Assembly (NCBI GenBank): GCA_021779665.1 | Contig: JAJYAG010000029.1 | Coordinates: 1 to 47,035 of the forward strand | DNA: 47,035 nucleotides | DNA from: Bacteroidota bacterium | GTDB taxonomy: Bacteria > Bacteroidota > Bacteroidia > Bacteroidales > JAAUTT01 | Direction of reading: 5' to 3' | Shown: positions 1 to 47,035 of the stretch, one piece after another | Position numbering within the stretch: the first letter of the stretch is position 1 | Layout of the letters: the number at the start of each line of letters is the position of its first letter | Position numbers and translations under genes: made by a program | Notes under the pieces: generated by a model | What the model was told of the DNA's origin: nothing | What the model saw: the letters and a program-made list of their open reading frames with translations, nothing else | Database searches by the model: none

Positions 1-956
1 AGAATAGCTCCCTGATCCAGACGGCCACCGGTGCTGTCGGGATGGACCATTAAATAGGTCTGGGTGCCTTGCGGGGAAATATCATATAATCCCGGATCGC
101 CAGGTTTGCCCGGAGTTCCGTCGGACTTGGTACCATAAAGGTTTTTAGAACGAATCATCACTGCCCGCCGGTCGTGATCCTTTCCAAAACATTCGTTGTG
201 ATAGAGATAGTAATACCCGTCCTTTTTGAATATTTTATTTCCTTCGCCCCAGGTGGCGTTTGGCAGGATATAGGTGCCGCGATCGGTCTGATCCATGGTC
301 TTGATTTTCATTTTGTTGATATCGGCATCGAGCAGTTGGGTGCCATCTGGCGACATCTGAAAGAGTATCGGAAACCAGTTCTCACCGGGATTACTGGCTA
401 TCATGTATGCCTTTCCATCTTCGTCCCAGAACGGACAGTTATCATCCCAATCGAGACCAAATAGTTCGACTCCGTTTTTGTCTTTCATTAATTGCACATT
501 CCAGGGACCGGTGATTTTCTTAGCCGTTGCTACATAAATTCCTCCTTTATTGTAGGTGGTGAAATACACCCAGAATTTTTTATCGTGATAGCGGAGCGAT
601 GGTGCATAAATGCCCTTGTTGTAATGATCCATCACGGTGTAATCAAATCGTTTGTCCTTCAGCTGCTCAGGCAAATTTTCGACCACAGCACCAATAGTGC
701 TCCAGTTGACCATATCGCGTGAGTGCAAAATCACTATCCCCGGTGAAAACTGAAAAGTGGAAGAAACCATGTAATAATCCTTTCCTATCCTGATCGCATC
801 GGGATCGCTGTAATCGGCAGGTAAAATCATATTCCGGTATTTTCCGTTCCCAAGATCACCCCAACGGCTTGGATCGTGTTGGGCGGCAACAGGTTTCAAA
901 ACAATTACACCAATAAGGAGAGCCGCAATGCGGAGTGAAAAAATTTTTGTTTTCAT
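1..956 (-). CDS. GH43 family glycoside hydrolase, secreted (partial, runs off left edge)
   Basis: This frame is open from an ATG at 956 to the window edge; 318 codons are visible and the stop lies outside. The first ~25 residues form a signal peptide ending near PVAA-QHD. The mature start carries the GH43 first-blade pattern ADYSDPDAIRIG, whose second Asp fits the catalytic base, followed by DYYMVSSTFQFSPG and SRDMVNW. Later segments (IYAPSLRYHD, GLDWDDNCPFWDEDGKAY, GRLDQGAI) are typical of five-bladed GH43 exo-enzymes such as xylosidases and arabinofuranosidases. The general-acid Glu could not be assigned with certainty. It is the last visible gene of the minus-strand PUL, 114 bases downstream of the PA14-tailed GH29. 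The substrate cannot be told from the sequence; family assignment is firm. Confidence 0.88.
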   Translation of the reverse strand, partial: MKTKIFSLRIAALLIGVIVLKPVAAQHDPSRWGDLGNGKYRNMILPADYSDPDAIRIGKDYYMVSSTFQFSPGIVILHSRDMVNWSTIGAVVENLPEQLKDKRFDYTVMDHYNKGIYAPSLRYHDKKFWVYFTTYNKGGIYVATAKKITGPWNVQLMKDKNGVELFGLDWDDNCPFWDEDGKAYMIASNPGENWFPILFQMSPDGTQLLDADINKMKIKTMDQTDRGTYILPNATWGEGNKIFKKDGYYYLYHNECFGKDHDRRAVMIRSKNLYGTKSDGTPGKPGDPGLYDISPQGTQTYLMVHPDSTGGRLDQGAI

Positions 957-1070
957 AATCTGCTTCTTATTTTTTCAAAATAAAGGAATTGGTTCATTTT
1001 TTTACACAATTACGACACAATTTTGAATTATAAATGGCCGTGTCCTGACTAAAGACTAGCTTTTACTTTA

Positions 1071-3077
1071 TCAGTGGCACAATACTGATTTGTCAACCTC
1101 GGAACGAACTTTACCCAGCGGTTGCCATTCGAGTTTTAAGCCATCGCCACCGCCCTGCTGAAAAAAGTAAACGGTAATTTTATGTATTCCGGCAGCTAAA
1201 GGCAATTCAGCACGTTTCTCCACCATGCCGTGCAGGTTATCATTATCAATCACCTTTTTATCGTTTATATAGAGTTGACTGCCATCGTCGGAGGTTAGAA
1301 AGAAATTGTAAACATTGGTTTCCTTTATATTCAAACAACCTTCGAATACGAGACCATAATCCTGGTTTCTGCCGCGCATTTCCAAACTGATCTGATCAAC
1401 ATTACCCGTTTTAACGGGTGTCAGCTTCGAGAAATCGGGAAGTCTCTCCCAGGCTCCTTCATAATAGCTGTAACGGAGTCCGGTTTTGGATGAATAGAAT
1501 GCCGGGATGGGTTTTACCCGGGTAAACTTCTTTTCAGAAATACTGCTTACCGCCTTGTCGTTCACAAACACACGGGCTTTTACCACAAAATCAGATTCTC
1601 GTCTCAAAACAACCGGACCTTCAGCTTTGGGTGAAGTCTTTACAGGATCGGAGCCATCGGTTGTATAACGAACTACAGAGCCCGTTACTGAAGGATTTAT
1701 CCCAAAAGAAACTTCATCAATAAAAATGGCAGCGCCCGATTTAATTTCGGGACTTTTAATTACCTGCGGGCGACCTTCGATTTCCAGCACAATTACGGTT
1801 GCAAAATCGGATTGCTTCACACCATCGAGGTTGATAAGAATATCGGAGTCAAGCCGGCTGGTTTTAATTGTTTTTTTGGGTTCGGCAAGCGGATAAGCTT
1901 TTAGTATTTTGTTTTGCAGACCAAAAACTGGCAGCACCCCTTTGGCTGGCCAATCGAAAATATGCAGATACAGCCGGGTATTTTTGCCACTTTTCTTTTG
2001 GGTAACGCGTCCCCAATGAATATCGTGGAACGGGTTGGCCGAAACTCCATAAATTGCCTCACCATTCACTTTCATCCATTTTCCAACTGTTTTAAGACGT
2101 TCCACTGAGGGTTGCGGGATTACCCCCAACGCATCGGGGCCAACGTTGAGCAGGTAGTTGCCACCTTTGGAGGCAATGTCAATCAGGTTACGAACCAGTG
2201 TTTCGGTGCTTTTCCAGTTATGGTCGTTTGCGCTGTAGCCCCAGGTACCGTTCATGGTCATGCACGACTCCCAGTTTTTGCCGGGAATACCTGTCGCAGG
2301 AATGAATTGCTCCGGAGTATCCAGATCGCCTTCCACATCACCGCCTAAACGGTTATTGGTTATTAACTCAGGATATTTCGAAAGAATGGGTGCAAATTTC
2401 GCAGCACGTTCTTTGTTCATATCGGTAGGCGTATCCCACCACAAAATTTTAGGATTATATGTTGAGAGAATTTCTTTGACCTGGGGAACGGCCACTTCGT
2501 CGAGATATTTATCGAAACTGCCGCTCTGTGCCTTGTCCCAATGGCCTGCCATGGCTGAACCACCGGGATGGTTCCAATCCTGCGCCTGGGAATAATACAG
2601 TCCGAAGTGCATCCCGTGTTTTTTGCAGGCATCGGCCAGGGCTTTCACAACATCGTTCCCATAAGGAGAAGCATCTACAATGTTAAAAGGGTCGGACGAT
2701 TTAAACATAGCAAATCCCTCATGATGCTTGGCCGTTAAGACCATGTACTTCATTCCGGCTTCTTTGGCCAGAAGCACCCATTCTTCGGCATTGAACTTTA
2801 CCGGGTTGAACTTTGATGCCAGCGGTTTATAATCGGCAACCGGAATTTTGAGAGAAGACTGAATCCATTCAGCATAATCGCCGGCATTTAATTTTTTATC
2901 GCCCCAATTACCGGCAGGAACAGCATAAAGTCCCCAGTGGATAAACATCCCGAACTTCGCCTCTTTCCACCAATCCATCTTTGGATCGTCGGCTTTGCTC
3001 TTTTGCGCATGGGCGATAGTGGCCGGTTGTAACAAAATTGTTAAAACCATTAGAAAAAATACACTTACAAGTCTCAT
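1071..3077 (-). CDS. GH29 alpha-L-fucosidase with PA14 domain
   Basis: This 668-residue secreted enzyme probably releases terminal alpha-L-fucose by the GH29 retaining mechanism. The signal peptide ends near IAHAQ. The catalytic barrel opens with WWKEAKFGMFIHWG, followed by KYMVLTAKHHEGFAMF; the probable nucleophile is Asp215 in KILWWDTP. NYLLNVGPDALG closes the barrel near residue 315. Residues about 445-520 resemble a chitobiase/hexosaminidase C-terminal domain (RYTTDGSDPVKTS). Residues about 526-668 form a PA14-type domain (YNFFLTSDDGSQLYINDKKV), which in other hydrolases contributes to sugar binding. It lies 37 bases downstream of GH95, so the two are probably co-transcribed. The family assignment is strong; fucose against another L-sugar is inferred from family. 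Confidence 0.93.
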   Translation of the reverse strand: MRLVSVFFLMVLTILLQPATIAHAQKSKADDPKMDWWKEAKFGMFIHWGLYAVPAGNWGDKKLNAGDYAEWIQSSLKIPVADYKPLASKFNPVKFNAEEWVLLAKEAGMKYMVLTAKHHEGFAMFKSSDPFNIVDASPYGNDVVKALADACKKHGMHFGLYYSQAQDWNHPGGSAMAGHWDKAQSGSFDKYLDEVAVPQVKEILSTYNPKILWWDTPTDMNKERAAKFAPILSKYPELITNNRLGGDVEGDLDTPEQFIPATGIPGKNWESCMTMNGTWGYSANDHNWKSTETLVRNLIDIASKGGNYLLNVGPDALGVIPQPSVERLKTVGKWMKVNGEAIYGVSANPFHDIHWGRVTQKKSGKNTRLYLHIFDWPAKGVLPVFGLQNKILKAYPLAEPKKTIKTSRLDSDILINLDGVKQSDFATVIVLEIEGRPQVIKSPEIKSGAAIFIDEVSFGINPSVTGSVVRYTTDGSDPVKTSPKAEGPVVLRRESDFVVKARVFVNDKAVSSISEKKFTRVKPIPAFYSSKTGLRYSYYEGAWERLPDFSKLTPVKTGNVDQISLEMRGRNQDYGLVFEGCLNIKETNVYNFFLTSDDGSQLYINDKKVIDNDNLHGMVEKRAELPLAAGIHKITVYFFQQGGGDGLKLEWQPLGKVRSEVDKSVLCH

Positions 3078-3114
3078 AATTTATAGTTTTGTTGTTTTCT
3101 GAATATTTTATGAA

Positions 3115-5586
3115 TTAGTTTTTACCATCAAACTGATAAACTCCATCAACGTCGGTGCTGAACACAACAGATTCCGGCTGAACTTCAGCCGGCATAACAG
3201 GCTTAACACCTTTAGCAATAATGGGTTTTGCGATTTTGGCATATCCATAAAAGGAATTGGCAGGAGTTTTTTTACCGGACATAAGTTGAACTTTTTCTTT
3301 GGAACCCAGGGCATTTGGAGTCTTTATCCGACAAATTCCGCCCAATGTCGACTTGATCCGCACACCGGTTACTTTGCTGTTTTTCCATTCTATGTCAACT
3401 ATAAAGCCTCCGCGCGCTTTTAACCCGGTTATGCTGCCGTTGGGCCATGATTTTGGAAGGGCGGGTAAAATATCGATTACTCCATCGTGACTTTGTAGCA
3501 ACATTTCGGCGATACCTGCTGTAGTTCCAAAATTGGCATCAATTTGAAAAACATCTCCTCCTAAAGGTCCGATACTGCTGAATAAGTTAGCCATGCTGCC
3601 CCCGTTTATCCCGGGAACCGCAGGTTGTATCAGAGTCTGTAAAAATTCGAAAGCTTTTTCTCCGTCGTGCAGCCGTGCCCATTGGCAAACACGCCATGCC
3701 CTTCCCCAACTGGTATAATTCCTGTCGGCCCTTTGTAATAGCGAATTCTTAACAGCAAAAGCCAATTCGGGTGTACGATAAAAGCTCAACTGGTTTGAAG
3801 GATAAAATCCATATAAATGAGAAATGTGCGATTGATTCTCCTGATTCGTATCCCAGTCCCACATCCATTCCTGCAACTGGCCATATTTTCCTATATGATG
3901 CGGGGGAAGCTGTGCACGCGCCTTTTTCATTTTCGTTAGCAACTCCTTTTCGTTCAAACCCAGGATTTCAGAAGCTTTTGCGGTAGCATCGAATATATCG
4001 GTTATCAGTTGGTTATCCATGGTACAGCCATAATTCATCTGGGCGGGCATGGGACTTTCCTTAGGAGAATTCTCAGGCGAAATGGAAGGTGCCAACACCA
4101 ACCAGCCATGCTCGGGTTCTTTTACCAGCATACTCAGGTAAAACGCGGCTGCGCCCTTTAACGCAGCATAATTTTTTTGCAGGAAAGCGGTGTCACCCGT
4201 ATAGAGGTAATGCTGCCAGATATGCAAACTCAGCCACGCCCCGCCCGATGGCCAGGCTCCCCACTGGGCTCCATCGACAACGCCGGTGGTTCGCCACAGG
4301 TCGGTATTGTGATGCACCACCCACCCTTTGGCTCCATACATTTTCCGGGCAGTTTCAACTCCAACTACACTCAAATCGCGCACCATGTCGAATAAAGGTT
4401 TTTCCATTTCCGGAAGGTTGGTCACCCCTGCCGGCCAATAATTCATCTGGGTGTTAATGTTGATTGTATATTTGCTGTCCCATGGCGGGCGGATACGGTC
4501 GTTCCACAAGCCCTGAAGTGTGAGAGGCTGACCACCGGGCCGGGAGCCCGAAATGAGCAGATAACGGCCAAAATGGTATTGAAGAGCTGCCAGGGAAACA
4601 TCGTTCCTGGAGTTGGCTATACGCTCATTGGTTGGCAGGTTTGAATACTCCGACTCACCAAGGTCAAGAACGGACCGGTTGAAATATTTCCTGAAATCGC
4701 TTGTATGCGCCTCTCTGAGTTGAGTATAATCTTTTGCCACAGCCTCATTCAGGTCGTTAAGAGCATCTTCCGGACGACCGGATAAATCGTTATATGCCTT
4801 ATAGTTGGTGCGAATGGCCAGGTAAACGGTAATCGAGTTCGCCTTGCTGACGGTAATAGCCGAACCAACACTGAAAGTCGTTCCTCCATTGGGAACAACC
4901 CGTGCATAAGCGTTGAGTTTCAAGGTGCCTTTCACCCTTTCATGATCGGGAGATATCATGGTCATCATCATTGTATTCGGGTCGAAAAGCGACAAAGAAG
5001 CCTGCTGCGTAGTTTCGAAATTAAGGGTTGCGCTTATTTTTTCCGGCTTATCGGCTGTCAACCTCACAACCATTACCTGATCGGGTTGCGAGATGAACAC
5101 CTCACGCTTAAACTGTACGTCATCTATCGTAAAGGTTGTGGCAGCAATGGCCGATTGCATATCGAGTTCGCGACGAAAGCCGGTACATGCATCGCCCGAG
5201 TGCATCTGAATGCGCAGGTTGCCAACCGGAACATACATCATACCATGCCCGTTTTTCGACAGCAGGTATTTATCAGCAAGTTTTTCGGCATCCTTAAACT
5301 TCTTTTCGAACTGCAGGTTACGGATTTTTTCAATATAAAAAACGCCACTGTCATTGATATTGCTGTGGGGCGATCCCGACCAGAAGGTAGCTTCGTTTAA
5401 CTGAATCTTTTCTTCCAGCGGATTTCCATAAACCATGGCACCGATTCGTCCGTTGCCCAAAGGCAGGGCTTCGCTCCATCCTGCCGCAGGTGCATTGTAC
5501 CATAATCTGGATGCATTCTGAGCCATGGTATTTGCCATTGCAAATGCTAACACAATGAAAATTAACTTTTTCCTGTAACCAATCAT
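3115..5586 (-). CDS. GH95 family alpha-L-fucosidase (or alpha-L-galactosidase)
   Basis: This 823-residue secreted (alpha/alpha)6-barrel enzyme belongs to inverting family GH95, which removes terminal alpha-1,2-L-fucose and in some members alpha-L-galactose. The frame is open upstream to 5640, but the ATG at 5586 is chosen because it begins a proper signal peptide (MIGYRKKLIFIV...NTMAQ) and avoids overlapping the upstream gene. The N-terminal domain has the family opening LWYNAPAAGWSEALPLGNGR. Catalytic signatures are NINTQMNYWP (Asn376 and Asn378), APSISPENSP (Glu505, general acid) and QIDANFGTTAG (Asp683). Length matches the family. It sits between a small secreted propeller gene and GH29, tight enough for one transcript. 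Confidence 0.94.
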   Translation of the reverse strand: MIGYRKKLIFIVLAFAMANTMAQNASRLWYNAPAAGWSEALPLGNGRIGAMVYGNPLEEKIQLNEATFWSGSPHSNINDSGVFYIEKIRNLQFEKKFKDAEKLADKYLLSKNGHGMMYVPVGNLRIQMHSGDACTGFRRELDMQSAIAATTFTIDDVQFKREVFISQPDQVMVVRLTADKPEKISATLNFETTQQASLSLFDPNTMMMTMISPDHERVKGTLKLNAYARVVPNGGTTFSVGSAITVSKANSITVYLAIRTNYKAYNDLSGRPEDALNDLNEAVAKDYTQLREAHTSDFRKYFNRSVLDLGESEYSNLPTNERIANSRNDVSLAALQYHFGRYLLISGSRPGGQPLTLQGLWNDRIRPPWDSKYTININTQMNYWPAGVTNLPEMEKPLFDMVRDLSVVGVETARKMYGAKGWVVHHNTDLWRTTGVVDGAQWGAWPSGGAWLSLHIWQHYLYTGDTAFLQKNYAALKGAAAFYLSMLVKEPEHGWLVLAPSISPENSPKESPMPAQMNYGCTMDNQLITDIFDATAKASEILGLNEKELLTKMKKARAQLPPHHIGKYGQLQEWMWDWDTNQENQSHISHLYGFYPSNQLSFYRTPELAFAVKNSLLQRADRNYTSWGRAWRVCQWARLHDGEKAFEFLQTLIQPAVPGINGGSMANLFSSIGPLGGDVFQIDANFGTTAGIAEMLLQSHDGVIDILPALPKSWPNGSITGLKARGGFIVDIEWKNSKVTGVRIKSTLGGICRIKTPNALGSKEKVQLMSGKKTPANSFYGYAKIAKPIIAKGVKPVMPAEVQPESVVFSTDVDGVYQFDGKN

Positions 5587-5633
5587 GTTTTTATTTAATT
5601 CAGAGTTAAAAATGAAAACATCGCATATTCCTT

Positions 5634-6533
5634 TCACCACGCCAAACGGGTTGATTTATTCTTAAAAACAAAAATTGTAGATACACTTTTAGCCACCGAA
5701 CCGTTTTTAATCCCCCAAACCACTTCATTGTTTTTGTTTATTTCGAAAACCTTGTATTGAGCAGTGTCTTTCTTGTGGCCTTCCCAATTTGCAACCATCA
5801 GGTTCCCATTTTTCAACTGGCAAACTTCAGCAACAAATAACATTCTGGTGCCTGAAAGAGTAGCGTTATCCGTAGTTTTTAACACCTTTCCCTGTCCAGG
5901 GTCAACCTCAACAATTTTTCCGGCATCGCCACAGGAGACCAGCCAGTTTCCATTTTTCAGGATTTTTACAGCAAATGGATTTCCTTCAACTTTGACGGTT
6001 CGGATTAAGTCACCTTTTTTTGTGATCTCAACCACTTCGCCTTTACTCATGTAAGTAATCAGATAAGTATTGTTATCTGTTGGCGAAACTTGCCTGAACT
6101 GTCCATGAACATTTTTAATACCCGTATTTAAACGAAGTACATGGATGGAATCTCCCTTCGGGTTTAATTCAATTATTCGTGAAGGATCGCCACACATAGC
6201 TATAAGGTAATTGCCATTTTTAAGCTGGGAGGCTGTAAAAACCTCCTCACCCGGCAAAGCTTTGAAGTCCCACAGAACCTGTTCTTTCAGAGTTATCAAC
6301 CGTGCGCCTTTTTTGTAGGCATATAAAACATTACCTTGTTTTGTAATTTCAGCGTCATTACTTTCTTCTCCCTTTCCAAGCATGTGCTTCCAAACTATTT
6401 GCTGCGTTTCTTTTTCGACAATGCGCAGGTCGTTGTTTCCGCATCCGCTTATCAATAATTTATCCTGTCCAAAAGAGCTGATGGCATTACTGACTAATAA
6501 AGCCGAGAAAATGATTTTTAAAAAGTGACTCAT
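5634..6533 (-). CDS. Secreted NHL/PQQ-like beta-propeller protein
   Basis: This is a protein of about 299 residues with a signal peptide (MSHFLKIIFSALLV...SSFGQ) and repeated propeller blades. Recurrent units such as LKNGNYLIAMCGDPSRIIE, LKNGNWLVSCGDAGKIVEV and LKNGNLMVANWEGH are spaced about 45-60 residues apart. No catalytic residues were recognised. An in-frame ATG pair at 6572/6569 inside the upstream gene could give a longer product; 6533 is preferred for the signal peptide. It directly follows the heme/SUMF1 fusion gene and precedes GH95, so it belongs to the redox block by position. Its role (ligand binding, scaffold or enzyme) is unknown. Confidence 0.75.
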   Translation of the reverse strand: MSHFLKIIFSALLVSNAISSFGQDKLLISGCGNNDLRIVEKETQQIVWKHMLGKGEESNDAEITKQGNVLYAYKKGARLITLKEQVLWDFKALPGEEVFTASQLKNGNYLIAMCGDPSRIIELNPKGDSIHVLRLNTGIKNVHGQFRQVSPTDNNTYLITYMSKGEVVEITKKGDLIRTVKVEGNPFAVKILKNGNWLVSCGDAGKIVEVDPGQGKVLKTTDNATLSGTRMLFVAEVCQLKNGNLMVANWEGHKKDTAQYKVFEINKNNEVVWGIKNGSVAKSVSTIFVFKNKSTRLAW

Positions 6534-6561
6534 TTGCCTGATTCGTTTTTTTTTCCCACTT

Positions 6562-9500
6562 TCACTCATCATTATCCTCAATAACAACTCTGAACCCTAC
6601 GTTAAATACCTTTTGATATTCACGGTAAGGGATCCGGAAAGAAGCTGTAGACCGGAATGGGCGGTCGTACCACGACCCGCCCCGTGCAACACGTTTGACA
6701 TTTGCAGGTTCTGTTGCATTGCGCCCGTCTTCTTCACTATAAGGATACGATTTGTACATCGAAAGCGTCCATTCCAGTACGTTGCCATGCATGTCGTACA
6801 AATCCCAAAAATTAGGGATGAAACGTCCACCTTTTTCTGATAAAAAGCTACCATCGTTTATAAGTGTGTCCCGGGGTACCCAGTCGTCATATTTATTCGG
6901 ATTATGAATCAATCGTATTGTTTCATAGTTTTTTTCTGCAGTATTAACAGCGAAATCGCGCAGGCGGATATCTCCCATATTTGCATAACGAGAAAAATCG
7001 CTTCCCAGATGGCCAAACCAGAATGGCTTATTGCTGCCGGCCCGACATGCCCATTCCCATTGCGCTTCGGTTGGCAGGCTGCATTTTAGTCCGGTTTGTT
7101 TCGACAGCCATTTACAAAAGTCCATCGCTTGTTGCCACGATACACGCACTACGGGTAAATCGGGATCATTCACCGGGTAGCATTTCTGTCCGAATTGATA
7201 ACCGTGCATGTCTTCAGATCGGGAGTCGTGTGCAGGATCGAACACTCTGAATTGTTCATTTGTAATTTCGAACTGGCCCATCCAGAAACTTTTCCTGATT
7301 GTGGTTTTGGTCATTGGCATTTCATCGGGTTGCAGAATGCTCCCCATGATAAAGGAACCAGCCGGAATATGTATGAGGTTTAATGTAACATTTTCAGATA
7401 ACCGTATGGTCTTTTTAATCTGTCCGGTTGCCAATTGAATGTCGTCAGCATATTTTCTGTCGAAAGGCCAGCCTGATGCAATTGTATCTCCCTTTTGCAC
7501 CTTCGGGGCTGAGGGAACTACCGGATTAATAACACTCACGGGTTCGGGCAAGCTCTCAGGTTCTTCAGGAGAAAGACCAAACAACCCGGCGTTCTTGTTT
7601 CTCAAATCAATGGCGTACCGGGAGCGTTCAAATGCAGGAATATCTTTTCGTGTGCCGTGAAAGGGTGCGTTGAAGTCAATCCAGCAGGCTAGTTTCTCAA
7701 TTTCGGCCGGAGTGAGCTTAACGCCTTTATGTCCTTTATTCAACATTTGCATCAACTCTGTCTGGTCGGCATGAAATTCCATTGGAGTAAGCATGTGTAA
7801 ATCGCCTTCGATACCCGGACGGCGCACATAGCGGTGCAGGTTTGCATAAGAAACTGTAAAATGACCGCCAATTTCCTTCGAAGCGGAACCACTGATTTTC
7901 GACGACCAGTCGCTAATGTATTTATCGCCTTTCAGGTACAGAATTTTCGGATTGGATTCGTTATGACAACTAACACAATTTGCATCCAGTACCGGCTGTA
8001 CCTCGTGGCGATAACTGAATCCACGTGCATTTCCATGCCACTCTTTTATTTGTTGCGGCTTTTTTACCGATGCAAGACTGGGTTTTGGTATTGGAATCGA
8101 ATTCCGGGATTCGTGACAACCGATGCACGATACCGATTCGCCCGGCATAGCGGTAAACCAGCTTCGCATTAATTGCACCGCTTTGCCTTCTTCGTCCAGA
8201 GGCTGTAAAAATATGGGCTTGTTGGCTGGGATAGTGAACATTGCGGAACCATCCGGCTCAACATCGACTGTACCAAGTATTTGTTTAACATCCCAGGGAC
8301 CGTCCATCCCGATGGTACCTACCAGTCCGCCCTGTGAAAGGGTACCAAAAGTATAAGAACCAACGCGAAGTTTCTTTACAGCCCCTTTGGGAATATCTTT
8401 CAGGCCACCGCCGGTATAAATATCCTGTATAAAAACAGTTGCCGTTTTTGAATCGGGAATTATCCGGTCAGGTATTACCGAAGGTGTTTTACGTTTTTCC
8501 ATCAGAACCGGTTCGAGATATGCAACTCCTTCTTCTTCTTTTATAAGCGTCATATTACCATTTGTATCAGCAAGGTAAAGGCCCCAGAGGGAAGTGGGCG
8601 AAGGTTTCACAGCCACAACTATGTATTTATCGCTTAGCGGAAAAGGTTGCAAAAACATTGGATAAATGCCATCAGGAAAACGATCGCGCACCAAAGGTTC
8701 TACTTTACGGTCGGGATAAGGAATTTCACAAACCACACCATCTGCTTCATGACGTCCTTTCATCGGGTCGATAATCATTAACCGCCCACACCGTGCAACG
8801 CTATGATGTCCGGTAGCTACACCAACAAAAGCTGTAGGATGATTGGGCACCGGACGTGACCCAAAAAACGCTGTAGGAAAATATGAGTTACTGCCATAGT
8901 AGGCTTGCTGACTTGTTCCGTCGGGATTCATTGTGAAGATTATCCTCGAGTTGGAGTGCGCCAGATCGGCGTATTCCCATCGTTGATAAAGAATTTGTCC
9001 GTTGTTTAAAACTACAGGTCCCCAGTTACTGTCCTGGTCGAAGGTTAATTGACGACTTACCTTTGTTTTAGGATTATATTGAAACAATCCGCTCATTTTA
9101 TTCCCTCCATAAGTACAAGGTAGTCCGAGAAATGTAGCCGTAGAACAAAAAATAATGCGGTCATCGGGAGTGTAGCAGCCATCGAAGCTGTCAAAATCCC
9201 TGAAGGTATCAGGGGTAACCTGCTTTACTGATTTAGTTACGGTGTTTAGCTCAAACAGATGCCAACGGTCGTTTGTACCAATAGAAGAAAACAACAACCG
9301 TACCCCATCAAAATGAGGTTCCGGATCGGCAATAATTCGCCCGGAATGGGGCTTATACAAGGTTTTTTCTTTAAGACCTCCATTTGTTGCGCTAATAACA
9401 ACAAATTCATTTGTCCAGCCTTTCAGCGGATTAGGAATTTCGGAATTGTTCTGAAAATTGGATGGCCCTACCCCCAGTTCCCGGTTCATTGCTTGTCGTG

Positions 9501-9867
9501 CTTTGTCGCCAAGTTGACGGCGAACAGCAACAATTTTTTTGTTTTCAATAAGTGGGTTGCCTAATAAAATTCCATCAATTGACTTTAATAAAAGCTCAGC
9601 TTCAGCAATGGCTTTAACATCTCCCAACCTGATACTTTTGATTAAATTGCTCTTTCGTAAATCGTAATCAGCAATTATCTTCTGCAACTGGTTAGTGTTG
9701 AACTTTTCAGGAGCTGTTTTTTGTAAATCGACCATTGTTGCGTTCAACGATTTCGACGAATACCAATTCAGACGATTTATAATGTCGTGTGGTTTTGGAG
9801 TTGCAACACACTCAAAAACAACCAGCAACAACATTACGATTATGCATTTAATGCTTCTTAGTATCAT
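6562..9867 (-). CDS. HzsA-like propeller / c-type heme / SUMF1-domain fusion protein
   Basis: This 1101-residue exported protein has three parts. After a signal peptide (ending near ECVATP), residues ~130-570 look like a WD40/TolB-type propeller as in hydrazine-synthase-alpha-like proteins (ADPEPHFDGVRLLFSS, DRWHLFELNT, NPDGTSQQAYYG). Two c-type heme sites follow: CIGCH at 581-585 and CVSCH at 631-635. From about residue 828 to the end is a SUMF1/EgtB/PvdO domain (PAGSFIMGS, LPTEAQWEWACRAG, DMHGNVLEWT, RGGSWYDRPFRSTASFR, GFRVV). The copper-binding active-site cysteines of true formylglycine-generating enzymes are absent in the RGGSW segment, so sulfatase activation is unlikely. It lies in the PUL between a di-heme cytochrome gene and a propeller gene. 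Function unknown; extracytoplasmic redox is inferred from the hemes. Confidence 0.85.
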   Translation of the reverse strand: MILRSIKCIIVMLLLVVFECVATPKPHDIINRLNWYSSKSLNATMVDLQKTAPEKFNTNQLQKIIADYDLRKSNLIKSIRLGDVKAIAEAELLLKSIDGILLGNPLIENKKIVAVRRQLGDKARQAMNRELGVGPSNFQNNSEIPNPLKGWTNEFVVISATNGGLKEKTLYKPHSGRIIADPEPHFDGVRLLFSSIGTNDRWHLFELNTVTKSVKQVTPDTFRDFDSFDGCYTPDDRIIFCSTATFLGLPCTYGGNKMSGLFQYNPKTKVSRQLTFDQDSNWGPVVLNNGQILYQRWEYADLAHSNSRIIFTMNPDGTSQQAYYGSNSYFPTAFFGSRPVPNHPTAFVGVATGHHSVARCGRLMIIDPMKGRHEADGVVCEIPYPDRKVEPLVRDRFPDGIYPMFLQPFPLSDKYIVVAVKPSPTSLWGLYLADTNGNMTLIKEEEGVAYLEPVLMEKRKTPSVIPDRIIPDSKTATVFIQDIYTGGGLKDIPKGAVKKLRVGSYTFGTLSQGGLVGTIGMDGPWDVKQILGTVDVEPDGSAMFTIPANKPIFLQPLDEEGKAVQLMRSWFTAMPGESVSCIGCHESRNSIPIPKPSLASVKKPQQIKEWHGNARGFSYRHEVQPVLDANCVSCHNESNPKILYLKGDKYISDWSSKISGSASKEIGGHFTVSYANLHRYVRRPGIEGDLHMLTPMEFHADQTELMQMLNKGHKGVKLTPAEIEKLACWIDFNAPFHGTRKDIPAFERSRYAIDLRNKNAGLFGLSPEEPESLPEPVSVINPVVPSAPKVQKGDTIASGWPFDRKYADDIQLATGQIKKTIRLSENVTLNLIHIPAGSFIMGSILQPDEMPMTKTTIRKSFWMGQFEITNEQFRVFDPAHDSRSEDMHGYQFGQKCYPVNDPDLPVVRVSWQQAMDFCKWLSKQTGLKCSLPTEAQWEWACRAGSNKPFWFGHLGSDFSRYANMGDIRLRDFAVNTAEKNYETIRLIHNPNKYDDWVPRDTLINDGSFLSEKGGRFIPNFWDLYDMHGNVLEWTLSMYKSYPYSEEDGRNATEPANVKRVARGGSWYDRPFRSTASFRIPYREYQKVFNVGFRVVIEDNDE

Positions 9868-9971
9868 TTTATCTTGTTTTTCGATGAGTTCCTATTTATA
9901 ATTTTTGCAATACCTGGTTCTCAAAAAACGGGAAGCGTAAAGTCGCCTGTTTTTAGAAATTACAACCTGAA

Positions 9972-11774
9972 TTACAAGGAATTAACATATTCAATCAATT
10001 CTTCTATTTCAGTTTTTTTGACCAATGAAGCGTCTCGTATCCCATGTTTGTACTTTACGAACACTTCGTTCAAACTGGCTGCTCTTCCGTTGAAGAGGTA
10101 AGGAGCAGTGCGCCAGACCTCGGTAAGAGTAGGTGTGTCCCAGCCGTTTTCGAATTCAATATCCTCTCCTATCCGATGCATTTGCAAATTGGTATGATAT
10201 TCACCGGAATGACAATGAATGCACCCCATTTGATTGAAAACAGCTTTACCTGCAATTGCTTTTGATGATAATTCCCCATTTACCAGGTAAGGACTTGGAA
10301 CGGGTTTAAGACTTCTCAGGTAATTATCAACACACTGGGCTTTTTCCTCTGGTATATCGTAAAATTGAATAAGCCTGAATCCCTTCCGAACCGCGAGTTC
10401 CGCACTGGCACGAATGCCCGAAATCATACTTGGAGGTGTTACATGCGTTAACAGCAGGCTTTTGCAATTTTTCGAATTACCTATTCCATCGTTCATTAAA
10501 TCCCAGTTCATACCATCAGTCCGAGCCTCACCGGGATGACAACCGCTGCACGATTGCCAGTTCTGAAAACAAAATGAAGCATCGTTGAAGTATTTTTCAC
10601 CTTTTTGTTCACTGGTTTCAATCCGGTTTTTCAGTAAGCCTATTGCTTGTAAAGATCTATTTTCCAAGTCGAGCATATTAATGGTGTCCGAAAAATAGGT
10701 TGGTATATAGGCTTTGTTCCCGTAAACAGCAAAATTCCGGGGTCCGTTGCCTTTAAGGGTAATACGTTCCCTTATTCCATATAAAAAATTGAGATCATAG
10801 GACAAGGTACTTTTATCATTGTAATTTTTGAACTTTTCGATGAACTTCTCCTTATCTATCACGCTGATTTGGTGAGTACCATACTGTGTAACCAGTATAT
10901 CCTTTTTGGTGCAGGCAACACCCCATAATCCCCCCGCTCCCATCTCGGGCTCATCGAGCAGAACGGCTCCTTCATACGACATTGCTGGAATGTTCACCAC
11001 GCTCATGGCGCTGGTATTCATCCATCCTTGCTGAATCTGGCTGGTCGGTACCTGAAACCGCCCCAGATTATGCACCACCAGCAAATATTCTCCGTTATCA
11101 GTGATGCACAGCGACTGAACAGCATTGCTCCCGTTGGCAAGTTTTATATCTTTGATTTTGATGAATTTTTCGATATCAATAACGGAAACACAAGCGGCTA
11201 CGGTGTCGACATTGGCTTGCTGGGCAGGCAGATAGTTTGCCACAAACAGGTATTTCTCATCCTTACTTACTGCAATGGCGCGTGGTTCGCGCAGTACATC
11301 CACAGTACGGGTAACCCTGTCGTTTTCACAATCTACTTCCGAAACAGTATTGCTGAACTGGTTGCAAACATAAATTTTACTGAAATCGCTGTTTGGAGTT
11401 GGTGCTGTTGCCCCGGATCCGGTTGGAAGTGAACAAATTTTTTCGGTTGTTTTTAAGTCAAAAACATGCAACATCCCACGTTGCTCAAAAGTGGTTACAA
11501 AAAGCCTGTTGTTGCTCACGGCAATACCCGTGGGAATCTCGTCAAATTGCCAGTTGTGGAGTTGCTTTGAAAAATCGGGGTTGTATAAAACAACAGACTT
11601 TGTTCCTTTTTGCGAAACAAAAACTCCATAACTGGCTGAAGCTTTGATGTCAGTTATAAATAAAGGAGTATCTGTATGCGGGACCGAATTATCCTTCGAC
11701 AGGTTAAATGATACCAATATCACTGAAAGCAATGGTATCAGAAGTCCCAGGATGTGTTTTTTATTTACTGTCAT
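9972..11774 (-). CDS. YVTN-type beta-propeller fused to di-heme MauG/cytochrome c peroxidase-like domain
   Basis: This 600-residue exported protein has an N-terminal membrane or signal segment (LGLLIPLLSVILVSF). A beta-propeller covers residues ~40-370, with repeats such as NNRLFVTTFEQRG, FSKIYVCNQFSNTVSEVD and DEKYLFVANYLP. The C-terminal di-heme domain has CSGCH at 409-413 and CIHCH at 518-522, and the MauG/CcpA-like tail TPTLTEVWRTAPYLFNGRA. Related proteins oxidise protein or small-molecule substrates through high-valent heme, or reduce peroxide; which applies here is not shown. It lies 51 bases downstream of the discoidin-tailed GH29 and 104 bases upstream of the heme/SUMF1 fusion gene, so all three are likely in one operon. 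Such redox genes are uncommon within a PUL. Confidence 0.87.
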   Translation of the reverse strand: MTVNKKHILGLLIPLLSVILVSFNLSKDNSVPHTDTPLFITDIKASASYGVFVSQKGTKSVVLYNPDFSKQLHNWQFDEIPTGIAVSNNRLFVTTFEQRGMLHVFDLKTTEKICSLPTGSGATAPTPNSDFSKIYVCNQFSNTVSEVDCENDRVTRTVDVLREPRAIAVSKDEKYLFVANYLPAQQANVDTVAACVSVIDIEKFIKIKDIKLANGSNAVQSLCITDNGEYLLVVHNLGRFQVPTSQIQQGWMNTSAMSVVNIPAMSYEGAVLLDEPEMGAGGLWGVACTKKDILVTQYGTHQISVIDKEKFIEKFKNYNDKSTLSYDLNFLYGIRERITLKGNGPRNFAVYGNKAYIPTYFSDTINMLDLENRSLQAIGLLKNRIETSEQKGEKYFNDASFCFQNWQSCSGCHPGEARTDGMNWDLMNDGIGNSKNCKSLLLTHVTPPSMISGIRASAELAVRKGFRLIQFYDIPEEKAQCVDNYLRSLKPVPSPYLVNGELSSKAIAGKAVFNQMGCIHCHSGEYHTNLQMHRIGEDIEFENGWDTPTLTEVWRTAPYLFNGRAASLNEVFVKYKHGIRDASLVKKTEIEELIEYVNSL

Positions 11775-11825
11775 TTTTAACGTTTGCGCTATTATTGCTG
11801 ACTCAAAATCCTCAGATTCAAAAAC

Positions 11826-13595
11826 TTATTTAACCGGTGGAAACAACTGAAACTCTTTGATTCCGGCCAGGTATTCGCGTTGGCTTATTACTAACCTAAA
11901 ATAGCGGGCTTTTACGGGGAATAACTCTTGTTCCCACTCGCCCATTTTTGTATCCTTCACCCAGCTTACCCACTGATTATTTTTCATGTATTGAATTTCG
12001 AAACTTAAAATCTTCGATTGGAGCAACACCCTTTCCGAGAGTTTTACGCGCCCTACGGTTTGCTCTTTCCCCAAATCTACTTCAAGCCAGCCACTGGTAT
12101 CAAAAATAGCTTTGATATCATCCTTGCTTCTGACATAATGAGTTGTGCTACCATAATACTTCTGAATATCAATATTTTCTCTACGCCCGGGCACCCAGAA
12201 TGTAGACATATCATCGTCGAATGCCGCTGTAGGATCGTGTAAAAACTGACCCACCGAACTTGATGCATTGGCCTTGTGGTTATAAGCAAAAGACCCGGTT
12301 GTCGAAAATGGCTTGATAATACCCAATTTAACTGCCGGCACACTGATTTTCAACTCGATGGTAGTGGCAATAGCTTGTCGCGCGTTGGCTGGCACAATGA
12401 TTTTAAGCCATTTCCTGTTTTGAATAACAGACAACTTCTCGCCATTCAATACCTTAGCATCTAAAACCTTAGCACCCAGTGGCGGTAATTTTACAGTATC
12501 ATTTAAAAACTTCAATACATGAAGAAAGACTGAGTTTCCATTATAAGTACAAAGTATATTTGGTGAGGGCGAATATGGCCCACCTTTGGTTTCATAAACT
12601 GATGTAGCGATTGGTTTCAGCCAGTTGCCAAATTCATTGAGACGAACCTGAAAATCTACCGGAATAACACCCAGGCTATCCGGCCCAACGTTGAGCAGAA
12701 GGTTTCCGTTGCCACCCACACACCGGAGTAATAAAGTTGCAGCTTCGTTAATAGGACGGGGAGTATCGTTGAAACGCCATGCCCACTGATGTCCAAGATT
12801 AGTGCAGGTTTCCCACGGAATGGCTCCATATCCGGCTACAAAACCCTCGGGTGTGGCATAATCGCCATTAGGACCAATGTAACTATGCGATTCATCGGTG
12901 TGTAAAACATCGAGGCGGTTATTTACAATTATCCCGGGTTGAAGTTTGTTGGCCAAATCATAAATAAGATGAGGCTTAACCGGCGACGGACCACCCTCAT
13001 AGTCAATCCACAACAAATCAATTTTTCCGTAATTACTAAGCAGTTCGCGAATTTGTTCGAGCACCCTTGCCTCAAAAATATCATTGGATTTCGGGTTTCT
13101 GCAATCTGGGTCTTTCCAATCGGCAGGCGAAAAATACCAGCATATGGGCATTTTTGCTTTATGAGCCGCATCGGCCAGCTCTTTGCAAACATCACGACCA
13201 AAAGGTGCTTTCACAATATTATAATCAGTGGTTTTGGTATTCCACATACAAAAGCCGTCGTGATGCTTTGCCGTAAACACCATGTACTTCATACCGGCAT
13301 TCCTGGCAATTTCAACCCATTGTTCGGCATTGAAATTTGAAGGATTAAAGCGTAAATAGAGCGAATCGTATTTTTGAGTTCCAAAATTTCCGCGCGACCA
13401 TGAAATTTCTTTTCCGATAAGCGAAACAGGTCCCCAGTGGATAAACATTCCGAAACGGGCTTCCTGCCACCATTGAAGTTTGGGCTGATTAAAATTGCGG
13501 TTAGCTGCCTCTCCGTTCTTTTGTGCATAGGAATAAAGAATGATGCACAAAAACATAGACAGAAATATTATCCTTTTGTAAAAATTAGGTATCAT
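11826..13595 (-). CDS. GH29 alpha-L-fucosidase with C-terminal discoidin (F5/8, CBM32-like) domain
   Basis: This secreted GH29 of about 589 residues uses the ATG at 13595, which begins a good signal peptide (MIPNFYKRIIFLSMFL...YSYAQ). The frame stays open to 13688 but that extension has no signal-like character. Catalytic segments are LQWWQEARFGMFIHWGP, KYMVFTAKHHDGFCMW and DLLWIDYEGG with probable nucleophile Asp198. The barrel ends with NLLLNVGPDSLG. Residues about 436-589 form a discoidin-type sugar-binding domain (DDDMSTFWVPG, WLEVDLGKEQTVGRVKLSE, ARYFRLVI). The start codon overlaps the stop of a 40-codon signal-peptide ORF (ATGA), an odd arrangement discussed separately. It differs clearly from the two other GH29-type proteins here, suggesting different fucosyl linkages. 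Confidence 0.93.
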   Translation of the reverse strand: MIPNFYKRIIFLSMFLCIILYSYAQKNGEAANRNFNQPKLQWWQEARFGMFIHWGPVSLIGKEISWSRGNFGTQKYDSLYLRFNPSNFNAEQWVEIARNAGMKYMVFTAKHHDGFCMWNTKTTDYNIVKAPFGRDVCKELADAAHKAKMPICWYFSPADWKDPDCRNPKSNDIFEARVLEQIRELLSNYGKIDLLWIDYEGGPSPVKPHLIYDLANKLQPGIIVNNRLDVLHTDESHSYIGPNGDYATPEGFVAGYGAIPWETCTNLGHQWAWRFNDTPRPINEAATLLLRCVGGNGNLLLNVGPDSLGVIPVDFQVRLNEFGNWLKPIATSVYETKGGPYSPSPNILCTYNGNSVFLHVLKFLNDTVKLPPLGAKVLDAKVLNGEKLSVIQNRKWLKIIVPANARQAIATTIELKISVPAVKLGIIKPFSTTGSFAYNHKANASSSVGQFLHDPTAAFDDDMSTFWVPGRRENIDIQKYYGSTTHYVRSKDDIKAIFDTSGWLEVDLGKEQTVGRVKLSERVLLQSKILSFEIQYMKNNQWVSWVKDTKMGEWEQELFPVKARYFRLVISQREYLAGIKEFQLFPPVK

Positions 13596-13714
13596 AAGGT
13601 ATGAGTTAGATAAAATTTGACATCGGGTCCAGGCATGTTTTGCTGAGCATTGGACACTATCCATGAGAAGGATAGCAGGACAATACATGCGAGGTAACTT
13701 TTATATTTTCTCAT
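13592..13714 (-). pseudogene. 40-codon signal-peptide ORF, probable 5' stub of a lost secreted gene
   Basis: An ATG at 13714 opens a 40-codon frame with a textbook signal peptide (MRKYKSYLACIVLLSF, then SWIVSNAQQ). It continues for about 17 residues (NMPGPDVKFYLTHTL) and ends at a TGA overlapping the GH29 start codon as ATGA. The mature part is too short to be a domain. Because the downstream GH29 has its own signal peptide, this looks like the beginning of a secreted protein whose remainder was deleted. A real small peptide or a translation-coupling leader for the GH29 is possible but less likely. Confidence 0.5.
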
Positions 13715-13739
13715 TTTTTATTTTTTAAGATTTACAAAC

Positions 13740-13928
13740 TCAGCCTGGCCATTGATCTGCAGAGTCAGGTGCATGATTGGGCAGCACGGTTGTTTGCTGT
13801 ACCGTTACTTTTGCCCTGTAGTTAGCGATCAGGTCAGCTTTCTGTACCTTTTCCTTCCATGCCGGAAACATGCCTTTGTTTATTAGTTGCTTTATCGATT
13901 TTATTATCCACAATAAATCGTTACTAAA
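13740..13928 (-). pseudogene. C-terminal remnant of an unidentified protein
   Basis: A 62-codon open frame after a TAG ends in TGA at 13740-13742. It has protein-like composition in its last ~45 residues (MFPAWKEKVQKADLIANY, then VTVQQTTVLPNHAPDSADQW). The only internal ATG is at 13871, and upstream sequence in this frame is full of stops. The ORF ends just 25 bases before the signal-peptide stub, which is normal operon spacing. I read it as the 3' end of a gene whose front is gone. The parent family was not recognised. Confidence 0.4.
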
Positions 13929-14243
13929 CTAACTCTTCCTAAACTTTAAAAATTGAACTATTCTGTCAATTCATTGCATAAACACGACAATCACAGTGTT
14001 AAGAGATTATTTTATCCCGTCGTGAATGATAATTTTTTATTTTAATGCCTGAAAACGAACAGGCAAACCTCCTATAATGAAAGATTGGCTGACAATAGCA
14101 AAAGTATTGGCCACCTCCCGTTTCGTAAAACCTTCTTCTTATTTCTTCTTACAAATTCTTACATAATCCACTATTTCCCATATGTTGGGCCGGGTTCATT
14201 CCGAAGTTAGCGACTGCCGGGCCCAGCTGGTATTTTCACTATT
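13929..14243. other. Intergenic stretch between GH16 and the gene-remnant scar
   Basis: These 315 bases contain stops in all minus-strand frames and no recognisable gene. A minus-strand TACTTTTG at 14099-14106 matches the Bacteroidota -7 consensus TAnnTTTG, but no clear -33 TTTG sits upstream, so a promoter is only weakly supported. A 5-bp stem (gcctg/caggc, about 14046-14063) lacks a T-tract and is not a convincing terminator. A longer imperfect dyad (tgggcc/ggccca) spans about 14188-14227. Confidence 0.4.
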
Positions 14244-15737
14244 TTATTGAATGATTATTTTCTTTGAAAAAACAGAGTGCCTGTCACTTACGCGCACAAG
14301 GTAAACTCCGGCATCATCAAACCTGACCGTGCTTTCGCCTCCAACAACTTGTTTAGTGCTGATTAGCGAACCTGTCGGATTAAAAACCTCAATCCTACAG
14401 TAAGTTCCTGATTTCACCATCAGGGTGTTTCCTCTTAAATGAATATCAGCAGGGACAGCCCTGATTTTTGGAGCCATGGTAGCAAGTCGTTCGTAGATTC
14501 GCACATAATCAACCTCCATTTGTGTTCCGTTTATAGCATCTGTTATTTCTCCAGCCCAGGGAATAATGGCTTCACTGAGGTAAACCGGTGCCGGGCTGAA
14601 GCAAAAATTATTCTTTATTCGGCGCATTGCCTTACCGTCGAAATAATAAATCAGCGAGTCCTCGCTCCATTGCAGACCATAAATATGAAATTCCTTACCC
14701 AGGTTCATTCCGGATTGAGAGGCATCGAAAGTGGCAATATCCACCCAGGTGGTTCCATTGAGATACTGCACTTTATAATTAGTTATTAAAGCATTCCAGA
14801 TTCCGTCGCTTTGCCAGCCATTTACAAACTGAATGCAACCAATGGTTTGGTTTGAAATAAATTCAAATTCGAGCCATTTTTCTCCGGCAACCTGCGACAC
14901 CCAATGTTTAACCAATCCACCATCAGCCACATTCTGAACTTCGTATCCGGCTCCATACACGCCACTGCTAGTGATTTTTGTCGACGGATCGCGCACGAAA
15001 TTCACCAGTCCGTTTACATCAGTATCTGCTGTTGGTGAGAGAACAGAAGGATATCCGGCAGCATTTACATTATAGATCCTGAATTCCTGAATGTGAAAAT
15101 GAGAGCCAAAAGTGGATGAAAAGCGAAAGCGTTTTGCAGTTACCGGGGTTTCGAGCTGGATATTAATATCGGGTTTTGCTGTGGAAAAGCTAAACGACTT
15201 GCTGGATGTGGGATGGGTGGATTTACCTGTAACCGGATCGGTAGTTACATCGGTCCAGTTATGCACATTGGTGGCCATTTCAGCAGGATAATGCCCCTCG
15301 TTGATGTCGATTTCAAACTTCTTTCCAATAGCAGGTGTGGTGCCGGTTGTCATGATCCAGAATGAATTGTTTGTTCCGGTTGCGGCAGCATATTTATACC
15401 GACACTCGAAATAACCATACTGAAACTTATTTTTAGTCCAGATACTTCCTGAAGTCCACTCCTGACCCCCTCGCGACTCCTTTTTATTGACAAGTTTCAG
15501 GGTACCATCGCTTACCACGGCATTTTCGCGCCAGCGGCTGCATAAAATCCAGGTTTGCGGTCCATTGACCGAATACCAGCTTGCATCGAGCTGCACATCA
15601 GGATAATCGAACTCGTCAGCCCACGAAAGTTTCCAGTTACCGGCACCACCGGGTAATATTGAAGTAGTTACCTGACCATAAGCATCGCAGGTAAAAACAG
15701 CCAAAACCATTAACACAAAACCAAAAGACCTCCTCAT
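14244..15737 (-). CDS. GH16 endo-glycanase with inserted discoidin-like domain and T9SS tail
   Basis: This 497-residue secreted enzyme has a signal peptide (MRRSFGFVLMVLAVFTCDAYG). The GH16 fold follows: KLSWADEFDYPD, ENAVVSDGTLKL, GSIWTKNKFQYGYFECRYKY, then the active site EIDINEG with Glu142 (nucleophile), Asp144 and Glu147 (acid/base). This E-x-D-x-x-E form is the beta-bulge type found in laminarinases, agarases and carrageenases. Residues ~190-345 interrupt the fold with a discoidin-like segment (VTAKRFRFSSTFGSHFHIQE, EKWLEFEFISNQTIG). GH16 resumes at KEFHIYGLQWSEDS and ends MEVDYVRIYE. The last ~65 residues resemble a type IX secretion sorting tail (CRIEVFNPTGSLI, GVYLVRVSD, FSKKIIIQ). 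It is the only T9SS cargo seen, so probably the surface or extracellular backbone-cutting enzyme. Confidence 0.88.
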   Translation of the reverse strand: MRRSFGFVLMVLAVFTCDAYGQVTTSILPGGAGNWKLSWADEFDYPDVQLDASWYSVNGPQTWILCSRWRENAVVSDGTLKLVNKKESRGGQEWTSGSIWTKNKFQYGYFECRYKYAAATGTNNSFWIMTTGTTPAIGKKFEIDINEGHYPAEMATNVHNWTDVTTDPVTGKSTHPTSSKSFSFSTAKPDINIQLETPVTAKRFRFSSTFGSHFHIQEFRIYNVNAAGYPSVLSPTADTDVNGLVNFVRDPSTKITSSGVYGAGYEVQNVADGGLVKHWVSQVAGEKWLEFEFISNQTIGCIQFVNGWQSDGIWNALITNYKVQYLNGTTWVDIATFDASQSGMNLGKEFHIYGLQWSEDSLIYYFDGKAMRRIKNNFCFSPAPVYLSEAIIPWAGEITDAINGTQMEVDYVRIYERLATMAPKIRAVPADIHLRGNTLMVKSGTYCRIEVFNPTGSLISTKQVVGGESTVRFDDAGVYLVRVSDRHSVFSKKIIIQ

Positions 15738-15741
15738 ATTG

Positions 15742-18303
15742 TTAAAGCTTTACGCTCCATGTTTCGCTCCAGGGGCTTTGCAAATCGTACTGCTCAACAG
15801 TGCTCATCCGCACATAATAGGTTACACCCGGTTTTAGACCTGGAATATAACAGGCAGCTCTGGAGGTAGTCTGAAAGATGTAAGTATCCTTCGAAAAATC
15901 GGGGGATTCAGAGTACTGGACTTTGTATAAATATTCGGTAGTATTACTGCTGTAACCGATGCTGATGCCATTTTGAAAGGCCCGTACGGCTTTTATCACA
16001 GGAGGAAATACTCCAAATGCAAGGTTTTCGGTATGAATTTCCGATTTACTTTCGCCAAAACCGTTGACAGCAACTAACTGAATTTTAATCCCGTTTCCAT
16101 TTTTATTCAATCCGGCAAGCTTCTTAACTTCTATAAAATTATCGATGGTAGTGACTGTTTCATTATTCAAATCCTGATCGCCAAAAAGCACCTTGTATTC
16201 AGTCGCCAGATTTACATGATCGAAAAGCACCCGTATTTTATCGCCGGTATTGAAAACTGCTTTGATCACAGGTTTTTCAGGTGCCTGGTAACAGATAGTT
16301 GTGTCCATCAGCGTGTAGTTGGTGGGACTGATCAGCGAAATTCTGCGGGCTGCCGGAGTTCCGGAAACAGGTAATGTCTTCACCAGCAAAGCGTCTCCAG
16401 GTTTTATAAGCGGGAGAATGCTTTCTGTTTTATTGAGCACCTCATTGTTTTTACCTAAATCCTCACATACCAGTTTATAGTCGCGTAAATTAAAGGCTGG
16501 CAAATCGAGTTTTGCACGTGGTTCCAGACTTACACTCAGGGGATTTCCGGTTTCCTTCACCAGCATCGATTTCAGAGGAGCAAATTCCTTTCGGATAACA
16601 TCATAGGCTCTTTTTTTGTTCCTGTAACCGTCCACTACACCCCAGTCGCGGTTTTGAGAAACCTTGCTGTCCCATGTCGGATCGGAAGACCGGTGAAAAC
16701 TGCGGTAATCGTTGTATGTCCATAGCGAGGCACCGAACAGGTAGGGCCGGCCACGAAATTCATTCAACATTTTTGAAAAATTGCCGGTAGCGGTGTTCAG
16801 ATCCTCACCAATGAGGCTTGACCCGCACTCGGAAATAAATATCATTTTACCGGGTTGATGTTCATGAACTTTATCGACATTACTTCCCCACCCGCCATAG
16901 GTATTGTAAGGAACAAAATCGCCAAACTGCGATGGATCTTCCTTTTGATTGTTGGCCATGTGCGAAACAAGAACCACCAGCCGTGAGTTATCAAGGCTGT
17001 CCTTCACAAATCTGATGGCTTTTTCGGCATACTCCATTACTTTGGGATTCCGCACTTTATCGCTGATTTCGTTTCCGACACACCAACCCACGATTGACGG
17101 GTGGTTAAAATGATTGTTTACCAGTTGCTTCATCCATGTTCTTGCCACAGGGTTGGCAGGGTCGGTTAAATTTGTAATTCCCCAGAGCGGTATTTCGGCA
17201 ATGATCAGCATCCCTTTCTCGTCGAGATAATCGTACACCTCTTTGGGTAAGGGCAGATGCGATAACCGGGTAATATTAACACCCAGCGATTTCATGTTAT
17301 CGATATCGCGCTTATAAACCTCTGCTGGCAAAGTGTTTCCGGTGAGACGATCGTCGGCCACCCAATTCATACCCATCGCCCTCACAGGTTCGCCGTTGAG
17401 TAAAAACTCTCCGTTTACAATTTCAGCTTTTCTGATTCCGAAGCGCTCCTCAGTTGCGTGAACCATTGCGTTGCCCTGTTTCAGCATCAGTTTCAACGTA
17501 TAGAGGTTCGGAAAATCGAAGTGCCATAATCTCACCTCTTTCTTTGCAAGGGAAATCTCAATTCCGGCTTTCTGATTGATGTCGCCTTTCAGTGCCACCG
17601 TTGTATTACCTTTTTTAATGACTGTACCGCCAAAACTCAATTCATAGTAAACCGATACATTATCCTTAGCCTTGCTGGCATTAAACAGCACTGTACTTAC
17701 TGAAATAGCGGCCGTACCCTTTTTCAGGTCGGGAATAGCAATTATATGGGCTGTTTCAATATAAACCGGATTATTCACAAAAAGGGTAACCGGTCGGCGT
17801 ATACCGCCCCAGCTCCAGTAAGCGCCACTGCGAAAAGTGTTATCGGCGCAGACTACAAGGATATTTTTAGCACCTCTTTTTAATTTTCCTGAGACATTGA
17901 TGTAGTTGGAAAAATACCCGCCTTTAATATTGGCAATTTGTTCACCATTGAGCCAGACTTTGTAATCGATCCCTACGGCTTCGAAGTTCAGACGTACCAC
18001 CTTGCCTTCAAGCTCCGAAGGGGTTTCAAAAGTTGTTCTGTACCACCCCTTCCCGATATAATTCGCATATTCGTTACGGATATCCCAGTTACCGGGTACA
18101 TTCATTTTATCCCATCCTGCATCGTTGAAGTTACCTGCGAACCAGTTCTGCTCTTCGCCTTTATTGTAATAATCGGCTTTGAAATTCCATGTTCCATCCA
18201 GTGAAATTTTTGTTTCGCCAGAAGCTGAATTTTCCGGATTATTTGCCAGAACGGTGCCGCTTAAAAAGAAAAACACCAAAAGAACCCATTGCAACTTTGT
18301 CAT
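15742..18303 (-). CDS. GH2 beta-galactosidase-like enzyme with C-terminal Fn3 domains
   Basis: This 853-residue secreted GH2 enzyme has a signal peptide (MTKLQWVLLVFFFLSGTVLA), a sugar-binding jelly roll (SLDGTWNFKADYY, YIGKGWYRTTFE), an Ig-like domain and a TIM barrel. The acid/base is Glu412 in GWCVGNEISD and the nucleophile is Glu492 in FISECGSS. After residue ~600, Fn3-like modules follow (EKPVIKAVFNTGDKIRVLF, PGVTYYVRMSTVEQYD). Retaining beta-galactosidase action is the family expectation, but beta-glucuronidase or beta-mannosidase action cannot be excluded. It is a paralog of the GH2 at 22573-25389, with the same order of domains. The GH16 gene begins 4 bases after its stop, a tight operon link. 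Confidence 0.9.
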   Translation of the reverse strand: MTKLQWVLLVFFFLSGTVLANNPENSASGETKISLDGTWNFKADYYNKGEEQNWFAGNFNDAGWDKMNVPGNWDIRNEYANYIGKGWYRTTFETPSELEGKVVRLNFEAVGIDYKVWLNGEQIANIKGGYFSNYINVSGKLKRGAKNILVVCADNTFRSGAYWSWGGIRRPVTLFVNNPVYIETAHIIAIPDLKKGTAAISVSTVLFNASKAKDNVSVYYELSFGGTVIKKGNTTVALKGDINQKAGIEISLAKKEVRLWHFDFPNLYTLKLMLKQGNAMVHATEERFGIRKAEIVNGEFLLNGEPVRAMGMNWVADDRLTGNTLPAEVYKRDIDNMKSLGVNITRLSHLPLPKEVYDYLDEKGMLIIAEIPLWGITNLTDPANPVARTWMKQLVNNHFNHPSIVGWCVGNEISDKVRNPKVMEYAEKAIRFVKDSLDNSRLVVLVSHMANNQKEDPSQFGDFVPYNTYGGWGSNVDKVHEHQPGKMIFISECGSSLIGEDLNTATGNFSKMLNEFRGRPYLFGASLWTYNDYRSFHRSSDPTWDSKVSQNRDWGVVDGYRNKKRAYDVIRKEFAPLKSMLVKETGNPLSVSLEPRAKLDLPAFNLRDYKLVCEDLGKNNEVLNKTESILPLIKPGDALLVKTLPVSGTPAARRISLISPTNYTLMDTTICYQAPEKPVIKAVFNTGDKIRVLFDHVNLATEYKVLFGDQDLNNETVTTIDNFIEVKKLAGLNKNGNGIKIQLVAVNGFGESKSEIHTENLAFGVFPPVIKAVRAFQNGISIGYSSNTTEYLYKVQYSESPDFSKDTYIFQTTSRAACYIPGLKPGVTYYVRMSTVEQYDLQSPWSETWSVKL

Positions 18304-18318
18304 ACTTATTTTTTTAAA

Positions 18319-20769
18319 TTAAATACCATTTATTTCCTTGTACTCTTTGCCTGATGCTCCACTCAAGGGTTTGCAGAGTTCCTCCAGCATTTCAAACTTA
18401 TCGTAATTGTCGCCCAACTGACTTTTTACCGCCTCTTTAAATCTGGCAGGAAAATCAGTGGTAATCCCGATGCGTTTCATATCGATATCTTTAAATCCCA
18501 ATTGGTATGCAGGCGAGTTTTCTTTCAGGCGGAAATCGCCGTTTTTAATATCCCGGAACAAAGGATCGGCAACGATGCTGTTTTTATCGGCTCCGCGTGT
18601 GCGGTAATAGTCAACAGCAGCCTGCCCGTGGTCGTTCAGGTTAACATCAAAGTAGATGTTTTTATCGATATTGCATTCCTCGATTTTAAGTTCGGTAAGC
18701 TTGCCATTCACTGTCCCCTGCCGGTAAAAAGTGTTGTGCGAAGCCACTTTGTAAAAGATATTATTCTGGATATTACATGCTGTGTAGGGCGGCATTTTAT
18801 CGCGGGTAAACACATCCATGATGCTGAAGTAACCGATAAACATGCGTTGGATTTTCCCTGCCGAATTCTCATAAACAATGTCGTGAATATCGGCAATAAT
18901 GTTGTTGTAAGCATTGTTCTCGTAATACTTCAGGTTGATACCGCCACCATTGCAGTTATAAATAACATTTTCGGCAACGGTTGTGTATTTAAGAAATGCA
19001 TCGGTACGGATGGCCTGCTGCATGCCCACCCCATTCAGGTGATGGATGTAATTTCTCCTGATCTCGTTGCCATCGCCCACATCCGAGAGGTAAATAGCAT
19101 TCCCGTCGAAGCATTTTTGCATCACCAGAAACACCTCATTGTCCTCGATAATATTGTTATGAGTATGGAAGTAGGGAGCAACCTTAGGCCACTGTTTATA
19201 AAATATAAAATTGTTGAAGTTATACTGAGTAGTATCCTCCTGATAAAGAGCCTCAGCAGCAATTTCATCAGTACGGAGTGTTCCCACCTGTTCACGGTTT
19301 TCGCCTTTCAGAAGAAAAAACATGGGACGGGTTCCGCTTAGCACAATGGCATCGTAAGGCAGGTGGTGCAATTTGTTATTCTTAACAATATTCTCACCGC
19401 TTTGCCACAGCATAATGCCATTCGACTGGTAATAAAATTCACCGCAATGATGAATCTGGTTATTCAGAATCCGGTTGGAGCGGTTCACATTTAATTTACC
19501 CGGACCATATCCGCACAGCAGAATACCAGTGCCACCCACATAGTCGATCAGGTTATTTTTAATGATGTTACTTTGGGCATAAAGGTCGAAGCGAACAGCA
19601 ACACCGGCGGAATTGGTAAACCGACAGTTGCTTACCTCGCAGTATTCCACATCGCGGAAACGCAGCATCGCATTGGCTTTATTCCACATATCCCACTCGT
19701 GCTGAAGTCCGATATCATTTTTTGTAATCACTTCACGCTCACCCCGGGTGAAGGTTAAACCTTTAAATGCGATGTTTCGGACGATGCCTCCCATTCCTTG
19801 CCCGTCGACAAGGAAATATTCGTTTAATGCCGGGAAGGTTACTTTTCCTGGTTTTCCAGCCGCAGGCCAGTAATAAACCAGCTTCTCCTTCGTATTTATG
19901 ACCCATTCTCCCGGTGTGTCAAGATAATCTATCACATTTTCCACCCGACAACTTCCGCCTTCCATGGCATGAAGATGTTTATCGATTTTGCCCATTGGAT
20001 AAGTGGCAGGAAGTGCAGTCTGAGCCACACCATTTTTCTCATCCACCGAAGCAAGGGTGAGATAATTGGTGACATAACCCACATTAGGCTGAACAAATAT
20101 TTCAATATCGTCCAGGTTATCCCAGTTTTTCAGAATTCCTGCAGGATACCACAAGGAGTTTCTGTCTGCATTGATCATGCCTTTCCAGTCGACGCCACCG
20201 CCATCGCCGCCGGTCATAACCCTTGTTGGTTCAAAACCTTTTGACCGGGCGCGGGTAAGCAATTTTTCGTTATCGTAAAGAGTATAAAATCTGGCTTTCC
20301 CTTCGGGAAGTTTGGGCAAAGAAGCCACATACACCTTCCCCTTTGCTGCTGCAGACAGGTTTTTAACCGATTTTGCCAGTTGCCAGCCTGTTATTTCCAC
20401 ATCGGACGAAAAAACAGGATTTTCATCAGGATAAGCCATGTAGACAATCTGGTAAGCATCGTAATGACTGTCGGCAGGGGTAAACACTTCGGTTTCGGTC
20501 AGGCGGTATTCTCCGCCGCGGACAAGGACGTAAATGTTCCGGTAGCAATCTTTCTTTATAAGTCGCACAGCCTGTTTGGCCCTCTTAATGGTAGCAAACG
20601 GACCATCAGTTTTATCTGCATTGGGTTCGGCCAGCTTTCCGCTCCAGGCGTCATTTCCTTGTGTCGAAACATAGAAATCTGCATAAACACTTTTTTGCGA
20701 TGTAGCGAAAGAACCTGAAAAGCAGGTTAAAATCAGAAACAACGTTAGCTTTAGTTTTAACTTTCTCAT
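18319..20769 (-). CDS. Secreted right-handed parallel beta-helix protein (GH141-like candidate)
   Basis: This 816-residue protein has a signal peptide (MRKLKLKLTLFLILTCFSGS). Its opening, DFYVSTQGNDAWSG then GPFATIKRAKQAVR, YVLVRGGEYRLTET and VFSSDVEITGW, is shared by secreted parallel beta-helix glycanases such as GH120 and GH141 and by some lyases. The middle is rich in helix rungs (NIIKNNLIDYVGGTGIL, NRILNNQIHHCGEF, NNIIEDNEVF, NEIRRNYIHHLNGVG). GH141 includes an alpha-L-fucosidase from rhamnogalacturonan-II breakdown, which would fit the fucosidase-rich setting, but catalytic residues could not be placed from sequence alone. It lies 15 bases upstream of a GH2 and follows a 187-base gap that holds short repeats. 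The fold is confident; the activity is inference. Confidence 0.82.
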   Translation of the reverse strand: MRKLKLKLTLFLILTCFSGSFATSQKSVYADFYVSTQGNDAWSGKLAEPNADKTDGPFATIKRAKQAVRLIKKDCYRNIYVLVRGGEYRLTETEVFTPADSHYDAYQIVYMAYPDENPVFSSDVEITGWQLAKSVKNLSAAAKGKVYVASLPKLPEGKARFYTLYDNEKLLTRARSKGFEPTRVMTGGDGGGVDWKGMINADRNSLWYPAGILKNWDNLDDIEIFVQPNVGYVTNYLTLASVDEKNGVAQTALPATYPMGKIDKHLHAMEGGSCRVENVIDYLDTPGEWVINTKEKLVYYWPAAGKPGKVTFPALNEYFLVDGQGMGGIVRNIAFKGLTFTRGEREVITKNDIGLQHEWDMWNKANAMLRFRDVEYCEVSNCRFTNSAGVAVRFDLYAQSNIIKNNLIDYVGGTGILLCGYGPGKLNVNRSNRILNNQIHHCGEFYYQSNGIMLWQSGENIVKNNKLHHLPYDAIVLSGTRPMFFLLKGENREQVGTLRTDEIAAEALYQEDTTQYNFNNFIFYKQWPKVAPYFHTHNNIIEDNEVFLVMQKCFDGNAIYLSDVGDGNEIRRNYIHHLNGVGMQQAIRTDAFLKYTTVAENVIYNCNGGGINLKYYENNAYNNIIADIHDIVYENSAGKIQRMFIGYFSIMDVFTRDKMPPYTACNIQNNIFYKVASHNTFYRQGTVNGKLTELKIEECNIDKNIYFDVNLNDHGQAAVDYYRTRGADKNSIVADPLFRDIKNGDFRLKENSPAYQLGFKDIDMKRIGITTDFPARFKEAVKSQLGDNYDKFEMLEELCKPLSGASGKEYKEINGI

Positions 20770-20956
20770 ATCTGTCTATTTAGCGCTTTGGGCAAACTAT
20801 AAATCTGTTTAACTCCTGAACTTAGGAGAAGCCAGTCTCTCCGAAGGTAATCCCTCACCTCACAGTAGAGGGACTTTGAATAGCTGCGAGTTTTTATTTT
20901 GTTTGATCTTCCTCCCCTCCTCGTTCAGGAGAGGGACTGGGGGTTAGACCTTAAGA
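20770..20956. repeat. Intergenic gap with two 21-bp CCCTC-N11-GAGGG palindromic repeats
   Basis: No gene is present. Two units of the form CCCTC-N11-GAGGG, each followed by ACT, sit at 20852-20872 and 20915-20935. A further inverted repeat, CTCCT-N6-AGGAG, lies near 20814-20829. The second unit resembles dispersed intergenic repeats seen in many Bacteroidota genomes. This is the widest gap between the frameshifted GH43 and the beta-helix gene, so it may mark a transcript boundary. No clear -33/-7 promoter was found. Confidence 0.55.
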
Positions 20957-22557
20957 TCATTCCTCCACTTCAATCCTGAAAAAATCAAAATCAGCAGGTA
21001 TTTTTTTACCGGTTCCCCGGTTGAAGCTGTAAACCCCGGTCATCATTCCCATGAATGGCCACTGCGTTGTGCCCTGATCGCTCAGGAAAGCAGCATCCGG
21101 AATATCCCCTGCACTTATCCAGTTTTTGCCATCGTAGCTGTAGTAAAAACTGCGTTGCAGTTTATTGACCGCCATACGCAGGTAAACGGTATTGCTCTTG
21201 ATATCCTCAGTCACTTGCAGTACCTTTTTCACGCCGTAACGTCGCTCTTCGAGCACGAGCTGCAACTTGCCATCGATGCCTCTTTGCATCCCCAGTCGTG
21301 CCCATGTCTTGGTGTCGTAATGTCCGGTAATACCGGCCTGCTCTTTCGTATCGGGATTAAAAGTAAGCTTCGTTGTTGCGGAAAATTTCAACCATCGTTC
21401 GCGCTGAACAATCAGGTTGCGACCCAAAATGGTGTCGATATCGAAATATCCGGAATAAATCCGCAGATGTCCTTTCTTCTCTGTCAGACTGAAATCGGCG
21501 TACACCGGATTTCTGCGGAAATACCACTGGATGCCCAATTTTGAGCTGCTGAACTCATCGCTGGAAGGATTTACCTGCGGTGTCCAGGGCAGATTGGGGC
21601 GCACGTTGGTGTCCAGCGGACCCTTGCCGTCGTTGGCAATAGGCCAGCCATCTTTCGTCCATGATATTTTATACAGTGATGTCTCACGCCCTAACTGATT
21701 GATTCCTTTTCGTTGGTAAACCACTCGTCGTTTTGTGTTTTTACCAGCTTACCGTGTCCTTGATGGAAGTTAATGGCCGTGCTGTCTCTTTGTGCCAGAT
21801 AGGGATTGTAGAGTGAATTTTCGAATGGGCCATATACCGATTTCGAACGGGAAATGAGCATGTGATGTCTGTTAAACAGACCACTCGAAGCCGCCATGAT
21901 AAAGTAGTAATATCCATCTTTCTTCAACATATGCGGACCTTCGGGTGCGGTTTTTTCGCCTTCGGTTTCTATCCAACGCGGCTCTTCTACCATTTTGGTA
22001 CACTCTTTATATAACTTTACAATTTTGGTGCCTTTACCCAGCTGAATACCGGCTGCAAAAACCATATAATGATCGCCATTATCGTCCACAAAATGCGAAG
22101 GGTCGCTGCCAAAATTGGTAATTTGAACCGGCTTGCTCCAGGGCCCCAATATGTTTTTCGATTTCATCATGTAGTTGCCGCGAACGTTGGTAGTGCGGTC
22201 TTTGCTCAACTGAACCAGGCAGTAAAAAATATAAAACTCGCCGTTGTAATACGAAATATCGGGTGCCCAAATGCCCATTCCATCAAAGAAATAGGTCAAA
22301 TCCAAATCCTCACTTTTCGAAAAGACGTGACCAATCTGATGCCAGTTTACCAAATCTTTCGAATGGGAAATTACGATACTGGGGAAATACTCAAACGTAG
22401 AATTGATTGTGTAATAGTCATTACCCACCCTGATGGTAGAGGGATCGGGGAAAAATCCCGGAATAACAGGATTGGTGTAGGTTTTTGGGGCCGGGCTTTG
22501 AGCCTGAACCTGTTTGAATAGCAACAATGCTAATGCGATTAACAGGAAGTTTTTCAT
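20957..22557 (-). pseudogene. GH43 family enzyme split by a frameshift
   Basis: Two adjacent frames together make one GH43 enzyme of about 530 residues. The first (22557 to stop at 21691) has a signal peptide and the full catalytic propeller: YTNPVIPGFFPDPSTIRVG (base Asp), NFGSDPSHFVDDNG (pKa-modulating Asp) and KTAPEGPHML (acid Glu). It ends abruptly after NDEWFTNEKESIS. The second (from about 21724 to 20957) continues as VYQRKGINQLGRE and encodes the last blade plus a GH43 C-terminal concanavalin-like domain (RRNPVYADFSLT, AGITGHYDTKTWARLGMQ). Reading shifts right after the Trp codon at 21721-21723, consistent with one lost base or two gained. It is either a recent pseudogene or a base-calling error. 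Without the second half, the beta-sandwich that normally supports the active site would be lost. Confidence 0.88.
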
Positions 22558-22572
22558 ACTTTTTATGGAATT

Positions 22573-25389
22573 TTAAAATGATTGGATATTTATATTTTTC
22601 ACTCCGTTTTTTCCAACTTTCCGAAGCAAAACGTATTCAATTTCTGATTGATTCACCAGTTCTTCCACTTGCTTTCCATCGGTTTCGTAAGTGATTCTAT
22701 AGCCAGAAGCGTTTTTGGCAGGATTAACTGAAAGAATAGTTTCCCCGTTCTGCTGAAGAATGCCTTTCACTTTTGCTTCTCCCGACAGAGCCGTTGTTCC
22801 CGGAGTGGCAGTCAGCATTTCGCTCCATTCGCTTGGAGTGCCGCCTCCCTGGGGAATGCTCCGCATTTGCAGGTTATATTTCTGCCGGTTTTCCAATTCA
22901 GAAACCCTGAAAGCTCCAAAAACACGCGAAGGAATGATCATCCACGAAGCTGAATCGGCGGGTGTTGCAGTGTACCGTACTTCATAAAACTGATCGGTAA
23001 ACGTATACCCCATTCCAATGGTGCATTCCATGTTGCCGGCTTCTGTCAGCCAAATAACCGGAGGCAGACTTTTGGTTCCGTATTGGGGAACTAATGATAC
23101 CGATTTGGAAGGCTGACCCGCTCCTGCCCCGTTGATACCAACTACCGAAATCTCACAAGGCACATCGGCTGCAAGTCCGGTTAAATCGATGTAATGATCG
23201 ATGGTTGATGCCGTAGTCTTAGTTTCACCATTGACGGTATATTTCAGCAAATATTCAGTCGAAAACTCATTCTTTTCGAAAATCAATCTTACCGAACGCG
23301 ATGCCGGAATAACGGCCAGCACTTTGGGCGGTTCAGGTTTGTCCAGATAAATCGTGGTATCTTTCACATTGTATCCGGTTGACGAAAGCAGCGTAATTTT
23401 GAGCAAAGCTGATTCGTCTGATCGGGTAAAATCCGAAGTAAAATTAAGTGCCGGGGTGCCGGGAGCTATTTCCGGAAGTTTTACAATACCTCCCGTTTGG
23501 GTTGTTCCGTTTTTCGTTCTCACCTCCCAGACAAGCCGGTAATCCTGAAGTTTAAAAGAAGGTATATCAAGCAGGCCGCGCGGTTGCAAGGTCATGTTTA
23601 CCGAAACCTTGTTTCCATTCAAAGTTGTTTTCACACCCAACGCACGAATTGGAGCATACAAATCTTTCATCTGCTCAAAAGCGCGCTTTTTATTCCGGTA
23701 ATCATCCACACAGCCCCACTGCCGGTTCTGGTGTATGGGCGTGGCTGTTGCCGGATTTGGCGATTGGTAGGTGCTGCGGTAATCGTTGTAGGTCCACACT
23801 GCAAATCCAAAGAGGTTTTCTTTGCCCGAAAATTTATCGGCTATCAGCGTGGTGTATCTGGTTTTGTTCGGGGTGTCGTAAATCAGGCTGGCCGTGTGGC
23901 TTCCGTATTCCGACATAAACACCGGCTTATTGGGATATTTTGCTTTGAGCGCGTCAATGGCCTTTTCGTAACCCATCCCAAAATCGTATTTGTTGATCAT
24001 GATAAAATCGCAATACTTCGCGGCATCGTTTTCCTGCCAGTCAGCAGAATTCGAAACGTACAGTACAAACCGCGTAGTGTCCAGATTTTGTTTTATATAC
24101 CTGATGATCGATTCGACATACTCATTTACTTTTACATTAATCTTTTGGTCGCCCATTTCGTTGCCCACGCTCCAGCCCACTACACATGCATGGTTGAATT
24201 GCTGATGAACCAGTTTCGTGGCAAACTCACGCGGCTCGGGCGAATCAGGGTTGATAAACTGCGCCCAGTTATTGAATTCCGAAACTACCAGAATTCCCTT
24301 TTCGTCTAGGTAATCCATTACTTCTTCGGGTAACGGACGATGCGAAAGCCGCGCCATGTTTGCACCCAGCGATTTCATCCGGTCAATGTCTTCTTTGTAA
24401 CGCCAGGCAGGCAGGGTGTTTCCGGTTGTACGGTCGTCGGCAACCCAATTATACCCTGCCAAACGGACTGCTTCTCCATTAAGCTTAAATTGAAAACCAT
24501 CGAGTTCAATTTTGCGGATGCCAAAACGATCGGCAACACTGCCCAATTTTCGCTCTCCATCGAGCAAAGTAACTTCGGAGGTATAGAGATTGGGGCGGTC
24601 GAAATGCCAGAGTTTGGTTTGCGCCTTCGTAAGTTTAAACTTTAGCACAGCTGTTTCACTTCCATTAGCCTGAATTTTCACAGCTGCTGATGGGCCTTTT
24701 GTCGCCGGTTTGCCGTCGAATTCCAGGCTTGCCAGGCAGTTTACCGTTTGGTCTTTTCCTGAAGTATTCCTGATGAAAACCCGCACATTCACTTCGGCAG
24801 TTCCTTTGGCCAGATTGGGAATGGAAACCACTTCCTGACGTTCAATAAACACAGGCTCTACCACACAAAGTGTCACAGGCCTGCGGATTCCGCCCCAGTT
24901 GGTGTAGGCGCCCCAGGTCAGCCGGTTATCCACTTCCACAGCCAGATTATTAACTCCGTTTTTATTCAGAAATTCTGTAACATCATAGCGATCACGATAA
25001 TTTCCAACCAATTGCCGGGCCACAGGTTTTCCGTTCAGGTAAACTTTATAACTCATACTCACAGCTTCAAATTCTAAAAAGAAGCGCTTTTCACCAGAAC
25101 TTTCGGGAGTTTTAAAAGTGGTTCTGTACCATGCAACTCCAATGTAATTGGCTGTTTCGTTCATCAGTTCCCAACTTCCGGGGACTTCCATTTTGCTCCA
25201 GCAGGCATCGTTAAACCCGGCGGAATACCATTGTTGCTTCTGCCCCACCTGAAGCGGATCAGTTTTGAATTGCCAGAAGCCATTAAGCGAGATGCGTGTT
25301 TCACCGAAAGTTGATTTCCCTGCATTTGCAAAGGTCACAAACATCAACATGCAGAAGAATGTCAGTAGGTGTTTTAGCTTATCCATCAT
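22573..25389 (-). CDS. GH2 beta-galactosidase-like enzyme with C-terminal Fn3 domains (second paralog)
   Basis: This 938-residue secreted GH2 has a signal peptide (MMDKLKHLLTFFCMLMFVTF). The jelly roll (ISLNGFWQFKTDP, YIGVAWYRTTFK) and a TIM barrel follow, with acid/base Glu411 in GWSVGNEMGD and nucleophile Glu494 in FMSEYGSH. Fn3-like modules fill the region after residue ~600, and this copy has about one more module than the paralog at 15742-18303. Both share unusual stretches (YNWVADDRTTGNTLPA against MNWVADDRLTGNTLPA; WTYNDYRS). The start is one base after the stop of the GH29-like lipoprotein gene, so the two are certainly co-transcribed. Galactose specificity is inferred from family. 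Confidence 0.9.
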   Translation of the reverse strand: MMDKLKHLLTFFCMLMFVTFANAGKSTFGETRISLNGFWQFKTDPLQVGQKQQWYSAGFNDACWSKMEVPGSWELMNETANYIGVAWYRTTFKTPESSGEKRFFLEFEAVSMSYKVYLNGKPVARQLVGNYRDRYDVTEFLNKNGVNNLAVEVDNRLTWGAYTNWGGIRRPVTLCVVEPVFIERQEVVSIPNLAKGTAEVNVRVFIRNTSGKDQTVNCLASLEFDGKPATKGPSAAVKIQANGSETAVLKFKLTKAQTKLWHFDRPNLYTSEVTLLDGERKLGSVADRFGIRKIELDGFQFKLNGEAVRLAGYNWVADDRTTGNTLPAWRYKEDIDRMKSLGANMARLSHRPLPEEVMDYLDEKGILVVSEFNNWAQFINPDSPEPREFATKLVHQQFNHACVVGWSVGNEMGDQKINVKVNEYVESIIRYIKQNLDTTRFVLYVSNSADWQENDAAKYCDFIMINKYDFGMGYEKAIDALKAKYPNKPVFMSEYGSHTASLIYDTPNKTRYTTLIADKFSGKENLFGFAVWTYNDYRSTYQSPNPATATPIHQNRQWGCVDDYRNKKRAFEQMKDLYAPIRALGVKTTLNGNKVSVNMTLQPRGLLDIPSFKLQDYRLVWEVRTKNGTTQTGGIVKLPEIAPGTPALNFTSDFTRSDESALLKITLLSSTGYNVKDTTIYLDKPEPPKVLAVIPASRSVRLIFEKNEFSTEYLLKYTVNGETKTTASTIDHYIDLTGLAADVPCEISVVGINGAGAGQPSKSVSLVPQYGTKSLPPVIWLTEAGNMECTIGMGYTFTDQFYEVRYTATPADSASWMIIPSRVFGAFRVSELENRQKYNLQMRSIPQGGGTPSEWSEMLTATPGTTALSGEAKVKGILQQNGETILSVNPAKNASGYRITYETDGKQVEELVNQSEIEYVLLRKVGKNGVKNINIQSF

Positions 25390-25390
25390 G

Positions 25391-26437
25391 CTACTTTTTC
25401 TCCCATATCAGTTTACCCAGTTTGATAATGCTGTCGCGGTCGGCCTGGCGGTAAGTACCGGTTTTATCGGGTGCTGTCGAAAGCAGGATATTGCTGCCTC
25501 CACGGTCAAAACTTTGTTTGATATATTTATACAGGCTGTCGACAGGATAAAACTGACTGACAGGAAAGGTAAACCAGACCGAACCTTTCATCAGACCATT
25601 GCCTAGCGTAAGCGAGTCGCAGCGTTGCGATGTAATTTCGTATTCAAAAGGCAGATAATAACTCTGATTGTTGATAGTGCGGATTGGATTGTGACCTGCA
25701 ACAGGCGGGGTGCGCTCCTCTCCGTTGACGAAGTCGGTAGGGAAATACCGGACTTTGCTTCCATCCTGCACATGCTGATTGAAATGGACAAAACTTTTTG
25801 GATTGACGCTTTTAATTAAATCGTACGATTCCTGAGGAGTGAGCGTTGTATCGGCCCAGCATTGCATATCGAGCCAAAAAGCATAGATATTTCCATAATT
25901 TCCGGCCAATTCGGTCAATTGCGAAAGAATGATTTTTTTGGGAGTAGTCTCTTCCAATTCGGCTTTAATAGTCGGATTCCAGCCTGCCTGATTCCAGTCC
26001 TTACTTCCCCACAAACAATAATACAAACAAGGCTTAATGCTGTGTTTGCGACATGCATCCACAAACAGTTTTACTACATCTTTTTTGAAGGGGCTCCTGG
26101 CAACATCGAACTCAGTATATTTACTGTCCCACAAGCAAAATCCTGAAGTGTGGCGGGTTGTAAGCACTGCATATTTTACGCCGGCTTCCTGAAAAGTAGC
26201 CATCATGGAATCAAAATCGAGATTCGAAGGATTAAAGACTGCAGGATCGGTATTTTTAGAGAATTCCCGCACCAGACAAGTGTTGTCGTTAAAATGAACA
26301 AATGCCCCAAAGCGAAGGCTTTCCCACTCCTCAATGTCTTCGGTTTTTTGCATTGCCGGAGAATAGTGTTTCAGATCTTTCCTTGCACAAGAGAAAATGA
26401 CCAGCGTAAAAGCCAGAAGTACAGATGCAGGTTTCAT
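25391..26437 (-). CDS. GH29-like alpha-L-fucosidase family lipoprotein
   Basis: This 348-residue protein has a lipoprotein signal (LVIFSC, Cys17) and is a compact GH29-type barrel without extra domains. Family segments are EEWESLRFGAFVHFNDNT, KYAVLTTRHTSGFCLW, FKKDVVKLFVDACRKH and YAFWLDMQCW, in which Asp190 fits the nucleophile position. NILLSTAPDKTG replaces the usual NLLLNVGPD. These changes, and FVHFN in place of FIHWG, set it apart from the two other GH29 enzymes here. It may act on another linkage or another L-sugar. It lies 16 bases downstream of the DUF5703 gene and one base upstream of GH2. The family is well supported; the substrate is open. Confidence 0.82.
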   Translation of the reverse strand: MKPASVLLAFTLVIFSCARKDLKHYSPAMQKTEDIEEWESLRFGAFVHFNDNTCLVREFSKNTDPAVFNPSNLDFDSMMATFQEAGVKYAVLTTRHTSGFCLWDSKYTEFDVARSPFKKDVVKLFVDACRKHSIKPCLYYCLWGSKDWNQAGWNPTIKAELEETTPKKIILSQLTELAGNYGNIYAFWLDMQCWADTTLTPQESYDLIKSVNPKSFVHFNQHVQDGSKVRYFPTDFVNGEERTPPVAGHNPIRTINNQSYYLPFEYEITSQRCDSLTLGNGLMKGSVWFTFPVSQFYPVDSLYKYIKQSFDRGGSNILLSTAPDKTGTYRQADRDSIIKLGKLIWEKK

Positions 26438-26453
26438 AGCTAAATTTTATAGT

Positions 26454-28775
26454 TTATTGGATCATCATTTCAATATCCGACTTCCGGAACTCAGGAGTGA
26501 CCTTTAAAGAAGTAAGTTTCCCTTCTTTCAAAACGCCTTCGACAGTTGTATTATAAGGAGCATGAAGCTTAAAAGCCACATCCCAGCTTTTGGGCCATGC
26601 CGGAAAAAGGTAAATCTTTCGATCAACGGTTTGCATCAGCATCTCCTGCAGGCCAATCATGCCCGAGCCGCCCCAGTTGTGGTCGGGTACCCAGTCGTGA
26701 CCAGGGCCCCAGAAAGTTGGGAACCGGCGTTCCGAGTTTTTAAGTTTTTTGATGGTGATTTCTGCGGCTTCATCAGTCAATCCCAGGCGTGCACAGAAAA
26801 TAGCATCCTGGTGCCAGCTGATATGATTTTTCTGAATAGGCACGTCGGTTCCATATTTCCACGTGTTAATGGCAATATCCAGACCGGGTTTCCCAATTCC
26901 ATACATACCGTAAGGGAAAACAGGGTACAGCTGAGGAATTTCCTGATTATTGATGCGTGCCCATGTCCAGGCCGGCGAAAGGGTTTTGTGTCCCTCTTTC
27001 TCCCGGAATGCAATAGCAGGAATACGTTTCAGCATACCTTCCCAGTGTTTTCGTTTTTCGGTCGTAAGATATTTTTCGGGTAATTCGAGCAGTCGTGTCA
27101 ACACCGTTTGCAGACCGGCAATTGTTGAAGTTGAATTGTAAGCCATTTTATAGGTTTCGGCGCCGGTTCCGGGATATAATATCAGCTTTCCGTCGCCATC
27201 CAAAGCCTGTTTGCTCCTCAAAAGCGCTTCCTTTTGGTAATGATCATCAAAAAAGGTAAGACAACTTTCAATAAAGGGAATGTATTTCGATATATCCTCG
27301 CCTGTAAAACGTTCCAGATCAAGCATCATCAGGCAAAACTCCATTTGGGTATCCCACAGGTATTCGAGCCAGTAGTTGTATTCAACACCTTTCGGGAAAT
27401 TATCGGGCCTTTTCCATCCGTAAGACGTTGACAACGGCAATCCGAATTGCTCGAGCTGCTCGGAAAATGATGCGCCTTTGTGGCCCCAGTAAAACTCAGT
27501 ACGTTTTTCCGCGTTTGGCAGTGCTTGCAAATAAAAGTTCAGCTGAGAGGGCAACATATCAAAATCGCCGCTTTTGAACATCGGGTAATAAACCAACCGC
27601 TGATTTTGTGCCGTATGTGTTCCCCCACCCCAGTTGCGGTGGTCGGGAGTAAATGGCATGCCCGCATCTACAAACTCCGGGTCGAACGTAAACAAACCTC
27701 CGTTGAATTTGGTCGGATATTTACCATACGCATTACAGCCTAGCTGGTAGCGAAACAACTGATAATTACGACCAACCTGCCATTGATCTGTTGCAGTATC
27801 ACTCAGTATGCTGATATAACTCCGGTTCCAGAAATCGGCCCACCACTGCAGGGTTTTCGGCCGGGCTGTTTTTGCTGATGCTGCAGCATTTTTCTCAATT
27901 GCTGTCAATTCTGCCTTCCACGCTTCAACAGATATTGAGTTTGCAACATGCAGGCTAACCTGAAAGCTATTTTTTCTGACAGGTTTCTCAGTTTTTAATA
28001 CCCATCCTTTAAATTCAGTGCTGGCATATTTCCCCGTTACTATGCCTGCCGGTTTCATTCCTGCCCCAACCATGGAACCTCCAAAGGTGAGGTTTTTCAA
28101 GGGGTTCCAGAGCTCATCCTTTATACTTTCAAGTCCTTGTTGCTTAACTGTGAGGTCAAATACCGACTCAGCCCGGTTGCGATGATAAAAAAGTACGCTG
28201 TTGCCGTTAAAATTAACCGAGTCTTTCCGGATAACGGCCTTCACAGGAGCATCGCGGAATGCAAGGCTTGCCCATGTTTGTCCCGGCTTTGTCCACTCCA
28301 GATCGGCAGTGCGCCAGCTTTCGTATACAGCTTCCACCGAAACGGGCAGATTGCTCTCTGTTTCAACATGAATAACCGGCCTGAAAACATCCACCCAGAT
28401 ATTTATTACCGTCTCATGGTTACCTTTTTTACCCCTCAACTCCACATAGCCTTCCTTCAGTTTCAATTCCTGCCGGAATGCACCACCATCAAAAGGATTG
28501 GGAAATAATTTCAGACGTACCCGGCCCAACTTGGGAAAAACATTGTTCTCGTCGAAAGCACCGCTGCGCGACATGTAAAAAAGTACGTCGCCATTTTCGA
28601 CCCAAACATTGGGACCAATATCGCCACCTCCGCAAGGCATGGATTCAGAAGAGTTTTTGCTCTGGGTTGTCCAGATGATATTGTTCCGGTTAATATCGTA
28701 AGTCTGACCGGAAACACCATTCAAAACAAAAAGAAACAGAACCAGACAAGTAAGAGGTAGCGAGAGTTTTCCCAT
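26454..28775 (-). CDS. DUF5703 protein, (alpha/alpha)6-barrel glycosidase-like
   Basis: This 773-residue secreted protein has a signal peptide (MGKLSLPLTCLVLFLFVLNG). The opening NNIIWTTQSKNSSESMPCGG then GDIGPNVWVENGDVLFYMS is the DUF5703 signature. An (alpha/alpha)6-like region follows, with conserved-looking motifs (AYGKYPTKFNGGLFTFD, PDHRNWGGGTHTAQNQRLVY, ALDGDGKLILYPGTGAET, HISWHQDAIFCARLG, GPGHDWVPDHNWGGSG). The layout resembles GH95/GH65-type enzymes, so a glycosidase is likely, but I know of no established activity to assign. Acidic residues in the loops listed would be the catalytic candidates. It lies 16 bases from both neighbours, GH97 and the GH29-like lipoprotein. Confidence 0.8.
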   Translation of the reverse strand: MGKLSLPLTCLVLFLFVLNGVSGQTYDINRNNIIWTTQSKNSSESMPCGGGDIGPNVWVENGDVLFYMSRSGAFDENNVFPKLGRVRLKLFPNPFDGGAFRQELKLKEGYVELRGKKGNHETVINIWVDVFRPVIHVETESNLPVSVEAVYESWRTADLEWTKPGQTWASLAFRDAPVKAVIRKDSVNFNGNSVLFYHRNRAESVFDLTVKQQGLESIKDELWNPLKNLTFGGSMVGAGMKPAGIVTGKYASTEFKGWVLKTEKPVRKNSFQVSLHVANSISVEAWKAELTAIEKNAAASAKTARPKTLQWWADFWNRSYISILSDTATDQWQVGRNYQLFRYQLGCNAYGKYPTKFNGGLFTFDPEFVDAGMPFTPDHRNWGGGTHTAQNQRLVYYPMFKSGDFDMLPSQLNFYLQALPNAEKRTEFYWGHKGASFSEQLEQFGLPLSTSYGWKRPDNFPKGVEYNYWLEYLWDTQMEFCLMMLDLERFTGEDISKYIPFIESCLTFFDDHYQKEALLRSKQALDGDGKLILYPGTGAETYKMAYNSTSTIAGLQTVLTRLLELPEKYLTTEKRKHWEGMLKRIPAIAFREKEGHKTLSPAWTWARINNQEIPQLYPVFPYGMYGIGKPGLDIAINTWKYGTDVPIQKNHISWHQDAIFCARLGLTDEAAEITIKKLKNSERRFPTFWGPGHDWVPDHNWGGSGMIGLQEMLMQTVDRKIYLFPAWPKSWDVAFKLHAPYNTTVEGVLKEGKLTSLKVTPEFRKSDIEMMIQ

Positions 28776-28791
28776 AGTTTATAAGTCAATA

Positions 28792-30711
28792 TTATGTTTT
28801 CGTGATCAATATGCATGCTCCTCCGCCTGGCGCAAGTTTCACATGAACCTTGTCCGAAGCTTTCAGAATTTTTGTATCAGTTCGCAATACCTCGCGATTG
28901 GTGAGGTAATGTGCATTTTCGCCATCCTGAACAATTGTAATTTTATACTTTCCCTGTTTTAAAAAACTAAGCGGAATATCAAGTTCGCGCGCCGACTCGT
29001 TTGTTGCGGCACCAACCAGCCATTTTCCGTCATTCGCCTGACGGGCCATTACTATGTACTGGCCAATTTCGCCGGCAAGCGTTTTACTTTCCAGCCATGG
29101 CATTTTCTGTGATGCAATAAACTTCAGCAAATCAGGATATTTGCGATAATATTCAGGAATATCGGGTATGATGGTGGCTCCGGAAAAGACTATAAGCGTA
29201 CGTGCTGCCTCGGACACCAGCGTGGAAGGAACAGGCTGATTTTCATCGACACGGGTTGTTTTTCCCTGGCGGAGATCGAACATCCCATTGTTCATATCGA
29301 TGGGGCCAGCTACCATATTGACAAAAACAGAGGTCACAAAAGTTGATGGCACAAAAACACGGTGTGCATCGAGCTGGGCATGACAAAATTCGCGGGTAAC
29401 AGCATTGGGGAAGGTGCGCATCTGTCCGTAAGGATGAACCGGACCATCGTGAAAATCGCAAAGCAGATGATTCTGCGCGCACAATCCGGTAATTTTCTTT
29501 GTCCAGAGATTTTTCTCAGCGGGCGTGCCTCTCATAAATCCATATTTGATGCCGGCAGCACCCCAATCGCCATATTGTTTAAGAGTCTCTTCTATGGGAA
29601 ATTTGCGACCACCCACATCGTTCAGGTAAAGCCAGATTCCCACGCCCTTTTCTTTGCCATATTGAATCAGTTTGCGCACATCGCTGGCTTTATCGCCCTT
29701 TACAGGATCGGACTCTGCCTGATGTTCCGGGCCATACCAGTTGGCATCCAAAACAAGGTAGCGGATATTATTTTCAGCAGCAAAATCAACCATCCTGATC
29801 CACGAAGGATAATTCATACCATAAGTGAAGCCGTCAACAATGGCTCCATCAATGCGCCAGTCCCAGACAGCAACGCCGGGTTTTACCCATGAGAAATCGC
29901 CCTGAGGATCAGGATTAAGCAGTTCAATCAGGTGAGAATCCACCAGGGTACCGGGTGTCTTTCCACAAAGAACAGTACGCCAGGCTGAGTGATAACCGGA
30001 TTGCAGTGTTCCGGGCTTTGAAATAACAGCAAAAGCGGTATTCCCTTTTTGCGACTGAAGCACCAAAGGATCGCCGCTTTCCAGAAAGGCTTCATGAACG
30101 GCAAGATACAGGTTGTTGGCAGCTTTTACAGTCATTACAGGAAATCGCTTCCCGTCAGTATCCGATAATTTTTCGGGACCAATATTTGCATTTTCGCCAT
30201 TGTAAAACCATGCGGTATAGTCGCCCGCAAAATGATATTCAGTTAATTCGGATGCTGCAGCCAGGCTGTTTTTCTCTTCAGCAGGAATAATGTAGCGGAA
30301 GGCAATTCCGTCATTATAAACTCTTGCTTCGATGCGCAGATGATTTATTCCTTCAGATCCAGGTCCCGTGAGGTCCAGATATAATTCGTTATATTCATCC
30401 TTTACAACAGAACGTTTTCCCCATACAGGTTTCCAGACGGCATTCACTGCGCGCGTATCGGAATTTTTGAGAACCCATCCCGACGATGGCATCTGTTCCT
30501 TTTTTTCGTTAGCATATCCGAGCGGCGAGGCCTTGATAACAGTTTGTTTCCAGGCCGTTAACGAATACGTTAAAGATCCGTTCTGCGCCATTTGAAATGT
30601 AACAGCCTGGTTTCCATCAGGAGATTGTAACTTTTTGATCTGCTGAGAAGAAACATCCTGAAATGAATTCAGAAGAAATGAGAGAAAAATTAAATAGAAA
30701 AAGCGTTTCAT
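28792..30711 (-). CDS. GH97 family glycoside hydrolase
   Basis: This 639-residue secreted protein has a signal peptide ending near QDVSSQ. It has the three-part GH97 build: an N-terminal super-sandwich (LQSPDGNQAVTFQMAQNGSL, NDGIAFRYIIP, DYTAWFYNGENANIGPEKL), a barrel (WDWRIDGAIVDGFTYGMNYP, YLVLDANWYG, GVGIWLYLN) and a C-terminal beta domain. GH97 includes retaining alpha-galactosidases, whose nucleophile is an Asp in a K-x-D-F motif, and inverting alpha-glucosidases. Here that motif reads GIKYGFM with Gly391, so the retaining nucleophile is missing. Downstream is a distinctive FHDGPVHPYGQMRTFPN then TREFCHAQLDA. Alpha-galactosidase cannot simply be assumed. The gene is in line with its PUL neighbours. 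Confidence 0.86.
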   Translation of the reverse strand: MKRFFYLIFLSFLLNSFQDVSSQQIKKLQSPDGNQAVTFQMAQNGSLTYSLTAWKQTVIKASPLGYANEKKEQMPSSGWVLKNSDTRAVNAVWKPVWGKRSVVKDEYNELYLDLTGPGSEGINHLRIEARVYNDGIAFRYIIPAEEKNSLAAASELTEYHFAGDYTAWFYNGENANIGPEKLSDTDGKRFPVMTVKAANNLYLAVHEAFLESGDPLVLQSQKGNTAFAVISKPGTLQSGYHSAWRTVLCGKTPGTLVDSHLIELLNPDPQGDFSWVKPGVAVWDWRIDGAIVDGFTYGMNYPSWIRMVDFAAENNIRYLVLDANWYGPEHQAESDPVKGDKASDVRKLIQYGKEKGVGIWLYLNDVGGRKFPIEETLKQYGDWGAAGIKYGFMRGTPAEKNLWTKKITGLCAQNHLLCDFHDGPVHPYGQMRTFPNAVTREFCHAQLDAHRVFVPSTFVTSVFVNMVAGPIDMNNGMFDLRQGKTTRVDENQPVPSTLVSEAARTLIVFSGATIIPDIPEYYRKYPDLLKFIASQKMPWLESKTLAGEIGQYIVMARQANDGKWLVGAATNESARELDIPLSFLKQGKYKITIVQDGENAHYLTNREVLRTDTKILKASDKVHVKLAPGGGACILITKT

Positions 30712-30765
30712 CTTTTTAGGTTTTTGATTTATAGATATTAATCAAATATACCATAAAGTTCCGTT

Positions 30766-31860
30766 TTAATTTTTCTTCTTTAACTGCCTGAGCGGGATCT
30801 GCACGTTGTAGGAGTGATCCAGCGTTTCGTTCACCGCACATAACAGGGACACTAGTTTTCCATTCTCGAAAAAAAGCTGCGGCCGTTCCAAAGCTTCGAG
30901 TTTTGTGGAGGTGCCATTTGCCCACTTCAGGTTTAAAGCCGAAACCAGGGGATGCTTTGCAAGTTTCCAGTCCATGCCATCGAGCGAATAAAAAAGTACC
31001 AGACTGCGGCCGGCATTGGTAAAAGCGCCTTTCATATCTTTCACAATGGCATAATAGCAGTTGTCCTGATACCATACAAACGGGTCTTCAGCAGGGAAAT
31101 CGACATTTTCGGCAGTAAAAATGGGTTTATACTGCTTTACAAAGGGACCTTCGGGTTTTTCGGCAATGGCAGTAAGATGAACTACCGGTCCGCCAAAAGG
31201 CTGCGGACGTTTCCGGGCTACAGCTTTGTAAACCATCAGGTAGCGGCCGTCGGGCATCTGTGTAACCGACGGGTTGGCGACCATTTGTGCATCGGCAGCA
31301 GTTGTATCGGACGAAATGTCGATCAGCGGCTTGTCAAAGCGTTGCCAGGGACCATTCGGATCATCGGCAATGGCCACGCCAATACGCTGGTTGTTGCGGT
31401 GAGTCCAGTTGAGCTGCGGACTTGTTATTTTACCATCGCCAAAATTACCGGCATAATAGAGATAATATTTTCCGTTAAAAAAATGAACAGTGGGGTTATG
31501 GGTATACATCCCGTCCCAGTAATTTGGACCCCGGTGAGGCAAAGTCACATCTTTGAACTTAAATGGTCCGAAAGGCGAATCAGCAACTGCATGCGCAACT
31601 TCTGAACTTGTAACCCAGGCACCCATGCCATATTTTCGGGGCCAACGCGAGTAAAACAGGTGGTATTTTTTATCGATGTGCGATTTCACCAAAGTGCCGC
31701 ACCAAATGTAGGATGTGTCGTTGATAAATTTTGCAGTTAAAGGGACAGGCTGAATCATGGCCTCAATATTCAATTCTCCGGGGAGTAATGCACTTTTCTT
31801 TTGTGCAAAAGAGTTAATTCCCGGTAAAACCAATAAAATAAACAGAATAATTTGTCTCAT
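30766..31860 (-). CDS. Five-bladed beta-propeller glycoside hydrolase (GH43/GH117-type superfamily)
   Basis: This 364-residue secreted protein has a signal peptide (MRQIILFILLVLPGINSFAQ). Propeller motifs include YIWCGTLVKSHIDKKYHLFY then SRWPRKYGMGAW, MYTHNPTVHFFNGKYYLYYA, NRIDDPNGPW-like repeats (IADDPNGPWQRFDKPLID), VANPSVTQMPDGRYLMVYKA and VDFPAEDPFVWYQDNCYYAI. This set belongs to a Bacteroidota group often called sucrase or glycoside hydrolase family protein and is distinct from classic GH43. Acidic residues in THNP/ANPS/AEDP loops are likely active-site parts. It starts 5 bases after the stop of the double esterase, so the two are coupled. Substrate unknown. Confidence 0.78.
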   Translation of the reverse strand: MRQIILFILLVLPGINSFAQKKSALLPGELNIEAMIQPVPLTAKFINDTSYIWCGTLVKSHIDKKYHLFYSRWPRKYGMGAWVTSSEVAHAVADSPFGPFKFKDVTLPHRGPNYWDGMYTHNPTVHFFNGKYYLYYAGNFGDGKITSPQLNWTHRNNQRIGVAIADDPNGPWQRFDKPLIDISSDTTAADAQMVANPSVTQMPDGRYLMVYKAVARKRPQPFGGPVVHLTAIAEKPEGPFVKQYKPIFTAENVDFPAEDPFVWYQDNCYYAIVKDMKGAFTNAGRSLVLFYSLDGMDWKLAKHPLVSALNLKWANGTSTKLEALERPQLFFENGKLVSLLCAVNETLDHSYNVQIPLRQLKKKN

Positions 31861-31865
31861 AACAT

Positions 31866-33344
31866 TTAATATTTTGGCAGATATTGATACCTGCGAAGAA
31901 AATTATCGGATAACTCCTGGATTTTATAATAATTATCAGTCAGCTCCTTAGCATAATAGAAAATTGGATGACCCGCGCCTTCAATCAAATGAAGTTCGCA
32001 ATTAACGCCCGCCTCTTTCATACGGTTAGCAAATTCTTTGGCAGTTTCTACAGGAATAAGATTGTCATTTGTACCTAAGATAAAAAGCGTTGAAGGCGAA
32101 GCAGCATTTATGTTATGCATGGGCGAAATTTCCATGAAGCGTTTTTTCATCTCGTCGGTACCGTAACCCGAAGGACTGTTGTCGACAACCGGGTAATACA
32201 GCATTAAAAGATTGGGTTTAGAGCTGATATCAGCAGGTGCGGCCGTGTCTTTCAGAATTCCGGTGGCAGCAGCCAGCTGTCCTCCGGCCGAAGCTCCGGC
32301 AGCAACTATTTTGTCAGGATCAATATTCAGTCGTGATGCATTTTTACGAAGCCAGCGTATGGCATCTTTGGCATCCTGGTAGCTATCGAACGGAGTTGTT
32401 TTGTGAACATAGGCAATGCGGTATTCGGCAGAAACGGCAACCATTCCCATGGATGCATACCGGGCACATTCCCGGTAAAACTGCAAGGGAGTTCCCAAAG
32501 TCCATCCTCCGCCAAAGAAATAAATAATGGCAGGTCGTTTATCGCCCACTTTCAGATTTCCGGACTTAAAAACATGCAGGCTGAGGCAAACCGAATCGCT
32601 TTGTTTGTACGGTATAATTTCAGGATGAAAGGTGTACTCCGGTGTCCCAAGAATTTTCTTTAAGGACTGAAACCAGTTTTCGGCCATAACATCAGCACCG
32701 GCGGCATTGGGATGTACCTTATCGGCTATGGTATGCTTTTGCCAGTCGAAGCCATGGTCCACATTCACCATGATAACATTTTTGTTGTGAAGGCTCCGCA
32801 CCATCTTCACCAGAGAGTCGTTCAGTTCCGGAATGTAGGAATATTTTGGAAGCTTGCCGCTGTTTATAACTGTAGCAACTAAGATTCTTGCATCAGGACG
32901 AATGGCAAGGATTTTTTTTATAATCGATTTTTGAGCATTGACAATGCCCGAAACAGGTTTTTCTTCAATAAAATGGTTATGGCCTGCATGCAGCAGAACT
33001 ATATCGGCCGGATATTTTCTGTAAATGCTATCGATATGCTGTTCCAAAAATTCAGCATTCTTTCCACCAAATCCTGAATTGTTGAGAGTGCCTATGCGGC
33101 ATTTACTTGCTTTGGGTCCAATAAAATCGAAGCTGTAGCCTGCTGAAAAAAGCCTTTCCCATAAAGGGAACAGGTAAGTTTTGAAAGTCTCGCCGCCTTC
33201 GGTAATTGAATCGCCCAAACCAAGAACTGTAAAACGCTTTTGGGCAACATTCTTCAATTGTTGCGCATTAACTGAAAAAGAAAACAAAAGAAGAAATGTC
33301 AGTATTCTTAACAGTAACCTCGTTCTGAAAACATGAACATCCAT
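31866..33344 (-). CDS. Bifunctional SGNH/GDSL esterase - alpha/beta-hydrolase fusion
   Basis: This secreted protein of about 492 residues carries two esterase folds. The chosen ATG at 33344 gives a good signal peptide (MDVHVFRTRLLLRIL...NAQ); the frame is open to 33374. Residues ~35-235 are SGNH type: GLGDSITEG with Ser46, LLHAGHNHF and DKVHPNAAG with the Asp/His pair. Residues ~250-490 are a BD-FAE/acetyl-esterase-like alpha/beta hydrolase: oxyanion loop YFFGGGWTLG, nucleophile Ser352 in GASAGGQ, acid Asp in LGTNDNLIP and His in GAGHPIFYY. Two esterases in one chain suggests the target glycan is acetylated or otherwise esterified at more than one position. It follows susD after a hairpin. 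Confidence 0.9.
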   Translation of the reverse strand: MDVHVFRTRLLLRILTFLLLFSFSVNAQQLKNVAQKRFTVLGLGDSITEGGETFKTYLFPLWERLFSAGYSFDFIGPKASKCRIGTLNNSGFGGKNAEFLEQHIDSIYRKYPADIVLLHAGHNHFIEEKPVSGIVNAQKSIIKKILAIRPDARILVATVINSGKLPKYSYIPELNDSLVKMVRSLHNKNVIMVNVDHGFDWQKHTIADKVHPNAAGADVMAENWFQSLKKILGTPEYTFHPEIIPYKQSDSVCLSLHVFKSGNLKVGDKRPAIIYFFGGGWTLGTPLQFYRECARYASMGMVAVSAEYRIAYVHKTTPFDSYQDAKDAIRWLRKNASRLNIDPDKIVAAGASAGGQLAAATGILKDTAAPADISSKPNLLMLYYPVVDNSPSGYGTDEMKKRFMEISPMHNINAASPSTLFILGTNDNLIPVETAKEFANRMKEAGVNCELHLIEGAGHPIFYYAKELTDNYYKIQELSDNFLRRYQYLPKY

Positions 33345-33436
33345 CTTATAAAACTTTTTAATTGTGTAAGACAAAAAAAATATGACTTTCCTGAGATTTC
33401 ATCCTTTTATTGAACACTATGAATTTAAATGGTGAA

Positions 33437-33459
33437 AGGGCCGGATTTGCACCGGCCCT
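33437..33459 (-). terminator. Hairpin downstream of susD (attenuator or partial terminator)
   Basis: An 8-bp perfect stem (agggccgg/ccggccct, 33437-33444 with 33452-33459) has a 7-base loop. It lies 50 bases past the susD stop and about 93 bases before the esterase start. On the minus strand it is followed by TTTCACCATTT, a poor T-tract. Such hairpins after SusC/D pairs can stabilise the abundant susCD message or cut expression of downstream enzymes. Confidence 0.6.
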
Positions 33460-33508
33460 CCTGATCTACTAACTAAAACAAACCATAAGAAAAAGGAATT
33501 TTGTATAT

Positions 33509-35206
33509 CTACCATCCCGGATTCTGTCCCAATCCAGGATTCAGGTTTAATTCTGTTTCAGGAATTGGCCAAAGATAATCCCTGTCTTTATTAAAGTTTG
33601 TGCGGATAAGCACACGGTAATCGGTTGAAGGATGCGGTTTATAGTTTGTCTCGTCATAAACCGGATCGCCATATTCGTCAAAGGTAACGGCAGGGTAAAG
33701 ATTATAATCTCCAAGAACAGGTCTTCCGAAAATAGGCCTTTTAAGAACCACTTCGGCACGTTTCCAACGCAGAAGGTCCTGATAACGAAGGTTTTCGTTC
33801 CACAATTCCACTTTACGTTCAGAACGAACAATGCGGCGCATTTCCATCTGACTTAAACCAGTGGAAATGGCAGGCATATTCACATCCGAGCGTTGACGAA
33901 CAGCATTAATGGCGCCAACACAATCGGCATCAATCTGGTTCAGCTCAATTTTAGCTTCGGCATAAGTTAAAAGCACCTCCGCATAGCGAATGATCATAAA
34001 TGGATTTTCGCATTGGGTGAGCTTTGTAGCATATTTGAAATCGTAATATTTCCGAACCATGTAACCGGTAAAGGAAGTAAACTCGGTTGTATTATAGCTG
34101 TCGAGATTCTTTACTGTAGCTCCGGAGCTATTTAAAGTTGTAGGTTTATCCTTTCTGGTATCGTAAACGTAACCGTTCCACATATCGCCAGGTAAAACAA
34201 AAGAATACTTCATACGCGGATCGCGGTTTTTATAAGGCTGTGTTTTATCGTACAGAGGCGATTGACTAATATCCAGACCATCAGTACAGAGATAAGAATC
34301 TAACATGTTTTGAGTAGGAACAATAGTGGTATATCCGCCCGGTACCGACCTGGCACTTGTATACTGGGCAAAAGCTGTTGCATTATTTGCTGTAACCAGA
34401 TGTCCCTGTGTTAAAATCTGCTCTGTATTGCTGGCACTGTTAAGCACAGCTTCTGTAAACAAGGTTTCATATTTTGGCATCAGGCTGTACTTCTTCGAGT
34501 CAATCACAGCTTTAGCCGCAGTTGCAGCAGTTGTCCAGTCGTTATTCTGCAGGGCAGCTCTTGCTTTAAAGGACATGGCAGCTCCCCAGGTTACACGACC
34601 TAAAGTTTTAATTGTTGAAGTTGCCAGTAATTCGGCCGATTTATCAAAATCCGCATAAATTTTCTGCAAAACTTCAGCTTTTGGAGTACGGGTAACCTGT
34701 TTACCTTCCGACACTGTATTAACAGTTTTATCAAGGTAAACTACATCGCCAAACATGTTTATCAGACGCAGATAGTAATATCCACGCAGAAAATATATTT
34801 CACCCTGAAACTGCTTAATTTTTTCAGCTGATAATTTATCCTTTACGGCCTCAATTTTTTCAAGCATCAGGTTACAGCGGGAAATCCCCTGGTACATATT
34901 CAACCATAACGATCTGAAATACCCGTCTTTATAATCGGTAACCGACATCAGCATGTTTTGAGCAAACCCGCCACCTCGTATAAAAACCACATCGGCCAAA
35001 GCATCCCAGCTATATTCAGGTACTAAATAGCCATTGTTACCAGCTACCAGAAAAGTATAACATGCGTTAACGCCTCCCTGTATTTCGACTTCGTTTTTGT
35101 AGAATGTTCCTGCACTGGGTACGTCCAGCGGATAACGTTCAATAGCCTCGTCACAAGCGGTGAGAAGCACAAACGCTCCAATTATTATATAAAATATTCT
35201 TTTCAT
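33509..35206 (-). CDS. SusD/RagB family outer-membrane glycan-binding lipoprotein
   Basis: This lipoprotein of about 565 residues has signal peptide MKRIFYIIIGAFVLLTAC, with lipidated Cys19 matching the lipobox LTAC. The frame is open to 35287 but the upstream part lies inside susC and lacks a signal. Typical SusD segments are AGTFYKNEVEIQGGVNACY, LMLEKIEAVKDKLSAEKI then EIYFLRGYYYLRLINMFGD, RYAEVLLTYAEAKIELNQ, and the C-terminal YLWPIPETELNLNPGLGQNP. It caps the SusC barrel at the cell surface and captures oligosaccharide for import. The start is 19 bases after the susC stop, the usual paired arrangement. Confidence 0.96.
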   Translation of the reverse strand: MKRIFYIIIGAFVLLTACDEAIERYPLDVPSAGTFYKNEVEIQGGVNACYTFLVAGNNGYLVPEYSWDALADVVFIRGGGFAQNMLMSVTDYKDGYFRSLWLNMYQGISRCNLMLEKIEAVKDKLSAEKIKQFQGEIYFLRGYYYLRLINMFGDVVYLDKTVNTVSEGKQVTRTPKAEVLQKIYADFDKSAELLATSTIKTLGRVTWGAAMSFKARAALQNNDWTTAATAAKAVIDSKKYSLMPKYETLFTEAVLNSASNTEQILTQGHLVTANNATAFAQYTSARSVPGGYTTIVPTQNMLDSYLCTDGLDISQSPLYDKTQPYKNRDPRMKYSFVLPGDMWNGYVYDTRKDKPTTLNSSGATVKNLDSYNTTEFTSFTGYMVRKYYDFKYATKLTQCENPFMIIRYAEVLLTYAEAKIELNQIDADCVGAINAVRQRSDVNMPAISTGLSQMEMRRIVRSERKVELWNENLRYQDLLRWKRAEVVLKRPIFGRPVLGDYNLYPAVTFDEYGDPVYDETNYKPHPSTDYRVLIRTNFNKDRDYLWPIPETELNLNPGLGQNPGW

Positions 35207-35225
35207 ATCAGTATTTTTATTTTTT

Positions 35226-38200
35226 TTAAAACTTAACCTCAACTCCAAATGTATATGTCGCGATAAGCGGATAGCTGTTCTGAACACTTTCCGGCGATTC
35301 AGGGTCCATACCTATAGGCATCTTGCTTGAGGTAAACACATTGGTTCCGTTAGCATAAACTCTCAGACCCGAAATGCCAGCATTTTGTAACCATGCTTTA
35401 GGCAGTGTGTAACCTAACTGAATATTTTTCAGACGGAAATAAGCTGCGCTGACCTGCCAGAAACTCGAAGTTTGTGTGTTGTTTGAATGCTGATTGATTG
35501 ACAGACGCGGATATTTTGCATTAGGATTCGGATTCGTTTCGTTCCAGCGGTCGAGATGCTGAACAAGCACGGTTGATGCATTTGCAAATGGATAAGCAAG
35601 CCATCCCGAAATATAACCGTCGCGTTTTCCAACTCCCTGTAAAAAGGCTGAGAAATCGAAACCTTTGTAGGATGCAAAAAGATCGAATGAGAAATTATAG
35701 CGGGGAATTGGGTTACCAAGAACAACTCGGTCGTCGCCGGTCATTTTGTTATCGCCGGCATCTTTTACACCGTCTCCGTCGGAATCAACTGTAAGCTGAT
35801 CGACATAACGGATGTCACCACCCTGCAATTTTCCCCATTGAGTAACTGTATATGCACGCGCTTCGGCAAATGATGAGAAAAGACCATCGGCAACATATCC
35901 ATATAATGCATCAATGGGCTGACCAACCATTTTAACGTGAACACCGCTCACCTGAGGTCCTAAGCCACCCAGGTCGGTAATTTTATTCTGTACATCCGAA
36001 AGAATACCGGTGATTTTATATGAGAAATCTCCGAAAGAGTTGTTATGCGAAATTGAAAGATCCCAACCTTTATTTTCAACCGAGCCGGCATTTTGTTTGG
36101 GAGAGTTTGCATATCCCATAACTCCCGGAATTGCCATATTTAATAAAATGTCGCGGGTTTCTTTCTTATACCAGTCGAAGGTTATATCCACTTTCCCATT
36201 TAATAATCCTAAATCGATACCAAAGTCGAGCATGCGGGTCGATTCCCAGGTAATATTGTTCAGCGCATAATTAACAGGAGCATATCCCGGATTTAAAACT
36301 CCGCCGAAAACGGTATATTGGTTGGTGGCCACATTTAAAGCAAAAGGATAGTTAGATCCCAGACCCGATTGGTTGCCAAGTTCACCCCACGATGCTCTGA
36401 GTTTACCATTGCTCAGCCATGAAAGATTTTCCATAAAACCTTCGGAAGAGAAACGCCATGCACCGGAGAACGATGGGAACAATCCCCATTTATAACCGTT
36501 TGCAAACCTCGAAGAACCATCGTAGCGTACGTTTGCCTCGAATAAATATTTACCTGCATAACCATAGTTTAAACGACCAAAGTACGACATCAAAGCCCAT
36601 TCGTTTGAATAACCTCCGTTGGTCATACCGGTAGGATCGTAAGCGTTGATTTCTTCGAACTGCTGAAAGTTATTTACCTGACGGTATGCACTCAAGCTGT
36701 TGTAATAATTGGTGAGATACTGAAAACCGCCCAAAATACTGATGTCGTTTTTGCCAATTTCTCTGGAGTAATTTGCCAGGATATTGATGTCATCTTCGCG
36801 TGTTCTGTCTCTTTGTTCATTAATTGTACCATATGTACCAAAACTACTTACCGATGCCCTGATTACCTGGCCAGTTTTATAATCAATAACATCAGCAGTT
36901 TTATTCACATCCTTATAATTGTTTAAGTTGATTTTAGGCACGTATGACAAATCTATTTTCATTCCCTTAAACGGAGTAATTGTAGCGCTCAGTTTGGCTA
37001 TAGCCTCCTGATAGTTTTCGTAACGCATACCCAAGGCATCATAAATATGTTGCATGGAATGAGGTGTACCTGCATAACTGGTTCCCCAGACTCCATTGGA
37101 ATAGCGCGACTGGTATATAGCAGGCTGGCGCATTAAACCTTCGATGATAGTACCCGGTGCAGCATCGTCAACATCTGTGTTGCGAACCGACAGGTCAAAT
37201 CCGAATTCGAAAATTTTATTAAGAATATAACTGTTGTTCGACCGAATTCCGTAACGTTTATAAAGCGAATTTGGAATATGGGCATCCTGCCAGGTATAGT
37301 TCAATGAGGTACTCGATCTGAATTTTTCGTTTCCAAGCGAAAATCCAAGGTAGTGCTGGGTTTGATTTGCTTTTTTTCTGTAGGTCTCTCTGAATAAATC
37401 GGAGTTAGGAAAAGCGTCGCGATCAGTAGCGTTCTTCCATTCTTCAATTTTAGCAGCTCCGTAAAAAGCTCCGCCAGGAACACCGGCATCATTCCGAAGG
37501 TCGTTACCGTTGGCTTCATCGTACAAAGTCATATAGTCCCATGCAGAAGCATTCTTGGGAATTTCCAATGGAGTGGAAAAACCGTAGGAGCCCTTGTAAA
37601 CCACACTTGTTTTTTCGGACTTTCCGCGTTTGGTGGTAATTAATATTACACCGTTTGCAGCACGTGAGCCATAAATGGAAGCCGAAGCAGCATCCTTCAG
37701 AATTGAAATATTTTCAATATCGTTCGGATCAACAGCATCAACCGAAGAGGCAACCCCGTCGACCAAAACGAGCGGGTTATTGTCGTTGAGCGTACCAATA
37801 CCGCGAACACGTATCGAGGTACCTTCCTTACCTGGTTTACCGCTGTTTGTTGTTACAGTAACCCCCGGAGCCATCCCTTGCAATGCCTGTGATGTCTGAA
37901 TAGTGCTTCTCTTTGCAATGGCATCTCCTTTCAGCGACTCAATAGAGCCGGTAAGGTTGACTTTCTTCTGGTTTCCGTATCCAACTACCACTACTTCTTC
38001 GAGCGATTTAATGTCGGAAACCATTTTGACATTGACAACATCCATATTTGTCACATCCAGTTTTTCGGTCAGATAACCAACAAATGAAAATACCAGCGTT
38101 TTATTCGGCCCCGGTACATTAAGTTCAAAGTTTCCGTTAACATCCGTAACTACCCCCAATGTGGTCCCTTCCACCAGAACATTAACTCCCGGTAAAGGTT

Positions 38201-38297
38201 CTCCTCCTGCATCGGTTACGGTCCCTTTTACAACCTTTGTCTGCCCGAATCCACAAATACTTATGGACAGCAGAAACAACACCAAAAAATGTTTCAT
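35226..38297 (-). CDS. SusC/RagA family TonB-dependent glycan transporter
   Basis: This outer-membrane porin of about 1023 residues starts at the ATG at 38297 (MKHFLVLFLLSISICGFGQ), giving a proper signal peptide. Next are a carboxypeptidase-regulatory-like domain (VKGTVTDAGGEPLPGVNVLV), the SusC signature region LEEVVVVGYGNQKKVNLTGS, and the TonB plug (ALQGMAPGVTVTTNSGKPG, IRVRGIGTLNDNNPLVLVDG, DAASASIYGSRAANGVILIT). A 22-strand barrel ends in TYTFGVEVKF with the terminal aromatic residue. It imports oligosaccharides with SusD using TonB energy. It lies about 69 AT-rich bases after the FAD oxidoreductase; that leader holds a 10-base-period direct repeat (attactgat at 38336 and 38346). Confidence 0.97.
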   Translation of the reverse strand: MKHFLVLFLLSISICGFGQTKVVKGTVTDAGGEPLPGVNVLVEGTTLGVVTDVNGNFELNVPGPNKTLVFSFVGYLTEKLDVTNMDVVNVKMVSDIKSLEEVVVVGYGNQKKVNLTGSIESLKGDAIAKRSTIQTSQALQGMAPGVTVTTNSGKPGKEGTSIRVRGIGTLNDNNPLVLVDGVASSVDAVDPNDIENISILKDAASASIYGSRAANGVILITTKRGKSEKTSVVYKGSYGFSTPLEIPKNASAWDYMTLYDEANGNDLRNDAGVPGGAFYGAAKIEEWKNATDRDAFPNSDLFRETYRKKANQTQHYLGFSLGNEKFRSSTSLNYTWQDAHIPNSLYKRYGIRSNNSYILNKIFEFGFDLSVRNTDVDDAAPGTIIEGLMRQPAIYQSRYSNGVWGTSYAGTPHSMQHIYDALGMRYENYQEAIAKLSATITPFKGMKIDLSYVPKINLNNYKDVNKTADVIDYKTGQVIRASVSSFGTYGTINEQRDRTREDDINILANYSREIGKNDISILGGFQYLTNYYNSLSAYRQVNNFQQFEEINAYDPTGMTNGGYSNEWALMSYFGRLNYGYAGKYLFEANVRYDGSSRFANGYKWGLFPSFSGAWRFSSEGFMENLSWLSNGKLRASWGELGNQSGLGSNYPFALNVATNQYTVFGGVLNPGYAPVNYALNNITWESTRMLDFGIDLGLLNGKVDITFDWYKKETRDILLNMAIPGVMGYANSPKQNAGSVENKGWDLSISHNNSFGDFSYKITGILSDVQNKITDLGGLGPQVSGVHVKMVGQPIDALYGYVADGLFSSFAEARAYTVTQWGKLQGGDIRYVDQLTVDSDGDGVKDAGDNKMTGDDRVVLGNPIPRYNFSFDLFASYKGFDFSAFLQGVGKRDGYISGWLAYPFANASTVLVQHLDRWNETNPNPNAKYPRLSINQHSNNTQTSSFWQVSAAYFRLKNIQLGYTLPKAWLQNAGISGLRVYANGTNVFTSSKMPIGMDPESPESVQNSYPLIATYTFGVEVKF

Positions 38298-38365
38298 AAA
38301 ATTGATTTTTAAAATAGTTAGCAACTTAATTTATTATTACTGATAATTACTGATCATTTTTATAG

Positions 38366-40645
38366 TTAATAAATCCCTATTTCGAAGATGGAAGGCAATG
38401 CCACGGACGATTGCGGTTCAATAACAATTTCCAATTTATCCGTAACAACAGGCTGCGGCAGCTGAATATGCTGTATTGCCTGATAATTGCCAGTTTTTTC
38501 AAAAACCTGATTTCCTTCACCGTCCATTATCCGGTAATTACGCACACAGAAAGGAACTACGTCTTCAGGATGCCCCATCTGGGTTGATTCCATCGGATGG
38601 TCATAATCGGGATCCAGATACAAAAGAATAGTCTCAATTTTCCGCGGCTCATCCCAGGTTAAAGTTATGGTTGGCGTTTGATCGCTCCAGCCACTCACCC
38701 ATGCATTTGGCTGAAGGTAAGGCCGGATAAGACCATTCACAAGGTTCTGTTTTCCAAATAGTTCTATTGCCGGAGAAATTGTCATGGCAATGTTCTGACC
38801 TTTCGGACGTCTTTGGGGACACCAGAATTCGAACGATTCGAATCCGCTGTTTTCAGGAGGCATCTGTTTGCCGTGATTGTTAACCGCCGGATTGGTTTTA
38901 TTAAAAACAGAAACAATACCGGTCAAAAGCTTTTCACTGCACCTTATTTTCACATTTGGGTTGCGGTTGAAAATGAAAAATCCGTACTGATTTTCAGTTA
39001 AGCAGTTCTTAAATGAAATCGTCTTCTGATTAACTCCTTTTTCAAGCGGCACAAATATCTTTTCGATTGTAACATCGGGGGTAAAATTAAAGGCCTTTGA
39101 GCTTGCCCGGAGCTCAACCACCATAACCGTACTCTGATCGGCCTCGCACATTACATCTATGGAATATGCTGTATCTTTCTTTAACGGCAAAAGCTGACCC
39201 GCAGAAAAATCCAGGTTAAGCCACGGTCCGTCAAAAGGAATTGTATTCAGAACCAATTCGCTCGACACATCTATTCTGGCTGAAGCAGCTAAATTACTTG
39301 CATTTTTCATGGGAACGCCGGGAATACCCTGACCGGCAATATTTAAAGCTTCCTGCAGAATTTCTATTTTCCCTTCTGCAACAAAATCTTTCGGGTTACA
39401 GCCGTATTCGGAACACAGTGCAGCGGCCATCCCTATTGCCTGTCCGCCATGTGCTGCGGTAGCCATTACCCTGGTGGAACCAAAGGCTACATGTGAGGCA
39501 CTCATCAACCGGCCGCCGATAAAAAGATTTTCAATATCCCTGCTCAGAAAACAGCGATAAGGAATCTGGTAAACACCTTTGGAATGATACTGGTTGCAAC
39601 CCGGCAATTCCGAAAAAACGCCATCGGCAGGATGAAGGTCAATTGCCCATCCGCCAAAAGAAACCGCATCATAAAAAGGTGTTTGCTCAACAATATCCTG
39701 TTGTTTCAGCATGTACAAACCTTCGAAACGGCGGCTTTCGCGCTTACCGGGGATAACTCCCACCCATTCGAGGGTAAGGTTTTCGGAATCGGGAAAGTTG
39801 CCTGAATTTTTAATGTAATTCCAAACTCCGTAAACTACGCCCCAGAGTTCCCATTTTATTTTTTCGGTATCGTAAATGGTATTTAGACGTCCGCCATATT
39901 CGAACCACCAGAAATTACAACCGGTGTCGCCGGTTTTTATATTGCGGAACCGTGGAATTTTATTGATATCGGTGAGTGCAAACGACGGAGCAACATATTT
40001 TACCGGCTTCCCGGCATTTTTGGAGTAAAAGTATATGGTGTGGCCAAGCAGTTCTCCGTATTCCTCTGTAGGTGTGAATCCTTCTTTGAATTCACTTTTC
40101 GATTCGGCACCCATGCGGAAGGATGCCCCTGCTCTAAAGCCAACAACACCATCGCCCGAGGCATCACAAAAAAGCGGTGCCTTCAGGATATATTCTGTTG
40201 CATTCTGACTGCAATAAGCTTTCAGAGAATCGATATGATGTGCGTCTTTCTTCTGAAGATCAACTACTACTGTATTGAGTAACAAAGTAATATTCTTCTC
40301 CTCAATAACTTTTTCAAGCAAAATGGTATCAAAAATAATGGCGTTACCCTCCTTGTTGCGGTAGAGATTTTCGACCAGAATCTCATCGATAACACCGCCT
40401 TCGCGTGCCCACCGGTTGTTATTACCCATGTGCGATGTTGCGCCAAGTACCCAGAGGCGTACCTCGCTCGACCCATTGCCTCCCAACACCGGCCTGTCCT
40501 GAACAAGAATAACTTTAATTCCCTTACGGGCTGCAGTGATAGCAGCACACGTTCCGGTCATACCGCCTCCAACAACAATCAGATCCGAATTGAGCATAAC
40601 CTGTACATTCTCCCTGCTTTCGGGAGATAAACCCATTTTTAACAT
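38366..40645 (-). CDS. FAD-dependent oxidoreductase with C-terminal beta domains, cytoplasmic
   Basis: This 759-residue protein lacks a signal peptide. It begins with a Rossmann FAD site (DLIVVGGGMTGTCAAITAAR, then GIKVILVQDRPVLGGNGSSE) as in the FAD_oxidored group. Further family segments are APLFCDASGDGVVGFRAGA and NLFIGGRLMSASHVAFGSTR. Residues ~460-759 form beta-rich modules, the last resembling a discoidin-like sandwich (PRKIETILLYLDPDYDHP, VTDKLEIVIEPQSS). The ATG at 40645 overlaps the symporter stop (ATGTTAA), a sign of translational coupling; a second ATG at 40636 lies just after that stop. Sugar or glycoside oxidation is a reasonable guess given the transporter and PUL, but no substrate can be read. 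Confidence 0.85.
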   Translation of the reverse strand: MLKMGLSPESRENVQVMLNSDLIVVGGGMTGTCAAITAARKGIKVILVQDRPVLGGNGSSEVRLWVLGATSHMGNNNRWAREGGVIDEILVENLYRNKEGNAIIFDTILLEKVIEEKNITLLLNTVVVDLQKKDAHHIDSLKAYCSQNATEYILKAPLFCDASGDGVVGFRAGASFRMGAESKSEFKEGFTPTEEYGELLGHTIYFYSKNAGKPVKYVAPSFALTDINKIPRFRNIKTGDTGCNFWWFEYGGRLNTIYDTEKIKWELWGVVYGVWNYIKNSGNFPDSENLTLEWVGVIPGKRESRRFEGLYMLKQQDIVEQTPFYDAVSFGGWAIDLHPADGVFSELPGCNQYHSKGVYQIPYRCFLSRDIENLFIGGRLMSASHVAFGSTRVMATAAHGGQAIGMAAALCSEYGCNPKDFVAEGKIEILQEALNIAGQGIPGVPMKNASNLAASARIDVSSELVLNTIPFDGPWLNLDFSAGQLLPLKKDTAYSIDVMCEADQSTVMVVELRASSKAFNFTPDVTIEKIFVPLEKGVNQKTISFKNCLTENQYGFFIFNRNPNVKIRCSEKLLTGIVSVFNKTNPAVNNHGKQMPPENSGFESFEFWCPQRRPKGQNIAMTISPAIELFGKQNLVNGLIRPYLQPNAWVSGWSDQTPTITLTWDEPRKIETILLYLDPDYDHPMESTQMGHPEDVVPFCVRNYRIMDGEGNQVFEKTGNYQAIQHIQLPQPVVTDKLEIVIEPQSSVALPSIFEIGIY

Positions 40646-42309
40646 ACAGCTTTTTTGTTTTTATTTAAAGACTTAACCATTATCCTGCCCCCAATAATTA
40701 ATAATATGGAAGCCATACCTAAAACATATATCTTTCCCGAAGATGCCATAAAACCTAATAATGCCATGATCACCCCCGTAGCAATAATTCCAATAGAAAT
40801 CATCCGCAACCCCTGGCTGTTTTCCGAGGGCTGATCACTATCTGCAGTCTGAACAGTTTTTGAATCCGTATGCATTATACTATTCTGAACCTCGGGAGCA
40901 TTTCTTAACCTGAGTAATATTTCGAAAAAGAAAATAATAATAACAGGTACTGCCACTCCAAGAATCATCTCTCCCGCTCTCGACAGATTAAAACTGGTAA
41001 AAGCCGGAAACAGAAATTTGAAGGATAATGTTATTATTAAAGACACTATGGTAGTTGCCAGGATAGTTCTGCCATTTTGCCTTCGCGAGAAAAGGGACCA
41101 TACAAGAGGAAGATACATAGGACAACCTGTAAGGGCTGCTACACTCAGCACAACTTCCTTTGCCCCGCCCAGGAATGGAACCAGAAGCGCAATAATCATC
41201 GTAATCAGGCCAAAGCCAATGGTGGACAATTTTGCAACTTTCATTAACCGACTCTCCGATGCGTGGGGGTTTTTATTTCTATATAAATCGTTTGTTATTA
41301 CGCCAGCGGAGATATTCAAAACACCCTGCACCGAACTGGTAGTGGCAAACACAAGACTAACCATCATCAATCCTAACATTCCGGCAGGCAATACTTCCTT
41401 GCACATATTCAGGTATGCTCCCTCATTTTCGAGTCCGTTTAGATTACCGTTTATCATCCTGTAAATCATGGGTGGTAACATCCAAATAACAGGGCTGATG
41501 ACATATAAAGCGCCAAAGATCCACCCTACCTTTTTTGCGTCGGCTGGTGAAGCTACTGAAGTATAACGCTGAACAAATCCCCATTGTCCGCTGAGATAAA
41601 AGAAGTTATACAGCCCGAAACCAAGCAGAAAACTCCAGGTATACTCATGATTTGTAAGACTTAGGAAACCTTCGGTTGGAAGAGAATTAATAAACTGTTG
41701 AATCCCTCCGACTTTTTCGAGCGAAAGAGGAACCACAACAATAGCTGCCGAAGTAAGAATAACAAACTGAAGCGTATCAGTAACAACAACTGCCCACAGT
41801 CCGCCTATCGAAGTGTAAAGTATTACAAGAATTCCTAAAATAACAATTATGTAATTAAGTGGTAATCCTGTTGATACTTCGAGTAAGCGGGAAACCGAGT
41901 AAAGATAAACACCTGTCATAAAAACCATAATGGACAGGTAGAGATAAGTATAGGTCTTCTGAACATTCACACCGAAACGACCTGTTATATATTCGGCTGC
42001 TGTTAAAGCCTTAGTTTTATGCCACCGCGGCGCAATTAAAAAACCAGTTAGAAAACCGGCAATGCTCATTGTCCACTGAATAGTAACCGATACAAACCCT
42101 GATGAATAAGCTATCGAACCCCATACAACAAAAGTTCCTGCAGAAACAAAGCCCATAAAAAGAGACAAACCACTTATCCACCAAGGCATTGCTCCTCCGG
42201 CAGCAAAAAATGATTTCATGTTCTTCCCTGAAGTACCTGAAAAAGAAATTCCAATAAAAACAATTAAAAGGGTGAAAACTGCAATTACTATATAATCAGC
42301 CGTAGTCAT
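40639..42309 (-). CDS. Sodium:solute symporter (SSS) family transporter
   Basis: This 556-residue inner-membrane protein has about 13-14 hydrophobic segments. Typical SSS features are the opening DYIVIAVFTLLIVFIGISFS, FFAAGGAMPWWISGLSLFMG, YTSIGGLWAVVVTDTLQFV and SSVQGVLNISAGVITNDLY. Members carry sugars, nucleosides or acids with Na+. As first gene of the minus-strand cluster, directly behind the LacI operators, it is the likely inner-membrane importer for a mono- or disaccharide product, possibly fucose or a galactoside. It overlaps the FAD gene by 7 bases. A linker of about 30 polar residues (SIMHTDSKTVQTADSDQPSE) precedes the last two helices. Confidence 0.93.
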   Translation of the reverse strand: MTTADYIVIAVFTLLIVFIGISFSGTSGKNMKSFFAAGGAMPWWISGLSLFMGFVSAGTFVVWGSIAYSSGFVSVTIQWTMSIAGFLTGFLIAPRWHKTKALTAAEYITGRFGVNVQKTYTYLYLSIMVFMTGVYLYSVSRLLEVSTGLPLNYIIVILGILVILYTSIGGLWAVVVTDTLQFVILTSAAIVVVPLSLEKVGGIQQFINSLPTEGFLSLTNHEYTWSFLLGFGLYNFFYLSGQWGFVQRYTSVASPADAKKVGWIFGALYVISPVIWMLPPMIYRMINGNLNGLENEGAYLNMCKEVLPAGMLGLMMVSLVFATTSSVQGVLNISAGVITNDLYRNKNPHASESRLMKVAKLSTIGFGLITMIIALLVPFLGGAKEVVLSVAALTGCPMYLPLVWSLFSRRQNGRTILATTIVSLIITLSFKFLFPAFTSFNLSRAGEMILGVAVPVIIIFFFEILLRLRNAPEVQNSIMHTDSKTVQTADSDQPSENSQGLRMISIGIIATGVIMALLGFMASSGKIYVLGMASILLIIGGRIMVKSLNKNKKAVC

Positions 42310-42336
42310 TTAAGTAATTATAATTAATAACTCACG

Positions 42337-42346
42337 CTAAATTATA
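42337..42346 (-). promoter_or_regulatory. Possible -7-like box for the symporter operon
   Basis: Read on the minus strand, TATAATTTAG lies about 28 bases upstream of the symporter start codon. It only partly fits the Bacteroidota TAnnTTTG box. It lies about 40 bases on the symporter side of the nearest LacI-type operator, so a bound regulator could block this promoter. No clear -33 element was assigned. Confidence 0.3.
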
Positions 42347-42387
42347 CTTGCTGCATTCCTCTGGAAAGCATATTATTAGTTATTTTT

Positions 42388-42445
42388 CCGAAAACGTTTC
42401 CGAAAACGTTTCAAAAATATGGAAACGTTTTCGGAAACGTTTCAA
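42388..42445. promoter_or_regulatory. Cluster of four LacI/GalR-type operators in the divergent region
   Basis: Four AACGTT-centred palindromes are packed into 58 bases, centred at 42395/6, 42407/8, 42426/7 and 42438/9. The left pair is a tandem 12-mer (gaaaacgtttcc, gaaaacgtttca) and the right pair is its near mirror image (ggaaacgttttc, ggaaacgtttca). The whole block is a large inverted repeat with 12-19-12 base spacing. The GAAA-CG-TTTC form is the classic LacI/GalR operator with a central CpG. It lies between the divergent symporter and lacI-type genes, so it probably controls the PUL and the regulator itself. Confidence 0.9.
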
Positions 42446-42501
42446 AAATGTTTCATAAATTAGATCGGTGGTTTTATAGCTAAAAATTAAATTACTATTC
42501 A

Positions 42502-43521
42502 ATGAAACACGTGACAATCAAAGATGTGGCAAAGAAACTGAACCTTGCTATTTCCACAGTTTCCAGGGCATTAAACGACAAATACGATATCCGCAAAGAA
42601 ACCCGTGAACTGGTTTTACAAACGGCGCAGGAAATGGGATATTCGCCTAACCCTATTGCACGTCATTTGCTTAAGCAGTGCTCGAACCAGATTGGCGTTG
42701 TGATACCCGAATTTATAAATGCATTTTTCCCTGAGGTGATCATTGGTATTCAGGAAGTAGTTCAGAAAGAAGGATATCAGATTTTGATAATGCAATCGTA
42801 CGAAAATGCTGAAAATGAACTTGAGAATATTAAAACTCTTGAAAGCAATATGGTCGACGGACTTATCGTTTCGCTGACCAAAGAAACCAAAGATGTTACC
42901 TATTTAAAAAAACTGATTGACAACGGTTTCCCCATTGTAATTTTTAACCGTACCAACGAGCTTCTGAAAACATCCACAGTGCTTTTCGACGATTATAAAT
43001 GGGCTTTTTTCGCGACAGAGCATCTTATCCTGCAGGGTTGCAAAAACATATACCATTTTATGGGAACCAAAAATCTGACCTTATCCTTAAACCGCAAACA
43101 AGGATTTTTGGATGCGCATAAAAAATATAAAATGGAAGTGCTCCCATCTCAAATTATCGAATGTGGCTTTATGATCCACGACGGAGAACGCGAAATGGAA
43201 AAGCTTATTCAATCCAAAGACATCCCCGACGCAATTTTTGCAGCTAACGACCCTTCGGCTATCGGGGCTATGAAAGCTTTAAAGCGAAATGGTTATAAAA
43301 TCCCCGAAGATGTTGCTATTGTAGGTTTTACTGAGTCGAAAGTTGCCGACCTTATCGACCCTCCACTGACAAGCGTTGCCCAGCCCACCAACGAAATCGG
43401 GCAAACAGCGGCTCGTTTGCTGCTTCAGCAGATAAGGCTTAAGGAAGGGGTATTTGTTCCACAAACAATTGTTTTGAATGGGGCATTGAACATAAGAAGC
43501 TCCTCGCTTAAAAAAATATAA
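42502..43521 (+). CDS. LacI/GalR family transcriptional regulator
   Basis: This 339-residue regulator starts with the LacI helix-turn-helix (VTIKDVAKKLNLAISTVSRA, residues 4-23). The hinge helix SPNPIARHLLKQ contains the Leu that inserts into the central CpG of the operator. Residues ~60-335 are a periplasmic-binding-protein-like effector domain (NQIGVVIPEFINAFFPEVI, DAIFAANDPSAIGAMKAL, VAIVGFTES, PPLTSVAQPTNEIG). It most likely represses, or in Bacteroidota sometimes activates, the divergent PUL in response to a sugar from the glycan. The four operators end 57 bases upstream of its start. LacI control of a SusC/D PUL is less usual than hybrid two-component or ECF/anti-sigma control. Confidence 0.95.
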   Translation: MKHVTIKDVAKKLNLAISTVSRALNDKYDIRKETRELVLQTAQEMGYSPNPIARHLLKQCSNQIGVVIPEFINAFFPEVIIGIQEVVQKEGYQILIMQSYENAENELENIKTLESNMVDGLIVSLTKETKDVTYLKKLIDNGFPIVIFNRTNELLKTSTVLFDDYKWAFFATEHLILQGCKNIYHFMGTKNLTLSLNRKQGFLDAHKKYKMEVLPSQIIECGFMIHDGEREMEKLIQSKDIPDAIFAANDPSAIGAMKALKRNGYKIPEDVAIVGFTESKVADLIDPPLTSVAQPTNEIGQTAARLLLQQIRLKEGVFVPQTIVLNGALNIRSSSLKKI

Positions 43522-43664
43522 CCGGATTATATTTTGCCAGTCCGCAAGTGATCCAATACATTGTATTTACTAAGGACAATGGACTGAAAGCTATGGACTT
43601 TTTTTAATTGGCATTAATGAATAAAAACCTAAATTAGTAACACATTTACATAAACAACTGCACT

Positions 43665-44657
43665 ATGAATAAAAACTTAACTACGCTCGTCCTGTTTGTA
43701 TTTATCTCCGTTTCGTTATTTGGTCAGAAACTGCCGACAGGCAACCCGGCCGACTTTAAAGTGAAAACCTGCTTGCACTCCATTGGCTACGCAGGGTTGT
43801 GGCGCGGACAAGCATCGCTCACGCTCGATGAGTTTCTTGTAAAAGCCAAAGAATTGGGCTTCGACGGGGTGATGCTGATGGCGAAAAGACCGCATCTCTC
43901 CCTGCTCGATTACGACAAAGCTGCACGTAAAAAGCTGAAAGCCCGTATTGAAGAGTTAGGCCTTACCCTGGTGGGCCTGGCAGGTTATTCCGACTTTACT
44001 GCAGGAATCGATAAACCCGGAATTCCTCACACCGAAATTCAGGCTGCGTACATTGGTCAACTTGCAGAACTCGCCAGCGATTTGGGTACGAAAATGATCA
44101 GGATATTCACAGGTTACGAACGTCCGGGCGTACCCTACGACAAGCAATATGCCACTGTGGTGGAAGGAATTACCCTTGCCGCCAGGGAAGCTGCCAAATA
44201 CGGAGTTACGCTGGTAGTGCAGAACCATCACGACATAGCGCTGCATCACGATGCCATGTACTGGATGCTTAAAGAGATTAACCTTCCCAACGTTGTGGCC
44301 GGATGGGATGCCTGGTCTCCAACGCTCGAAGGCTTGTCGAAAGAAGAAATTCGGCAGTCCGTTTTTAAAATGAAACCATTTATTGCGAATACAATTGCTG
44401 CCGATTATGTGACCATGCCCCGGTATCATTACGAAAACCACCTGACTAATTATGTGGCCGACAAACCCGTAATGCGCGCCACAGCCATGGGCGAAGGAGT
44501 TATTGATTATGACACCTTTATTGAAGCCCTCAAAGAAATTGGCTATCAGGGCTATATTGTTTACGAAATGTGCGAAGTTCTCGAAGGCGGTGGCTCCATC
44601 CAAAACCTCGACGCCACAGCGAAGAAGTTTTTGAAGTATGTGGAGAAGTTTAAGTAG
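43665..44657 (+). CDS. Exported sugar phosphate isomerase/epimerase-like TIM barrel
   Basis: This 330-residue protein has a signal peptide (MNKNLTTLVLFVFISVSLFG). It carries the xylose-isomerase-like TIM-barrel fold (AP endonuclease 2 family): LDEFLVKAKELGFDGVMLMA, ARIEELGLTLVGLAGYSDF, VTLVVQNHHDIALHHD, VVAGWDAWSPTLEG and GYIVYEMCEVLEGGG. Acidic and His residues in these segments fit a divalent-metal site. Exported members of this family appear in Bacteroidota sugar clusters and may act on unphosphorylated sugars or keto-sugars. It lies 143 bases downstream of the regulator on the same strand, so it may be co-regulated; no operator copy was seen directly in front of it. Confidence 0.85.
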   Translation: MNKNLTTLVLFVFISVSLFGQKLPTGNPADFKVKTCLHSIGYAGLWRGQASLTLDEFLVKAKELGFDGVMLMAKRPHLSLLDYDKAARKKLKARIEELGLTLVGLAGYSDFTAGIDKPGIPHTEIQAAYIGQLAELASDLGTKMIRIFTGYERPGVPYDKQYATVVEGITLAAREAAKYGVTLVVQNHHDIALHHDAMYWMLKEINLPNVVAGWDAWSPTLEGLSKEEIRQSVFKMKPFIANTIAADYVTMPRYHYENHLTNYVADKPVMRATAMGEGVIDYDTFIEALKEIGYQGYIVYEMCEVLEGGGSIQNLDATAKKFLKYVEKFK

Positions 44658-44992
44658 GAGTCGATAGTGATTAGTCCATAGTCCATAGCAATACACCGGA
44701 AAGAGGCTGTTGCTATAGATTAGGAGGCTCTGTTATTCCAAAATACAGGTTAGGGATTTACTGTTTTTTTAAGGCTGAAAGCCTTAGTTAATTCAGCCCA
44801 GGGCAAAGCAAAGCGACGCCCTGGGACTATAATTTTGATATTGATTTTGGCGGCGTGAAAATATCCTCAAAAGTGCTTCAATGCTAACATCGCCGCAATT
44901 GTGACTTCCTTTAAATAGAGCCTCCAAAGTTCATAGCCGATTAGTCCATACAGAGCCAATGGCTGTTAGCCTTGGACCATGGACTCCTAAAA
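44658..44992. repeat. Intergenic region built of dispersed repeats and hairpins
   Basis: No gene is present between the convergent TIM-barrel and CstA genes. The 12-mer gattagtccata occurs at 44669-44680 and 44939-44950 as direct repeats. A perfect 8-bp stem cccagggc/gccctggg (44797-44804 with 44818-44825) follows a smaller hairpin aaggct-gaa-agcctt (44771-44785). A gcggcg/cgccgc pair lies at about 44850-44896. The ggaccatggact motif near 44974 resembles ggacaatggact near 43574. The layout looks like a short non-coding mobile or REP-type repeat; the hairpins might also serve as terminators, though no T-tract follows them. Confidence 0.6.
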
Positions 44993-46795
44993 TCAATTAC
45001 TCCTGCTCAACCTCACCCATTTCATCCCGGCCTCGGTAATGATTACAACTACGCAAACCAAAATCACCAGGGTCAGAACTGTATTGATTGATCCCTGTAC
45101 ACGGGTGGTCTCAGTCATCATCTGCGGAATGTAAATATTGATCAGGTTTTTGATTCCACCGGTAATGGTGGTTATCCCGACAAAAGACATGGGAATAACG
45201 GTTATCCAGATATATTTCAATTTGCCGTTATTGATCAGATAGGTAGTTCCAATGGCCAAAGCTAAAGTGGCAAGCAACTGATTGGCGACTCCAAACATGG
45301 GCCAGATGGTCGAAACGCTTCCGGTGTAAATAAAGTACCCCCATGCAAATACCACCACCGCGCTGGTGATGATATTACCAGGTAACCATTTGGTATTGCC
45401 GAAAGGTTTGTAAACTTTCCCCAATGCTTCCTGCATGATAAAACGCGCAATACGTGTACCGGCATCAACGGTGGTAAGGATAAACAGGGCTTCGAACATA
45501 ATGGCAAAATGGTACCAGTACGACATCAATCCTGCAAGACCCGGTATAGCCGAGAAAATCTGCGCCATACCTACTGCCAGCGAAACTGCGCCTCCGGGAC
45601 GACCGGCTATATTCTCGCCCACTTCAGCTGAGAGCTGAGCCAGATTTGTTTGTGTAAATCCTAAAGCCTGAAGCTGAGGCTGAATCTGGGCAAACTTTTC
45701 GGGTGAAACATTGATCTGAAAATAATCAAGCGGAAAAAGGCTTGTAGCAGCTATCAACGCCAGTATGCTCACCATGGATTCTGCAAGCATGGAACCAGCA
45801 GCCACAGGTTTGATATGCGATTCCTTCATAATCATTTTGGGCGTGGTCCCGGAACTTACAAGCGCATGAAACCCCGAGATGGCCCCGCAGGCTATCGTAA
45901 TGAAGAGATACGGAAACAAAGACCCGGGAATAATCGGTCCGCCGCCATGAATAAAGGATGTGAAGTTAGGCATTTTAATATCCGGACTTACGGCGATAAT
46001 TCCGACTGCAAGCATGGCCACAACACCCAGCTTCATAATGGAACTCAGGTAATCGCGTGGCGACAAGAGAAGCCACACGGGCAGGACTGATGCAAAAAAT
46101 CCATATCCGGCAAGTAACAGGGTGAGTGTTTTTTTGTCGAAAGTAAAATATGGCTCCAGGGCTGAGCCGGGAATATATTTCCCGTAAATCACAGCAAGCG
46201 AAAGCAGTATAACTCCGATGATGGTTGCTTCAACAGTTTTCCCTTTTCGAAATACAAACATCCATAACCCCATGAAAATGGCAATGGGTATGGTCATGGC
46301 AATGGTAAAGGTTCCCCAGGAACTTTCGGCCAGCGCATTTACAACAACAACACCCAAACCTGCAAGTGCGATTATCAGGATGATTAAAACAGCGATAGAG
46401 GTTATAACTCCGCTGAAAGAGCTGATCTGCGCCTTGGCAATTTCAGCGAGCGACTTACCATCGTAACGCACCGAAGCTGTTAAAATGACGATATCGTGAA
46501 CGGCACCAGCCATCACTGCCCCAACAAGCAGCCAGATAAATCCCGGCATAAACCCAAACTGTGCTGCCAATACCGGACCCACCAATGGCCCTGCACCGGC
46601 AATGGCGGCAAAATGATGTCCAAAAACAACCCACTTGGGCATTGGATAATAGTTCTGCTTATCGAACAACCGTATAGAAGGTGCTTCAATACTGTTGTTC
46701 AGGGTTAAAACCTTAGCAGCTATAAAACTGTAATAAAACCTGTAAGCCAGAGCCAGCACCGCAAGAGCTCCGATAACAAAGGGCATCGCATTCAT
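44993..46795 (-). CDS. cstA: CstA family carbon starvation protein / pyruvate-type transporter
   Basis: This 600-residue inner-membrane protein has about 15-16 hydrophobic helices. The CstA signature is clear: [20 protein letters not shown] then [17 protein letters not shown], followed by [13 protein letters not shown] and [14 protein letters not shown]. Later segments include [18 protein letters not shown] and [21 protein letters not shown]. coli CstA and BtsT import pyruvate, and family members are often linked to carbon limitation. It lies outside the PUL, is convergent with the TIM-barrel gene, and is separated from it by repeats. A functional link to the PUL is not evident. Confidence 0.94.
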
Positions 46796-46906
46796 ACATT
46801 CGTAATTTAACAGTTAGTCGTTTTTATTCAAAATGTGTCTCATTCATTAAATTAATTAATCATAGCCAAGTATGACCTTCATTCTGCCAATGGAATAAGA
46901 ATTTCC

Positions 46907-46971
46907 AGATTTCTCGCTTCGCTACTTTATGGCAGATTTAAGATAAGATTTCTCCCTTCGGTCGAAATGAC
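46907..46971. repeat. Two copies of an AGATTTCTC-CTTCG dispersed motif
   Basis: agatttctcgcttcgct at 46907-46923 and agatttctcccttcggt at 46946-46962 (extended by cgaaatgac to 46971) are degenerate copies of a motif common between genes in many Bacteroidota genomes. No coding frame crosses this stretch upstream of cstA. Confidence 0.5.
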
Positions 46972-46990
46972 TGCCCCTCAGGAGGAGATT

Positions 46991-47031
46991 AGGAGAAGTC
47001 TGTGGCGGCGAAGCAGCCACAGACTTCTCCT
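46991..47031. repeat. REP-like perfect 16-bp hairpin
   Basis: A perfect 16-bp inverted repeat (46991-47006 with 47016-47031) encloses a 9-base loop ggcgaagca. There is no flanking T-tract inside the window, so a simple terminator is not supported on the strand readable here. It is more likely an intergenic REP-type palindrome. Confidence 0.7.
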
Positions 47032-47035
47032 CCAA

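Follow-up and report, generated by a model that had tools for sequence, protein, structure and literature searches.

The three co-directional genes lying between GH95 and GH29 genes in the analyzed stretch of Bacteroidales DNA (47,035 nucleotides in full length, hereafter the window) appear to encode a diverged relative of the four-heme anammox enzyme hydrazine synthase (HZS) placed within a polysaccharide utilization locus (PUL). As judged from sequence comparisons and structural models, the 1101-aa protein is the alpha subunit and the 600-aa protein a fused beta-gamma subunit of an HZS-like complex. This identification is based on the agreement of sequence, profile and structure, and on the two plus two heme sites, which are those of HZS. 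The interpretation that we favour, with a probability of about 45%, is that the block specifies a diverged alpha-beta-gamma complex of this type, a periplasmic two-site enzyme whose substrate would be a small molecule derived from a glycan.

As shown in Table 1, all three genes are located on the minus strand; 51 bp lie ahead of the beta-gamma gene and 104 bp separate it from alpha. For the small propeller gene, an ATG (position 6533) 28 bp past alpha is a more likely start than a TTG that overlaps alpha. The first-pass annotation of the window had described three in-line genes between GH29 and GH95, CxxCH motifs at residues 409/518 and 581/631, and a SUMF1-type domain, all of which were confirmed by the ORFs, motif searches and Pfam. 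The 600-aa and 1101-aa proteins contain two CxxCH motifs each and the small propeller none. Judged by eye, each of the three proteins is hydrophobic near its N-terminus and is probably exported, so that the extracytoplasmic location proposed earlier is probable. Cytochrome c assembly genes are present in the host genome and are also found within some sister clusters. The cluster was classified as a PUL because it contains a SusC/SusD pair, accompanied by co-directional GH genes.

Table 1. Features of the HZS-like gene block and the surrounding PUL (positions in the window)
Feature	Coordinates	Strand	Evidence
Putative fused beta-gamma subunit of HZS-like complex, 600 aa: beta-propeller, then MauG/CCP-type di-heme domain	9972..11774	-	profile, sequence, AF2 fold
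Beta-propeller part, residues 32-373	10656..11681	-	range aligned to 5c2v_B
CxxCH 409-413, matching the heme gammaI site	10536..10550	-	motif, alignment
CxxCH 518-522, matching the heme gammaII site	10209..10223	-	motif, alignment
Putative HZS-alpha-like subunit with C-terminal FGE-type domain, 1101 aa	6562..9867	-	PF18582, PF03781, AF2 fold
CxxCH 581-585, matching the heme alphaI site; Asn replaces Tyr591 at His+4	8113..8127	-	motif, alignment
CxxCH 631-635, matching the heme alphaII site	7963..7977	-	motif, alignment
FGE/PvdO-type domain, residues 831-1095	6583..7377	-	PF03781 (FGE/SUMF1), E 6.9e-42
Small beta-propeller, Mala_s_1-like, probably exported	5634..6587	-	PF22701, E 1.4e-49
GH29 alpha-L-fucosidase, upstream in operon	11826..13688	-	PF01120, 6.3e-73
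GH95, downstream in operon	3115..5640	-	PF22124, 3.3e-159
GH29 alpha-L-fucosidase, downstream	1071..3077	-	PF01120, 4.3e-91
SusD (33509-35287) and SusC (35226-38324) pair	33509..38324	-	

The alpha protein contains the HZS_alpha domain (PF18582; residues 495-586, E 1.5e-33), and its family profile matched chain A of anammox HZS (PDB 5C2V) at 5.4e-16. Its AF2 model has the fold of this chain (5c2v_A; Z 31.4, 566 residues, rmsd 3.1). The beta-gamma protein matched the hydrazine_BC profile (NF052342) with E 1.1e-19 and 70.1 bits, below the curated cut-off of 1250. Among PDB sequences it matched 5C2V chains C (1.2e-13) and B (1.5e-13); the best hit overall was an archaeal propeller (1l0q), with 5C2V ranking lower. 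The beta fold was recovered in the AF2 model (5c2v_B; Z 41.5, 330 residues, rmsd 2.9). Gamma was absent among the structure matches listed for this model, in which stretches 419-437, 449-455 and 525-547 of the gamma part are of low confidence, and its homology is seen at the sequence level (the chain C match).

The heme-binding motifs are conserved across the alignment rows and are consequently not a product of chance. In a 54-row alignment including the window, 53 rows keep the first alpha motif, and of the 52 rows that extend to the second, 51 keep it; the odd row in both cases is L044, represented by a wrong-strand ORF. Both gamma sites align with those of anammox gamma and are kept in all 27 beta-gamma rows, window included. 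His577 of the C-terminal 'HG' motif of beta-gamma, conserved in 25/27 rows, is probably a heme ligand. In alpha, His713 is invariant (41/41 rows) and lies one alignment column from anammox His772, which makes a bis-His alphaII heme likely; His354 and His355 of alpha are invariant as well. The complex therefore resembles anammox HZS (Kuenenia hzsA, hzsB, hzsC) in the folds of alpha and beta, in gamma by sequence, and in the two heme sites of alpha and two of gamma with likely bis-His residues, and resembles that of Scalindua, whose hzsBC is fused (PMC10732223, PMC12758564), in its beta-gamma fusion.

A true hydrazine synthase, or another nitrogen-cycle enzyme, would have the same subunits and number of hemes, but this reading is barely conceivable, since the counterparts of alphaTyr591, gammaHis144, Cys165 and Asp168 are missing in the window and present in controls from real anammox genomes, which speak strongly against HZS identity. 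Tyr at alpha His+4 (alphaTyr591, a ligand of heme alphaI) was found in 6/6 anammox rows and in only one (L007) of 62 rows with an FGE-type domain (FGE rows), the window having Asn589. GammaHis144, Cys165 and Asp168 are present in 5/5 anammox and 0/27 family rows; gammaCys165, which forms the third thioether in anammox HZS, is without counterpart in the window. The alpha CxxCH motifs are spaced by 102 residues in anammox and by 47-51 in 61/62 FGE rows (the exception being the outlier L058), so that the window alpha has about 50 residues fewer between them. The column of alphaCys303 (a Zn ligand) is occupied by Pro in the window, although it is only weakly defining, being Tyr or Ser in 2/6 anammox rows; C251, considered as its counterpart, was ruled out, as it aligns elsewhere. 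The alpha score of 48.7 bits is far from both the equivalog cut-off (800) and full-length anammox alpha (1518-1606), and neither subunit passes its NCBIfam cut-off, whereas true anammox alpha exceeded it in 17/294 Planctomycetota genomes. Further differences from anammox HZS are the added FGE-type domain, the PUL context and the excess of alpha over beta-gamma genes. The replacement of the hydrazine-making residues suggests that the heme machine is probably put to a use other than hydrazine.

The same positions bear on the possibility that the block encodes a periplasmic detoxification system or electron sink, i.e. a peroxidase or NO-reducing di-heme enzyme protecting the cell or disposing of electrons during glycan degradation. 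The gamma domain gave weak matches to CCP/MauG families, and reduced anammox HZS gamma binds NO (PMC12607021). On the other hand, Hagglund et al. 2025 (PMC12758564) give Trp as the CCP/MauG residue corresponding to gammaHis144, a position held by Ile451 in the window; Ile occurs here in 16/27 rows and Trp in six, all from a distant group (L143-L147 and L149). Moreover, a stand-alone peroxidase would not need the co-inherited alpha. We consider this explanation unlikely. The two-heme gamma fold is shared with MauG and bacterial CCP, which differ from the window protein in that its gamma is fused to a propeller, paired with alpha and devoid of the Trp. The earlier description of the 600-aa protein as MauG-like holds for the fold but not for the identity, and it missed the family link to hydrazine synthase; the MauG/CCP label was dropped because HZS subunits come out on top in the family-profile and structure comparisons and the Trp is not retained.

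The FGE-type domain, together with a di-heme MauG-type fold, could also point to maturation of a partner enzyme, e.g. a sulfatase or quinoprotein. Formylglycine-generating enzyme carries a C-terminal copper cysteine pair. None of 41 alpha rows has a CxxxxC after residue 1056, i.e. in the C-terminal part of the FGE-type domain, and the most shared cysteine column of this region includes at most 12 of them. A Pfam scan of 20 window proteins revealed no sulfatase, and conservation is also lacking at the Trp position, which renders protein maturation improbable; the sulfatase-maturation reading was dropped for want of the cysteine pair.

The two heme proteins strictly co-occur. Among 295 Bacteroidales genomes, alpha was detected in 21, beta-gamma in 21 and both in 20 (Fisher 8e-29), and in 17 of these 20 they lie within 10 kb on one contig, which bears out the earlier view that they belong together. 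Of 24 genomes found via alpha loci, 23 of which lacked beta-gamma in the stretch examined, 23 encode beta-gamma somewhere (E up to 1e-15; the exception is G700), although this check and the 295-genome survey are not fully independent, as G624 and the genome of L012 are apparently identical. The positive genomes yielded 36 alpha and 25 beta-gamma matches, a surplus that compares unequal searches (Pfam domain at 1e-3 vs whole protein at 1e-20), takes in alpha-like proteins without FGE domain and includes one genome with five alphas that is only 61% complete. Some solo alpha genes adjoin SusC/SusD or GH2 (L157, L159).

In a tree built by a quick method, with long branches flagged, 61/62 FGE-type alpha rows formed one clade spanning several phyla; L058 fell outside it on a very long branch. 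Seven of the 68 rows of this clade are without FGE, six of them stopping at the contig end and the seventh (L035) 154 bp short of one. The alpha of Thermogutta (L021) is placed inside the clade. The nearest relative of the window alpha (L034) shares 83% identity with it, and a named strain, Parabacteroides faecalis AGMB00274, carries alpha (L032) and beta-gamma in the same genome (G693). Locus L019, which enters the GH95 comparison below, is labelled Akkermansia, but its alpha groups with Alistipes.

The neighbourhoods of the HZS-like genes were compared using (i) 108 of 113 neighbours from 14 loci (five HZS-like ORFs excluded), (ii) 86 of 97 ORFs from 16 of 17 non-Bacteroidota-labelled loci (excluding four HZS-like ORFs, an L016 ORF overlapping alpha, a giant L045 ORF and the five L047 ORFs), (iii) 74 hand-picked proteins from 10 loci (excluding L160, on the same contig as L012), and (iv) 95 control proteins from 12 arbitrary regions; each tally covers the 25 commonest families. 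Relatives of the small propeller were found in 12 HZS-like loci among those searched (including L005, L014, L015, L032, L034, L048, L140 and L148) and in 0/12 control regions. In some Bacteroidota loci the neighbours comprise GH95, GH29, GH2, GH43, GH97, DUF5703 and SusCD. Other Bacteroidales loci carry a LyxI-Dak1-Dak2-LsrF module (sugar isomerase, kinase, aldolase), whose LsrF-type aldolase scored 459 bits vs a cut-off of 297. Such partners are present in part in a Kiritimatiellales bin (L053); a search of the window genome for the sister-module LyxI gave no match, which shows little, as it had no positive control. GH29-like genes also occur in the loci L031, L046 and L053, which are outside those labelled Bacteroidota. 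A chorismatase/Rid-like protein adjoins beta-gamma in several loci and is encoded on another contig in the window genome. It was rejected as an obligate partner, being present in 28/295 genomes, 14 with and 14 without beta-gamma; it is enriched (14/21 beta-gamma genomes, Fisher 1e-11).

GH95 was found near alpha in 5/15 Bacteroidota-type loci (window counted) vs 0/12 controls (Fisher 0.047), a comparison in which one match (L004) is weak (23%) and the greater length of the loci (up to 23 kb vs 13 kb for controls) works in their favour. Among the best 25 of 161 families from the 86 neighbours of the 16 non-Bacteroidota-labelled loci, no carbohydrate-active family had more than two matches (GH127). 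The carbohydrate link proposed in the first-pass annotation is hence supported within Bacteroidota, by the GH/SusCD neighbours and the LyxI-Dak1-Dak2-LsrF module, but not for fucosidase PULs as such; the outcome that would count against it, homologs lying mostly away from carbohydrate genes, was partly borne out, there being no common carbohydrate-active family outside Bacteroidota among the families listed. Wide variation of the neighbourhoods by locus and phylum, with GH95 in only a third of the Bacteroidota-type loci, would also be expected of passenger genes, i.e. a complex with its own job merely located in a PUL. This seems rather unlikely, given the tight operon spacing and the contexts of (i) the nearest relative L034, also amid GH95, GH97, GH43, GH39, GH2 and DUF5703, (ii) L008, beside GH95 and DUF5703, and (iii) L140 and L148, in other GH contexts.

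HZS-like relatives have been published in Planctomycetota, and as in the window, alpha lies near fused beta-gamma genes in the non-anammox clades I-IV of Hagglund et al. 2025 and in the hzs-like genes of Phycisphaerae (PMC10732223). According to the available text of the former (PMC12758564), the origin of hydrazine synthase is debated, the function of the relatives is not yet tested, and the hydrazine-making residues are lost in clades I-III. Clade I lacks alphaHis772 there, whereas the window family has its likely invariant counterpart, and the gammaHis144 position is mostly Ile in this family, not Trp. Clade IV includes Thermogutta (PMC12758564) and may be identical with the FGE-alpha clade, since this genus is in both. 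That text names Bacteroidota for beta-gamma only, and its main part is without the words carbohydrate and sulfatase; in the portions of the open-licence literature available, no description of HZS-like relatives in PULs was found. The earlier statement that known PUL models include no such oxidative step went too far: porphyran use involves oxidative demethylation by a P450 (PMC10033563), which likewise ties a heme redox step to carbohydrate degradation, although by a different enzyme class.

If the HZS-like complex shares the mode of action of HZS, with two sites in one periplasmic enzyme, redox chemistry at the gammaI heme would be supplied via the gammaII heme, and the product would follow the beta propeller to reach heme alphaI, where alpha would complete the reaction on a second substrate. 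The porphyran P450 step probably differs in its compartment. The small propeller may be a partner of alpha and beta-gamma. Alpha with its FGE-type domain would set the substrate, as the excess of alpha over beta-gamma genes suggests; in the PUL this would most likely be a sugar, or a substituent of one, released as a small molecule from the fucosylated glycan, and neither NO nor ammonium. More tentatively, and with some doubt, HZS-like complexes could constitute a general two-site, tunnel-linked heme machine with a shared beta-gamma engine and exchangeable alpha, in which the alpha-FGE subunits of different PULs match different substrates; anammox HZS would then be one late specialization, and the complex described here would use its hemes to modify a glycan-derived molecule anaerobically.

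The occurrence of an HZS-like complex in Bacteroidales, including a named strain and a PUL-type operon, provides a handle on the role of the wider family. The FGE-alpha clade has conserved residues of its own and is directly testable in a Parabacteroides faecalis-type strain. A role of the complex in glycan use, if true, would add a heme redox step to this process.

The three genes that the first-pass annotation had read as an extracytoplasmic redox block were found where it placed them, on the minus strand, and their CxxCH heme motifs are present at the residues it named. The surrounding run of genes includes SusC/SusD, three GH29, GH95, GH97, GH43, GH2, GH16 and a GH141-like gene. All three block proteins begin with a hydrophobic N-terminal stretch, which makes an extracytoplasmic location likely. 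The two overlapping GH43 ORFs of the window (see table) probably represent a single enzyme, interrupted either by a frameshift or by misassembly, and the region containing the FAD_oxidored gene is a possible second redox step in the same PUL.

Coordinates of the features discussed
Sequence	Positions	Strand	Feature
Window	5634-6587	-	small propeller protein
Window	6562-9867	-	alpha, 1101 aa
Window	9972-11774	-	beta-gamma, 600 aa
Window	20957-21724	-	GH43 catalytic ORF, out-of-frame overlap with next
Window	21691-22557	-	GH43_C2 ORF
Window	31866-33374	-	GDSL esterase and alpha/beta-hydrolase esterase domains in one ORF
Window	38366-42309	-	FAD_oxidored protein and sodium/solute symporter, adjoining SusC
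Window	42502-44657	+	LacI-type regulator and TIM-barrel isomerase-like gene
L131 (G417:C45)	10538-14593		alpha as two adjacent ORFs, 708 and 638 aa

In NCBIfam, the hydrazine synthase (HZS) beta-gamma fusion was the top match of the 600-aa protein (1.1e-19). The 1101-aa protein matched HZS alpha (2.8e-13), and Pfam placed in it an FGE domain alongside HZS_alpha (1.5e-33). Both NCBIfam matches scored far under the curated cut-offs. Beta-gamma matched chains C (1.2e-13) and B (1.5e-13) of the HZS structure 5C2V, outscored in the PDB search by the archaeal propeller 1l0q, which matches the propeller part of the protein. With a 28-row profile of the alpha part, 5C2V chain A was the only PDB match (5.4e-16), and the two alpha CxxCH motifs each align with one of the two HZS alpha heme sites. 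The structure alignment lists of the AlphaFold models (mean pLDDT 86.4 for alpha, 81.8 for beta-gamma) were topped by 5c2v_A for alpha (Z 31.4, 566 residues) and 5c2v_B for beta-gamma (Z 41.5, 330 residues), and the Foldseek lists were likewise headed by 5C2V chains. The gamma part was poorly modelled, so its assignment as an HZS gamma relative rests on sequence. The block encodes an HZS-like complex, and the original interpretation of it is supported in part.

A true hydrazine synthase was ruled out by residue comparison with real anammox proteins. Among 294 Planctomycetota genomes, the source of these positive controls, 17 carried an alpha above the cut-off (full-length matches of 1518-1606 bits, one partial of 1065); in the remainder, the best among the matches listed reached 87 bits. 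At His+4 of the first alpha motif, 6/6 anammox rows have Tyr, versus 1/62 rows with a fused FGE domain (locus L007); 49 of the 62 have Asn. The motifs are spaced by 102 in anammox alphas versus 47-51 in 61 of the 62 FGE rows. The alpha numbering was controlled on the six anammox rows (591 Tyr, 689 His and 772 His in 6/6; 303 Cys in 4/6). Gamma His144, Cys165 and Asp168 occur in 5/5 anammox rows and 0/27 HZS-like family rows, where the His144 position holds Ile (16), Trp (6), Val (2), Ser (2) or Thr (1); the window residue is Ile451. The roles of the tested residues in HZS follow PMC12607021 and PMC12758564. The window protein also has, in its gamma part, Cys437 (KNCKS), which is shared by 12 of 27 rows, mostly closer relatives, the others having Thr, Val, Asn or Ala; it could provide a further heme link.

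In a tree of 97 alpha-like rows, 61 of the 62 FGE-fused sequences form one set (support 100) spanning Bacteroidota, Planctomycetota, Lentisphaerota, Kiritimatiellota, Verrucomicrobiota, Hydrogenedentota and one bin labelled Pseudomonadota; the remaining one (L058) is an outlier. Seven more rows of the set have no FGE domain; a contig end truncates six of these. Anammox alphas stand apart (support 100), and the partner of the window alpha is that of locus L034 (83% identity). His354, His355, Cys251 and His880 are invariant in the FGE-alpha family (each 41/41 rows). The alpha of a bin labelled Akkermansia (L019) clusters with Alistipes alphas, reflecting either mis-binning or transfer. In a distant HZS-like group (L143-L147 and L149), alpha is short and beta-gamma bears an additional N-terminal heme motif; FG-GAP/ASPIC, Rid-like, DAHP-synthase-like and solute-binding proteins are neighbours in L146.

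Alpha and beta-gamma are closely linked. Among 295 Bacteroidales genomes, 21 contain beta-gamma (E up to 1e-20), 21 HZS_alpha and 20 both (Fisher 8e-29; by genus 4e-22, 16/17 genera). Two genomes depart from this: G416 has alpha without beta-gamma, and G408 the reverse, its beta-gamma stopping 388 bp short of a contig end. The two genes share a contig, at most 10 kb apart, in 17 of the 20; in the other three, from one genus, they lie on separate short contigs bearing parts of the same module. Beta-gamma was present somewhere in 23 of 24 genomes reached via alpha loci. Alpha matches exceeded those of beta-gamma (36 vs 25, in searches of unequal sensitivity), which suggests that a single beta-gamma may serve several alphas. 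HZS_alpha is rare in a wider Bacteroidota sample (17/395 genomes with any match, 13 above the cut-off).

HZS-like genes recur in Bacteroidales in two settings. The first, amid GH genes, is that of the window, L034, L008, L140 and L148. The second is a module, incomplete in some loci, of IclR, beta-gamma, a chorismatase/Rid-like protein, a D-lyxose/mannose-isomerase-like protein (2.9e-7 to 7nzo; a lipoprotein by inspection), Dak1, Dak2, LsrF-type aldolase, small propeller, sometimes GH92, alpha and a cytochrome c assembly gene; a Kiritimatiellales bin (L053) bears part of it. Its IclR-to-aldolase portion, which recurs with HZS-like genes in L131-L136, L007, L010 and L011, possibly encodes a novel sugar pathway. 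Other counts speak against a general sugar role. GH95 lies near alpha in only 5/15 Bacteroidota-type loci versus 0/12 controls, which were shorter (Fisher 0.047). At 16 loci without a Bacteroidota label, none of the carbohydrate-active families listed matched more than two of 86 neighbours, although GH29-like genes are present in L031, L046 and L053. In several Bacteroidota alpha loci (e.g. L012), a check for families of the two settings found none of those looked for. The proposed sugar link is thus real for part of the Bacteroidales, but does not extend to the whole family.

According to PMC12607021, HZS is proposed to form hydroxylamine at a gamma heme and to condense it with ammonium at an alpha heme, to which a tunnel leads. 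In the window complex, the fold of alpha and that of beta are preserved, together with the four heme sites and the residues likely to give bis-His ligation; in contrast to HZS, both catalytic pockets are altered and the family has invariant residues of its own. The complex may therefore act as a two-site heme enzyme on other substrates, with alpha and its FGE-type domain conferring specificity. A wider family of HZS-like enzymes with other substrates was already put forward in PMC10732223. Within the open-licence literature searched, the PUL setting, FGE fusion and alpha surplus were not found and are additions to the published picture of this family, of which the block is a new variation.
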